A DNA stretch of 64,000 nucleotides. Source: Thysanoteuthis rhombus (Eukaryota > Mollusca > Cephalopoda > Oegopsida > Thysanoteuthidae). A program made the translations under genes and the position numbers. The stretch is from NCBI GenBank assembly GCA_963457665.1, contig OY735225.1, positions 1,094,501 through 1,158,500 on the forward strand, given 5' to 3'. The notes under the pieces are model-generated. The model had not been told where the DNA came from. It searched no databases and worked only from the letters and a program-made list of their open reading frames with translations. This document shows, piece after piece, positions 1 to 64,000 of the stretch (its first letter is position 1; each line of letters starts with the position of its first letter).

Positions 1-697
1 TGAAAGATATTGGATTATTATTGGAAATATTTCAGTCTTTGTAATGTCTCAGCATCAAAATGCTGTATTTACAGGATGTAAGATGTACTTTCCCTGTCAA
101 AATCACCCTCTTGTTTGTTAATGTCATGGTTAAAAACTCTATAAATAAGAAGTGATGATATAGAACTTTGTGGCTGCTGAAGGCCGCCTTTGAGTTTCTA
201 TAAAAAGAAGATTGTTTGCAATATGGTCTTAGTTGACCAAAATTTCTTCTGTTTATTGTTCTGCAATTAATCCTGCTAAAGGTTCTTGAAATTTCATTTT
301 CGTTATTATTTCTGTACTTCTAAGGTATGGGGGTTGTGTTGTTTATAACTGTTGAAATTGTCAAAACAAGTAATTTATTGACTACTTTTTTTTCAACATT
401 GGGCTCTTTATCATCTCTTATGAATGCTCATTTTGTGACCCCTCACAAATTTCATATCCCCTCTTTTTTTTTTTTTTTTCTTTTTTTTTTTCTTCAAAGT
501 CTAGTTGGGATGGGAGAGAAGGTAGGTCCTCTGCTATGTTATAGTCAGTAGTAACATTGCTATCCATCAACTCAATTATGAAACTTGGAAATTTCTTGCC
601 CAGCTTACTCTTAGAGCTTGGCTCAAGTTGTAAGACATGCACATACACACACACACACACGCACACATACATATCTATATACCTACACATATATTAT

Positions 698-1112
698 TAG
701 AGACTGTCTAACAAAACTGTCAAAATAGGCTACTTCAGTTTTCAAATTGGCCCCCACCCCCACCCCCCGACTGGGTAGCATGCTATGCATGTATAATGCT
801 TATTAGTCATACCAGTAGAGCTAGAGGGCTGAAATTTTCAACATTTACTCCTTATTATATCAAGAAAATAGAACTTTTTTTGTTTTTAACCACCCCCCTT
901 TTCAATTGGGGATCAGTTTGCAATGTTAGTTTATGCTAAATTGATCCCCTACTTTGTGTCCACTTTTTTAGTGATCACTGCAAAACCAAATGCGAGAGAA
1001 GTAACTTATTTATTGATCCCTCCTCTTCCGATTTTTTTGATTGATTATCCTCAACAAAGCATGCTGCCAAAAGATGTTAGTTGTGTGACAGTTTCTATTG
1101 AATGACTAATCA
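698..1112 (+). repeat. Repeat A copy 1
   Basis: Dispersed repeat of unknown class. Landmarks in order are gtcaaaataggctacttcag, gagctagagggctgaaattt, tgctaaattgatcccc, agtgatcactgc, gcatgctgccaaaagatgtt and tttctattgaatgactaatc. No terminal inverted repeats, coding potential or tRNA head are seen. Confidence 0.85.
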
Positions 1113-1756
1113 GACACGCACACATATATATGCATCCAATACTCAATTTGATCTCTGACCTTACCTTCTTCAACTTTCCTGATTCATTTCACATACTTGT
1201 CTTTCACTTTCCAAAACTAATATTTTTACCACAGAGAGTCTCTGTGAAATTGTCTGTCTCCAATGGCTTATTTCTAATGATAAGGATAAAAGCTGAGCCG
1301 GAGAAAAGTTGTTTCAACAAAATTAATGGAGGATGTTGTTCTTTGGACCTAGTGTGAAAATTTGAGTGACTTTTCAATTTTTTTTTTTTTCTCTTTGTTA
1401 AACTCTTGATTTCTTTTAGTTGAAACTGTATTTATGATTTATTTGTCTGTTTGTATCAATGATCGTGTTATTATTTATACAAAGTAGATATTGTAAATTT
1501 TCGAAAGTTTTCAGTTAGCTGTGTGGAGAAAATAAACTCTGGTTTGAAACCAGCCTGTTTTTTTGTTTTTTAATCCCAGTTGAACATGTAACTGGATAAA
1601 ATATTAGACACCTCAATCTGCTATTCTGTGCTCTTCTGACTGAACTATATCCACCGTAACAGAATAATATTGACTTTGTTTTGTTTTGTTTTTGTTTTTT
1701 TTTACATATTAAATGTCGTTTTTTGAATAATAGGATGAAAATTGGTATAAACAACA

Positions 1757-2090
1757 AAAAACTGAATATCTAATCAAAATATTCCATCTCTATGAAATCC
1801 TCCAGATTCAATAAAACCATGAATTATGGTTTCCCTATTATTGAACCTTTTATTATAGATATGAACTTCAAAATACTTGAAAAGATTATCTGTAGAAGAA
1901 ATATCAGGTGAATGTTGGGGATGCTATAAGACTTCATATCCCAATTCTCTGTTTAGACACCATCAGCTGAGTGATGAGAGGTCTTTCAATTTCCAAGGAG
2001 CATTCTATTTAGTAATGTTGTGATATGGTCGCTCCTGAAGTCTCAAAGTCTCCAGAAAGTGCTCAAACTGTTGTTTGTGGGTCATTGGTA
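1757..2090 (-). pseudogene. Mariner transposase relic
   Basis: Reading the minus strand gives LGYEVL, then HSPDISSTDN and LFKYFEVHIYNKRFNNRE, matching the mariner motif LPHPPYSPDLAPSDYHLF around a catalytic Asp, followed by FIESGGFHRDGIF near the usual C-terminus. Several stops show it is dead. Confidence 0.6.
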
Positions 2091-2359
2091 TTGGTAATTT
2101 ATCATCCTTATTTTCTGACCTAAACCTATTGAACCTACATTGTACAGTTCACACTGTACTAATGTTCACTCAATATGCTTTTTTTTTTTTTATTGTTATC
2201 AGCAGCTTGAGCAGTTATGTCCTAATTTAAAATCATACTTGAAAATTAGACTGACTTCTTGGGAATACATCATTGCTGTTAAGGACTCAAAAACTTCCAA
2301 TAGATAATCTCTATATTTACATCAATCAATGAATACAGGAATTTCACTAAACAATCATC

Positions 2360-2700
2360 AGCCTTTTAGTGTCCATCATTGGACATAGTCTTTCCCCAGG
2401 ATACGCCAGACCTCTATATCATGGGTGTCACAGAGCCAATACTCTCTGAACTTGTCTAGTTCATCACGCCATCTTATATTTTGCCAGTCACAGTTTCACA
2501 TATGTTCTCTGGGTTTCATAAAGATTTGCTGTCCTAGGTAGATTTGGTGGTCTAACTTTTTTTAGGTCTGCATTTTTCAATTTGGATTTTAGTGTCTTTA
2601 GTCCTCAACATGTTGTACATGACATTTGTTTTACTGAAGCATGTAGAGACCAACTTTCTTGCTCTCTACATTCAGTTCGTCCAGCATTACTTGGAGATCA
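2360..2700 (-). pseudogene. Non-LTR reverse transcriptase C-terminal relic
   Basis: Minus-strand translation gives [19 protein letters not shown] and VWRILGKDYVQ, plus an upstream VMLDELN segment. This is the C-terminal tail of a LINE ORF2 and belongs to the same family as the copies at 16384, 27960 and 43905. It has stops and an internal deletion. Confidence 0.75.
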
Positions 2701-2867
2701 TGAAAGTCCTTTCAAATTACTATATTAACAACTGACGCAGATCACAGCTTTTTTTCACAGACATTTATTGGTGGATGTAAAGACGGGAAAATATCTAAAT
2801 TACTGCCTTATAATGTTCCAATCATTTTATTAATGCTTGAGTAATTTTCTTTAATATCTTTTTAAAG

Positions 2868-2936
2868 GATGAAGATAATCCCAGCACTTCTACATGGCCA
2901 GACTATTATATTGAAAGCATTAAAAACTTGTCTAAT
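2868..2936 (+). CDS. Daam: Daam exon 1 in window
   Basis: Acceptor tttaaag, donor gtgagt; 23 codons, phase 0 at both ends. It encodes [13 protein letters not shown], matching the ATSWPEFYIDQLNS region of human DAAM1 in the GTPase-binding part. It is the first exon in the window. The preceding residues of the family (the helix ending near WQIYC) were not found upstream. Confidence 0.88.
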
Positions 2937-3954
2937 GTGAGTATTCATATTTTTATATTTTTTCAAAAAATTAGCTGAAGATAATTGTCTTTACTTACTG
3001 TTGTTGTTAGTTATTTATTTATTAGAACCTGTTCTGTTCTAACTATGTTAGCAATAGAAAATAAAGAACAGACATATGTTGTCACGATGACAATCACCAT
3101 AGAAAGATGATTTATATTTCATAATAATCTCCAATTCATTTTAAATTGCAAAGACGTATTTTTGAATATTCTTGAATTGGAAAGGTATTCTGAAGAATGA
3201 ATATTAAATTGGAAAAAAATGAACAGTATGAATTTATTTTTTGATTGAGAATGTAAATCAAAAGGCATAATCAGGTATTTTAAGTCCAATAGAAAATATT
3301 TGTATTGAATATCAATTGTAAAGTGTGATAATTGAATTATTGTAAAGTTCTAAAATTTGATTTAAAAGTCAGAAAATTTTCTGTTTATTCTTATTTTTTC
3401 AATTTTTTTCGTTTTTTTTCGTTTAATTGAGCTAAGACAGCTGCTTCGTTTGGCAAACTTTATTTTAAATAGATTTAATGAACTTTTTTTTTTCTTTTTT
3501 TCTTTTTTTTTTTTTTAGCAAATTAGGACAATGCTTAAATAATTAATTACAGTTGAGAAATATAATAATTGATCCAGACATTAAAATAATTAATTTAAAT
3601 TCACCTTGCTGATGAAGTTGTAAGTAAAAGTATATCTTTTTTGCTCATCAATTTGTAAAAATGAAGAAAAACATTTTGGTCACTCAATTATGCTACTGAG
3701 CAGTAATATTTTGGAATCTTTGGTATAGTCTCTCTCTATGAATGGATCAATGTCTGTGATTGTATAAATACTTATCAGCTGAATTTCTATTTGAAATTTT
3801 CAGTGAATAATGTTCATTCTATGTGATTGACATTCACCACTGAATTAAATACATTTACTAGGAAGGAGATTATATTGAAAAGAATTTTAAAATCCCCCTT
3901 AAGTGGATACATATTAAACAAGAACAAGTACATATATCCAAATATATTCACAAC

Positions 3955-4009
<55 letters not shown>

Positions 4010-7000
4010 TATATATAAATATATAAATATATATATATATATATAAATAATAAAAATGTTCCTTAAAACCTTTTTTGTCTGACACCCTTTAGTGGATGAA
4101 ATGTCAGAAAGTAATCTAGATTTGAAAAAAATATCCTTTAAAAGATTTGAAATCACGTCACAGTATTGTCTTAGAGCACGACACCTGTGATTCTAAAATC
4201 TGCTCAAGAGTTGGTGAGAGAGTTTTAGCAGAAAAAACAAATTACTTCCGTCTGCTCAACATCGGCTTGATATAGATAGACTTTAAAATACCCAAAGTAT
4301 TTATTGGGTGAAATAAATGGTTTTATCATTAGGCCACAGGCTTATTGATGTGCCTATGTATAAATGTCAGCAGCTATAGTGAGCTTAGTTTAGTCTCACA
4401 CAAAGCCTCAATTGTGAGGTACTCCCTGAAAATTGAATTTGATAGCAATGGCTTGCAAAAGTATTTTTCTTACCAGTGGTCTGCAGCAGGAACCCCAGAA
4501 GTACACACCCACACATTTACAGAAGAACCGAGTTACACCCATCTCAAATGTATGAAGGTTGCAATTTCAAAACATTTTCATTTATAAATAAACCTGGCTA
4601 CTGCAGGGTCAAACCCTATTCCAACTTTATTCTGACTGAATATGATTACTGCAATTTTTGTATTGTGTATATAATGAAAAATAGATTTTCTTTTAGTATA
4701 AATTTATTTATTTCCCAGAATGAAATAAGCCCCTGCATTTCTCTAAGATGAATTTTATATATATATATGTAAGACTTGTCAGTTTGGCTCAGTCGGTAAG
4801 AGAGACAGCTACCAATCACTCTCTAAAAGTTTACCAGATGATTGAATTCTTTGTTTGTGTTGTTTGCGCAAGGTTTCGTCCGATTCATTTTACGGCCTCC
4901 TTCTGATGTAATATATGAATACGATGGATGTAAACGGAAAACCCAAACAAGTTCAATCATCCCCAAAAAACTCTTTAAATGTGAAAAGAAAGTAAAGACA
5001 GTATCACTTGCTTGTTCATGATTTCAAATCACAATAGGGAAATGATTTTATAAATGTATTCATTTATTAGAATGAAGCCCTCGTGTATTTCTAACGTAAA
5101 TTTTTGGTACATCTGTTGGAATAATCAATCTAGCTTAGTCCAATAAGAGATATGACTACTTATCAGTTGGTTTTGATTTCAATTCATGTAAGGGGAAATT
5201 TAAATTTTTCACACATCCCCCTAAATTTGGAGGGGATTGTTTTTGATATGGTAGAAAAGCAGTCATCTCCCGTCCAAATCTGGAGTTTGACAAAATATCA
5301 AAAAGAATTAATTGGTTTTGTGAACCTCTTGACAAATTGGAAGATTTTATCCTGAATCTCAATTTATGAGGACAAAAAGATGTAAATAAAATCTTCTATA
5401 CGGGTCAAGGTATTAGAAACTGAACGATTTTCAAGCTGGTCCGGCTGATGTATATATCACATGTGCAGGCAAAAACTGGAAGAGCTAGAGGACTGAAACT
5501 TTCAACATTCATTCCCTATATCTAGAAAATATGCTTTGGGTTTTGTTTTTTACACCCCCCCCCCCCTATTTGTTTTGCCCTTTGGAGGGGGTCAATTTCC
5601 AATGTAAGCTTAACCTGAATCGGTAGTTGATTCCTTAGTTTGTGTCGAAGCATTCACCATTGTTTTTTCAAAGATATTAGTCATGTGACAGTTTCTATTG
5701 AGTGACTAACCAGACCTGTATTTTTGCTTCTTGATGCAGTACAAAACATGTTTTGAATTTTCCAAATTTAATTTCCAAATCAATTCTTGATGAACTGTTT
5801 GTTTCTCTTGTGATTAAACTTTTATTATTTTGGCTTCAAGAATGTTGTCCATCCCTTCTGAAAGCACCAATTATTGGATTTTTTACTGAGAATTCTTTTA
5901 AAACTAAAAATAAACAATCTTTTTATTAATTCTTGTAAAGGTGTGATATTTCAATTAAAAGCAACAGTCATTTTTTTTCAGTACGTCTTTTACTTAAAGG
6001 CCATCTCTAATCAGACATTACAAAATAAACAAAACTGTTTTCTTACATTTACAATTTTAGCAACTTGTACTCTTTCTTCAAAGCAAAGATATACTATACT
6101 TTGATGTTGGTGCTGATGTGCATGGGCGTATAAGTTAGGGGGCAGGGATTGCAAGTGCCCTCCCAGGGTTGGGCAAAACAGTAGAGGGAAATTTGGGTTA
6201 TTGATATTTTTGCAGCTAAAAAATGCAGAAAAGAATATTTTTTTCTCTGAATGTTGTGTGATATTTTCTGTGTATTGATGAAGATTTGTCACTGGAAATT
6301 AGTACTTGTGTTTTTAATCTGAAAAATTTCAAACAAATCAAGCCCTCTGCCCTCCTTAATCAAAAAGGTCCCATAAGCTCATGTAATGATGTACTCTGTA
6401 CATGAACATTGGAGATTTTTTTTTAAATTCTCACTCCTATTTACAAACAAGACCTTAATTCAACAATCTAAACAATTCAAAAAAATTTAGCAAATTAAAA
6501 TCTAATGGACTTGTCATGAACAGATCTTAAATCATTTACTTTTTTTGGTATCAAATTTATCAGATCTCTTATCTTGTAGAATATCCATTCAAAGCTCAAA
6601 ACAGATATTTTGTAACTAGTTTTCTGGATGTTTTTTTCCTAACCTCGCAATCCAAAATGCTCAAGACATGCTGAATAGGATTTATGTCAAGAGAATCAAT
6701 ATATCTTTGGACCTGTTGTTCTTGAGTCAACCCAACTTATATATAAGGATGTCAAATTTTTGATTTTCATCATTTTGATGAAATCTGTTTTTATGAGCAT
6801 CATCAACTCAGTTTTAGAATAGCCATAAGTCATACATTTATTGTTTTACCAAAGTAGCAAAGGCTAAATGATCTCCGAGTAATAATCGGACCTTTTAAAG
6901 ATTATTTCTCACATTGTAGACATTTGTCATAGTTTTTTTGACCGGCATTTCTGTTGAACTTTTTCTATTTAACTGGAAAATCTGAGATGACTCAATAATT

Positions 7001-10000
7001 GAACTCTTCTTTGTTCAATGTTTTATTTCAGGTATACATCCCTTATAATGATGAACAGGAAGTACTGCGGAACAAATTGGTTGAAAACCTGAAGACAGCC
7101 CTGAGAACTCAACCAATGAGGTGTGTTTTCAATTACTGCATACACCATATTTATTTTTTTGTATAGTGCAAAATGTATTAGTATTTGCATTTGATAGAAA
7201 TTTTATATAGTGTGACCCCTTCATTTCAGCTTTTGATTCTGATACAAAATTTCTTGAATAAATGGGATAAATATTCATAACTTGACTTTTAGTAGACTTG
7301 TTATATGATCGGTAAAGCTGGTCCTCCTGACTTGTTAAAAAAACAAGAGTCATAAGTTCTATATGTCCACCATCCGTAGTAATATTGGGAGGAGGGAGAA
7401 GAGCAAGTAGTCTTTCTCATAGTCGATTGATTCTTATACTAATGAAATATTGTCTGTCTGACCACGTATTAATTTTCATGCAGTTGCAATATTTGGGAAT
7501 ATTCTAAGAGTATTATTTTTGATAAAAATCATAATTGGCTATTTTTGTCCATTTTTGGTCTTTTTTTTTTTAAGTATAAAATTCATACGTTAGACATTTT
7601 ATTCTGACTTAGCAGCTGGTAAAAAAAAAATTGATCAGAATAGGTGTTTCATTAATGACATCACATCTTTTATGACATATCGGCTGGTAAATAATATACA
7701 AAACCTCCTTCCTTCGTCTTTCTGTTCAACATAGTCTGAATTGACTGACTGAAAAGTGTCTTGAGATACATTTGGATGTATCTAAAAAGTTTTCTAGAAG
7801 TTTTACCAACAGGCATATTATCTTATTACCATGATACATTGTAGTATCTAAAACAGCCATGTTTAATAATAAAAGCCTCGTGCTATACTAGAAAAGTAGC
7901 TTTGAAAAGATATGTTGAAACTTCAAAAATATGTTTTTCATGTATGTGAACTTGAATTCATTATGACAACTGCATTTCTCTCTGCTAGGTCTATAATCTA
8001 AAACATATGGATTCTAAATGTGAATTTAATTTCAAATTTTGTTGGCAGTGCCTGAAATTTCTTGCCAGGGGTTTTGTTTTATTCAGAATAAAGGCTGTTA
8101 TGGACTCCACCTTTTAAATCTTTCTCAGATTGTAACCTCATTATAATGGTTCGTATATCCTTTACTCCTGAGGGTTATATACTAATTTATTCAGTACTGC
8201 TTGGGAAAACGATTCGTATACTATATACTCTAGTGTATCAAACCATCTTTAAAAACATTAAAAAGTTAGATTTGTCTTTATTTCACTATAATTTGAGAAA
8301 TCTCCACATATGCATTGAGATAACTCTACAACTAACCATTGTACGAAGTTGATATCCACCAGATATGTTAGTCCATGCAACGGACATTGCAGTGTCAACT
8401 TTGAAGTTGTTTGGATTTACAGTTCTTGATATGAGCAAGGGTGTGGAACTTTGATTTAAAATCGGGAGCACCTTCCCTACATTGTACCTAAAAGGCTTTT
8501 ATTGTCCATTGCTTTGTGTAGGTACTGAAATATTTTTACATGTTCTTAGCTCACAGCATGCCCAAGATACAAAGCACCATATGCCAGTGGCTGCTTTTAT
8601 TCACTTTGTACTAACAGCCTTAGGAAACCCCCTATGTATGTAAATAGCAGAGTAGTTGGGACCCTCTAGCCCTATAAGGCGGTCCATCTAAGAGAAGGTT
8701 ACTCAGCCAAAAAAATATTTAAGGCTTGGCATTTGTCGTAGCTGATCTCAAGCCCGGTTGAGAAATGAGAAGGGTTTGGCATCGGGCCAGCAACCTGGCC
8801 CTGTGGAATGCATGCACAGAGAAGAAAACTAAAGTTTTCCCACTTCTGCTTGACATTTTAGAGTTCTTTTGATAAACAAACCTTTTTTTTTTTTTATCCT
8901 TAGAGTTATTTGTTAGGAAGATGTAAGACAATACAAGCAATCTATTTTAAGAAAACTGCTAAATGCATTTTTGAAAGGGTAGAAGAGCCCTTAAGAGCTG
9001 AATGTCTTCCTTCTTCCCTGAGAACTGAGCCAATCTTGCAGATAACATTCCTCATCTGTAAATAGAGTTAATGCTCGTTTTTGCATTAAGGCTCCACTTG
9101 CCGGGTTACTAATAGTATTGAAACCCTCCAAACTCACTTCCCTAATTTTTTGTATTGTTTTCTCTTTCTCTTCTCTTTCTTTTGACCATTTTATTATCTT
9201 TCTCTCTGCTTTGTGCCTCTTTGTTTTCATGCTTTATTGGAAACCGTCGACAAAAACTGTTAAAATAGGTTTCTTCAGTTTTCAAGTTGGTCTGACTGGC
9301 TGACTGGGTATGTATGTATCATGCATACAGGCCATACCATTGGAGCTAAGGAGTTGAAATTTTCAACATTTCCTCTTATTTTGTCTAGAAATAACTTTGT
9401 TTTTTTAAATAGACTTATTAGCAATCAAAGTTGGTCCATTAGTTCATGTCCAGCAGCATTCACACTTGCTTTTTGAAAATTCAGACTTTTTCAGTGATCA
9501 CTGCCCAACAGAAGACTAGAGAAGTAACTTATCCAGTCCCCCTTTTCTTTTTTTTTTTCTTCAATTTTTTTTAATTGATCACCCCCAGACGCAGCAAAGA
9601 TGTTGGTCATGTGATGCTTTCTATTGAGTGACTTACCAGACTTATTCTTATCTCTTAATTTTATTGCTCCTGAACTGTAAACAATTCTCGTATCTCCTTT
9701 TGATTTCTTTGCTGTCAGGGTGATGATAGAATAAGAACTCTGCCCTAGGCACCTCACTATATCTGGCACCCTCTTAAGGGGGATAAGAAACTATTTTGTT
9801 TTGTTTTTTGTTCCACATAATCTCTTATCTTTTTCTCAACCACTGTTTGACCAATTGTCAATCAATCTTAATTTGCCAGTTGCAAGTGTTATGCATATTT
9901 ATAGCCTCTTAACATTGTTAACAGAGAGAGAGAAAGCATGTGCGAGTGTGTAGTAGTAGAAGTGAGAGAGATAGAGAGTAGGAAGTGATATGTATGTACA

Positions 10001-10010
10001 AAATAGAGAG

Positions 10011-10049
<39 letters not shown>

Positions 10050-10133
10050 AAAAAAGTATTTGTATGCGTACACACTTCTGTATCTCATTACATATTTGTA
10101 GGAAATAGTATACAGATGGAAATTACCCATAAT

Positions 10134-10201
<68 letters not shown>

Positions 10202-11005
10202 TAGCTGAATATTTGTCCCACAGACAGGTCATTGTATATATGTATATACTGGATGACAAGGGAGGGGCTACTTTTTTTATCATACTTACAATATAAATAG
10301 AGCCCCCTCCCTCTAAAACTTTTGAAAATGCTATTCTTTTTTTCTGTCAAAACTTTTCAATTTAATTTTGATTTAGGAAAAAGTCTTTCACCTTTTGACC
10401 CTTTAAAGGTTGAGCTTCCCCCCACACTTTATTCCTATCAAATAGTTATGTATAAATATAAAATGAGAATATATGCATATGAGCAGAGAATAGGTCCCAC
10501 TTTGGCATTACAGTTATATTGGAAATAGGCAACCTCCCTTTTTAAAACCCTTTTTAAAAAACATTTTTCTCAGAACTTTTTGTTTTTAAAACCTCCTCCC
10601 TGATCCATTGGGGAGGCATGCCAAATTTGGTCAGGCTTCACCAATGTTTAGGTACTTTTTATAGCATAACAAACACAAATATCTTATTTATCTATGTCAA
10701 TTTTTATGCATCTATGTCTATTTATACTTGAGTGCTATTCATGCTTGGGGTGCATCCAATTAGGAGCCCTTCCCTATGATGTTACCTAACCCTTGAAATG
10801 CTGGGATTAGAATCCCTTTTAGGGTTTGAGCTTCTTCGCAAATCTCTCCAAGAAATTGGACCAAAAGCTCTGTCTTGAATCCTTTTAGGCTACTCGAATT
10901 AGTAGAATTAATGTGAAATACATCAAGTAATCAAAATTCATCTTGGAGTGATTCTAAATTATATGATGCATAAAACTCCCCCAAAACACATGAATATGAG
11001 CTTCT

Positions 11006-11053
<48 letters not shown>

Positions 11054-11593
11054 AACAAAAAGAAAACCTTAAATTATTACCTTTCAAGTAAAAGGCAATT
11101 AGCTTCAGTCTTTGGTACAGAGACTGCCAATGAAGCCCTTAATTCACACATGGCTTAATAAAATCACCGACTAAATCGGACAAAAAAAAATCTTATCAGA
11201 GGTGGGGGGGGGTCTAGGTTATAATAACACTCCGACCAGAATTGAGAAAGAAAATTTGGTTTACTGGTGCCGGCTAGATAATTCTCTCATTTTCATGTGT
11301 ACATTGAAAAATTGTTTGTATCAATCTTTTTAAAAAATTCATCAAATTTTTTGCTTATAAAAAAAAGATGAGACCAACTCCCTAATTTAGTTCTAGCAAA
11401 TGAAGAATCCATGTTGATGACTATGAGTTTTATCTAGCAATGATCATTGTTTATTCCATTGGAAAAAGTTCTTCTGTATTACACTTTTATTTCATACAAA
11501 ATTCCAATGTTCCAGAATTAAATTTGGAATGCAATTCTTTAGAAAATTATTTGATAAGCTCTGAACTAGTTCCACATAGTTTATAAATGTGTG

Positions 11594-11658
<65 letters not shown>

Positions 11659-14600
11659 GGAGGATTAAAAAAAAACTAAAAAGACTCTCAACATGACCTT
11701 GACATTGTTTTGACTTTACCGAGCCTTCTTCGGACATTAAGACTCAGCGAATTCTATTGGGAAGAATGGGATTTTGTTTCAATTCACTGCCGGAGACCCA
11801 TGATTCCTCTCTGGATATGATCTTTTCGAGGAAATCAGGTCACTGTTAGCAATTTCAAGCCAGTCCTGCACGACTGGGGCATGAAATTCCCTCTGCTCTT
11901 GGGACAGGAACTTTTTTGCCATCACACATTTCATGCCAAGATCCATCAAAATCCCAGCAACAATAGTCAGTGGAATCTGTAGATCCAATTCTTGCACAAT
12001 CAATTGCCAATTTCTTTGATTGTGACCTGCATACATTCAAGATCTCCTCGTGTTCTGCTTGTTGAAGGTCTTTCAGGTTGTGAGTTACTTTCGTAGGATT
12101 TCTGACCTAATTTTGAAGTCAGCACGAAATTTCTATCTAATCTTGGCTCATTAAAACATCTTTGAAAGCCTTCCAAATCATTCAAATAGTTTCTAGTTTC
12201 AAGCAAAATTTGATGCTTATTTTTTAATCTACCAATTCAATCAGTGTGAATGCAACGGTCACACAGTACACAAGCTCACTCAATGGCATCTCATTGTCTT
12301 CTGAATAACCCCAGGAAAGGGTGTCTGTTCATACATGCACAGTAATGTTCCTTTTCATTTACATTAAAACCACACAACCCGTTATCGAGATATTTGAAAT
12401 GACTAGATTACATCTAGATGGACACTTGTGTATAATTTTGTATTTAATGTATGAAGACATTCAGGAAAAAAGCATTCTACTTACATTCTACATTCATACT
12501 GCTATGGACACGGGAGATATTAAGTTTCCTTTTTTTGCTCTGATAGTTACAATCCAATGTCTTGAATAAATCCTTATATCAAAATATTTTGCTTTCTTTT
12601 CATTGTTTTTCCCCTCTTCTATGCCCACGGTGTGTGTGTGTAATCTTCGGATATAGAATTCGACAAATATTAAAGTATTCTGACATTTAGGAAAATTTAT
12701 TTATGTGTTTTGACTATTTGGCTTCAATATTATTTCAGATGATGCCGAATCAGCAAAACATGTAAAATAAATCTTCCTGTATTTTAATATTGTTGAATTT
12801 TATATCCAAATAACACACTTACTATCATACGTAGCATTTTCTGAGATGAGGAACATGATTGAATCAGTTTCTGGTGCTTTGATCGATTCATTTGATGTTG
12901 GTTGGAAAAAATTGAAAAGGAAGGTTATGGCGTAATCTTTTTTGAAAATATTCTGAAGAATATTTTTAATGATGTCCCATGTGTATGTCATTGTGTGCTG
13001 AGACATTTAGCTGATTTTGAATGAGGGGAAGGAAGTTCTTTGATTTGGTTTATACATATGTGCTGACTCACTTCAGCTATTAAAAATTTTAGGGCTTCCC
13101 AGTTGTAGATATTTCAAGAAGTTCCTGATTATTTAATGTACCACATGTCAAAATGTCTGCAAATATTTTCTTTCTGCTTTATCCTGCTGGTTTTCTTTTC
13201 CTTCTGTAACATAGTATATTAGTTTTTCTATCAGATAATAAATGGTGTTTTTAGTTAATGGCATTCCTGTGTGAAAGACTATTTATTTAGTATAGTGTCA
13301 ACTGTAATGACTGAGGGAAATTGATTGAATGTGTCTCTTGGCAATATTGCATCATAAATATTGTAAAACTCCAGTTGAGAAATTATTTTTTGCTTTTTCA
13401 TGTTGAGGTATTCAAGATCTTATTCCTTTATTTCCTTCGGGGTTTTTTTGTTTTGTTTTGTTTTTTTAATAAAACCCAGGATTGAATGGACCTAAAAATA
13501 CTGTCAAGACTAAAAGGTTTCAATATGTCCAAAAGAATATTTTGAAATGAGCATATAAATTTTTCATGACATTTATTTTTTTTAAAAATGTAGCATGAAC
13601 AATATTTACTTGTTGAGGTGTAGATTAGGGACTATTTGAAAACACCCTTGGGTACCTGATTGCGGGGGGCCCTAAAAATAGTAATTGTAAATAGTAGTCA
13701 CCTACTGTATTTTATTGACATTATACAATAACAAATCTCACTTGGTATTGGAGAAAACTAAGGCCCCTGGATCTGCAAAAGGTCAGACTAAAATTTCTAT
13801 GAAAAGCACCAAAAAATTTTAGATGAAAGAAAATGTTAGTCAAAAATTAATAAGTTGACAATGCTTCGTCTGATGAAAAATAAACTATATGCTTTGCCGT
13901 TGTATTATAAAATAAAGGCTGATCTTTTTTCTCGCTTAATTTCAGCTTTGTTGTTCGGTTCATTGAACTGAACGGTCTACAAATCATTTTGGATTTTCTC
14001 AGCAACATGGACTACGAGACTGCCCAAAGTCCAATCCACACATCCATGATTGGTTGTATTAAGGCCCTCATGAACAATTCGGTATGTACTATCCTTTCCA
14101 AAATCTACTGTCAGCTCAGTGTTGCATTCTGTTATTTTAGGTTCATTGATATTGCCAAGGGAGCATTCCTTGCACACCTTCTGAAATGTCTGGACTCTAC
14201 CAAATGATTACAGATTATTTGAAACACATCAAGATGAACCTCTTATGTTGAAGATGCTTGGTGAAAAAACAAACAAACCTGGGTGAATCCATAACCTCTG
14301 ACTAACTTTGTTGGCAGAGGTAAATATTAGAAACCTCTTCAGCCTTGAAAATCATAAGCAAAAAAGATGAATAAAAGGAAAACTAAAGTTCACAAACAAG
14401 ATATGGTTATATTTTTGCAGTAATCTTTGAATTTTAGAAGAAAATTGAAGAAAACAGAATTTTATTTTTAAAAAAACTGAGTCATGCTTATTTTCGTACT
14501 GACAAACTGATTTTTTTAATATTTACTTGGAGAGTACAGTATTATATTCCTTTTTTTTTTTTGTCTAAAATGCAACAGAAAAATATGTATTGTAGCCTAT

Positions 14601-15875
14601 CAAAGTTATTTGACCCTCATATAAGTTTAATATGTGTCTATATTATGTTATACAAATATAACTAAGTTGAATATTTAATTTATCACATTTTTTAAAAGGA
14701 TTTTTGCAATTTGCAAACATAGATGTGTTATTCAAAATTTTATCCAAGATTTGAAAATCAATAAAGTTTTTCTCTTTAGACTCACAAGTGAATACACAAA
14801 AAAATTACTTAAATTGTTTTTGGATTGGATGAGGCTAGATTCGTTAAATTTACTTGGTTATCTAAACAGTGATGAAAATGGGATTTCAGAATTAGGTATA
14901 CAATAAAGCTGGATTTTGGGAACTAGTTATATAGTAATGTCTCCATCAGCAGACATAGAATATACAAAGGACCTAGAAATCGAGAAGTAGGTATACACTG
15001 TATCCCACCACCATGTCTACCTTTGTATAAAAATCTTTTCTGCAATTATCACAATTTTCCGAGTCATCTTCATCTGACACACTTTATTCTTGCTTTGTTT
15101 ATGCTTTAGTTTTTCTCTATAATTCTCCTTAGATAACGGTTCTTGAAATCAATAATCGTATCTCCGTTGAGATTGACAAGAAAATTTTAAGCGGCCAAGT
15201 GAGTATGCAGCACTTAGAGAGAAAAAATGTCAAGCACTACCGATTTCATGCCTTTTAGTTCCTTGATGGATTTCTCGTTATTCCTTCTTACTCACAGTTT
15301 ACCTACTCTGCCTATATTCCTTGTTAGCATTTCTAATAATACTACTATTGTTACCAACCACCCCAAAATAATATCTCTTAGTCTGTCGTCTGAATTAGCT
15401 CTAGTTTTCTAACTTAGTAAATTGTTGTGACTGCACAATAAACCTGGTTTGTTTGCAGCAATGTGAAATGCTTGAGATTTCTCATGGCTGTGAAGTTAAT
15501 AAGCAGTTTCAATCACTGCATCCCTGTAGCTAATGGTTCATGTTGACTATTATACCTTGAAGAAATTCTCTTTAATTGGTCTGTATTCAAAGCACATACA
15601 CTTGTAAAAAGTCCAGCTAAATACTAATCAATTGATGAATCAGTAGCCAAAATCAGATCATTATAATAAATGATCTGATTTTGGCTCTTGGTACCTTACC
15701 TCTTTCAAAATGGCTGCTGCTCCATCTGCAGGGTTAGTATTTTTAAGAATTTGTGTTTGGGTTAAGATTAGTGTTGTCTGCTTCATTGAATTTAAATTCA
15801 CCATCAATGCCTGCCTCTTTACAACTGGAGTGGTGGCCATTTTGAATGGGAAAAGGTCACAATTGCCCTGATTTC

Positions 15876-15930
<55 letters not shown>

Positions 15931-18510
15931 TGTGTGTGTGTATGTATATATATGTGTTTGTTATGGTAACACAGCAAAAATGGTGTATCGTAGTGGAATT
16001 TTTGTGAGCACAAAACTGTTGGTGCTCTGACTTGAGGATTAAAGCGATATCCCATCCCATTTGCAACTTAATCATGATAGTGTGGCCTCTGTGCTTCCAC
16101 CAACCCCATTAATCTATATTATAATGATCTGATTTCTTAAGGTACATAACTCCAGGTATATTAAATGCTAATTATAGAGTGATTTCCTTTATCTATTTCT
16201 CTTGTATCATCCACTATTCTATCCATGTCTGGGAGAAGAAGAGATGGGTTAATGCCTTTCCCAAAAGCATTCATACATATCTCGATCAGTTTGAACTCTG
16301 CTTGTTGATTTCATTTTCTATGCTGTTAACCTCTTGGTTTTGATAATGGCTGCAGTATACCTTCTTTTAGTTATGCAATGAGCGCATGAGAGAATCATGG
16401 TCAACCTCATGTGGAGAGATCACAAGACAGCACAGTATATCAGGGAGAAAACGGCAGTCCAAGACATCATAGAATCTATTGAAAAACTCAAATGGCAATG
16501 GGCAGGCCATATTGCAAGAATAGCATACGACTGATGGACATCACGACTCACAGCAAGGATCACCAGAGATCACATGCGGAACCAAGGCTGACAGAATATA
16601 AGATGGAGAGATGAACTCGATGAATTTGGAAAATACTGGCTCTGCAACGCCCATGATTGAGAATTGTGGCGGATCCTGGGGAAGGTCTACGTCCAACGAC
16701 GGACGTTAAAAGACTGATGATGAACCACTTGGTTACTGGCACCTCCAGCATTCTAGAAAAAAAAACTGTTTGTAATTCAAGCATTTTAGTTGGTTTTTTA
16801 TGATGTCACATTATTTAATGATATTTACACATAAAATATACCATAAGTTGATTAGAAACCATCAACCAAGACTATCAACATGGGTTTCTTCAGTTTCCAA
16901 GTTGCTCTGGCTGGTAGACTGAGCATGAATGCATGATGCATACATGCTGTATTTAGCTAGAGGGCTGAAAATTGAAACATTCTCTCCTTATGTCTAGGAA
17001 AAAAATTTTTTTTTTTTTTACACTTCCCCCCCCTCCCCATATGCACACACACCCAAAAAATAGGTATCTAGTGGGACGTTCAATTTACAATGTGAGTTTT
17101 TACTACACAGATCCCTTAGTTTGTATCTGTCTATTTTTGAAAATTCAGACATTTTTAATGATCGATCACTGCCCAACAAAAGGCAAAAGAAGTATCCATC
17201 GATCACCCTTTTTTCCAATTTTTTAATTGGTCACCCCTCAACATGGCATGTGGCCAAAAGACTGTCATGCAACGCTTTCTATTCAGAGACTAACCAGATC
17301 TGTCTTATTCATAACTAATTATTTGTTTCCATTACTTAACTGTGTGTCCTGCTGGGATAGACGTATTCATAATTGATATTTTTTAACATAAATATTGTTA
17401 CAGGCATAGGATAAAGAGATTTAAAAACCCATATATCTGTCCTTAAATATTCATTACATGCTCATTTAGCCAATTTTTAAGTAACAGTCCATTGTAGTTA
17501 TATTGTAAAACTGTTGGGTACTCCTACTACTACTGATGTCAACTCCTACTGCCTCTTTTGTAGGCAGTGTGCAAGGCTGGAGAGTACAACAATCAAAATG
17601 TGACTATAACAACCAAGATGAAGACACCAGTTTGAACGAATTGGTGTATAACAAAATTCTACGTTTAGGAAGTGGAGAAATTCATTGAACAATTTTTGTA
17701 GTTTAAATCTAAAATTCGATTTTGAAATATTTTAGATTTAAATCAGAAGAAAAAATGTTGAAATTTCCAAATAGAAATCTTTCTATTCTAAGTTTCCGTC
17801 CACAACTGATTCAGAGATTTTATTTGAAAAAAGTATTTAATTTGAAGAAATGGTATTCCTTTAGTCTTTTGAAGACTAGTGTTATTAAGTAAACTAAAAC
17901 TGATACGCAAACAAGTACTAGTTCTCTCATACCCTGACCTCAATGCACTCAAGTTATTCAGCCTGGGAGCTCAAATCATTGCCAATTTTTTTGCAATTAC
18001 TTGTCCATCCAAGTCAAGCAAATATGATTAGATCTTCTCTCTCATCTCCTTTTCCTCCTCTATGTCTTCTTTTCTCCGTTCTCAAAATTGAACAATCATG
18101 AATCGATTTATCTGATGAGATCTATCAAGAGAATTCAAGTCTGTATAGATAAAGTTAGCCGATCCATAAACAGACTTTCTTACCCTGAAGGCAATGAGCT
18201 AATCTTGTTCATTGATTGAGAATGTGACTGCAAGAAATGCTGATCTGAAATGTCAGTCAACCGTGCTGGTAAGTTCGGTTTGTTTGCAGAAATAACTTAC
18301 AGAAAACAAACCAATTGAGTTCCATTAATAGAACAATTATTGCATGGCATGTGTTCTGCACAGATCTAATCTTATCTTATGAAGTCTTCCTTATTTTGAT
18401 ATTAAGACCAGTTCTCTTTGAGTATTAGCATAAATATTTTCTATTTCAAGTCCCATGAACAATATATTAGAACCCTTTTCAAAGAAAATGAAATAAATTG
18501 TCTAGTCTGC

Positions 18511-18591
<81 letters not shown>

Positions 18592-19277
18592 ATTGTTGTC
18601 TTTTAAATTATAGCACGCGATACTAATAAAAAAGATCTATATAAATAATAAAAAAAATGAGATATATTCCCCAAGCGAATTTGTTTCATACTTATCAGTG
18701 AGGCAAACTGATTTTATATTGTATCTTTTCCATTGTTTTGTTCTTTATTCATTTGCCATAAATAGTGCAGGCTTATCATTCCACACGATACGAGCATCAA
18801 CTGCTTGCAATATAGAAAGAACGACCAATGACGAAGCATAAATTTTCGAAAATTCTAAAAGAATGAAAGACAAAAAGATGTACAAAAATGTAAAAATATT
18901 TTAGTGTCTGCAAAAATCAATAGACAGCTGAATCTTTTTTCTTTTTCCCCAATGTAAGGAAGGTGGTCCCAATTGTAGGAATAAGAGAATCAATGGAAAA
19001 CAGAATTTGGATTAGACACTTTTATGAGCAGATGATGGTGTTCAATCCAAATTAGTTTTTTTTCATTAATTCTTTCTGCTTTTTATATTTTTGCCATTTG
19101 TGACACCGAATGAGCAAGTGTGTGCAACTTTACAATTTATAATCAGGACAATCTTCCCTGCATCGTACCAAAAAGGCTTTTACTATCTTATGCTTTTTAT
19201 AGATGCTAAAATATTTTTACATTTTTGTACATCCATAACATACAGTACATCCAAGATGCAAAACACCATACACCACT

Positions 19278-19342
<65 letters not shown>

Positions 19343-20891
19343 TACAGTGAGACTAGTGATTTCATTAAATCCTTGTTATTGAAAGAAATTAAGTTTTCAA
19401 GTTTGTACACCCAGTAAGGATTGAACTCAATACAGCAGTCATGGTTACTAATGCTTATTAACCATTACAACACTCTAGTGTACACATATTGTAAATACCA
19501 AAGCAGAATACACTTAATGTTAACTAAATTTAGTCTAATTTGACACTCTGGTTAGGATCAAATTCAATTGATTATTATTGGCCAGCATCACATGCTTGTT
19601 AACCATAACTACACTGATTGTGAAACTGAGGCTTTCATGAAATTAATGAAGTGTTTAGGAATTTCACAGAATCGCAATCTCACTATAACATATAGTACTA
19701 GTCCTAAATATTGGAACAAACAGACATTTTGCTTCAATAAAAACAGATTTTATGCTTGTTCAAATACTTATTAGCAGTACATTAGTATGTGAACAAGCAA
19801 AGGTTTTTAGTGGGGGATTTAATATACAATCTAAGTTAATGCTAAATTGGTCATTAGATTGTGCCCACTTGTATTTTGAAAGCTCTGATCTTTTTTAGAG
19901 ATCACTGCCAAACAAAAGTTGAGAGAAATAACTTATTCATTGATCACCCTTTTTCCCAACTTAATTGATCACCCCCAACACTGTGTATATGGGTGGCAGT
20001 GATTCATATTTCCCCTTGCTAGTTCATTGTATAATACATTTTTCCTTTTTTAGATGTGTCCACACATCTCTATAAGATGCTTTTCCGGCTGTTGGTCAGT
20101 CCGAGTCGCATCAAACTACAGAAATAAGAATAGGTATGATGTCATTAAAGGTATGACATCATTAAGAAACCAACTAATCCATTACTGCTCCTTACAGATT
20201 TGTATTGTATATTTATCAGTTTTCTCAGATTAATTTCTCCAGAAATTGATATCTTTCAATAGCAAAAGACACTCTTGAATACTAATCAATTATTTTCTAG
20301 CTCCCATGTGGATAAATCTATGTTGTAATCTGAACAAATATCAGTTTATCAAGGAAGAAGCAATCAAAGTTGTATAGAATATATGCAAGTTAGATATTCT
20401 TCTCAAGGAATTTTCAGCAAAAAATTCTGAAAACGAACATCTACTGTCAGGTAATTCTAAAAACTATTGTGAACTGTGGATATAATCCTTTACCGTACCC
20501 CTGATGGAACAACAAAGCAAACAATATGTATAAAAATATTTTTAGTTTGTTTATGTTGACTGAGTGGCCCTTTATTTCCAAAAGACAAAACAATCCTTTG
20601 ACAAAAAGTGTTGCATGTAGAGAAAGTTTTTCTGTGTGTGCATGTGTTCTTTTGATTACTACGAGATCGCTTTCCAGATGCCTGGATTTTCAGCTCATGC
20701 TAGGATAGTTATTTCTGTCCTTATCTATGATAACTTCATTTCTCTCTCTCTCTTTTTATCAGGATTGATTTGCCCAAATGAATAGGACTCCATTATCTCT
20801 CTCTTGTCTGTCTTAATTCAGCCTCACACTGTTGAGATGCTACAAGAAAAGTCTCCAGCATTATCTTGAAACATTCAAACTACATACACAG

Positions 20892-20934
<43 letters not shown>

Positions 20935-23900
20935 AATTTATGATTCCAAAGATTATCATTAGGTGATTGATACTGTAAACTATCTGTAATTATGATTAAA
21001 TTTGACATTCAACTGTGGGGTCTATATAGCTAAACAGAAAGCGACTTTTACACCTTGAACTTAATGTTTACAACTGATATTCCACACCAATCATGTTGTT
21101 CCCTGTGGCTGAATGCTTAGGAGCAACCAGGCATAAACTGGTCCCCTTCTTAATAGTGGTAGTGGACTCAATTCCCATGATGGGATCGCTCTTTATTTTC
21201 TGATTATGCCGTTTGATCATTGCCATAGGATTACAATCCTATTCAAAGTCATGATAAAAAACAACTGAAAGTTAGGACGAAGGGAAAAAAAAAAAACTAC
21301 TGAAAATTAATAATGTTGCAATACTTGATAAATACTTCAGAATGAAACTTTGAAAAATATTTGAAGTATTATTGTATCTGTAATTATGCTAAAAGTTAAT
21401 AAACAAGAATGCTTTGATTTACACATGCTCTTTGGAAGTTATGAATTGTGATAAAAGGATAAATCATTGATTAGCATCATATATACTTTTTTTCCAAATG
21501 ACATTATGTTCTTTAAGTATAAAAAAAGATGAAAAACATACAGAACCATCTTTTGGTAGAAGTCTGGAAAATGATTCTCAAAGGAAAGAAGTTTTGCTTT
21601 TGGGAGAAGACACATAACCTATTCTGACTAAACTTGAAATATATTCTGTGTCCTGGAAGTAATTATTAATGTACTCCAAAATTTAGGTAAGCAATTCTTA
21701 CCACATTGTATTAATCAAATAACCCATATTTGTCATTAATACTCTTAGAAATATCTTAACTTTGAATTAGGTCTATATTTTCAGCTGTCTTGCTGACATA
21801 ATAGTATTAAATGTTATTTATTCAAAAGGGTGTGGGACATGATTGAGAAACAGTTTGGTCATCTGTTTGAAATAAAATAATTTTTTTTTCTTAAGCTGTG
21901 TGAATCTTTTTAGTCTTCTTTGTACATATTGTGCTTTTCTATTTTATTCTTCTTGGAAAGTAATAATCTTGTATTATCATTAATTAGTTTATTAAAAGAC
22001 AACCTCATAGTTACAGCCTTATCAATCAAGGCATTCATTCTGGTTATGCAGAAGCCATTACAATATCATCTAAAGATAACTTTACCATAATATTCTCTTA
22101 TCTGGATAGTCACCAATCTCTTGCCGGAATAAATCATAAGGCATACAAAACAGGCATCCATGAAATCGGAAAAGTATCTTGTACATGCCAAGCCTGAATC
22201 AATTTTTCTATAAATGGAATTTTCCAAGCTATGGCATAGACTTGATTTCTCAGTTTTTGAAGAAGGAAAACAAGTGCTAAATGAATTTATGCTGAACTAA
22301 TGACTAATACATTGTGGAATGCCAATCCATACAATGTTTGATGCAAATTAAGGGCTGCTCTTTTGTATTATAATCCCAACTTTCTATGAAGTGAGATGCA
22401 ATTCTGAGCAGTAATCATAAACCAATTGAACCTATCCTGGTAAGAAAAATAAATTCAGTTTTAGAGTCTGAAAATAAAGTTTTCTTTTTCATTTTTTTTA
22501 AAACTTTTTCCACTGGTTGGAGTAATTCATCTTGAGATTTTATAGCAAAAATATTTTATTCCCTAAGTGAGAAACTTGTTCAAAGTCATAAATAATTTAA
22601 TTAGTTTGAAAATGAAGCAGTAAGTACTCTAATAAGTAACTATAAAGAGATCCGTAAGAGGTACTGTAAATCGTGACTTGTTTTTTGTAAGATACTGCAC
22701 TTGTATTCAACATTTTTCCTTTGAGTACATGTGTTATCTTTATCCTTATCTATTATAAGCGTGTACATTTCTGAGCAAAACAAATAAGCCGAGCTTCTTT
22801 GTATAAATTTTCTTTTGCAATTACTCTTTTACTCTAACAATCATAGGTGAAATATTCAGCAAATACAACAGTGCGTACAACATTTGGGTGCAGAGTATGA
22901 TTTAGAATGGGATTGTTCTTCCCTTGTTTTTCTATAGGAAACCAAGCCATTTGGGCAAGCTGTCTAATAGTTGTTTACATTGTGCTGCTTCAATGTTGTT
23001 CCATTCATCTCCAACTGCTTCTGACAGCTCTCAACCGGTTTGGCTTTAATATGTGCCCATATATTCCTTATGGTGTCAAGATCCTTTATATGATGGAAAG
23101 ATCTTGGTTCATTTTTTAACTCCAGAGCGTACATGTGTAACATACTCAATTTTCATTACAAAGGTAATTTCAAAAATATACTCAAAAGTTCAGATGAACT
23201 TTAACCTTGAAATGGCTATGTCAAAGGTAATAGGGTTCTTTATTTTCTGGTGGAGTGATTTTGAGAGATGTGTGAAATGTCCAGTGAAATACAAGGAAAT
23301 GCTGGGTAAGTTGATTGGATGTCCTGACTGATCACTCTGCTTAAATTCTGCTCTACTTCTGGGTAAAAACTTGTTTGGTGTTCAACATCATTATTAATAT
23401 TATTGTATAGTTCTCAGTGTCTGTGTTTATGGCATGGTATCTTTAAGAAAGAAAAAAATTGAAATGACTTACTGTAAACACCTTGCTATTACAAAATAAT
23501 TTGAAGGAGGGAGTGGTTGTTAAAATCAAAAGTTCATTTATACTCAACGGTTGCCCCTTGTTTAATAGATAAGTAGTAAGTTTAGTAGTTCACTGCATTT
23601 GATGAACATCTTTTAGTAAATTGTCCTCCTTGACATTACTTAACATTGTTCAGTAAATCCAAAGGAGATCCACTGGCCCAGTCCATCTATGAAAGGATTC
23701 ATAGCTTCAGTGTCAGCATTCAGCCTTGAGCCACTCTCCAGTTATGGCTTTGTTGACAATGCTTCTTGGCCTCCTAAAATGCTGCAGCCATCCATCATAG
23801 TGCTCGAAATTTTCATGACCTAAACGAGCAGCTAACCTTCCTTCAGAATGCTGAATATTCTAAGCTTCAAATTGGAACTCCCTCAGCTTGCTGTTGCTTA

Positions 23901-26900
23901 TATTACTGAAAGACTGTTTCATCCAGCCCTTTGAAGTGTAACTTCCTTGACCTAAATAATTCTGTGCTTTTAGGCCCAGACTCCAGTTTCTTTACACTCT
24001 CCCTGATTTTGTGGCTCGCTTTCAGAATTTTGTGGATTATTGTTTTTTTGTGACTATACCTCTCCATAGGGTTGGCCCGGCTCTTGCCACATTCTTGTCC
24101 CTTAATAAATTCTAGTAGTAGACATAGATGAACTACATTAAGAAGCCATAATGGATGCAAACCCCTACTTCCAGTAAGTTCAGAACAAAAAATCATGCAG
24201 TAAATTTTTTAAAAAGTTTCCGGCCAATGTTTTTTGCTTTATTTATTAAACTTTGTTTGTTTAATTCAAAATGGATCCATGAGTTTGTTAGAGCCAAAAT
24301 TCATTATTGTGAGGGTTTACTGTATTTGTGATTTTGTTGACGGCAGCAGTACCACTGGCACTATTACACCAAATAAATTACGTTTAGATACATATTGTTG
24401 CCTCAAAGAAAATTATATTTTGAAAGGTTACAGTGGTATACTTGGATAAGACATCTACAAAAAGTATTTCCTAAGTGTATTATATCCTAGAAATGTATGA
24501 TTTTCAACCTACTTTGTACTTTTCTAATAAAATTTCTTGTTTACTGTTAAGAACTGTGGTCCTCTTTCTTGAAGCATCATTTTATTAGAAACTGTTGGTA
24601 TAGATTTGTTCAGTTTTCAAGACTGGATTTGTATGCACCATGTGTACTGGCCGCACCAATGTAGCCAGAGGGCTGAAAATTTGAACATTTAATGTCTGGG
24701 GGAAAAAAAAAGGTTTCTACTGTGACCGACTGGACTCCTCCTAAATTTCTTTTTCTTATCTTGCAGCAAAGCCGTGCACATGTTTTGGCTCATCCTAACA
24801 GTATCAACATCATCGCACAGAGCCTCAGTTCAGAAAACATCAAAACTAAAATTGCAACTTTTGAGATTTTGGGTGCCATGTGTTTGGTACCTGGAGGACA
24901 TCGAAAGGTTCTGGAGGCAATGTTGCATTATCAGAAGTATGCATCTGAGAGGGCCCGTTTTCAGGTATTCATCTACCTTTATTCACCCTTATCCATCCAT
25001 CCATATCCACCCTTATCTGCCAGCCCAAACTTATCTGCCTGTCCACCTGCCCTTGTCTGCCTGCCCAACTCAACTACCTGCTTGTCCCCCCCTTTACCCT
25101 TATCTATATGCATCCTTCTAGCTCAGTCCCTTCTCCATCTTTCCACTTTTCACGTTCAAATTATTGATGTTTCATTATTGTAGTTTGATTGGAAAATGTT
25201 TTCATTGATTGTTGGTGTAAAATCTCAATTCTTTGATATATTTATTGAATAATAGCAATATTTCCGATTGGCTATTTTAAAAATAATTGTAAATATTTGG
25301 TATTTGGTGATTGTTTGGTTCCTGTTATTCTGTTATAATTAAATTTTGTTTTTCAATTGAACAATTCAGAGCTAATTGCTTAATCCATTAACTGCAGATG
25401 GAAATTTCTGTCATCGCAGTTCTGTTGCTGACTCAATAAAAAATTTTCTTTTATTGTGTTTGATGGAAACTTGGTTCTCTCTGTGAGTCAAGGCTTTTAT
25501 CTTGGAATGGACAAGGTTTTTTATCTTGCATACACTTGTCACCTACCACAGTTAATGGTTTAATACTATAAAGTAACTTGCTTTCAATCATAAATCTCTT
25601 TCTATTGATTGTGATTTATTCAGGTTAGATTCTATTCTCATCTGTCTTTTTCTGTTTTTGATCTTGTAAGATCAAGTTCTGTTGATTCACTTGAATCTGG
25701 AACTGTTTGGTCAGCTCAAACTCATTTCCATTCAATGAGATTTGATTTAATCCAGTCAGTTTAAATTCAGTTTTGATCACTTGATCTGGGTTCAATTAAG
25801 CAAAGATTTGTTTCATAGACATTAAGGTTAGGTAATTATTATGTTTCTATTGGCTTTCATGTATTTTGTAATTTAATTTTTGAATATTTTGTTTTAGACT
25901 ATCATCAATGATCTGGACAGAAGTACTGGTATCTATAAAGAAGAAGTTGGCTTGAAAACTGCCATCATGTCATTCATAAATGCAATATTGAACTATGGAG
26001 CTGGACAGGTAAGTTCAAAGTTTGATACTTGTTTTAGCTATGAAGACTAAGAAATGGAAAATATTTGTTTAATTTTGATACTGATGAGCATTTTTGTCAA
26101 AAGGTATTTCTCTGAGTTAATCTTACACAACTTTGTTTCAAGTGAAAGAATTTATCTGAATGAATTCATAACTGATAATAACTTGAACATTTGAATTCAT
26201 AGAAAATTTTTTTTTTACTTTCATGAGAACTTATAATTCAAGTTACTTCCCTTTGAACTTGAATTTTTTTTAGATTCTGCTCAATTCCTGGAAGAATTCT
26301 CCATCTTTTATGTTATTCACGGAAGAATTCTATCAATTATGAGTGGTTACCAGTGATCTAGGAACTTGAGAGTTTATTTTTATTTCTTTTAGTGTGTGAA
26401 TTACAAAAAAAAAATCTTTGAAGAACATACGATTCACATTATATACATAGGCGCTTCTCAAAAGTTTTACAAATTTGACCATGTAAGAAAATGATTAAAT
26501 GTAACACCTGGCTTCCACCGTCTCTTGCTAGAAATATTATCTAATATTGTCAAAGCCTTTATGAAATATTACTTTATGAAAGGAAACAAGATTCATTCAA
26601 TGAGGCAGCTATAAACAATTAAGTGTCATTATGCCACTGTTTCATTGTTTAAACCATTTTTATCAATATGAAAAATTCATATTAGTGATAAAACTATTTT
26701 AAATCTTTCTTCCAGACTCAGCTAGAATTTAGACTCCATCTTCGTTATGAGTTCCTTATGCTTGGAATTCAGCCAATTATTGATAAACTGCGTTCACATG
26801 AAAATGCAGTTCTTGACAGGTAAATATTAAATTTCCCATCTTTGATTTGTTCTCAGAATTTGATTCCCATATTCTATGTTTCAAAAAATAGTTAAATGTC

Positions 26901-29900
26901 TCTGATTGTTTTTATTTACAAAATCTAATGATCATTTGAATCTCTTGAATTTAAAATTTACTCTTTGCTTTTATATTATGCCAAAGATATGTTATCTTGA
27001 AAAATATTCTGAAGAGTTCTTTGAAAAGCAAATGTTTTTCCTTAATTCAAACTGAATTTTTAAAGCAAAATTCTAACATTTTTGCTTTATATAAGATTAT
27101 ATTATATATGGTGTATATAGAAATTTTCTATTTTACTTATGCAAATCTTGAGTAAAGGCTCTGATTCATATGGAAAATTTACATCAATATAGATATATTT
27201 ATGGAGGACATTTTACTTTGTTAGAAACAGTCAAACAAATCTGTCATCATAGGTTTCTTTCAAGTTTGGCTGGCTATATATGTATGTATGTATGTATATA
27301 TTGTGCAAACAGATCACACCAATGGAGCTAGAGGGCTTAAAATTTGAACATTTACTCTTTAAGTCTGGAACAAAGTGGGTGGTTCAATTTTAAAGGTAAA
27401 TTTATGTTAAATTGGTCTGGGCAGCGTTCACACAGTGTTTTTTTTTAAATTCAGACTTTTAGTGATCACTGCTCAACAAAAGGTGGGGAAAGAGACCGAT
27501 CCAATCGATCACCCACTTTTCCAATTTTTTAATTGATCATAACCTGACAAAGGACATGAGTCACATGACAGTGTCTATTGGGTGACTAACCAGACCTGTT
27601 ATTCATGCTTTTTTTTTTTCTCCTTTTTAACCATTTTTCTTAGACATTTGGACTTCTTTGAGATGGTACGAAATGAAGATGAAAGAACATTGGCAAAACG
27701 ATTCGAAGCTGTAAGTCTTTGTACTTTTAATTTCAACATATTGTTCTTCTCTTTGCATTTATTTTATCTTGTAATCCTTTTGTGTGAACATTTCTTAACA
27801 TTGCAATTTAATCAGAATGTTCAAGTGACAATTCTTAAGGTTTCAAATATTGCCATATCTAAACAATGAAATGCCATTCCTGCATGAGTCAAAGATGCAA
27901 GATGGTTGACAAATGCTGACTAATGTTCTTTAGTATCCAAATCCTTTGCAAGCTGCCATGAAAGAATCTTGCTCAACCTCACTAAAGAGCACAATATATC
28001 AGGGAAAAGACAAGAGTCCTAGATATCATAAAATCCATTAGAAAATCCAAATGGCAATGGCCTGGTCTTGTTGCAAGAATGGCAGACAACTGATGGACAT
28101 CATGACTCACAACATGGATCCCCAGAAATCACATGCATAACTGAGGCTGTGAGGATACAAGATGAAGAGATGAACTAGACAAATTCAGAAAATACTGACT
28201 CCACAACACCCATGATAGAGAGATCTGGTGAATCCTGGGGTTGGTTTATATAAGTCCAACAACAGGCAAAAAAGGCTGATGATAGAGACAGCAAACAGAA
28301 AGTGAGGAAGTATTGCAAACACATGAACACAAAATGCTGTTCTGCTATATATGTACATGTGTCCAATAGGCTGCTGATTATATAAATATCATTCATGCAA
28401 CTGTTGCTGGAGTTTATAATTTCATTTATAAAAACAAAATGAATACAAGACCTTTAGTTAATGATACCTTGTGTTAACATTTCAAATTACTGTGTAAGCA
28501 TACTGACACAGATGCTGTTTCAGGTATGTCATTAATAAAGCAATGAAAATTTACTAGTAATACGTTTTCAAATGAGCTGTCTATCTATCAAATCAGTAAT
28601 GAGTTTAATGACTTGAATTAGATGGTGTGGGAATGGTATGACAACTGTAATGAAATTAATAATTTGCCTTCTTCACTTGATTCAAGCCTTTGACAATGGT
28701 TTGTAACAGCTCAGATATGTCATCAAGTTCCTGTTTTATGAAAATTCATCATATTTCTTCATGTATGATCAATCAGTGACAATTTGGAAATAATTCCTTA
28801 TCTTAAAGTAGCTTCTCTAATGATTCTTTAATTCAGTTATTCCCGATTGCCAAAATTGAAAAAGAGTAGATTATTTTGGCATAAGTAATTTATGTCATTG
28901 CAAGTAAGTTTTGTTATATTTATCAGCATTTTGCTGAGATAGAAATTCAAAAATTCCTTACTGCTGCCATAATTTACTGAAAGATAACTTTCTTAACTGT
29001 ATAGAATAATGGTTTCCAATCTAGTTTTCAGTCATACATACTGGAAAATATTGTTATTGTTTTAGAAGAAAGTTCTTTAATTTTGAAATTTTAGAGCCAT
29101 TCAAAGGATTGGAAGGATCTCTTAAAATTCTGTTGATTCTTCAATTCCACATGATATGAAACTTTGATTTGTTTCTATTTTAAATAAGAAATATTCCCTT
29201 AACCAAGAGAAGAAGAATCACTGGGATTTCCTTTGATCAGAAACTGAAGTCTTCTGTCTCCAAGAGTTCTGATAATGTCTGTCAACTCTCCCATGTTGTG
29301 GGACAAGTTCTTTTGTTGCTACCCTTGTCAGTGCCCTCCCTTGATGGAACCCTGGGTGATGATGTTGCATAGGCTGTTGTGCTGTGTGACATAACCAAAC
29401 CAAGTCAGCTTCCATCACTTCAATGAGATTTGGATCAGTTTCCCCAGATATTTCATTTTGAACACCTAGAGTTGACTTTCCATCTCTGCCAGCAGTCTGA
29501 CTATGACACTCACTTATACAATAGGATGGAGAGCTCCAGAGATTTAATGAGTCTGAACTTGTTGGGGAAGACAATGTTACTTTTCGATACCCTTTTGAGT
29601 CTGGTCATTTGTACCGTTGTCTATAAAGTTTTCTCTTCTTTCATAGGAGATTTTACCTCTCTTCTCTGGGCAAAATAAAAATTAGTATATCCTGTTTCTG
29701 CTAAATAGATATTATTTATCATACTTTTGATATTATGCAATCGCTGTTTATTTTTAGTAACACATTGTTTTCCAAAACCATATTGCCTGTGAAACCTCAT
29801 ATTAGTAAAGAGAATTTATATTTTGCTTTGACATTGCAAATTCACAATAAAACTGTAATGAATAAAATAAATTCACTTTAATACACAATTTTTTAAAAAT

Positions 29901-32900
29901 TCCATTGTCATATGCCGTTTTTGTTGAATATTTTAAAACTGTCATGAATGTTGAATTATTCTTTAGGTCCATATAGATACCAGGAGTGTCACCTCCATGT
30001 TTGAACTGCTGCGAAAAAAACTGTCCTTGTCTGTGGCCTACCCTCATTTGATGTCAATACTTCAGCATATGTTACTTATACCATGTAAGTATTTCACTTA
30101 ACCACATGTAATTATTAATAGTATAATCGTCTGACTTCTGATTATGGGTTACTCACACACAGTAAAATTGGCATGTCATAGCAAGTTGTTTGTTAGTGCG
30201 ATACTCTTAAAATGATCCAATGTAGAATATAAAGAAATTTCTAGTCCAGTTGACCAACCTGTTTTTGAATAAATAAAGTAAACTCTTGCTATAACAAATT
30301 TTAGCTTTAAACAAACTCATGGATCCAACCGATTCACAGAATGAAGTTTGATAATTGCAGTGAACATAGGAACCATTACAAACTTGGCATAATCCTTGTT
30401 TTATGGTTCAGTTCATTATGGCCTTCAGATCAAGATCTGTGTTGTCTGTTCTTTCCATGTCAACAAAACATAGCATCAACTTCCCATTCTTAGTTTCAAA
30501 TGTTATGTGTTTTAACTGTTTTCTTAATGAATTTTAATTCAATTTGAATTTTCTTTTCTAATTGACACAAAAATGTTATTACGAATCTTATTTGTCATCA
30601 CTGAAGACTGTGTCTTAGCTTTCCTGTTTTAAATTTTGAAGTTTGCCCCATCCACATCCTGCTCTGTCATTTCACAAGTCATTTGATTTCACAAAATCAT
30701 TTTGATTTATAAACTTCAATAACCCTATTTCAACTCCTTACTCGGTGAATTTTGTGTTAGAATGAATATAGTGAACAACAAAATTTCGGCTTTAATGACA
30801 ACACCAATCAGTCTGTTATAGCAAGGGTTTACTGTAATTCAATTAAGTATAAAATGGGGAAAAAATATAAGGGAGTTAACTCCAGGGTATAATTTCTAAT
30901 TACTGTTTTTTATAGAAAAAAGTCAGAGGGATAAGAAACTAATTAATCTATAAATCATGTAAACAATGAATGACTTGACATCAAGCTTAAAGGTCACTGA
31001 AGATCGCTTTCAAGCGAGTATTGTTTGAAACTTATTGATTGGATCAAGATGAGAGAAAAAGATGAACAAAAGAACAATGCGTTTTAAATTCATAATTTAC
31101 AAATAGGCATGAAATAGACATTTTAATATTTTAAAGAAAAATGTCTTTTATTTAGTCTGTCAAAACTAATTGATATTCTGTTCTGTAGATAACAATTCCA
31201 GCAAAAGTGCCAGCCAATGGTTGATTGTTGACCGCATAATTCAGCAGATGGTTCTTCAAGAGAAAAATGGTAAAGACCCAGACATGGCACCAGCGGACAT
31301 AAACTTCACTCATATCATCAGGCAGTAAGTAATTTTTTTGTTAAGTGCATGCATCTCTATTAGACACTTGTCGGTCGGTCAGTCAGTCTGTCGGTCAGTC
31401 CCAGCTATGTCAAACAACAGAAATAAGAAGGAAGGAAGAGGTATGACCTATTTAAGAGATGTGGTGTCATTAAAAGAATGCAACACCATTCAATTTTTTC
31501 ACTAGCTGCTTATGACATCATAATAGAATTTTTGTATTTCCAAAAAGCCGAAATTTGCAAAAATAGCCTCTTGCAATTTTTTTTTTTTTTTTTATCGAAA
31601 AATGATATTTGCAGGATAGTCCCATGTCTCAATATTTTACAAGTATGAGAATCAATTGACTCAAAGGAAGGAAGACTTCTTGCTCTTTTTCCTCCTCTTC
31701 TTGCCTCTATTACCATAGATGGTGGACGCATCATTGAACTTATGGTTCTTGTTTTTTTTACGCATGACTGTAAAGTATCTTTCCACGCCAAGAATATTCA
31801 GGAAGTTATTCTTCGTAAAGGAAAATTATTTTACTCTGACATATAATCATGATTAAAGAAATCTGTCTTGGTGCATATGGACTGCAATTACTTGAAAACT
31901 AGCCATTGCACGAAATTTCTTCTCACCAGATATATTTGTCAGCACTCAAGACTGGAGTTTGAAGTTTTTTGGATCAGCGGTTCTTGCAAAATCTAATAAA
32001 AATGAGTAAAGATTTACCAATTATAGAATTTTCTTCATGGTTTTTATAAATTATCTTCCTTGATTTCTGCTTTTGCTCTTTAAAATTACCTAGATATAAA
32101 ATATCTGAATATGTAACACTGGAAAGAAAGAAATAAAATACTTCAAAGCCATAGTTTTGTACAACACAGATAATTATTTTTGATGACAATTACAGCCTCT
32201 TCCAACAAGCAACTTCAGAATGGGTACTGCCCTGGTAGCTTTGAACAAGGAAATGATGTATCGAATCAATTCATGAATCTGTTTTATTTCTTGGAGTATT
32301 TCTTTGGAACAATATCAAGTTATTGCTTATAATTTCAAGAAAAATCTTCAACATTCTGAGATTATTTTCAGACAATCAATCTCATTCTTCTTGTTATTTT
32401 TGTTGGTTACACTACATTTTGGCCAGTCTGTTCTTCAGCCTTACTCAGGTGTTTTATCCATAAATGAATAAAGGGATTCTTTTTTTTTTCACACTAGCAT
32501 CCAGTAAAAGTAGCAAACAGAAAGCTGTAGAATGTATTGTTTCAAATGTTGTAGGACCAATGAAAATAACAAGAATGATTTTAATTGTCCAGATAATTCT
32601 TAGAACGATGTTAAGTATTTAATATTAAGTATACTGAAATTCAGTATAAAACTTTAATGGTTTAGTTTTATATTGAATTTTATCATTTCATCAAAATCTA
32701 ATAATTTTTAATAATTTTCTCCATCCACAGAATTGCTTGTGAAAATGATATAAAATCATTTCAACAGAAAATGCGAGAAATAGAAAAATCCAATGATGAG
32801 CTGAATTCTAAACTTGTCAAGAAAGAAAGAGAATGCGAAGTGAAATCACAAGAAAAGGTTTGTGAAAACTCTTATTTTTATCATAGCACACAGTTTGCAT

Positions 32901-33618
32901 TGTATATATGATACCTTCATCCGAATTATAAAGTAACTATATTATTTGTATAGTTAGAATGTATGTTAACTACACTGTCTTTATTTACATATAATATTTT
33001 GTTCAAAAGGACACTTGATTGTGATACATGGTCAACTGAAGACAGAGCACATGATCAGATCACATGATTTATTTATAAGTATGATTGCATGGCTTCAACA
33101 ATGAAAACCTTTTTAAAAAGTGACCAGCTAGCCACAGCAGATAATAAGAAAGAGAGGTTAGATTCCACTCAAGTCTTGCCACCCATAGGTTCAAACGGTC
33201 TGATGAAATGGATTTTTAGTTTGAGTGAAGAAACTTCAGCCTTTCGTCAACCTCTCGTTCTCTCTTCAAATAACATTTTGAATTAAGCAAGAAATCTTAA
33301 CCAAAACGACTGTATTCTGAATTGAATTTTTCATAAGTCCTACTAATAGACTGGAAAGATCATCACTGGCCCCTCCATTAAACTTATATTACAAAATATT
33401 TACTAAGCTTAACTTTGTTCAACACAAAACCTGTGATAAAAAAATTATGATGAAAGAAAATACTAGTCAAAAATAGTTGACAAAGCCAGTGTGTGAAACG
33501 CCCAGTGAGGATTAAATCCATTTGAGGAGTAGCTTGTTTATAACAATTGAAAAATCACACACAGAGAAAGAAAAGTGGTTTGAAAGAATCAAAATATAAA
33601 CTATTGCTCTGCAACAAG

Positions 33619-33654
<36 letters not shown>

Positions 33655-36600
33655 CAGAGATCATATGATAAAAATCATTAGTCTTTGTTTATGCTTTTAG
33701 AAACTATGTTGTTTTGAGACCACTATCAGACATGTTTGACCATGAGTGAATAGCTTTTAGCTGCTATATTGGGTCACTTAGTGCAGAGGAAGTGTTGTGC
33801 CTAAGTTCCATTCCCCCCCCCCCTCAACTATGCTGACAGTTTCCATAGTAGAGAAGTGCGCAGTACATTTGGAAATCAGCATGGCTGCAAGGAACTGCCT
33901 CCCCTGGTGGTTACGGTGCCTGGTATTCCCAGATGGTTACCCATCTAGGTACTGACCAGGCTCAATGTTGCTTAACTTTGGTGATCATATGAGGACAAGT
34001 GTATCCAATGCAATTCAGACATAACAATGCTGATGCATTATGCCTGTACAGAATTATCAGAAAATTTTGCTGATTTGTTCCCATTGATTTACTGTGACGA
34101 GTCTCAAAAACAATACCTGGAATTGTGAACTTGTCGTATCAGGAGAGGTTACAGGTTTTGAGACTACCAACATTATGCTACTGTTGTTACAGAGGCAATC
34201 TGATCGAAAAGTTATCGTACATAGTCAGATTTAGTAGTCAGAAGTTCAATGTATACAAAGAGAGCCATGTGAAAAAAAAAAAAAAAAGGGCTGAGTCACT
34301 GATCATTGGAACAATCTTCCAGAGGGAATATTGGAGGCACTGAACCTGAATGCATTCAAGAGCTGCCTGGATAGATAGTAGGTGCAAAAATGGATCATTT
34401 ACTGCCCTGATGAAAATCTCTATGCATTGCCAAATAAGATACAAAGTGATTGACATATGTTAGAGCCTGGTACAAGCGGCCATCATTAATGCCTTATCCA
34501 AACATAAACTTATCATTATTTCTCAATTTTCTCTTTTTTTTCTTGTCCAACAGGAGGATCTAATATCAACAGTAAATAAGATGAAGACCAAGCTTGAAAA
34601 GGAGACGTCCAGTCACCAAGAAACTAAACAACAATTGGTGGACATGACAGCCCTGATTCGTGAGCTACAGGGTCAGGTAAGGATTATTTGAACACACTGC
34701 CTTGTTTTTTTCAAAATTCTGTTTTTGAATTAATCCAAAAATAATGATTGAGATTCAAAGAGTTTTCCAGACAAAATCTTCACAGCTTATGATGTTCATA
34801 TAAAGTTTTGACCGATTCCTTCAAAAGCCTTCCTCAGACATATGTAATATCTGGAAATAAAAGGTCTTTTTTTAAAATCTTTTTTGATTCTGGTACTGCA
34901 AAGTGGAAAAACTGTCTCAAACAAAAAATCTGAAAGTTAACAGCAACATTCATGAAAATTGTCAGAAAAACTTTGGATGTTAATGGCCATTCCTGAAAAT
35001 TATAGACAATTGTTATGAGATTGCAGGAAAAAAGATTTTATTTTAAAGTATAATTTTCCCAAAAGGTAAATCTGTACTTTGAAGTAAACAATATGAAATG
35101 ATAAAATATCACTTTTAGATTCATCTACCATTGAAAAGCTTATTTTTTCCAAATTAATTTTCGTGTATGTATGCATCGATAAGTTTAACCTTTTTACTTC
35201 CTCTCTTCATTCCATTATGTAATTTCTTTACCGTAATTTCTAGAATGATTTAATAACAAAAAAAAATCACAAATCTTCAAATATTGTCTTTTACACTCTG
35301 GTGCCTGTCCTTTTTCAGTTGGAGAATGAATGTGCCGAGAAGAAGAAGCTACAATACCTGGTCTCAACGGGGAGCTTACCGGACGATGCCAAAATGGATT
35401 TCTCATCGGCATCGCTCGGATTCAAGTCAAGTAGCAATCTCATCACCGATCGTGTCATTTCTGCAGCACCACCATTGCCTCCAAGTTTACCCAGGGATCT
35501 CCTGGACTCTCATAAAGCTAGACCACCACCACCTCCTCCACCACCACCACCACCACCATCAATCGGGGGAGGACCTCCTCCACCCCCTCCCATGGGTATA
35601 TATGGATTTCATCTTATGACAATTCTTTTTTTTTTTTTGTTCCTTAATGTGGTGTATATATGATGTATGTATATGGTATCCCTCGAAATATGGCATACAA
35701 TACTTTGTTGATAATTGTTACTAGTCTATGGTCCATTGCTTTATTGATGGTTTTCTGAAGCGTGCAAATAAAAAATTTATGCCATACCTGTACTTCGGAT
35801 AAATGAATAATCACCTGTGTGTGTATTAGAACTGATTATGTGAAAAATTATCTAATGTTATCTTGAAGGATAGATCTTTTTATCCAAAATCATTTTTTTA
35901 GAAATAGATCTTTTATCAAATCATTTTTTTTTTAATAGATCTTTCATCCAAAATTGAAATAATTTAAGATAGATGATGTATTTTTCTTCTAAAGATAAAT
36001 AAATCCTTTATCCACAATTTCTTTTTTATCTTGAAAAAAGATCTTTGATCCAAATAACCTATAAAATACCGACACAATAATTGGCATTGTTGGTCCAAAA
36101 TGATCACAGAGACCACAAGAGCATTTTTAAAAAATTTTTTTAAACCCTCAAAATTATTTTTGAATGGTGCTTAGTGATGTACTCATACAAATTTTCAAGG
36201 CTTCAGCCCTCAAGATGCACCTGGACCATCTGGAGACACACACAAAGTATCTGTTGACCACTTAGCTGGTCAGTTGGGGTGGGCCATTTTTGGGTTGCAG
36301 CAATTTGGTATTAGGTCACCAAAACTGGTGAAATGTTTAAGGGATAATTTAAGAGTTCAACCCCGACCCAATAACACTTTAATGCTTTCATGTTAGTTTG
36401 AATGTTCATTGCCTTTAATCAATAGATAAATGGGTATTGAATTAAATATTATATGAATGTGCATATTAAGCAATTATGTACTTGGTGACAACATTCTTTC
36501 GCTTACTCCCTCTTCAACATTATTATGTCTACACATTCTTCTCATTTAGGTTATATATTTTAAAATGAGTCACTTTAATCTAGAAAATTAGTGCAATCTA

Positions 36601-38249
36601 TTGTGACCAGAGTGAACCCAGATATTTTAGAAATAACAGAGACTAATCTCCCTTAGCATTGGATAGTTATCTCCATTACCAAATTTTTTAATTACTTATG
36701 ATAGACAGACTGACGCGTTTCTTATTATAAGATAGACTGTCTATAGATTTTGTTTGTTTCTACATTTCTTCTTTTATGTTCCACTTTAGCATGATTTCCC
36801 TTTATGCAAATAAAAGTCTGTTACTGTTTGTTATTAAACTCTTGGGACTGTGAATCATGAAGTGGGTGATTCAAGGGGATTCATTGATGGTGATTAAGGC
36901 AATGGAAACAATGATTTTCCTGGAGTGACTGTCACAATACAATGAAAGCAATCTTTTCGAATGAAGTTACTGAAAATCAAATCTTCCCAATGCCATTTAG
37001 TGACAAACAAAGAAATTTTGGCCAATTGATATATACACACTCATATACAAATTCTTAAAATTGGCATATTTCTTTTAATCGATTCAAATATTGAGAATTG
37101 CAAAAAATAAGCAAGATTTCTGGAATATGCTTTTCTATTTCAAGGTAAAAATGCTGCTCAAATGCAACAAAAATAATTTGCATCAGTTTTGGTATGTCAA
37201 TTGCTTTTTTGAATGAAGCTAGTTTAAGCTAAATAGAACATACATTTTGGCCAATCAATATATGCACACACACATACACAGCCCTTCTGTTTCATGGCAT
37301 GCCTACAAAAGGTGCTTTCCTTTCATATAATCCCCAAAATTTAAATATTGTTGTAATTTTATCTCTTCTACTTTGTAACTACAGTAGAGAAACTCAGTGT
37401 GACATGATTTTTAGTTTGGATACATTAGTGTTGTATCATAGATTCTTTGTGGTCAAGAACTCCTCAAATCTACATTCAAGTCATCCTGAGTGTTTTCCTT
37501 TGAAACAGATTCCAGTTACCGATACATGGCATAGCCAGTAGGAAAAAAAATAACAAATATACTGATCAGACCAACCCATTCACCATAATGCATATAATGT
37601 AGACTATTCCATATTTCATATCTCGGGTTGCCTTACTATGCCATCAGTAGTAACTGTCTCAGCCAACATTAGAGGCAACTCTGATCTAACATCTCCTCAT
37701 CAAGCATTTTTGTTAACCTGATACAAATTATGGAATCTGATAAATGCTGTTGCTCCATCCATGATGTACCTAACAGGATGTTCATTGTCAGTATGTTTAT
37801 ACAGTAATATGAAAGGTTAACACAGGGTATTGTTAAGTAAAATACTTTTATTCATTTTGAGTGAAAAAATATGATTGACACATTGGCAATGGAAGTTGAA
37901 GCTGGAGTTATTTTATCAGCAGCCAGCAAACACACAGACACAAAAACAGCAGAATTCATATTTGCTTGTTTGCTTTACCCTCTTCCTCTCTTTCTGTTTG
38001 TTATCACAGACTGACTGAAAGTTTGCAAATTGTAATCAGGATTAAAATCCTCATGTTATTATAATTGATTTTGGTTTCATCTGTCTTTTTGTTATTTGAA
38101 TTTTCAGCTCCAATGGGAATCTCCTCTACTGACAGCTCCACTTCGCTGAGAAGAAAGAATATTCCAACTTCTTCCCAGCCGTTGAAGTCTTTCAACTGGT
38201 CCAAACTGCCAGATGTAAGTGCAATATCTCCATATCTCTTTGTGTTCAG

Positions 38250-38291
<42 letters not shown>

Positions 38292-39968
38292 AATAAGAAA
38301 TGGATTTATATGATCTGACAGAATGATTATAAATTGCGTTATATTATATAGAAGCTCTTATTTGAAATGATCAACCGATATTACACTGTGAATGTATCAT
38401 TTGGCCTAGACATCATAGAATAAACAATTAAAGAAAATTGAGTTGCAGCAGGAAATCGAACATGCAACCAATAGGGTTCCCGCTTCAACATAGTATTGCT
38501 CTTGCCATTGAGCTAAACAGCTGCTGGTAGCGCAACTGCCCCAATAACTGATTTCACTCCAAATTCTCATCTTGTTTACTCTTGGTCTATATCTGTTCTA
38601 TTTGTCTCTTTATTTGTTGTTGAGAAATGGATATAAGTTATTTGGGTCTTTGCATTACCTGCAGCTGTTTAGGTCAATGGTAAGAGCAACACTATTTCAA
38701 AGCAGGAACCCTATTGGTTGCTTTTCCATTACGTTTACTCCTATAATATAAACTTTTAATACCATAAATCGTTTGATACTGCTCCTAATTGACTGCAGAG
38801 TTCTTGGGTAGAAGGGAAAAAATTTGGTAATATTTTTTCCATTAAAGGAGTTAAAGGAATTTACCAAATGTAGAAAGGGAGGTAACTTTGAACAGTAGTT
38901 ATTACCCTTGTTCTTAACAAAAATTTTCTTATATGAAACTAACAGTTAATGTTGCTAAAATGCTTTGTTAGAATTGATGATTGTTTTCATCTCTTATTAC
39001 CAACCATTTCCTTCTTTTAATGTGAAACCTTGCAATCATTAGAAACTATCAACCATTTTTTAAGTTGGTCTGTCTGGTATATCTATTACATGTACAGGTA
39101 TTACCAATGGAGCTAGAGGGCTGGAAAATTAAACTATGTGTAAAAAAAAAAAAAAAATTTGTTTTTTGTGGGTTTTTTTCTAAATTCCCCCTCTGAATAA
39201 TGGGGGGGGGTAATTTTCAATGTAAATTTATGCTAAATCGATTCCTTAGTTTGTGTCTAGCAGCATTCACACTTGGTTTTTTGGGTTTTTTGAAAATTCA
39301 GATTTTTTCCGAATGATCATTGCCCAACAAAAGGCGAGTGGGTAACTTGTTCATTATTTACCCCTTTTCTCCAACCTTTCAATTGATCAACACTCCCTCG
39401 ACATGGTATGCTGCCAAAAGACATTGGTCAGATGACAGTCTCTATTGAATGACTAACCAGACCTGTCTCAGCAATTCCTTATAACGTATTTTTTTTCTCT
39501 TTTTAAGCCAAAAGTCTTTGTACTCTTCAGATATTGTCTTCTTCTTACTTTTTCAGACCAAACTAAATGGATCCGTTTGGGCAGATCTGGATGATACAAA
39601 GGTGTGTAAAATCATTTTAATTTTTATTTTTCCTATTGTCTCTACTTGCTGGAAATTCTTTCGTGAATGATCTATCTATATATAATGAACTGTGCAACTT
39701 TCTCTATTTCTCTGTCCATTTACATTTTGCTGATAAAAAATACATCCTAATTGCCATTTGATACAATGAATTCTTCCTCTTGAACAAGTTCAGTCACTTT
39801 TTAATAAAACCTGAGATGAAATCAATAAGACATAAACATGTAATTACACTATTAATAGCTTTGAAGGTGTGAACTATCAAATCCCAATACTATTAAGTGA
39901 ATATGAAGAAGCCACTCTAAACTACGCGTAGATATATTTGCTAAATGCATTATAGCCTCCAGTGTGTG

Positions 39969-40033
<65 letters not shown>

Positions 40034-43000
40034 CCTACACCCTTCTAAAATCTTGAATTACCCACATTGAATTACCTACATATTCACGCAGAATATAACA
40101 ATGTAGACACACTTTCCCCTCATATGAAAACATGCTTCTACACACACTATGATTTTGTCAATGACAGTTACTGGACTAAACTACAGGTTCACACACAAAA
40201 CCCTTCCCATTTCCACTTATACACAAGTGATTTCATCTCTGACGCAAAGACATCTTCTTTTTCGCCAATGAAGATAACAAATTTAGAAAAACAATAACCC
40301 TGCATCATCTCCCCCGCTTCCTCTCTCCAAACCTTGTTATTCACAAAAATTGAACGATTTTTCCCATTTGACAACAAGAGCAAACACCCTCTCAAAACAT
40401 GTAACAGGAATAAATACAATCAGCTTCCAGACTTTTGTGTTTCCATATTGTATACTAAATTCACCATTTATATATCTTTTCTAAACAAAAATCATCTCGT
40501 AGAAATTTGAATATTTTTGAATGACAAACCAGGTCTGTAATTGTTTTTTTCCCTTCTACTTCTTTTCTAACAGCTCTACAGAACTCTTGACCTCAAAGAC
40601 TTTGAAAGGACATTTTCTGCCTACCAACGAAAAGGGGGTCAATTAGAAGAGGAAGAAGACAAAAGCTTAAACAGCAAACCCAAGGCAAAAGAGTTGTCTG
40701 TAATTGATGGAAGACGTGCACAGAATTGTACAATCCTGCTGTCCAAACTAAAACTTACCAATGATGAATTGGCCACTGCTATTCTGAATATGGATGAGCA
40801 AGAAGATCTTCCCAAAGATATGCTGGAGCAGCTGCTGAAATTTGTACCAACATCTGAGGAGAGCCAACTCTTATCGGAGCACAGCCATGAAATTGACCAA
40901 ATGGCTCGGGCAGATAGATTCCTATTTGAAATGAGCAAGTATGTATCTTCTGCTTTATTAATATATCAACAAGAATTTTGTTCATTAGATGTTAGGCTAT
41001 CTTGTTTCTTTTACTGGCTATAAAAAGTATTTTTCATTACTTTAAAAAGAATAAGGTTGCTTAGTTAATATGTGTATAAATGTGTGTCTTTGTCTCTATC
41101 TATTTTTTTGAAGGGTTATTGGAATATTCCCAGAGTAATCAAAAACAAATCTGGAATTTTCCAAAGATAGATATGTTGAAACATGGTCCACAATCTCATT
41201 AGTGACCCTAGAAACTTTGGTGGACAAAGCTCTCCTTGAGTTATGTGGTGACTGACCAAAAAAAACTTTTAGTGAATTACAGCAATCTGGAATAGACCCT
41301 TGACTGGCCCAGAAATGAGCATGCCACTCAGAAACCAGTGTTCAACCTAAAGAACACTCACCAAAAATCTGACAAAGCATTTCATGGTCTATGTAGCAGA
41401 TTTGCCAAACTTTATGCAAAATTGAACGCAGATCGCAGTGATGTTCTCTTACAACACCTCAAAATCTTGCATAATACGAGAACACAAGTAAATAGCATAA
41501 AGCTTATTGGCAAACAATCAGAAAGCTGGGTAACAATGAGTGCCAGCTGAGCACGCATTTCCTTTTAATAATAAAATCACAGCGTGAAGAGTTGGAGAAT
41601 CTTCCAATATTACCTTGTGTGTGTTTGTATAATATATATATATATATGTGTGTGTGTTTGAGTGTGTCTTTCTTTTTCTGTATTTTGAGTGTGCATACTT
41701 GTCTCTCCCTATATAATTGTGTGTGTCATTTTTATATACATATATATATATTTAAATGTGTGTGTGTGTCATTTTTTTTATATATATTTTACTTTGCAAA
41801 TATAATTTTAGTTTAATTTTTCCAACACTTACATGTAAAACATAACTCATTAAAAACCAATTCCACTGTTCCTGATTTGAAATCTAAATGGCTTCAAAAA
41901 ACATGAATGATACCTGCTAATCCAGCCATAGATGACTAAAGCCTCTTTCTCATTTTAACAGTTGTTGATGCCAAAAGCCCATGGTTTTAATTCCTGATTA
42001 TTCATGCTAAATTCCTTGGTCGGAAATGACCGAAATAAACTAACAACATCTCTTGAAAATCCAGGGCCTGGTTTGATTCACAGCATGATTTTCAAAATGT
42101 TTTGTTGCACAACCATGATAGACGAGATTATCCGTCGTACAACCATGGGTCTCCCATTGCCCCACCATGGGCATGACTGAAGAATCCAGTCTGTAGGAAT
42201 CTTTGGGTAGTCAACCTAAAGACATCACCTTCTCTTCCTATGCACTCTTGTTGTGGCCATAGGAACATCCTTATGCTTCTGTAAGCTCTACATGCTGTAA
42301 CACCACAATTTTTAAACTGAGGGCTTCCGGCATCCAAACCTTGAAAGTGAAAACTAGGCTTAAGGCATTGTCTTTTCCAATAAAACTAGTCAAGATCAAA
42401 TTCTATAGCATTTCAAATTCTAAAATATTGAAAAGCTTTAAATTATGGCTTTGGTTTCAAAATCCCGGAAGTTTACTAACCATGACAGGCACCTGAAGAA
42501 GCCTGGTGGGTACAAAGACCAAAACATTAGGACTATAACGACCATAATATTTTGAGTAAATCAGTGTGCAATGATATACCTGTATCTCTGAAATTCAGAT
42601 AAAAACTACAAATCATTTATTTATTTCTTTTTCAGAATTGTTCACTATGAACAAAGGTTGAAGGCTTTGTATTTCAAGAAGAAGTTCCAAGAAAGAATGT
42701 CAGACTGCAAACCAAAAATAGAAAGTAAGAATTGTTTTGTTAATTTTTCACTTTTTTGTTAATCAAGGAATATACTTTATGCTCAGTTTACTTTTTCTTA
42801 TCTATGTTGATAATTTCAAAGTTGCTATCCAAAGTCACATTTTTTATCTTTTAACCTGCATAGTACCTGTAAAAAAATTACAAGGTTATTTACATATCAC
42901 TCTCTAGCCCTCTGCATAGGATCAGAATAAAGAATGTGCTCTGTGCCTAAGATGAAATTGTCACTCCCTAGATCTTCTGCCTCAGAGTATAGTATCTGTG

Positions 43001-46000
43001 TGCTCATTGAAAAGTGTTACACACAAAAAAATGTATATGGATGGGTCTCTGATTATAGTTCAAGTTTTGCAGTCGCGTTGTCATGTTAGTTTCAGTCCTA
43101 CATGATCAGGCATACAAGATACTGGCTTTCAAAGTTACTGAGTGCACAAAATCTTGGCACCCTTGAAATAGAAAGCAGAGTGATACACATTAGTTTCTGG
43201 AGATTGGTCATTTTCTTTGCATTGTTTATTTTGTTTTGTTTTTTTTATAGGTGTTTTGGAAGCTTCCAAAGAAGTATACCGCAGCAAAAAATTGAAAAAA
43301 TTACTTGAAATTGTTCTTGCTTATGGCAACTACATGAACCGTGGCCAACGTGGAAACGCAAATGGGTTCACAGTATCAAGTCTTAATAAAATTATTGACA
43401 CAAAATCCAGTATCAACAAGAATGTCACATTGCTGCACTACCTTCTGGAAACCTTAGAAAAGCAAGTAAGTATAATCATATTTCTGTATCTTTTATAGAC
43501 ATTTCAGACATTACATTCAGCATAAACATTTTCTGTTATGATATTGATGATCATTTGGATGATATTAATAAAAGATAATTGTGGAAGACCTAATATTATA
43601 CTGCCTGGGTTTTGAAGAATTTGTAATATGATTTGCGTTTGTAACTGAATGGGAGTGTTACCTCAACACTGTAAAATCTGCCCAACGTAATGATGTTTGT
43701 GAGAGCATTTCAAGGGTATTATACTAACTTATGAAATAAAGCAATTTCCTGTCTAATCAGAAAGGGAGTTAACTCAGGTTTTTCTCATTCCTAATTATTC
43801 TTTTTAGTGTCCTTTATAGAAAAAAAGAGGAATGGGTAAATAATTCTTAGGTTGTATAAATAAGGAGTCTGGAGCTTCATTTTCAGTCTTTTATTGTCTG
43901 TTGTTGGACTTGGATCTTCCCCTGGATCACCAGATCTCTGTCTCATGGGCGTCTCAAAGCCAATATTTTCTGAACTACTTGAGTTTGTCTTTCTATCTTG
44001 TTTTCTGCCAGCCTTGGTTTTGCTTATGATATCTGGGGATTCATGTTGTGAGTCATGATGTCCATCAGTTGTCTGCCTTTCTTGCAACATGAATAGCCCA
44101 AAGCCATTTGAGTTTTCCAGTAGATTCTATGATGTCTTGGACTCCTGTTTTTCCCTAATATATTGTGCTGTCTTGTGATCTCTCCATGTGAGGTTGAGCA
44201 TGATTCTCTCATGTGTATGCTCCATGGTTCTCAGTTTGAGGGTCCGTCTCTTGATTAGGTTCCATGTTTCAGCTCCATAAGTGTCTATCGGGTGATGCAT
44301 TAGTTGTATACTCTTTTTAGGACTATTTGGATTTTCTTGTTATGAAGGTCAATCTTATTCTGCTAAAAGCTTTCCATTGTAGAGTGATTCTTCTTTTGAT
44401 TTCCTTCTTTTGAGGGTTTCATGGAGATTCATTGTCCCAGATAGATGTAGTGGTCTACAGTTTCATGTTTTCAGTTTTGATCGTTGTGCATTTATTTCTG
44501 ACCTGTTTGTTGCATATGAGCTTTGTTGTGCTGAAGTTCATGTGTAGGCTGACTTTTTGCTTTCTTCATTCAGTTCATCTAGCATTAGTCAAAAGTTCTG
44601 GAGGTTCTTTGCAAAAAGGACGATGTCGTCTTCAAATCTGAGGTTGCTTAGGTTTTTGCCATCTAGTTTGATTCCTTTATTTTCCCAGTCTAAGTTTCAG
44701 ATGATCATCACAAAGCAGGCTGTGAAGAGTTTGGGTGAACTGGTATCATCTTGGCTTTCCCCTTTTTAGAGCTGAAAGAGGTCTGAGTCTTTATGTAGCT
44801 TGATAAAGGAGTTGCTGTGACTGTATATATGTTACAGTACTCAACACTTTGTAGAGTGACAGCCTTTATGACCATAGGAATTTCCTCCAAGTGAAAGGCC
44901 TTTTTGTTTTATAGCTATGATTTCTACTCTTATCACCTTGTATGTACTGAAGTATTAAGTGGCAAGCTGGGCAAGTCTACTTTAGCATATTTGAATGAAT
45001 ATAGAGATGAATAATTCATTAGATGTTTGGTTTTTGATATGCTATAGTAGAATAAATTTGCCATTTTTTCTTAATATAGATTCTCTAAAATTTTATTCCA
45101 GAGAAGTCTCTGGAATGACTCAGGAATTTTCACTCTATTTTCTGAGAATTTCATGATAGAGTGAAGGGAAATAAGTATTTGGATACTTACAAAATATTCA
45201 TTCAATATACTTCCAATGCTCACATTTATTCTGAATATACACAGGTGATATATTCTGATATAAAATTAACAATTACTCAAAAAAAATACATATTTCCAAA
45301 TATACAATGCAAAACAGTTTGAAATATAAAAGAGAAGTACGGGTGGAAAAAAGTGTGAGGACACATTGATTTCATATTTCATATTTTAATACTTAGTTTT
45401 CTTCTGCAAAATTCTTTTAAAATTTTGGCCTGTTCATCCTTGCAAGAGACCTTCAAGTCATTAATGGGGTCCCTCTGATGAATATGACCCCTCAAGCCAA
45501 AATTTTCTGATGGGATCCAAGTGTGGAGATTGACAAGGCCAATGAAGCACCTCTAAATTATTCTGAACAAGCTTCTTGCAAGCTATTCTACCTGTATGCT
45601 TCATGTTGTTATCTTATTGAAAGATCCGACCTTCTTCAATCTCAAACTGTAGCACCAAAGAGGATACATTTGTTTCCAATTTACTCCAACCATTGAAAGA
45701 GAAACATCCAAACCATGAAATTACCACCTCTGTGCTTTACTGTTGGGGGTGATCTTTTCTGAATCAGGAGCACAGTCCTCTTTCCTCTTTTGTCTGATGA
45801 GTTTGGTTTTTGTCAAAAAGTTCAATTTTTGATTCATCTGACCAGAGAATAATCTTCCAAAAATAATTAGGCTTCTCTAAATGGTCACAAGCAAACTTCA
45901 TGCAAGAATTTCAGTGCCTTTTTTCCAACAAAAGTGTTTTCCATGACATAAGGGAATTTTAAGCCATTTCTGTGTAGTTTATTACTAATAATTCTTTAAG

Positions 46001-49000
46001 TAACCAAGCTACTCTCAAATCATCTTGGATCTCCTTTCGAGTTATGATTGGATTCACTCTGATTGTTTTTAGCATCCAAGTTACTCATGAAGAAATTTTC
46101 TGTGAAGCACCAGTTCGAAGGAGGATTTAGATGGTGCCAAACTTCTTCCACTTCAGAATAATCGATCTAATGGTCCTGACTAGGATGTTTAAAATCTTGA
46201 CTATGGCCTTGTAACTCAAACCTTCATTATGTTACTTAATTACAGCATTTTTTTGTTTTGTTGAGAGCGCTTCAGATACTGAGCTTTAGATTTCCACCTG
46301 TATATATTCCAATGGGTATCATACTAGTAATAATGAAAAGTATAACAATAATTGCCAAACTAAGATGTGCCTAATTTCTTTTCTTTTTAGTTTCCCGAAG
46401 TCTCAAATCTTGAAGGAGATTTGAGTCATATAAAACCAGCTGCAAAAGTTAAGTAAGTACATCTTTTACTTTAAATAGTGCACTTTTAATGCAGTACAGT
46501 CAATGTATTGCTGTACCAATCAATGTATAACTGCATTTATTTTTATGTACCAAAAAATTTGACACTCAACTTTTAATGGACTCAAAATTCTCTCTCTGTT
46601 TCAAGTGTGTGGAACTTTCAAATTTACTATTAACTACATTTTTTCATTATGTGTTATACAATTTTTTTCCTTTTCTTATGTGTTATACAATTTTTCCTCC
46701 TTTCTCTTGCAATGATTCTCTCACTGACTTTTTTTTTCTTTTTCAGTTTCACTGAACTAGACAAGGATCTGCTTTTTGTGAAGAAAGGTCTCTCAGAAAT
46801 TGAAAAGGTTTGTGGCATTTGAAACTTTTCTCCAATTCTTCATTAAATTCAACAATGGTCTTAAACTCCTTCAGATTAGGTTTTAAGGTTTACAAAACAA
46901 GAACATCATTAATGGATTCAAGTTTTCTCGTTTTGTAAGAAAACCTTGGGAAATCATATTTTGAAGGTTAAAAGATATAGATTTCAATAATGGCAAAATC
47001 ATACAAATATAATTCATTATGTATTCAAATGGATGCAAAATTCAAGCATATTTATGTGCACTCTTGGCTACAAATGTCACATGACTCTACGCCAATAGAT
47101 GCAGTGGTGCCAAAAGGTTCAAAAACAGTCATGATCACATTTCTGTCGTTGGCTTGCTTTATCATTATCCAATTCTTTACCTTCACTCATTTCTTGAAAC
47201 ATGACATAATCTTCTCTTGAATTATTTAGACAACTCACTGAACTCTATCAACAGTCAAGAAGTTCTGGTCAGTTCTTGAATAATTCTATGTTTTTAAAAT
47301 ACTTCAGTTTTTGAGTTGTCCAAATTTCTTAAATGAAACATTAAACAATCATTGCCATCATAGATGCCAGAGGGTTCTATCCTTTTTTTTTTAATATTTC
47401 ACATTTGCATGTGTCTGTGTTCCAACACTCCTGGCCTTACCTTTTTGTCTACAGACTTGAAATTGGCATCACTAATACACTAGATCCCTTCTGGAGAAAA
47501 ATTTTTTCCTTGTTTCTAGATGTTTTTTTGTGTTGTTTTTATTTTAGTATTGTTTTTTTTATACTCTATTTTAGATGTTTTTTAGTTGATGATGCCAGTG
47601 ATATCATAAATAAGATTTATTCTGACCATATTTATCCTTCGATGCAATTTTTTTTACCTGACTTCAAATTTTTTTTTTCAGTTATTTATTGTGAGGGCAA
47701 GTTGTCATTAATTTCTAGCAAATTTCTCTTTAATTTTACTCTAAATTATCAAGTGGTTCATCTTGGAAATTTGGACAATTTAAGATTGTTTTCTACCAGT
47801 AGTAGTGGGTGTAAATAAAGAAAATAGTAGGAAGTAAATAATGTAACTGAATATACATATATATATAATATATACATATATAATTTTGTATTCAAGGAAT
47901 GGACATATTTGGTCCAACTGAATAAATTATGAATTGCAATATATTGTATAAAAATTTATTTGAAATGATCTCCCATCATTACAAGGTTCATAAATCACTC
48001 AATTTAGACAATGTAAATAGAATAAACAATTTAAGAAAATGGGGCTGCTGCAGGAATTGAACCTGCCACCAATAGTGATTTCCTCCTGATAGGCTTCTGT
48101 GGCTAAATTGGTAGCGTGCTTTCTTTGTCAGACAAGCTCCTAAGGATACAGGTTTTCAAATCTTGTCACCTACTACTTTATTTCCAATCCATGAAACTCC
48201 CTTAACAGTTACTGAATGTAAAACAACCTGATCAAAGCAACAAAAATGAAATGAAAGAAAAACTAGTGAAAAATGAACCAGAGAATAATACAGAAAATAC
48301 AGAAAATGTTTCTTGATAACATAATTTTTTCTTTTTTTTCCTCCCGTGTTTTCGAATTATTGCTTTTCTTTTACAGGAGTTGGAATATTTGAGGACCCGG
48401 AATAGAGAAAGCCGTGACAAATTTGTACCCGTCATGACGGACTTTATTACTGTGGCCACTTACAACTTCTCTGAGGTTGAAGAAGCTTATGTGGAGATGA
48501 AGCAGAAGGTGAGAAAATACTAAATGAATGTAGTGGAAACACTCATCATAACAGCATTTGTCTTAATAGCGTTATTTTGTGACTCATGTTCTGAGAGTTC
48601 ATTGTTTTTAGATGTGTCCGCACTTCTTTATTTGATGCTCTTTTGTCGGCCGGTCATTCAATCAGTTTCAATTACATAGGAGGGGTTTTTGTATTGAACT
48701 AATGTTATTACTAACGCAATGTTATGTAATGAGAGGCCTCTTATAAAAGATGTCATTAAAAATATAAATTCAGAGAAAGACTATAGAGAAGGATATCATA
48801 CAAATAATTGAGTAACAAAAAATGGAGGTGGGCAGGACACTTGGCAAGAAGTGATGACAACAGATGGAGCCGAAGGCTAACTTATTGGTGACAGTAAACG
48901 CAGTAGGAAAAGACCAGACACTAAGTGGAGGTATGAGATGGAAAGGTTTGCCGGCAAGACATTGTATAGATTATCGCAGTTGCTGTTGTCATGGAAGGAA

Positions 49001-52000
49001 ATGGGAAACGCCTTTGTCCAGCAATGAAATAATAATGATGATTAACAATTTAGTTTCCTGAATAAGTTTTTTTAACGTCTAAGGGGAGATAACTTTTACA
49101 TAGTAAAAAAAATGTCTATGAATTGAATTAATATTTTCTGCAAGCAAACTTTTGGATTCTGTTGGAATAGATTTCTTCAGTTTTTGAGTTGGTCTGGCTG
49201 ACTATCACACGTACAATACGCACTAATGGAGCTAGAAGGCTGAAAATTTAAACATTTATTTTTCATTATGTCCAGAAAAAATTTTTTTTTTAAATCCTCA
49301 CCCTCTAAATAGGGTTTTAGTGGAATCAATTTGCTGTGTAAGTTTATACAGAATCAATCTGTTTGTGTCCAGCAGAATGTTAGTTTCTTGGATATTCAAA
49401 CATATTTTGGTGATCAATATCCAACAAAAGGCAATTTATCCATTGATCACCCTTTTTTTTTCCAATTTTTTTCCACCTTACTTAGCGTGCTGCTGAAAGA
49501 TGTTGATTTTGTGACGGTTTCTATTAAGTGACTTGCCAGACCTTTCATGTTTGTGATAGGATTTCAACCATTCCAGCAGTATCTAAAATTAGCAATCATG
49601 GGTGGGCTTTGTAGATGCAGATTTGGTGGGCTTAGCACGTCTTGCAGGATCCCTTGAGGCCTGTTCATAGCATAGTCCTCAGGCCTGCACAATGAAGTTT
49701 TAAGTGGTGCAGCATGTGACTGACCCCATATTTTTAATGAGGGACTTGCAGGCCAGGGCTACTGAAATAGGAGCAAGATCCCAAAGTTATAGATTTTGTT
49801 GGAGTTTCTTTCTCATTGGCAGATGCTAGACCCAACTGTTGAAGTCTGCCACCCTTTCAGAGGAGTACACTGGGTGAATATATGGTTGTTGCTAAATAAT
49901 TCTCAATATATAATATTTCATGCTTGTTTTTATATGCTCTTGATTGCAATATGGATATGAAAGAGATAGATATGTCTATAAAAAAATATTCTGTGCACAT
50001 TTCTTTTATTTAGTGATTGTCATTCATTTCCCCATTTTTCATTGTCAGTATGAGAGAGCAGTGAAGTCTTTTTGTGAAGACCTCAAACAGCAGCCAGACG
50101 AATTCTTTTCTATGTTTGATCTCTTCTTGTCATCCTTTGCTGAAGCTAAAAATGAAAATGATCGAATCAAACGGATGAAACTTGAGGAAGAAAAGAGAGC
50201 TAAACTTGAACAGGTAAATCTTTTTTTACCGGTCTATTTTCCACTTGGGGGGAGGCCATAAGCATGAATCTTTTATTATGTCTTAACCTGGTATGAATTT
50301 TTGAATCAATAGTTTACCAATGGCATAAAAAAATGATGGCAGTAATTTTGTGATTTAAGAAATATTTTAAATACTTTGAAGAAAAATATCAAAATCATTG
50401 TTGCTGTACATTGAATATGGGGGACCAGAGGCCAGTGGGCCAAATTTGTCTCATTACAATATTCTTTGTGGCTCACGGTTAATCTAAGCATCTCAAAGTC
50501 AATTTTGTTATTTATATCATGAAATTACTTTTGTTTTGGCTTCACAGATCAATATGATAATTGTACTTATGTTTGTCTGAAATAGAAATTAAATTTGCAT
50601 TCTGTATTCCTATCAACATTTTTGAAGGCCCAAATAAAGGAGAAAAATGTCTCATGTGACCCAATAGATCAAAATGGTAACTCATGTCTGCTCTACATTC
50701 TCTTACACGATTTTATTCTACCGGACTGAACCAGGTTTTTTTCCATGAATTTTTCAAAATTAATAATAGTTATCTCCCTTGTCAAATGGAAAAATTTAAT
50801 ACAGAAAATATTGCCAATCATGTTGCGAATTATATAAGCAGTTGGACTGAAAAGATCCTTTTCCTAAGATCTTATTTTTTTTCCTCCCCCAAGATCATCT
50901 ACAGACATTATGCTTGGCCTGACTTGGCATAAATGTAAGCATTGATTATAGGTGTTATCAAAATTTTATCAGCTTACATTGGTTTACATAACCCTTACAT
51001 TTTAACTCAAATTTTCCTTCCTCTTCATAATAATGAAATGTCTTCAACAAATCTCAAGGAAAAGAAGAGCTGAATCAAATGAGATGAAGATGATAAGAAT
51101 ATTAATTAATCAACTCAAAATCTTTCACGATAGGCATGCAATGAATTTTGAACTCTTGAACATTCAAATGTTTAAACGAATGAAAAGCTGAAAAATTTTC
51201 ACCACCACAATCTTCATGCGTGACAATTTTTCTTTTAATGTTTATGTAAGAACAATTATCTATACCAGTTGGTATGCAAGACGCATTTGTTATGTGTGTG
51301 TGCATATGATAGATTCCTGCTTAAGAAAATTATGTTTGATGAATATTTACTACATCACTTCGGTAGTGAATTTTTGATACATATACAAGACTGGGGTCCA
51401 ATGCCTTAAAGACAGAAAAGTTATTCCCCTTTGATACACAAATTGGTATATCCATAACTATTTTTTTTCTCGTTGTTGTCAACAAACTGGTGTATGAAAA
51501 CCAAACTTTTCACTCGAGTTTAATACAAATGAGTTCTTTGAAAAAATTCATATCTTTTCAGTCGATTTAGAAAAGGATGCAAAAAGTTATGAATGTTAAA
51601 AGGTGTATTTGTGAGGTGTTTGCAAAAGATAAAATATCAAGTGATATTTTTGAAAACCTTCCACCTCAAGAAAAGGGCTCATCTTCACATCAAGGCAGCC
51701 CGTGTGGAAATAAAAAAGAAAGAGAATTTGCATCTTTCTCTTTATACATATAAACTTCATGTCACAGTTTTTCAACTTGATTTTGGTGGATAATTTTCAT
51801 TTCTTCATTAACGGAATTTTGGAAACGCAGAGGAAGTTGACTGATAACATTTGGAGTGCACCCCTTGGATCTCTGTGCCCTGGGCAACAGCGTAGGGTCA
51901 TCTGATGGACAGACTGGCCCTGGGAGTATGCATTCTCACTTTCTCTTGTCCCTAGATTACTTTACAAGAAATGAAAAATGGATCTATTTTTCATAATTAT

Positions 52001-54472
52001 TTTTTTAACTACTTATTACTTTTATCTCAATTTATTTGATGCTTTTTATTGCAACCTTTGATCAGACCAATTACCCTTCAGCAGTGTGTAGACAGCGTTG
52101 ATCAGAAAATAAAGAATCAGCCTCAAGTGAGATTTTAATCCACATCCCTTGTTTGGCCTCAGTCAAAGTTGCTATAAAAAGCACTAGATAAATTGAGATG
52201 AAGGTGAAAAGTGGTCATAAAATCAAGTATGATTTATAATATTTCATCAAATAAAAAAAGATTATTGAAATATTTTTCAACTTTTTAAAAAATTTTCTTT
52301 TTCCTTTTCATTTTTCTCCATAGCAAAAGAGGGAAAAGGAAAAGCTACGTATGTTGAAAAAACAGGATTCCGTGGCGAGCAATCACTCTCAAGAAAAGGG
52401 GCTCATTAATGGAGTGCCGGAAAACACAGAAAAAGGTTTGGAATTTGTGTTGCTTTCTTTTAAAAGTAAAATTCTTGTATTTTTATTTCAGAGTTTGCAA
52501 AGTATCAACTCTCTCTGCAGTCGTCATTCAGCAAAGCAGACCTATGAGATAAAGATGAAATTAAGTAAAATATTGCCACCTTGGCCTAAAAATGAATCAG
52601 TGTAGCCAAGTTGCATCATTTTTCTCACAATATCCTCTCTCTCTGTAAGTTCTTATCTCTCTGTCAAGACTTTACTAACACTCCTACCCCATCCCAGCTC
52701 TTCAGATGGTGATACAAGGTTACATAAAGCAAAACATGATTTGGTGAGATCAAAGGCTCTGGGTGACTTTCAGGTTTAAGGGTAAAGGAATAACAAAACT
52801 AGTTGGACACAAAAAAAAAAGAAGTAATTTTTGTATGAAGAAATTGAAATTTACCCATTTATGCATTCTCCCTCTCTGACGCTGTCTTCTTCCTCCCTCT
52901 CTGACGCTGTCTTCTTCCTCCCTCTCTGACGCTGTCTTCTTCCTCCCTCTCTGACGCTGTCTTCTTCCTCCCTCTCTGACGCTGTCTTCTTCCTCCCTCT
53001 CTGACGCTGTCTTCTTCCTCCCTCTCTGACGCTGTCTTCTTCCTCCCTCTCTGACGCTGTCTTCTTCCTCCCTCTCTGACGCTGTCTTCTTCCTCCCTCC
53101 TTTCTCATATGCTCTACACTATCTCTCTCTCTCTCATATGCTCTACACTATCTCTCTCTCTCTCTCATATGCTCTACACTATCTCTCTCTCTCTCTCATA
53201 TGCTCTACACTATCTCTCTCTCTCTCTCATATGCTCTACACTATCTCTCTCTCTCTCTCATATGCTCTACACTATCTCTCTCTCTCTCTCATATGCTCTA
53301 CACTATCTCTCTCTCTCTCTCATATGCTCTACACTATCTCTCTCTCTCTCATATGCTCTACACTATCTCTCTCTCTCTCTCATATGCTCTACACTATCTC
53401 TCTCTCTCTCATATGCTCTACACTATCTCTCTCTCATATGCTCTACACTATCTCTCTCTCATATGCTCTACACTATCTCTCTCTCTCTCATATGCTCTAC
53501 ACTATCTCTCTCTCATATGCTCTACACTATCTCTCTCTCTCTCATATGCTCTACACTATTTCTCTCTCTCTCGTATGCTCTACACTATCTCTCTCTCTCT
53601 CATATGCTCTACACTATCTCTCTCTCTCTCATATGCTCTACACTATCTCTCTCTCTCTCGTATGCTCTACACTATCTCTCTCTCTCTCATATGCTCTACA
53701 CTATCTCTCTCTCTCTCATATGCTCTACACTATCTCTCTCTCTCATATGCTCTACACTATCTCTCTCTCTCTCTAATTACACTGCATACAATACATAAAT
53801 ATTATTAGAAAATGAAATTGGTAAAGAGAACTGAAAATCTATAATAATTGCTTATGTCATTTTTACACTAATGCTTTGAGAAAAGACATGAATCTAACTC
53901 TCCCTTGTCGTCTTGACTAATATATTATCACAGGTATACCATGATAATAATCCAAGAAAAGAGTATGTGAATGAATACATGAGAAACTCACTTATCCAGA
54001 AAAACTCACAAATTTTTGACGATCATTATTTATAAACTAACAGAGTTCCTACAAAAAAATGACGAGATAATTCAAAGTATAGAGTGGTATTTCTGTGTAG
54101 ATTCTGTTCATTCAACTTAAGATCAAAGTGTTGATTATGAGTGCAGTATATGTATGCTCATTGAAAAGTGTAACACACAACATATATATATATATATACA
54201 TTGCATTTGATATATGTGGATTTTGTCTGATATTGTGTGTATATATGCTCATTTTCATTCCAAATAATGAATGAGAATTGAAGGAAATCCCAAAGAAATG
54301 AAATTCACATTTTCTTTCTTTTTTTTCTTTAGGAGAATTCGATGATCTAATCTCTGCTCTACGAACTGGAGATGTATTTGGTGAAGATATGGCCAAAATG
54401 AAGAGGACTCGACGACGAGCCAATGCACCAGCAGACACATCACGAGAACGCATTGGAAAAGTCAAATGTTGA
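2868..54472 (+). CDS. Daam: DAAM-type formin, 5' partial, 23 exons joined
   Basis: The spliced product is a DAAM-family formin, a Rho/Dishevelled-linked factor that nucleates and elongates unbranched actin filaments and acts in planar cell polarity and cytoskeletal control. Twenty-three exons join in phase to 3048 nt (1015 residues plus stop). In this partial protein, residues 1 to about 345 are the GBD/FH3 (diaphanous-inhibitory, armadillo) region, about 350-435 a coiled coil, about 490-520 a short FH1 with runs of 12 and 6 prolines, about 535-935 FH2, and about 970-1000 a DAD followed by a basic patch. FH2 signatures include [22 protein letters not shown] and [15 protein letters not shown]. 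The order and length match human DAAM1 (1078 residues, recalled), less about 90 N-terminal residues. No initiator Met or promoter is in the window. DAAM1 and DAAM2 are probably not distinguished in an invertebrate. Family assignment is firm; exon edges rest on splice consensus and homology. Confidence 0.96.
3957..4047. repeat. (TA)n microsatellite
   Basis: About 90 bp of nearly pure TA with a few AAATA interruptions at its right end. Confidence 0.98.
4785..4965 (+). mobile_element. tRNA-headed SINE-like segment
   Basis: A box-like tggctcagtcggtaagaga follows an (AT)n tract. A weak B box (gttcaatc) lies about 150 bp on, too far for a tRNA, so this is at best a decayed SINE. Confidence 0.35.
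5395..5714 (+). repeat. Repeat A copy 2
   Basis: Shares agagctagaggactgaaact, the C-run plus ggtcaatttccaatgtaa, and tttctattgagtgactaacc with the other copies. The central gatcactgcc block is deleted. Confidence 0.8.
6480..6900 (-). pseudogene. Tc1-like transposase relic
   Basis: Minus-strand reading gives [19 protein letters not shown] followed by CEVRKKHPEN, aligning with the Tc1 motif WPAYSPDLNPIEHVWDML. The catalytic Glu is Gln. Stops and frameshifts are present. Confidence 0.6.
7032..7120 (+). CDS. Daam: Daam exon 2 in window
   Basis: Acceptor tttcag, donor gtgtgt; 29 codons plus 2 nt. It encodes [10 protein letters not shown], equal to the family's ESLKTALRTKPMRF segment at the start of the FH3/DID armadillo fold. 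The codon split over the junction (AG+C) reads Ser where mammals have Arg. Confidence 0.95.
7355..7795 (-). repeat. Repeat B copy 1
   Basis: Reverse complement of the element at 31360-31735. Shared blocks include the tgtccaccatc segment, agagcaag, and the ccttccttc/tttctgttcaacatag/actgactga stretch. Class unknown. Confidence 0.65.
8320..8600 (+). repeat. Repeat D copy 1
   Basis: Its left part (aaccattgtacgaagt, ccaccagatatgttagtc) recurs at 31895-31990, and its right part (aaaaggcttttattgtcc, tgaaatatttttacatgttc, aagcaccatatgccagtgg) recurs at 19130-19290. Confidence 0.65.
9238..9640 (+). repeat. Repeat A copy 3
   Basis: Nearly full-length: aggtttcttcagttttcaag, accattggagctaagg, agtgatcactgcccaaca, then ctattgagtgacttaccaga at its right end. 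Confidence 0.85.
10015..10046. repeat. (TA)n microsatellite
   Basis: Pure AT dinucleotide tract of about 30 bp. Confidence 0.97.
10133..10201. repeat. (CA)n(TA)n compound microsatellite
   Basis: About 18 bp of CA running directly into about 50 bp of TA. Confidence 0.98.
11008..11051. repeat. (TA)n microsatellite
   Basis: Pure TA tract of about 42 bp. Confidence 0.97.
11593..11655. repeat. (TA)n microsatellite
   Basis: Pure TA tract of about 60 bp at the 3' side (minus strand) of a mariner relic. Confidence 0.97.
11656..12330 (-). pseudogene. Mariner transposase relic
   Basis: Minus-strand reading gives [17 protein letters not shown], then [47 protein letters not shown] and a tail [10 protein letters not shown]. 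This follows the mariner order GRPSTSRT, DLGMRRVSAKFVPRLL, EQ..R..V.QDLLE.AN.D. Only the N-terminal half is visible, and frameshifts are needed, so it is a dead fragment. Confidence 0.75.
13946..14081 (+). CDS. Daam: Daam exon 3 in window
   Basis: Acceptor tttcag, donor gtatgt; 1 nt plus 45 codons, ending in phase 0. It encodes [18 protein letters not shown] and [15 protein letters not shown], a near-exact match to the DAAM DID armadillo repeats. The following intron holds the candidate cassette exon. Confidence 0.97.
15133..15198 (+). CDS. candidate alternative Daam cassette exon (66 bp, in frame)
   Basis: A pyrimidine-rich stretch and AG (tctccttag) precede 66 nt that are open in phase 0 and end in caa|gtgagt. 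The flanking exons 3 and 4 are also joined in phase 0, so inclusion would add 22 residues (beginning ITVLEINNR, ending ILSGQ) between ALMNNS and QSRAHVL without a frameshift. The segment is richer in G+C and CpG than the surrounding intron, as the real exons are. I recall no equivalent insert in human or fly DAAM, so this may be a lineage-specific alternative exon or a pseudo-exon that passes by chance in a 10.7-kb intron. Confidence 0.5.
15645..15686. repeat. Perfect inverted repeat (hairpin)
   Basis: 18-nt arms agccaaaatcagatcatt and its exact complement, separated by a 6-nt loop. The same aatcagatcattat motif recurs at 16117-16136 (inverted) and 55682-55700, so the hairpin is probably part of a dispersed repeat. 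Confidence 0.9.
15881..15954. repeat. (TA)n(TG)n compound microsatellite
   Basis: About 46 bp of TA then TG-rich sequence. Confidence 0.97.
16384..16716 (+). pseudogene. Non-LTR reverse transcriptase C-terminal relic
   Basis: Plus-strand reading gives [35 protein letters not shown], then [20 protein letters not shown] and [17 protein letters not shown], with in-frame stops. This is the conserved end of a LINE ORF2. Confidence 0.85.
16853..17302 (+). repeat. Repeat A copy 4
   Basis: The longest copy, from ttagaaaccatcaacc through gggtttcttcagtttcca, agctagagggctgaaaa, gatcactgcccaacaaaagg and gacatggcatg-like catggcatgtggcc to gactaaccagatctg. Confidence 0.88.
18514..18588. repeat. (TA)n microsatellite
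   Basis: About 75 bp of TA with a single G interruption. Confidence 0.98.
19130..19290 (+). repeat. Repeat D copy 2 (right part)
   Basis: Shares ccaaaaaggcttttactatc, gctaaaatatttttacat and aaacaccatacaccactggc with 8474-8600, then runs into a (TA)n tract. Confidence 0.65.
19280..19342. repeat. (TA)n(TG)n microsatellite
   Basis: About 50 bp of TA followed by six TG units. Confidence 0.97.
19800..19995 (+). repeat. Repeat A copy 5 (partial)
   Basis: Right-central part only: tgctaaattggtcattag, gagatcactgccaaacaaaa, aacttattcattgatcaccc, ttaattgatcacccccaaca. Confidence 0.75.
20045..20160 (+). repeat. Repeat B copy 2 (partial)
   Basis: Shares agatgtgtcc, the ggtcagtccgag/catcaaactacagaaataag block and tatgatgtcattaaag with 31360-31460 and 48605-48760. 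Confidence 0.6.
20890..20933. repeat. (GT)n(TA)n microsatellite
   Basis: Short GT then TA tract. Confidence 0.95.
21100..21200 (+). mobile_element. tRNA-like SINE head, tentative
   Basis: An A-box-like tggctgaatgcttagg is followed about 65 bp later by a B-box-like gactcaattccc. No clear tail. It may be a decayed SINE. Confidence 0.3.
22890..23120 (-). pseudogene. Tc1-like transposase C-terminal relic
   Basis: Minus-strand reading gives [19 protein letters not shown], then (after a frameshift) [20 protein letters not shown]. This matches the Tc1 C-terminus SPDLNPIENLWxxIK...EEWNNI...LxxSMPRR. The third catalytic acid (Glu of IENLW) is Arg. Confidence 0.75.
23472..24322 (-). mobile_element. 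Pogo/Tigger-like DNA transposon relic with TIRs
   Basis: Ends are imperfect inverted repeats, ctgtaaacaccttgctatta at the left and the complement of ttattgtgagggtttactg at the right, both next to TA. They resemble the pogo/Tigger terminus CAGTAAACCCTCGCTATAA. The minus-strand inside reads [17 protein letters not shown], then [26 protein letters not shown] and [18 protein letters not shown] after a frameshift: the CENP-B-type HTH half of a Tigger transposase. The DDE half is missing. Confidence 0.82.
24588..24692 (+). repeat. Repeat A copy 6 (left part)
   Basis: ttagaaactgttggtatag, ttcagttttcaag, gccagagggctgaaaattt, truncated after ttaatgtctgggg; about 75 bp before the exon 4 acceptor. Confidence 0.75.
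24767..24964 (+). CDS. Daam: Daam exon 4 in window
   Basis: Acceptor cttgcag, donor gtattc; 66 codons, phase 0 at both ends. Landmarks are [38 protein letters not shown] and [20 protein letters not shown], the most conserved armadillo block of DAAM. A truncated repeat A copy ends about 75 bp upstream of the acceptor. Confidence 0.98.
24965..25897 (+). other. Daam intron between exons 4 and 5
   Basis: Begins with a degenerate C+T-rich direct repeat (ccacccttatctgcc-like units, about 24978-25100). Otherwise ordinary AT-rich intron with nothing recognised. Confidence 0.7.
25898..26008 (+). CDS. Daam: Daam exon 5 in window
   Basis: Acceptor gttttag, donor gtaagt; 37 codons, phase 0. It encodes [11 protein letters not shown] and [19 protein letters not shown], matching the DID helices of DAAM. 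Confidence 0.97.
26009..26715 (+). other. Daam intron between exons 5 and 6
   Basis: AT-rich intron; no repeat, RNA gene or mobile element recognised. Confidence 0.7.
26716..26819 (+). CDS. Daam: Daam exon 6 in window
   Basis: Acceptor cttccag, donor gtaaat; 34 codons plus 2 nt. It encodes [20 protein letters not shown], nearly identical to the family, followed by [10 protein letters not shown]. Last part of the armadillo core. Confidence 0.98.
26820..27643 (+). other. Daam intron between exons 6 and 7
   Basis: The left half is plain AT-rich sequence. The right half is repeat A copy 7, so only about 45 bp separate the repeat from the acceptor. Confidence 0.75.
27222..27599 (+). repeat. Repeat A copy 7
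   Basis: From ttagaaacagtcaaac through taggtttctttcaagtttgg, agctagagggcttaaaattt and agtgatcactgctcaacaaa to ggtgactaaccagacctgtt. Confidence 0.87.
27644..27710 (+). CDS. Daam: Daam exon 7 in window
   Basis: Acceptor ttcttag, donor gtaagt; 1 nt plus 22 codons. It encodes [20 protein letters not shown], in the dimerisation part of the FH3 region. A repeat A copy ends only about 45 bp upstream of the acceptor. Confidence 0.96.
27960..28290 (+). pseudogene. Non-LTR reverse transcriptase C-terminal relic
   Basis: Same family and strand as 16384-16716: cacaatatatcagggaaaag, tccaaatggcaatggcc, ctgatggacatcatgactca, agatgaactagacaaattca, gtgaatcctggggttgg. It is more decayed, with several stops. 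Confidence 0.8.
29215..29415 (-). pseudogene. Reverse transcriptase C-terminal relic, second LINE family
   Basis: Minus-strand reading gives [46 protein letters not shown] and RRLQFLIKG. It matches the LINE tail motif L+WFGHVTRHDSL.KTILQGT.EGGR.RGRQRK. A longer open frame over the same bases is a shadow. Confidence 0.7.
29967..30084 (+). CDS. Daam: Daam exon 8 in window
   Basis: Acceptor tctttag, donor gtaagt; 39 codons plus 1 nt. It encodes [19 protein letters not shown] and [16 protein letters not shown], matching the DAAM helices (VHIDTKSATQMFELTRKRL in human). Confidence 0.96.
30085..31188 (+). other. Daam intron between exons 8 and 9
   Basis: Half of it is the pogo-like MITE at 30276-30834; the rest is plain AT-rich intron. 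Confidence 0.75.
30276..30834. mobile_element. Pogo/Tigger-like MITE
   Basis: Left end aagtaaactcttgctataac and right end gttatagcaagggtttactg are inverted repeats (one difference in the inner 15, more outside), each next to TA. The ends match those of 23472-24322. Inside, no transposase frame is visible, so it is a 559-bp non-autonomous derivative. Confidence 0.85.
31189..31324 (+). CDS. Daam: Daam exon 9 in window
   Basis: Acceptor ttctgtag, donor gtaagt; 2 nt, 44 codons, 2 nt. It encodes [20 protein letters not shown] and an [10 protein letters not shown] tail, at the end of the FH3 region. Confidence 0.96.
31325..32730 (+). other. Daam intron between exons 9 and 10
   Basis: Left part is repeat B copy 3 (31360-31990) with the left part of repeat D at its end. 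32000-32730 shows nothing recognised. Confidence 0.65.
31360..31990 (+). repeat. Repeat B copy 3 with repeat D left part
   Basis: Starts at agacacttgtcggtcgg with four ggtcagtc-type units, then caaacaacagaaataagaag, gatgtggtgtcattaaaa, ctattaccatagatggtgg and, at 31895-31990, tagccattgcacgaaat and tcaccagatatatttgtc. This suggests repeats B and D may be parts of one longer element. Confidence 0.6.
32731..32857 (+). CDS. Daam: Daam exon 10 in window (coiled coil)
   Basis: Acceptor atccacag, donor gtttgt; 1 nt plus 42 codons. Charged heptad-like sequence with [16 protein letters not shown] and [13 protein letters not shown], matching the DAAM coiled coil that precedes FH1. Confidence 0.94.
33622..33652. 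repeat. (TA)n microsatellite
   Basis: Pure AT tract of about 30 bp. Confidence 0.96.
33908..34025 (-). pseudogene. 5S rRNA-derived sequence
   Basis: The minus strand aligns end to end with the 3' two thirds of animal 5S rRNA: agttaagcaacattgagcct, ggtcagtacctagatggg, taaccatctgggaatacca. The internal promoter A box and C box regions are well kept, while the 5' third is diverged. It could be a retroposed 5S pseudogene or the head of a 5S-derived SINE. Confidence 0.85.
34115..34380 (+). pseudogene. LINE (CR1/L2/jockey-like) ORF2 C-terminal relic
   Basis: Plus-strand reading gives [27 protein letters not shown], then [20 protein letters not shown] and SCLDR with a stop. This is the typical tail L.YEERL..L.LP.L.YRR.RGD.I......WN.LPE.V..A.S...FK..LD. 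A poly(A) run (34271-34286) interrupts the frame. Confidence 0.85.
34554..34676 (+). CDS. Daam: Daam exon 11 in window (coiled coil)
   Basis: Acceptor gtccaacag, donor gtaagg; 41 codons, phase 0. It encodes [20 protein letters not shown] and [10 protein letters not shown], the second half of the coiled coil. Confidence 0.94.
34677..35318 (+). other. Daam intron between exons 11 and 12
   Basis: AT-rich intron; nothing recognised. Confidence 0.7.
35319..35595 (+). CDS. Daam: Daam exon 12 in window (FH1)
   Basis: Acceptor tttttcag, donor gtatat; 92 codons plus 1 nt. It begins with a short charged end of the coiled coil, then a low-complexity Ser-rich linker ([13 protein letters not shown]), then FH1 with [11 protein letters not shown], a 12-Pro run and [13 protein letters not shown]1 recruits profilin-actin and feeds FH2. 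It is shorter than the mammalian FH1 as I recall it, with fewer separate Pro runs. Confidence 0.95.
35596..38107 (+). other. Daam intron between exons 12 and 13
   Basis: Holds a degenerate direct repeat of agatctttYatccaaaat-like units (35870-36060) and two related 35-bp segments (ttttggccaat plus (CA)-rich) at 37014-37050 and 37244-37282. No transposon or extra proline-rich exon seen. Confidence 0.65.
35870..36060. repeat. Degenerate tandem repeat
   Basis: At least four copies of agatctttYatccaaaat at irregular spacing (near 35872, 35905, 35937, 36038), separated by T-runs. Confidence 0.6.
38108..38214 (+). CDS. Daam: Daam exon 13 in window (start of FH2)
   Basis: Acceptor ttttcag, donor gtaagt; 2 nt plus 35 codons. 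It contains APMGISST, a basic LRRKNIP stretch and the FH2 lasso motif [11 protein letters not shown], which wraps the partner subunit in the FH2 dimer. Confidence 0.97.
38252..38288. repeat. (TA)n microsatellite at SINE tail
   Basis: TA tract directly abutting the tail end of the minus-strand SINE. Confidence 0.95.
38289..38650 (-). mobile_element. tRNA-headed SINE
   Basis: On the minus strand the A box is tagctcaatggcaagagca and the B-box region gttcgatttcctgctgcaa, followed by a conserved body (ctatgatgtctaggcc, tcatttcaaataagag). Same family as 56920-57190 and 47930-48090; it ends in (TA)n. Confidence 0.85.
38660..38735 (+). mobile_element. SINE head fragment in opposite orientation
   Basis: ctgtttaggtcaatggtaag and gagcaacactatttcaaagc, then ggaaccctattggttgc: a plus-strand copy of the SINE head, about 130 bp from the minus copy. 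Confidence 0.8.
39040..39466 (+). repeat. Repeat A copy 8
   Basis: ttagaaactatcaacc, gagctagagggctggaaaat, tgatcattgcccaacaaaag, catggtatgctgccaaaaga, tgaatgactaaccagacctg. Confidence 0.88.
39557..39601 (+). CDS. Daam: Daam exon 14 in window (FH2 lasso)
   Basis: A 45-nt exon, 15 codons in phase 0: [15 protein letters not shown]. It carries the second lasso Trp and matches NKLEGTVWTEIDDTK of human DAAM1. Acceptor tttttcag, donor gtgtgt. A repeat A copy ends about 90 bp upstream. Confidence 0.95.
39962..40031. repeat. (GT)n(TA)n(CA)n compound microsatellite
   Basis: GT, about 58 bp of TA with one interruption, then CA: a nearly palindromic microsatellite. Confidence 0.97.
40515..40540 (+). 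repeat. Repeat A right-end fragment
   Basis: Only gaatgacaaaccaggtctgt matches the last 20 bp of repeat A. It sits 34 bp before the exon 15 acceptor and may be chance. Confidence 0.4.
40574..40938 (+). CDS. Daam: Daam exon 15 in window (FH2 linker and knob)
   Basis: The largest exon, 121 codons plus 2 nt; acceptor tctaacag, donor gtatgt. It encodes [15 protein letters not shown], an acidic linker (QLEEEEDKS), [29 protein letters not shown]-like [19 protein letters not shown] and [12 protein letters not shown]. The Ile of the VIDGRRA motif corresponds to the actin-contact Ile known in FH2 domains. Confidence 0.98.
40939..42635 (+). other. Daam intron between exons 15 and 16
   Basis: Has short (TA)n/(TG)n tracts near 41629-41800. 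42490-42545 carries a gcacctgaagaagcctggtg ... ccaaaacatt pattern of the kind found near the 3' ends of some retroelements, but no coding support. The rest is unassigned. Confidence 0.5.
42636..42724 (+). CDS. Daam: Daam exon 16 in window (FH2)
   Basis: Acceptor ttttcag, donor gtaaga; 1 nt, 29 codons, 1 nt. It encodes [20 protein letters not shown], matching INHYQQRLQSLYFKKKFAER of human DAAM1. Confidence 0.97.
42725..43250 (+). other. Daam intron between exons 16 and 17
   Basis: Contains repeat C copy 1 (42983-43033); otherwise nothing recognised. Confidence 0.65.
42983..43033 (+). repeat. Repeat C copy 1
   Basis: gtgctcattgaaaagtgtta followed by cacacaa; the same block is at 54138-54184. 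Confidence 0.6.
43251..43465 (+). CDS. Daam: Daam exon 17 in window (FH2 core)
   Basis: Acceptor ttttatag, donor gtaagt; 2 nt plus 71 codons. It holds the FH2 signature [15 protein letters not shown], then [20 protein letters not shown] and [10 protein letters not shown]. Confidence 0.98.
43905..44770 (-). pseudogene. Non-LTR reverse transcriptase relic with catalytic motif
   Basis: The longest LINE remnant here. The minus strand reads [12 protein letters not shown] (from the family's QGDTISPKLFTA), [32 protein letters not shown] (the F-x-D-D catalytic box), then [35 protein letters not shown] and the C-terminal tail. Stops and frameshifts break it. The tail is the same family as 2360, 16384 and 27960. 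Confidence 0.88.
45340..46300 (-). mobile_element. Tc1-like transposon relic with TIRs and TA flanks
   Basis: Left end cgggtggaaa and right end tttccacctg are inverted repeats, each bordered by TA, as Tc1/mariner insertion predicts. The minus strand reads [54 protein letters not shown] (first catalytic Asp) and [18 protein letters not shown] (second Asp region; Glu replaced). Stops and frameshifts make it inactive. Confidence 0.9.
46391..46452 (+). CDS. Daam: Daam exon 18 in window (FH2)
   Basis: Acceptor ctttttag, donor gtaagt; 20 codons plus 2 nt encoding [20 protein letters not shown], matching YPSVLNLNEELRDIPQAAKV. A Tc1 relic ends about 90 bp upstream. Confidence 0.95.
46453..46746 (+). 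other. Daam intron between exons 18 and 19
   Basis: Short intron; note a local duplication of cttatgtgttatacaattttt around 46650-46700 (ttatgtgttatacaattttt occurs twice). Confidence 0.6.
46747..46807 (+). CDS. Daam: Daam exon 19 in window (FH2)
   Basis: Acceptor ctttttcag, donor gtttgt; 1 nt plus 20 codons: [20 protein letters not shown]. It matches the MTELDKEISTLRSGLKAVET helix of human DAAM1. Confidence 0.95.
47510..47690 (-). mobile_element. Internal fragment of the piggyBac-like MITE family
   Basis: tttagatgttttttagttga, gatgccagtgatatcataaa, ttctgaccatatttatcctt and the following T-run are the reverse complement of 58340-58470. No ends are visible here. Confidence 0.65.
47884..48092 (-). 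mobile_element. tRNA-headed SINE (partial)
   Basis: Minus-strand B box ggttcaattcctgcagcagc, then the body with aattgtttattctattta. The A-box side is cut off by the next SINE. It ends at a (TA)-rich tract (47857-47883). Confidence 0.75.
48093..48175 (+). mobile_element. tRNA-like SINE head of a second type
   Basis: gcttctgtggctaaattgg and tagcgtgc form an A box; caggttttcaaatcttg forms a B box 50 bp later. It has tRNA-like length (about 80 bp) and no clear cloverleaf, so it is read as a SINE. Confidence 0.55.
48377..48508 (+). CDS. Daam: Daam exon 20 in window (FH2 post domain)
   Basis: Acceptor tttacag, donor gtgaga; 44 codons, phase 0. It encodes [20 protein letters not shown] and [10 protein letters not shown], matching KFVSVVSQFITVASFSFSDV. 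Confidence 0.97.
48605..48760 (+). repeat. Repeat B copy 4 (partial)
   Basis: ttagatgtgtccgcacttc, gtcggccggtcattcaatca, taaaagatgtcattaaaa. Confidence 0.6.
48775..49035 (+). pseudogene. Reverse transcriptase C-terminal relic, third LINE family
   Basis: One frame reads [20 protein letters not shown], followed by a decayed stretch and [11 protein letters not shown] with stop, matching LINE tails of the type KW.WAGH+AR..D.RW......W.P....R..GRP..RW.DE. Confidence 0.75.
49140..49545 (+). repeat. Repeat A copy 9
   Basis: ggaatagatttcttcagttt, gagctagaaggctgaaaatt, gtgctgctgaaagatgttga, tttctattaagtgacttgcc. Confidence 0.85.
50049..50213 (+). CDS. Daam: Daam exon 21 in window (end of FH2)
   Basis: Acceptor attgtcag, donor gtaaat; 55 codons, phase 0. 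It encodes [20 protein letters not shown] and the highly charged helix [19 protein letters not shown] that exits FH2. Confidence 0.97.
50214..52323 (+). other. Daam intron between exons 21 and 22
   Basis: No repeat family or coding relic recognised. 51830-51960 is relatively GC-rich and may be an unidentified repeat. Confidence 0.55.
52324..52435 (+). CDS. Daam: Daam exon 22 in window (linker before DAD)
   Basis: Acceptor ctccatag, donor gtttgg; 37 codons plus 1 nt. It encodes [16 protein letters not shown] and a non-conserved stretch up to PENTEK. The donor (aaaaag|gtttgg) is weaker than most here. Confidence 0.92.
52870..53106. repeat. 25-bp minisatellite, nine copies plus partial
   Basis: Unit ccctctctgacgctgtcttc + ttcct, identical in all nine full copies at 25-bp spacing from 52870 to 53094. 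On the plus strand it is almost all pyrimidine. Confidence 0.98.
53107..53775. repeat. 28-31 bp minisatellite, about 23 copies
   Basis: Unit catatgctctacactat followed by a (CT)n run of variable length, which makes the period vary by twos. Two copies have cgtatg in place of catatg. Open frames rich in Leu/Ser/Tyr across it are a by-product of the repeat. Confidence 0.98.
54138..54184 (+). repeat. Repeat C copy 2
   Basis: tatgctcattgaaaagtgta then acacacaa, as at 42983-43033; followed by a short (TA)n tract. Confidence 0.6.
54333..54472 (+). CDS. Daam: Daam last exon (DAD) with stop codon
   Basis: Acceptor ttctttag after a long pyrimidine tract; 2 nt, 45 codons and TGA. It encodes [16 protein letters not shown], the diaphanous autoregulatory core, then the basic [10 protein letters not shown] patch and a tail ending RERIGKVKC. 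The DAD binds the N-terminal DID and keeps the formin closed until Dishevelled/Rho engage it. The tail resembles human SSRERPITKLNF. Confidence 0.97.
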
Positions 54473-54900
54473 CCTTAGCATTATTTTGTGGATTGCATAA
54501 AGGCAACATTCCTCAACTCCCACCACAGAAAGATTATTTTTTGGGCTGGTGGAATAAAACTCTTTTATTCCAACTTTTGATCAAATAATTCAATCTCTTC
54601 TTCCAATCTTTGATGCTGATACATTTCAGCCAATTCATTCTATGGCCTTCTTCAGGTGTGATATGAATCAGCCCGAACGTTATTAACATCGATGATTGGA
54701 TTGTCAGAACAAAAGTTGGAATATTAATGACTCTTCTCGAAGTTATAGGCAAAAACTGTTTCATGTTTCTCATTGCTAAAATTCCCATTACAATGACTAT
54801 GAAACCTTTTCATTACCCCCCTGCCCCACCTCTCCACCTTCACAACTTTTTTTCTCCCCCCTCCCCAAATCAAATTGGTAAATAAAAATTTAAGAGAAAA
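54473..54900 (+). promoter_or_regulatory. 3' UTR with candidate poly(A) signals
   Basis: Sequence after the stop has AATAAA at 54553-54558 (80 nt downstream) and 54881-54886, with more at 55501 onward. Which is used cannot be told from sequence alone. The segment 54535-54720 resembles a dispersed repeat more than conserved UTR. Confidence 0.4.
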
Positions 54901-56469
54901 AAAAAGAATTGAAAAAGTGCTACCTTTCACTTTACTTCTATTTATTATGAAAAAGATTTGACATATTTTGGAGTGTAGGAACTTTTTCTTCTGGCTGTTT
55001 TCTGTTTAAAAGGTAGGAAAAGAAAATTATAGCAAATTCCTTTAAATTCACTTGAAAAATTTCAAAATTATCAGTAAGCTTTCCTCCAAAGAAAGAAGCA
55101 TGAAGTTGGAAATGTTTTCCAGAAACTCCATTTTATGTCGTGTAATTATTGTAGAATTTATGTTTCAAAGCTTGCAGACGTTTGCAGAGAAGCCCTCAGC
55201 TTCTAGTATTATTTTCTCTCAATGAAACAAGGGCAAACATAACAAAATATTAACGGGACATTGCCGAGTGCACTTGTAATTTTTTTTCAATGAATCAAAG
55301 AGTTTCAAATTTCTTTCCTAAAGTTTATTAGCTGCTAGTTTGAATTTATGATTTTTTTCAAAAAGTTAAACTCACTTGAAAGCTGCCTTTGGTGGCCTTC
55401 AAGGTCGATGTTAAGTCACTCCCTATTTATACCATTTATATTTCGACTATCTTCTTATCCTCTTATTTTTTCAAACAGAAAAAGAACAGTAATAGAAACT
55501 AATAAAGCTGGAGTTATCTCCCTTAGAAATATATTCTTTTGTAATAATCACTTGAAAACCATGGCTTGGCTGTACTGGTAATTCCATTATTTTTCAAGTT
55601 CGAGTATTTAAATGTATTTCACTGATAGATATCCCGCTACGGTGTGCTGTTTTTACAATTAAACATCCACCCACAAACAGAAATCAGATCATTATTATAA
55701 TAATTTGAGTTTGAATATCCCTTGTCTATATCCGTAAATATTTTGGAAATATCTTTAGCCTAAATTGAATGAGAAGTAGCACTTTTTCAATCTTAGTAAA
55801 AAAAAACATTAACACATGCTTAGAGAAAAAGCCTAATCTCCTTTCCTCCCTAATTTTAACCTGAAAATAGCTCAAATAAAGCTGAAAGCACAGAATCCAA
55901 AAACACCCATTATTGAGTTGAATAAACACTTTTTTTCTTGTGACTTACCATACTTGCCCGGTCCTTGTTGTCAAATGTATTTGCAAAAACTAATACTATT
56001 ACTAATATTATAATTATTATCATCATCATAATACATTGTATAGTGTTCCATAATGTTGGGGTCTCTGCATTTTCTACTGAAATACTCTCAATTATTGGAA
56101 TAATTCAATTTTTGTTCAATTCATGTTGTTTTGTTTTGTTTTTTATTCTTATTCTTCCATCTTGGCTCTTTCTGCCTTTTTCTATTTTTGTGTGCAAAGA
56201 TAGGAAATATCTGAAAGGAAAGTAAGAGACAATGACTCTCCAAGTAATTCTTGAATATTCTGTCAGTTATAACTACCTAAGATGTGACTGATATGAGGAC
56301 ATTCTTTAACCAAAGTTCTCAAAAGGGAGTAGACCTTTCTATGTTGGATATTCCAAGGTGAATCAGTGAATGGTATAAATCATAAACACTAATAAACTAT
56401 AACTTGTAAACCTGTAATCATCTCTATTCTCTAGAAACTTATCACTGTGCTTTAATAATCTCCTTTGTA

Positions 56470-56870
56470 TTAGGTCGTTCGGAAAATAATTTTCTTACTG
56501 TTACAATTTTTCCTTGAGTCCATGTGAAACTCACTTATTTAACTCTTTCACTCGACCAATTTGCCTGAGATGGTCCAAGATTGTCACAATGCCAACACCC
56601 AATATATGTGACATTTCTCTTACAGATTAGCATGGTCTTATTTGGCCAACATCTTCAGTTGTTTATTTTCAATTGTAGATGGACGTCCTCTGCCCTCTTG
56701 ATCTTCAAGACTAAAATCTCCACTACAAAACGTTAATATTGAATACTCTTCGAGATGCATTGTGACCATGTTTATACTTGTGCAAAATGATTATACACAA
56801 CTCTTTTTTTTTCATCTTTGGGTTGAAGGTCTACACCATCTAGATAACTTTGAAAATAAACTGTGATTAT
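56470..56870 (-). pseudogene. Internally deleted mariner element
   Basis: The minus strand reads HKYKHGHNASRRVFNINVL, then (frameshift) FCSGDFSLEDQEGRGRPST, ENKQLKMLAK and TISGKL, matching the mariner N-terminus F+FRSGDFSLEDEEHSGRPS...QLK.L. The low-coordinate end ttaggtcgttcggaaaataa resembles a mariner inverted repeat terminus. The catalytic core is absent. Confidence 0.8.
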
Positions 56871-56919
56871 TGATGAAAAGAACTCATTTTAATCATTTAA
56901 ACTTATATATATATATAAT

Positions 56920-57190
56920 GTTCATGAATATGTTGTATTACTTTAAAACTATCTGAAATAACCTCCCCTTAGTACACAGTGAATGTATACTTTGGCCTAG
57001 ACAGCAGAAATAGAATAAACAACTAAAGAAGATAGGGCTGCTGCAGGAATCGAACCTGCGACTGATTGGTAGCTGCTTTAACGTGGTGTTGTTCTTTACC
57101 ATTGAGCTAAACAGTCGCTGGTAATGCAAAAGCCCAAATAACTGTTTTATCTCCAAATCCTCGTTTTGTTCATATCTGCTCTATTTGTTC
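56920..57190 (-). mobile_element. tRNA-headed SINE
   Basis: Best copy of the family. Minus strand: A box tttagctcaatggtaaagaa, B box caggttcgattcctgcagca, body tttattctatttctgctgtc and taggccaaagtatacattca, ending at (TA)n (56906-56919). Confidence 0.88.
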
Positions 57191-57404
57191 CTCAATGTGG
57201 ACAATTATATAAAGAAATGAAATAATCTGACAAAAATAATTATAAATTCATTATATTACATTGAAACTCTATTTGAAATGATTTAGTTATGCTGTAGGAT
57301 ACAACTAAAAAGTTGGGATCTAGAATTAGCCATTATTTTCTGAATGACCTAATACATCTGCGTAAAACTAAAAGCTACACAATCTTCTTTTATACATAAA
57401 ATGG

Positions 57405-57515
57405 AGATGCAGGTGGCCTAGAGCTTAACAGTACAGAAAATGGAATTAGCGAACAGAGTTCGTTTCCTGGCTCAGACAGTTTGAATTCACTTTGCATCAA
57501 TGCCTTTGCAGAAGT
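57405..57515 (+). mobile_element. tRNA-like SINE head, tentative
   Basis: aggtggcctagagcttaaca resembles an A box, and agttcgtttcctggctc a diverged B box. Low confidence. Confidence 0.3.
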
Positions 57516-58025
57516 TATGAATTCATCACTTCTCTCCTTAATTATAGCTAAGTAGGAAGATAGACTGGGTTCTTTAGCCTTGGTTGGTAATTAAACTAGG
57601 AGATGGACAAATCTGAATTCAAATTGTCCAACCCCCCCACCCAGTGTTGTGAAAGGCTGGCAACGGACAGAGTAAGGAACAAGTTCCCAAAAAGTACAGT
57701 TAACAGGGCTCTGAAGCCTTGACAGGCCTAGCGAACCAGATGTGGATTATGATACTTTGTTCAAGTAAAATAAAGAATAAAAACAGACACTAAATAAGGA
57801 AATTGCTGTCTCCACTTCCACAAAACACCTTGAGTACAAATGAACCAAAAAACAACTATAAAACCATCAATTCAAAAATCTAGAAGTTATCGAAAACAAT
57901 TTGATTGTTATAGTAATCTTGAAAAGCTTTATGGTTTGAAATTGTTAATTTTTATGTAGTCATTGATGTTTTATATTTCTTTTATAGAAAAGTATTAATC
58001 TTGGTTGATCATAATTTGTCTCTAA

Positions 58026-58715
58026 CACATTCACTGCCATAATGCACATGTGCATCTTTTCACTTGCAGCGTATTGACTCTGATGCACGTGTTCATTGAT
58101 TTCATTATTTGTTGAGCTGTTTTTTGTCAAAAAACAACAATGATGCTCAAATGCATCACATGGCACTGTATACAAAAAAGAAAAAGACAGTGCTATGGAT
58201 GCACATAAGTGTCATTGTTCACTATTTTATTCACCAAAATAAAGCTTAAGTAGTCTTATGTAACAATTTATGATGGTAACTCTAACATAAATATAGATAT
58301 CACTGTCAATAATTGAACAACCGTAGCATCAAAATTTGAAGATGTAAAAAAAAAATTCCATCAAAGAATAAATATGGTCAGAATGAATTCAATTTATGAC
58401 ATCACTGGCATTTTCCTCTGGGGAAACATCTAAAATGGAGTAAAAAAAACAAAAAACATCTAGGTTTATTTAAATTCTTGAGAATCTAGATGTTATGGAT
58501 GAACGTGTCACAATAAAGCTCAAAGATGATCAAAAAGGCTTTTTTTCAAAAATCAAGTATTCATTTTCCAGAGGGTTGTCAGAGTCTGTTGCCAGAGTCT
58601 GTAGACAAAACAATATGGTCAGGAGCACTGAAACACACAAACACATGCATATAAAATAAGATAGAACGCATCTTTGATGACTACAGTTCAGATATGTAAG
58701 ATAGCAGTGAATGTA
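58026..58715. mobile_element. PiggyBac-like MITE
   Basis: Left end ctaa|cacattcactgccat and right end atagcagtgaatgta|ttaa form 15-bp inverted repeats with two mismatches, flanked by TTAA on the right and CTAA (one change) on the left, as piggyBac insertion predicts. The 690-bp interior has no transposase. A related internal fragment is at 47510-47690. Confidence 0.75.
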
Positions 58716-59441
58716 TTAATGTTTTTCCTTCTATGAAAAACCTAGAATTAAAAACAATCAAATTTTCCAATCTTTCAGCCAAATCTTTGATTTTAAATGA
58801 TCTGCAGCAAATTTTCACTGAACATGTAGTTCTTTAAAGACCTATTCACCCCAGAACAATATCCTAGATTTATTTTAAGAAGGCTACCACCCTGAAGTCA
58901 TGATGCATTTCTAGGTTAGTGTTTGAAAAAGAAATACTGTTACAGGGAATGATGGAAGGAGAAGTCATGGCCATCTTTCTTCGTAAATCAAATTCATGAA
59001 AGAGTGATGATACATATTTATATATACTTGTGTAAAAGTCAGCTATGTTTTTGGATGAAATAAACATGTTATACATTTAGATGTGTGTAAAAGTTCCCAG
59101 TGCTTTTTTTTTTTTTTTTTTCTTTTTAAACTAGAGACTAAATATGCACTGGAAACTTGAGCGCATACCCCCATATATATATATATATATGATTTATAAT
59201 GAAAACTTTTTGAAAAATTTTGAATGGCAATTTTTCTTTTATCATCAGTGATGCATTTTCTGAGTTCCAAGCCTTTTAGAATCGATTTTTAAAATGAAAA
59301 TATTGTTTGTTTAAAAATTGATTTGAAAAAGCTAGTAACTTACAAAGTGCTTTATTGATTTGGGAAAAAAAAAACAAAAAAACATTCAAAAGATTTTCTA
59401 AATTTTCATTAAATTCATAACTTGTCGGATATAATTATCCA

Positions 59442-59445
<4 letters not shown>

Positions 59446-59483
<38 letters not shown>
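59446..59483. repeat. (TA)n microsatellite
   Basis: Pure TA tract of about 37 bp. Confidence 0.96.
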
Positions 59484-59487
<4 letters not shown>

Positions 59488-60196
59488 AATAATATGGAAA
59501 TAAATTCTAAAAAGATAACGTTCATACCTAGTTTAAATCCAATGGTTAATATAAACTTGACTGACATGCCTGCTTTTAATTCTGTGCATAAAAGACTGTA
59601 TTATGCAAAGGTCTGGAAACATTTGACTAATGCAATTAAATGCTGTATCAGAAACATAGTAAGTGTATATGGACCTAATCTACATAAGAAATTCATGGTG
59701 TTATACCATTATCTTTTTGTCATCCTACTCATGGTATTCACCAGATAATTTACTTCTTGTTGTATTATTTTCTTTGTGAATAATAATGTACCTAATTCTG
59801 GAAAACTTGATTTTTACCATGAGATATATGGAAACTTCCTGATATTTTGTTTAAATAAAAAAATAAAAATAATCTCAAAAAAAAAAAACAGGGACTTCAT
59901 TATTGCACAAAAATCAAATTTGAATGATCATTAATTTAAAATTTTTTTTTTCTTTCCTCCAACTCTTTGTTTCAATATTATGTGTGGTATCTTATTCAGT
60001 TACTGTTAACATTTTAGAGAAGGGAGAAATTTTTTTTTCCAAATACAAATGTCCTTATTCCAGTGATTCTCAAACTTTTTTGCATTACAACGCACCAAGT
60101 AATATATTTGAGTTGTTCTGTATACCAACTCTTTGCTTCAATGAAAATATGATGTACATAGGTATATATTAAGCCAAAATTAGGGCATGGGACTTA

Positions 60197-60199
<3 letters not shown>

Positions 60200-60227
<28 letters not shown>

Positions 60228-60228
60228 A
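60200..60228. repeat. (TA)n microsatellite inside hAT element
   Basis: GT then TA tract. Confidence 0.94.
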
Positions 60229-60631
60229 TGATAATAATACAAGATTATGAGTTACATCAAATTAGTTTCACAACTATCATTTTCTTGCAAGCGGCTAAAA
60301 GCTCTCCACATTTGTCAAGTGAACTTCAATTCAATTGAAAACATTCATTTTCCATTCTTCCTCCTTGCTTCCAAATATATTGGGTTCTCTACTTTTATAG
60401 ATTGCAATAATATATATAAAAAATAGAAATATATATGTATATAATGATATTATCAACTCATTACTGAGTATTATGCTGTTTCAATCTCTGAGGTTTTCGA
60501 ATGTGTATGAAAATCTCATGGAGAATGAAAAAGTATATTGTGCAGTGTGCTGCTGATATCCTATAGATATAGTTGCTCTCCATAGATGTATTGAGCACTC
60601 TTAAAAAAAAAAAATAAAAAAAAATTATAAG

Positions 60632-60633
60632 AA

Positions 60634-60666
<33 letters not shown>
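60632..60666. repeat. (TA)n microsatellite inside hAT element
   Basis: TA tract with one break. Confidence 0.94.
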
Positions 60667-61545
60667 CTTACTTTTGCTTGACAGGGGTATAGAATAAGGG
60701 TGTCATCCATGTGATGAAAGTAACTGGCTTTCTCGGGTAAAAAAAAAGCTTAATTCCAGTGACTAGAAAAGTCAGGCGAGTGCTCCAAAGGTAACCTGAA
60801 TTTTTGCTTCTATTGTTTCTTATAGAAATTGTAGAAACACTGATTAGGGACTGATTGTAGCTAGATCACTATCCTGAATATCATACTGAGACAGCCAACT
60901 ACTTCTGGGACATTGATCACACCCTAATTCTCTACCCTCACCAAACAAACTTGGATGATCTTGTAGAACAATTAGTCGCAATTTGAACCTTCTATTAAAT
61001 TCACATAAAAAATATAAACTCCTTTGAAATAATGCTGATATATATATATATATACTCATTGCTCGTTTTTCCTTTCATATATTGCTAAATATAAATCTCA
61101 CCAAATTTAGTGATGAAACCATTGGATTAGCAACTTGAGCAGAAGCTGAATGGACTAATACTTGTACCTGACACTTTCACGGCTCAAAATACATTTTTGT
61201 GAATTTGGAAAAATTTACACAGCATGCAGTTAGAGAACCGCTGCCTTATTTTCTTAACCTAAAATTCAATTGAAATAAAAATTGATTTTCAAATTGGAAC
61301 TGGGAAAAATGCCAAACAAATTTATTAGAATATACTTATAAACTCATTTCTTTCATCACCAAAACTGAATATCCTCAATATTGTGTTGAAAGAAATACTA
61401 GGCATGTTGTTTATTGAAAAAAAAAACATGAAATAGATTAACTAACAGAAAAACATCAGGTAAATTCCCCACCCCCCCACCATGATGGACAGGTTTCTGA
61501 TCTTAATCTTTGGGCTTTTCTTGTCTAGGTTTGTTTTTCAGTCAT

Positions 61546-61835
61546 TTCCTATACTATTAAAGGTCCTCTTATAGATTCTCTTTGTACCCAGGTGATAACC
61601 TGTCAGTTGGAATATCATCATACATTTCTCTCTCTTTATACGTACCAGACTCTTTGTTCATTATTTAGATTGATTATAATAGTCTGTATTTTCATTATTT
61701 ATCTTTACCAGAGATGTATGTGAACATTCTGATACATATAGAAATGTAGGAAGATGTCATGACATCAGAATCAAAAATGGTAGATTATCACCTGGGTACA
61801 AAGAGAATCCGAAAGGATCTTTCAATATATAGGAA
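61546..61835. repeat. Fold-back element with about 50-bp arms
   Basis: 61574-61598 (gattctctttgtacccaggt + gataa) is repeated in perfect inversion at 61785-61809. Outer parts (tcctatactattaaaggtcc vs the complement of ggatctttcaatatatagga) extend the arms to about 50 bp with mismatches. Spacer about 185 bp. Confidence 0.88.
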
Positions 61836-63654
61836 AAGGCAGAGATTAAACTTAGAAACCAGTCTGTGATTGAAAATATTTTAAATTCTTGATGAAGTAA
61901 TTGAGAACAGTGAGGTTTGGATAGAATGTCATAATATAATTTGTATTTCATAATAAATGATGTGTGCAGTTTTAATCAAGAAATGTATAACTAGATTATG
62001 GATTTGTTTATATGAAAGATAGTATATCATATATTTATTTACCTATACGTACATGAGAGGCAGACAAACCCGCCTGGCAATTGAGTGATACTTGAGGGCT
62101 CAAAGCATCAAGAGGACCACATTGTACGGAATGGATGGTAGGTTGGGATCAGGAACCTTTTTTGTCCAAGAGCCCAGACCACTGGCAGTCCGCCCAACAT
62201 ATATATATATATAAAAGGGAAAAATCCCTTTAAACCACATAATCTTGTACAATACTGGACCATCTATCCAGCAAGCTTGGGACTGGAGTTAACACAAATT
62301 CCTGGTCCAAGGCTCAAAGTTTACTTTAAATAATCAATGAAAAGAGGGAAAATTCTGTTTAACAGGTACAAATTAATGCACTTTCAAAGCAGGGTCAGTT
62401 TCATCTTTGAACTTTATTTATTATTCTAAAATGTACAATGAAAATTGAAGAACTAAATAGTTTATAACACACACAAATAAATCCTTTTCAAAAACAGTCT
62501 GCTTGAAAAAATATAAATTCTCTAATCTTGATCTGAAGACAAGCTACACACTGAGAATAAAAACAAAATCTGGTCAAACTGCAACCCACTACGAAGCTTT
62601 CTAGATTCTAAATTTGAAAGTTTCAAAGAAAAATAGCCAGTTGATTGGTAATTCCAATTTTCTAGAAGCCAGATAAATGGTCAAGTCCTGTCCTGTACGG
62701 TTCCTATCTTGAAGTTATGTATCATATCATTTCTTCATTCTCTTCTAAAAGTCAAATTCTTTTTACATCTGGTATGGATGCTAATAGGGAAACTTTTGTA
62801 TTTTCATACAACCCCTACCTGAAGGAAAAGGAATGAACGAGACCAAACAAAAAAAATCAAACTTTCCTTCCATTGTTGAATGATGTTTGGATGAATTGTG
62901 TGATGGATTACCCTGCCCCCCCCCGCTCTCAGCTGAGCTTGAATACGCCCCCCCCCCACTGACCTTGTCTCTCTACCCCACTTTTTGTTGTAAAGAAAAA
63001 AGTCACATTAGATAACTTTTATCATTACACTCTGTCTAATGTGCTACATGTGTAATATATGTGCAAAGATACTGAAATATCATCCAAAATACTCACATGT
63101 ACAATTAAACCGTTTTCGCTCCCTTCCAGGCCCCTGGACTGAAGCATACTCAGCCTAATGGTTAATCTGTCTTCAAGTACATTTACAGCAAGTCACAGTC
63201 CTCATAGATGGCATCTACAACTAGAATCACGATTGTGACGGATGCAAGACACATTTATATAATCTTTTTCAAGTAATGATTATTCCTGTGGAAAAAAAGA
63301 CGACTCCATTTTTCTTTTTTTTTTCACATAGTTGTCATCCTGTGTTCACTATCAAGCATTCCTGTGGAACAAGAACAGATAACTCTTTGCATGCACAAAA
63401 AATGAAAGTGGAAACAGTTTTTTTCTAGAAAGATAGTTTCATTTTTTTCTCTTTTCTGTTGCTACTTACGTCAGTCTTTTTTCCTTATGGGAAACTTGTA
63501 ATTTTTATCAAGAAAACACCCTCTACATACCTCTACCAATACCATACACTTACCATAAACTGAATGAAAATCAGTTCATATATAGCTACAATGAAGGGAA
63601 GTTAATGTTTCAATTTCCATATTTCAGACTTTTGTTTACCTCTTCTCAATATGA

Positions 63655-63990
63655 GAAAAATGTACCTCCCAATCAGAATATTATTTCTGGATCCAGCCCC
63701 AAATTTAATTGTTTCTCCAAAAAGCCTGTGGTTCATCTTTCCACAAAATGTCATCTAAATTCATTGGAAAAATTTGGAAATATTTTATGGACAAACTTGA
63801 GTGAATACATAAATACATGAAAAAAGGTATCTCTCAATCAGTTAAATAGTCCTGGGTCCACCCCCAAATTAGTTCTGTAGCCCATGGCCCACCATTCCAC
63901 AAAATATCATTGAAATTCATTGACAACTTTTGGAGATGTTTTGTGAACAAATCAAATGGACGACTAATGAATGAATACATATACCTCTTC
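63655..63990 (+). repeat. Diverged tandem dimer of a dispersed repeat
   Basis: Two units of about 165 bp share atccaRccccaaatttaRtt-like, ccacaaaatRtcat, aaattcattg, ttttRtgRacaaa and gaatacata blocks. The second unit runs to the window edge. Confidence 0.75.
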
Positions 63991-64000
63991 CAACTTTGGG

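What the first reader, a model, noticed from the sequence alone, without database searches (positions are those of the whole stretch)
15133..15198. Candidate in-frame cassette exon inside the DAAM autoinhibitory (DID) domain
A 66-nt segment with good splice signals on both sides (tctccttag / gtgagt) is open in the same phase 0 that joins exons 3 and 4. It would insert 22 residues between ALMNNS and QSRAHVL, within the armadillo repeats that bind the DAD. Inclusion could loosen or retune autoinhibition. Its raised G+C and CpG content relative to the intron resembles the true exons. I recall no such insert in human or fly DAAM.
Basis: partly seen in the sequence, partly recalled or inferred. Interest (0 to 1): 0.72.

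Follow-up and report, generated by a model that had tools for sequence, protein, structure and literature searches.

The report
Possible extra exon in DAAM formin
Inside a large intron of an animal gene for the actin-building protein DAAM lies a short stretch that looks like a real optional exon; if used, it would add 22 amino acids at the edge of the pocket with which the protein holds itself switched off, but only RNA data can show whether it is used.

Summary
Splice signals and frame alone are within chance. With codon content added, it ranks first of 56 or second of 65 phase-matched candidate exons in 51 kb of introns, against 0.10-0.31 expected from Markov nulls. It is no copy of a modelled DAAM exon and has no second copy in the window. 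By alignment the insert falls between the equivalents of human DIAPH1 M225 and I231, two of four residues lining the pocket for a key DAD residue (PMC10656230, passages), so inclusion should weaken or retune autoinhibition. No transcript, related animal genome or own-genome search was available. Verdict: a spliced exon about 0.55; an optional exon that alters autoinhibition about 0.4. Ordinary in kind (alternative splicing), unusual in place.

The parts
15133..15198 (+). candidate exon, 66 nt, phase 0 on both sides, [22 protein letters not shown]
15113..15132 (+). acceptor with pyrimidine-rich tract; a yUnAy branch-point-like word starts 35 nt upstream of the exon (about 15098)
   Evidence: score 7.1 with the recalled matrix, 4.8 with the gene's own; motif
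15199..15204 (+). donor GTGAGT
   Evidence: score 9.4, 9.8
13946..14081 (+). upstream DAAM exon, ends ...KALMNNS in phase 0
24767..24964 (+). downstream DAAM exon, QSRAHVL...RARFQ, phase 0
54333..54455 (+). DAAM exon with the DAD-like stretch ([15 protein letters not shown]...MKRTRRR), the partner that the DID would bind; its 3' end was not determined
   Evidence: (aligned to the recalled human DAAM1)

Best explanation
The segment is a genuine small exon of this DAAM gene. As it is absent from the human-like protein that the other exons spell, it is most likely an optional (cassette) exon. Shown: two splice sites in the range of the gene's other exons, symmetric phase 0, open frame, exon-like codon and CpG content, no second copy in the window. 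Inferred: some transcripts include it; the 22 residues loop out between two armadillo helices beside the DAD-binding pocket; the longer isoform holds its DAD less tightly and is thus less autoinhibited, or answers to another signal, while the skipped form is the standard autoinhibited formin.
For: Rank 1 of 56 and 2 of 65 phase-matched candidate exons in the introns; nulls expect 0.10 and 0.10-0.31 per 51.4 kb; 0 of 106 antisense intronic pairs as good. Codon log-odds 4.1 bits, reached by 2.3% of 12,852 open intronic 66-mers and above 59% of 439 held-out windows of modelled exons. Four CpGs. Codon score and CpG at the candidate's level coincide in three places only: the candidate, a likely retroelement remnant at 16.6 kb, and 35.3 kb, which belongs to an exon that my model had cut short. 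Insertion point between pocket residues and inside INF2 residues 107-115.
Against: No transcript and no relative. Splice signals and frame alone are within chance. Forty-four intronic clusters reach the candidate's codon score, and 5.9% of 13,427 antisense open 66-mers do. In one search one antisense pair scores higher (it lies over the exon at 35.3 kb); a 36-nt segment at 28266 ranks above the candidate. An insert in a conserved fold is unlikely a priori; with the insert the Pfam Drf_GBD score falls from 82 to 68 bits and the match splits.
Confidence: 0.4

Rival explanations
1. Chance pseudo-exon: intronic sequence that by accident has two good splice sites, an open frame and some CpGs, and is not spliced.
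For: Pairs of this splice strength are as common on the antisense strand (39 in 64 kb) as in sense introns (35 in 51.4 kb); 0.1 to 1.8 expected in frame, by the score used. The encoded peptide has no match in Pfam above cut-off (41-residue frame) or in the PDB. The place is in a conserved domain.
Against: The joint splice, codon and CpG profile: as good and as CpG-rich 1 time in 4,000 kb of Markov-5 sequence, 0.013 per 51.4 kb.
Confidence: 0.4
2. Spliced but not functional: a young exon included at low level as splicing noise, its product misfolded or degraded.
For: Good splice sites suffice for some inclusion; a 22-residue insert in an armadillo repeat may misfold (inference).
Against: Exon-like codon and CpG content would not be expected of a young exon.
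Confidence: 0.1
3. A constitutive exon of this lineage: always included, part of the normal DID here.
For: Splice strength in the range of the other exons; nothing in the sequence marks it as optional.
Against: Exons 3 and 4 join in phase without it and then match mDia1 without a gap at this point.
Confidence: 0.05
4. A remnant of a mobile element with ready-made splice sites.
For: The same intron holds a likely retroelement remnant at about 16.4-16.7 kb (sequence; the label is recalled).
Against: No second copy of the segment in the window; no Pfam match above cut-off for its open frame. The genome could not be searched.
Confidence: 0.05

Closest known systems
Neuronal microexon of vertebrate DAAM1 (Polinski et al. 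2025; seen only as titles in the reference lists of two papers; the paper itself is not held)
   Same: A small in-frame optional exon in a DAAM gene.
   Different: That one lies in the FH2 part (recalled) and is a microexon; this one is 66 nt and lies in the DID.
Drosophila DAAM isoforms PB and PD (PMC9102401, passages)
   Same: One DAAM gene with more than one protein form.
   Different: The passages seen do not describe an insert in the DID; that the two forms differ at the N-terminus is recalled.
DIAPH3 isoforms that lack parts of the GBD/DID (recalled; the search did not list such a paper)
   Same: Splicing in the autoinhibitory half of a formin.
   Different: Those remove sequence (recalled); this would insert 22 residues beside the DAD pocket.

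Membership tests
DAAM-type diaphanous-related formin (the host gene) | GBD/DID, FH1, FH2 and DAD in this order, most like DAAM | tested here: met
   Collinear tblastn hits from residue 94 to 1071 of human DAAM1, the query typed from recall; Pfam Drf_GBD 82 bits for joined exons 3 and 4. Other formins were not used as tblastn rivals; residues 1-93 were not found in the window.
Cassette exon | Flanking splice sites, length divisible by 3, phase equal to that of the flanking exons, no stop | tested here: met
Cassette exon | Included in some transcripts and skipped in others | not testable with these tools
   No RNA data.
Cassette exon | Frame and splice sites kept in related species | not testable with these tools
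   No related animal sequence: searches confirmed none; own-genome search unanswered.
Neuronal microexon | At most 27 nt (as stated in abstracts listed) | tested here: not met
   66 nt.
Neuronal microexon | UGC close upstream of the acceptor (rule recalled) | tested here: inconclusive
   UGC at -31, -42 and -92; no null was run for this.

The most novel reading that the evidence does not exclude
A lineage-specific, tissue-regulated exon inserts a short loop into the DAD-binding pocket of DAAM, so that splicing, and not only a GTPase or Dishevelled, decides whether this formin is autoinhibited.
Probability: 0.25. Interest if true: 0.65.

Novelty: new variant of a known kind. Interest (0 to 1): 0.38.

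Why it matters
Formins such as DAAM are switched on by releasing the DID from the DAD. A spliced insert between two residues of that very pocket would be a genetically encoded way to set the switch, besides control by GTPases, and would be easy to test by measuring DAD binding with and without the insert. If it is never used, it is a fair example of how good a pseudo-exon can look.

Tried and rejected
Duplicate of a DAAM exon: rejected; the best local alignment to the joined translations of 12 of the 21 modelled exons scores 18, reached by 1,998 of 2,000 shuffles; against the recalled human DAAM1 it scores 23, reached by 1,640 of 2,000. A by-eye likeness to a stretch of exon 4 was thus not borne out. 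Repeat: no match in the window beyond 15 identical bases for blastn-short, and two weak relaxed matches that do not overlap the segment; no tandem array over it. Structured RNA: no Rfam match at gathering score in 13500-25500; fold z-score -0.36, 65 of 200 shuffles fold as well. Splicing motifs: no UGCAUG or GCAUG within 200 nt on either side; UCUU/UUCUCU words upstream at -20, -45, -66, -99 could be PTB-like sites but no null was run. Secondary structure of the peptide: propensities lean slightly to beta (1.09 against 1.03 over the whole), too weak to argue from. Relatives: exon-4 protein in genome contigs and viral contigs, none confirmed. Literature: ten searches; among the rows listed I saw no title or abstract start on a DID cassette exon in DAAM; several lists were cut (for instance 20 of 266) and many papers are not held, so this is weak evidence of absence.

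Full report
What is there. The window carries a DAAM formin gene on the + strand. Collinear tblastn hits to human DAAM1 (sequence typed from recall) run from residue 94 at 2871 to residue 1071 at 54451; I modelled 21 exons with splice sites and phases. Residues 1-93 gave no hit. Three introns of this model join exons in clashing phase and so lack an exon or a piece of one: the FH1 exon more likely starts at 35319, an exon probably lies at about 46400 ([17 protein letters not shown]), and another at 52324-52435. The exon ending at 14081 (KALMNNS, phase 0) and the one starting at 24767 (QSRAHVL) are separated by 10,685 bases. The candidate starts 1,051 bases into this intron: tttttctctataattctccttag | 66 nt | gtgagt, read in phase 0 as [22 protein letters not shown]. 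The other two frames contain stops.

Chance, by splice signals. With a generic matrix from recall the sites score 7.1 and 9.4; 11 of the 21 modelled exons have a lower sum, two of them with an uncertain or absent site. That alone proves nothing: 35 pairs at least as strong lie in 51.4 kb of sense introns and 39 on the antisense strand of the whole 64 kb; with length divisible by three and phase 0 open, 2 and 1. A Markov-4 simulation of 6,000 kb gives 214 such pairs, 1.8 per 51.4 kb, or 0.43 if both sites must reach the candidate's values.

Chance, with coding content. Codon log-odds trained on the modelled exons (without the FH1 exon) is 4.1 bits for the candidate. Of 12,852 open intronic 66-mers 2.3% reach it, in 44 clusters; of 13,427 antisense open 66-mers 5.9% do; and it exceeds 59% of 439 windows of exons each scored by a model trained without that exon. 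Four CpGs occur in 0.46% of 47,578 intronic 66-mers (the candidate and missed exons included) and in 3.2% of 1,367 exonic ones. Both together occur in three clusters: the candidate; 16.6 kb, which reads like a retroelement remnant (label recalled); and 35.3 kb, part of the FH1 exon as extended. Summing splice and codon scores, the candidate is first of 56 phase-matched symmetric pairs; one antisense pair, in three phases, scores higher and lies over the exon at 35.3 kb; 4,000 kb of Markov-5 sequence give 8 as good, 0.10 per 51.4 kb, and 1 as CpG-rich too. With matrices from the gene's own 20 acceptors and 20 donors it is second of 65, behind a 36-nt segment at 28266; 0 of 106 antisense intronic pairs are as good, and Markov-2, -4 and -5 nulls (3,000 kb each) expect 0.19, 0.10 and 0.31. 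Third in that list is a pair that starts at 52324, the acceptor of the likely missed exon (with another donor), so the scan does pick up real exon starts.

Where it would act. The formin relatives of this region in the PDB are the DIDs of mDia1/DIAPH1, INF2, FMNL1 and FMNL2 (at a lax threshold, also lists one zinc-finger chain). In the alignment, DAAM ALMNNS|QSRAHVL stands without a gap against mDia1 AFMNNK|FGIKTML. A solution study of DIAPH1 names M225, I231, L262 and A265 as the pocket of DAD residue 1199 (PMC10656230, passages). Identity and spacing of these four fit the mDia1 stretch with one constant offset, so M225 is the M of MNN and I231 the I of FGI. The insert would lie between them, just after the position of K228, which that paper reports among cross-links to the DAD. 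For INF2, PMC10368640 (passages) places N110 in the DAD contact and lists residues 107-115 as part of the predicted pocket. Counting along the INF2 alignment, with the offset of 2 between chains 9w46 and 9azp and taking 9azp as natively numbered, N110 is the first N of MNN, and the insert falls between 112 and 113. The gene has its own DAD-like stretch at 54333. A 22-residue insert here should disturb or reshape the pocket; that it does, and in which direction, is inference. The insert lowers the Pfam Drf_GBD score from 82 to 68 bits and splits the match.

What it is not, as far as tested. Not a copy of any of 12 modelled DAAM exons compared, and no second copy in the window; not in a tandem array; no Rfam family at gathering score; not unusually stable as RNA.

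What could not be tested. The exon-4 protein found no confirmed relative in genome contigs or viral contigs, which are not collections of animal genomes, and the own-genome search did not complete. There are no RNA data. So use, skipping, regulation and selection are open. The species is unknown; low G+C (0.329), low CpG (observed/expected 0.28), TA microsatellites and long introns would fit a mollusc, perhaps a cephalopod, but that is a guess.

Weighing. The chance expectation is about 0.1-0.3 by the joint score. My guess, from no call, is 0.2-0.3 true hidden in-frame exons in a gene like this. That gives roughly even odds, raised by the CpGs and lowered by the unlikely place in a conserved domain. 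I put a spliced exon at about 0.55, and the fuller reading, an optional exon that alters autoinhibition, at 0.4.

Noticed in passing
28266-28301: A 36-nt in-frame segment ([12 protein letters not shown]) that scores second and first among candidate hidden exons; it has no CpG.
   Followed up: no
35319-35595, about 46400, 52324-52435: Likely DAAM exons or exon parts that homology search missed: a longer FH1 exon, a short FH2 exon, and a basic exon before the DAD.
   Followed up: partly
52868-53773: Two adjoining minisatellites in the intron before the DAD exon, 25 bp x 9.3 and 29 bp x 23.1; the 52001-54000 stretch has a GC skew of -0.41.
   Followed up: partly
16382-16705, 28032-28178, 29218-29604 (-), 48780-48980: Stretches that read like the W-W-AGH-AR region of LINE proteins (label recalled). 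Of these, 16382-16534, 28032-28178 and 29218-29604 were scanned against Pfam: no match above cut-off.
   Followed up: partly
15882-15926, 18514-18588, 19281-19330, 20903-20934: TA/AT dinucleotide arrays of 16 to 37.5 copies in the same 10.7-kb intron.
   Followed up: no
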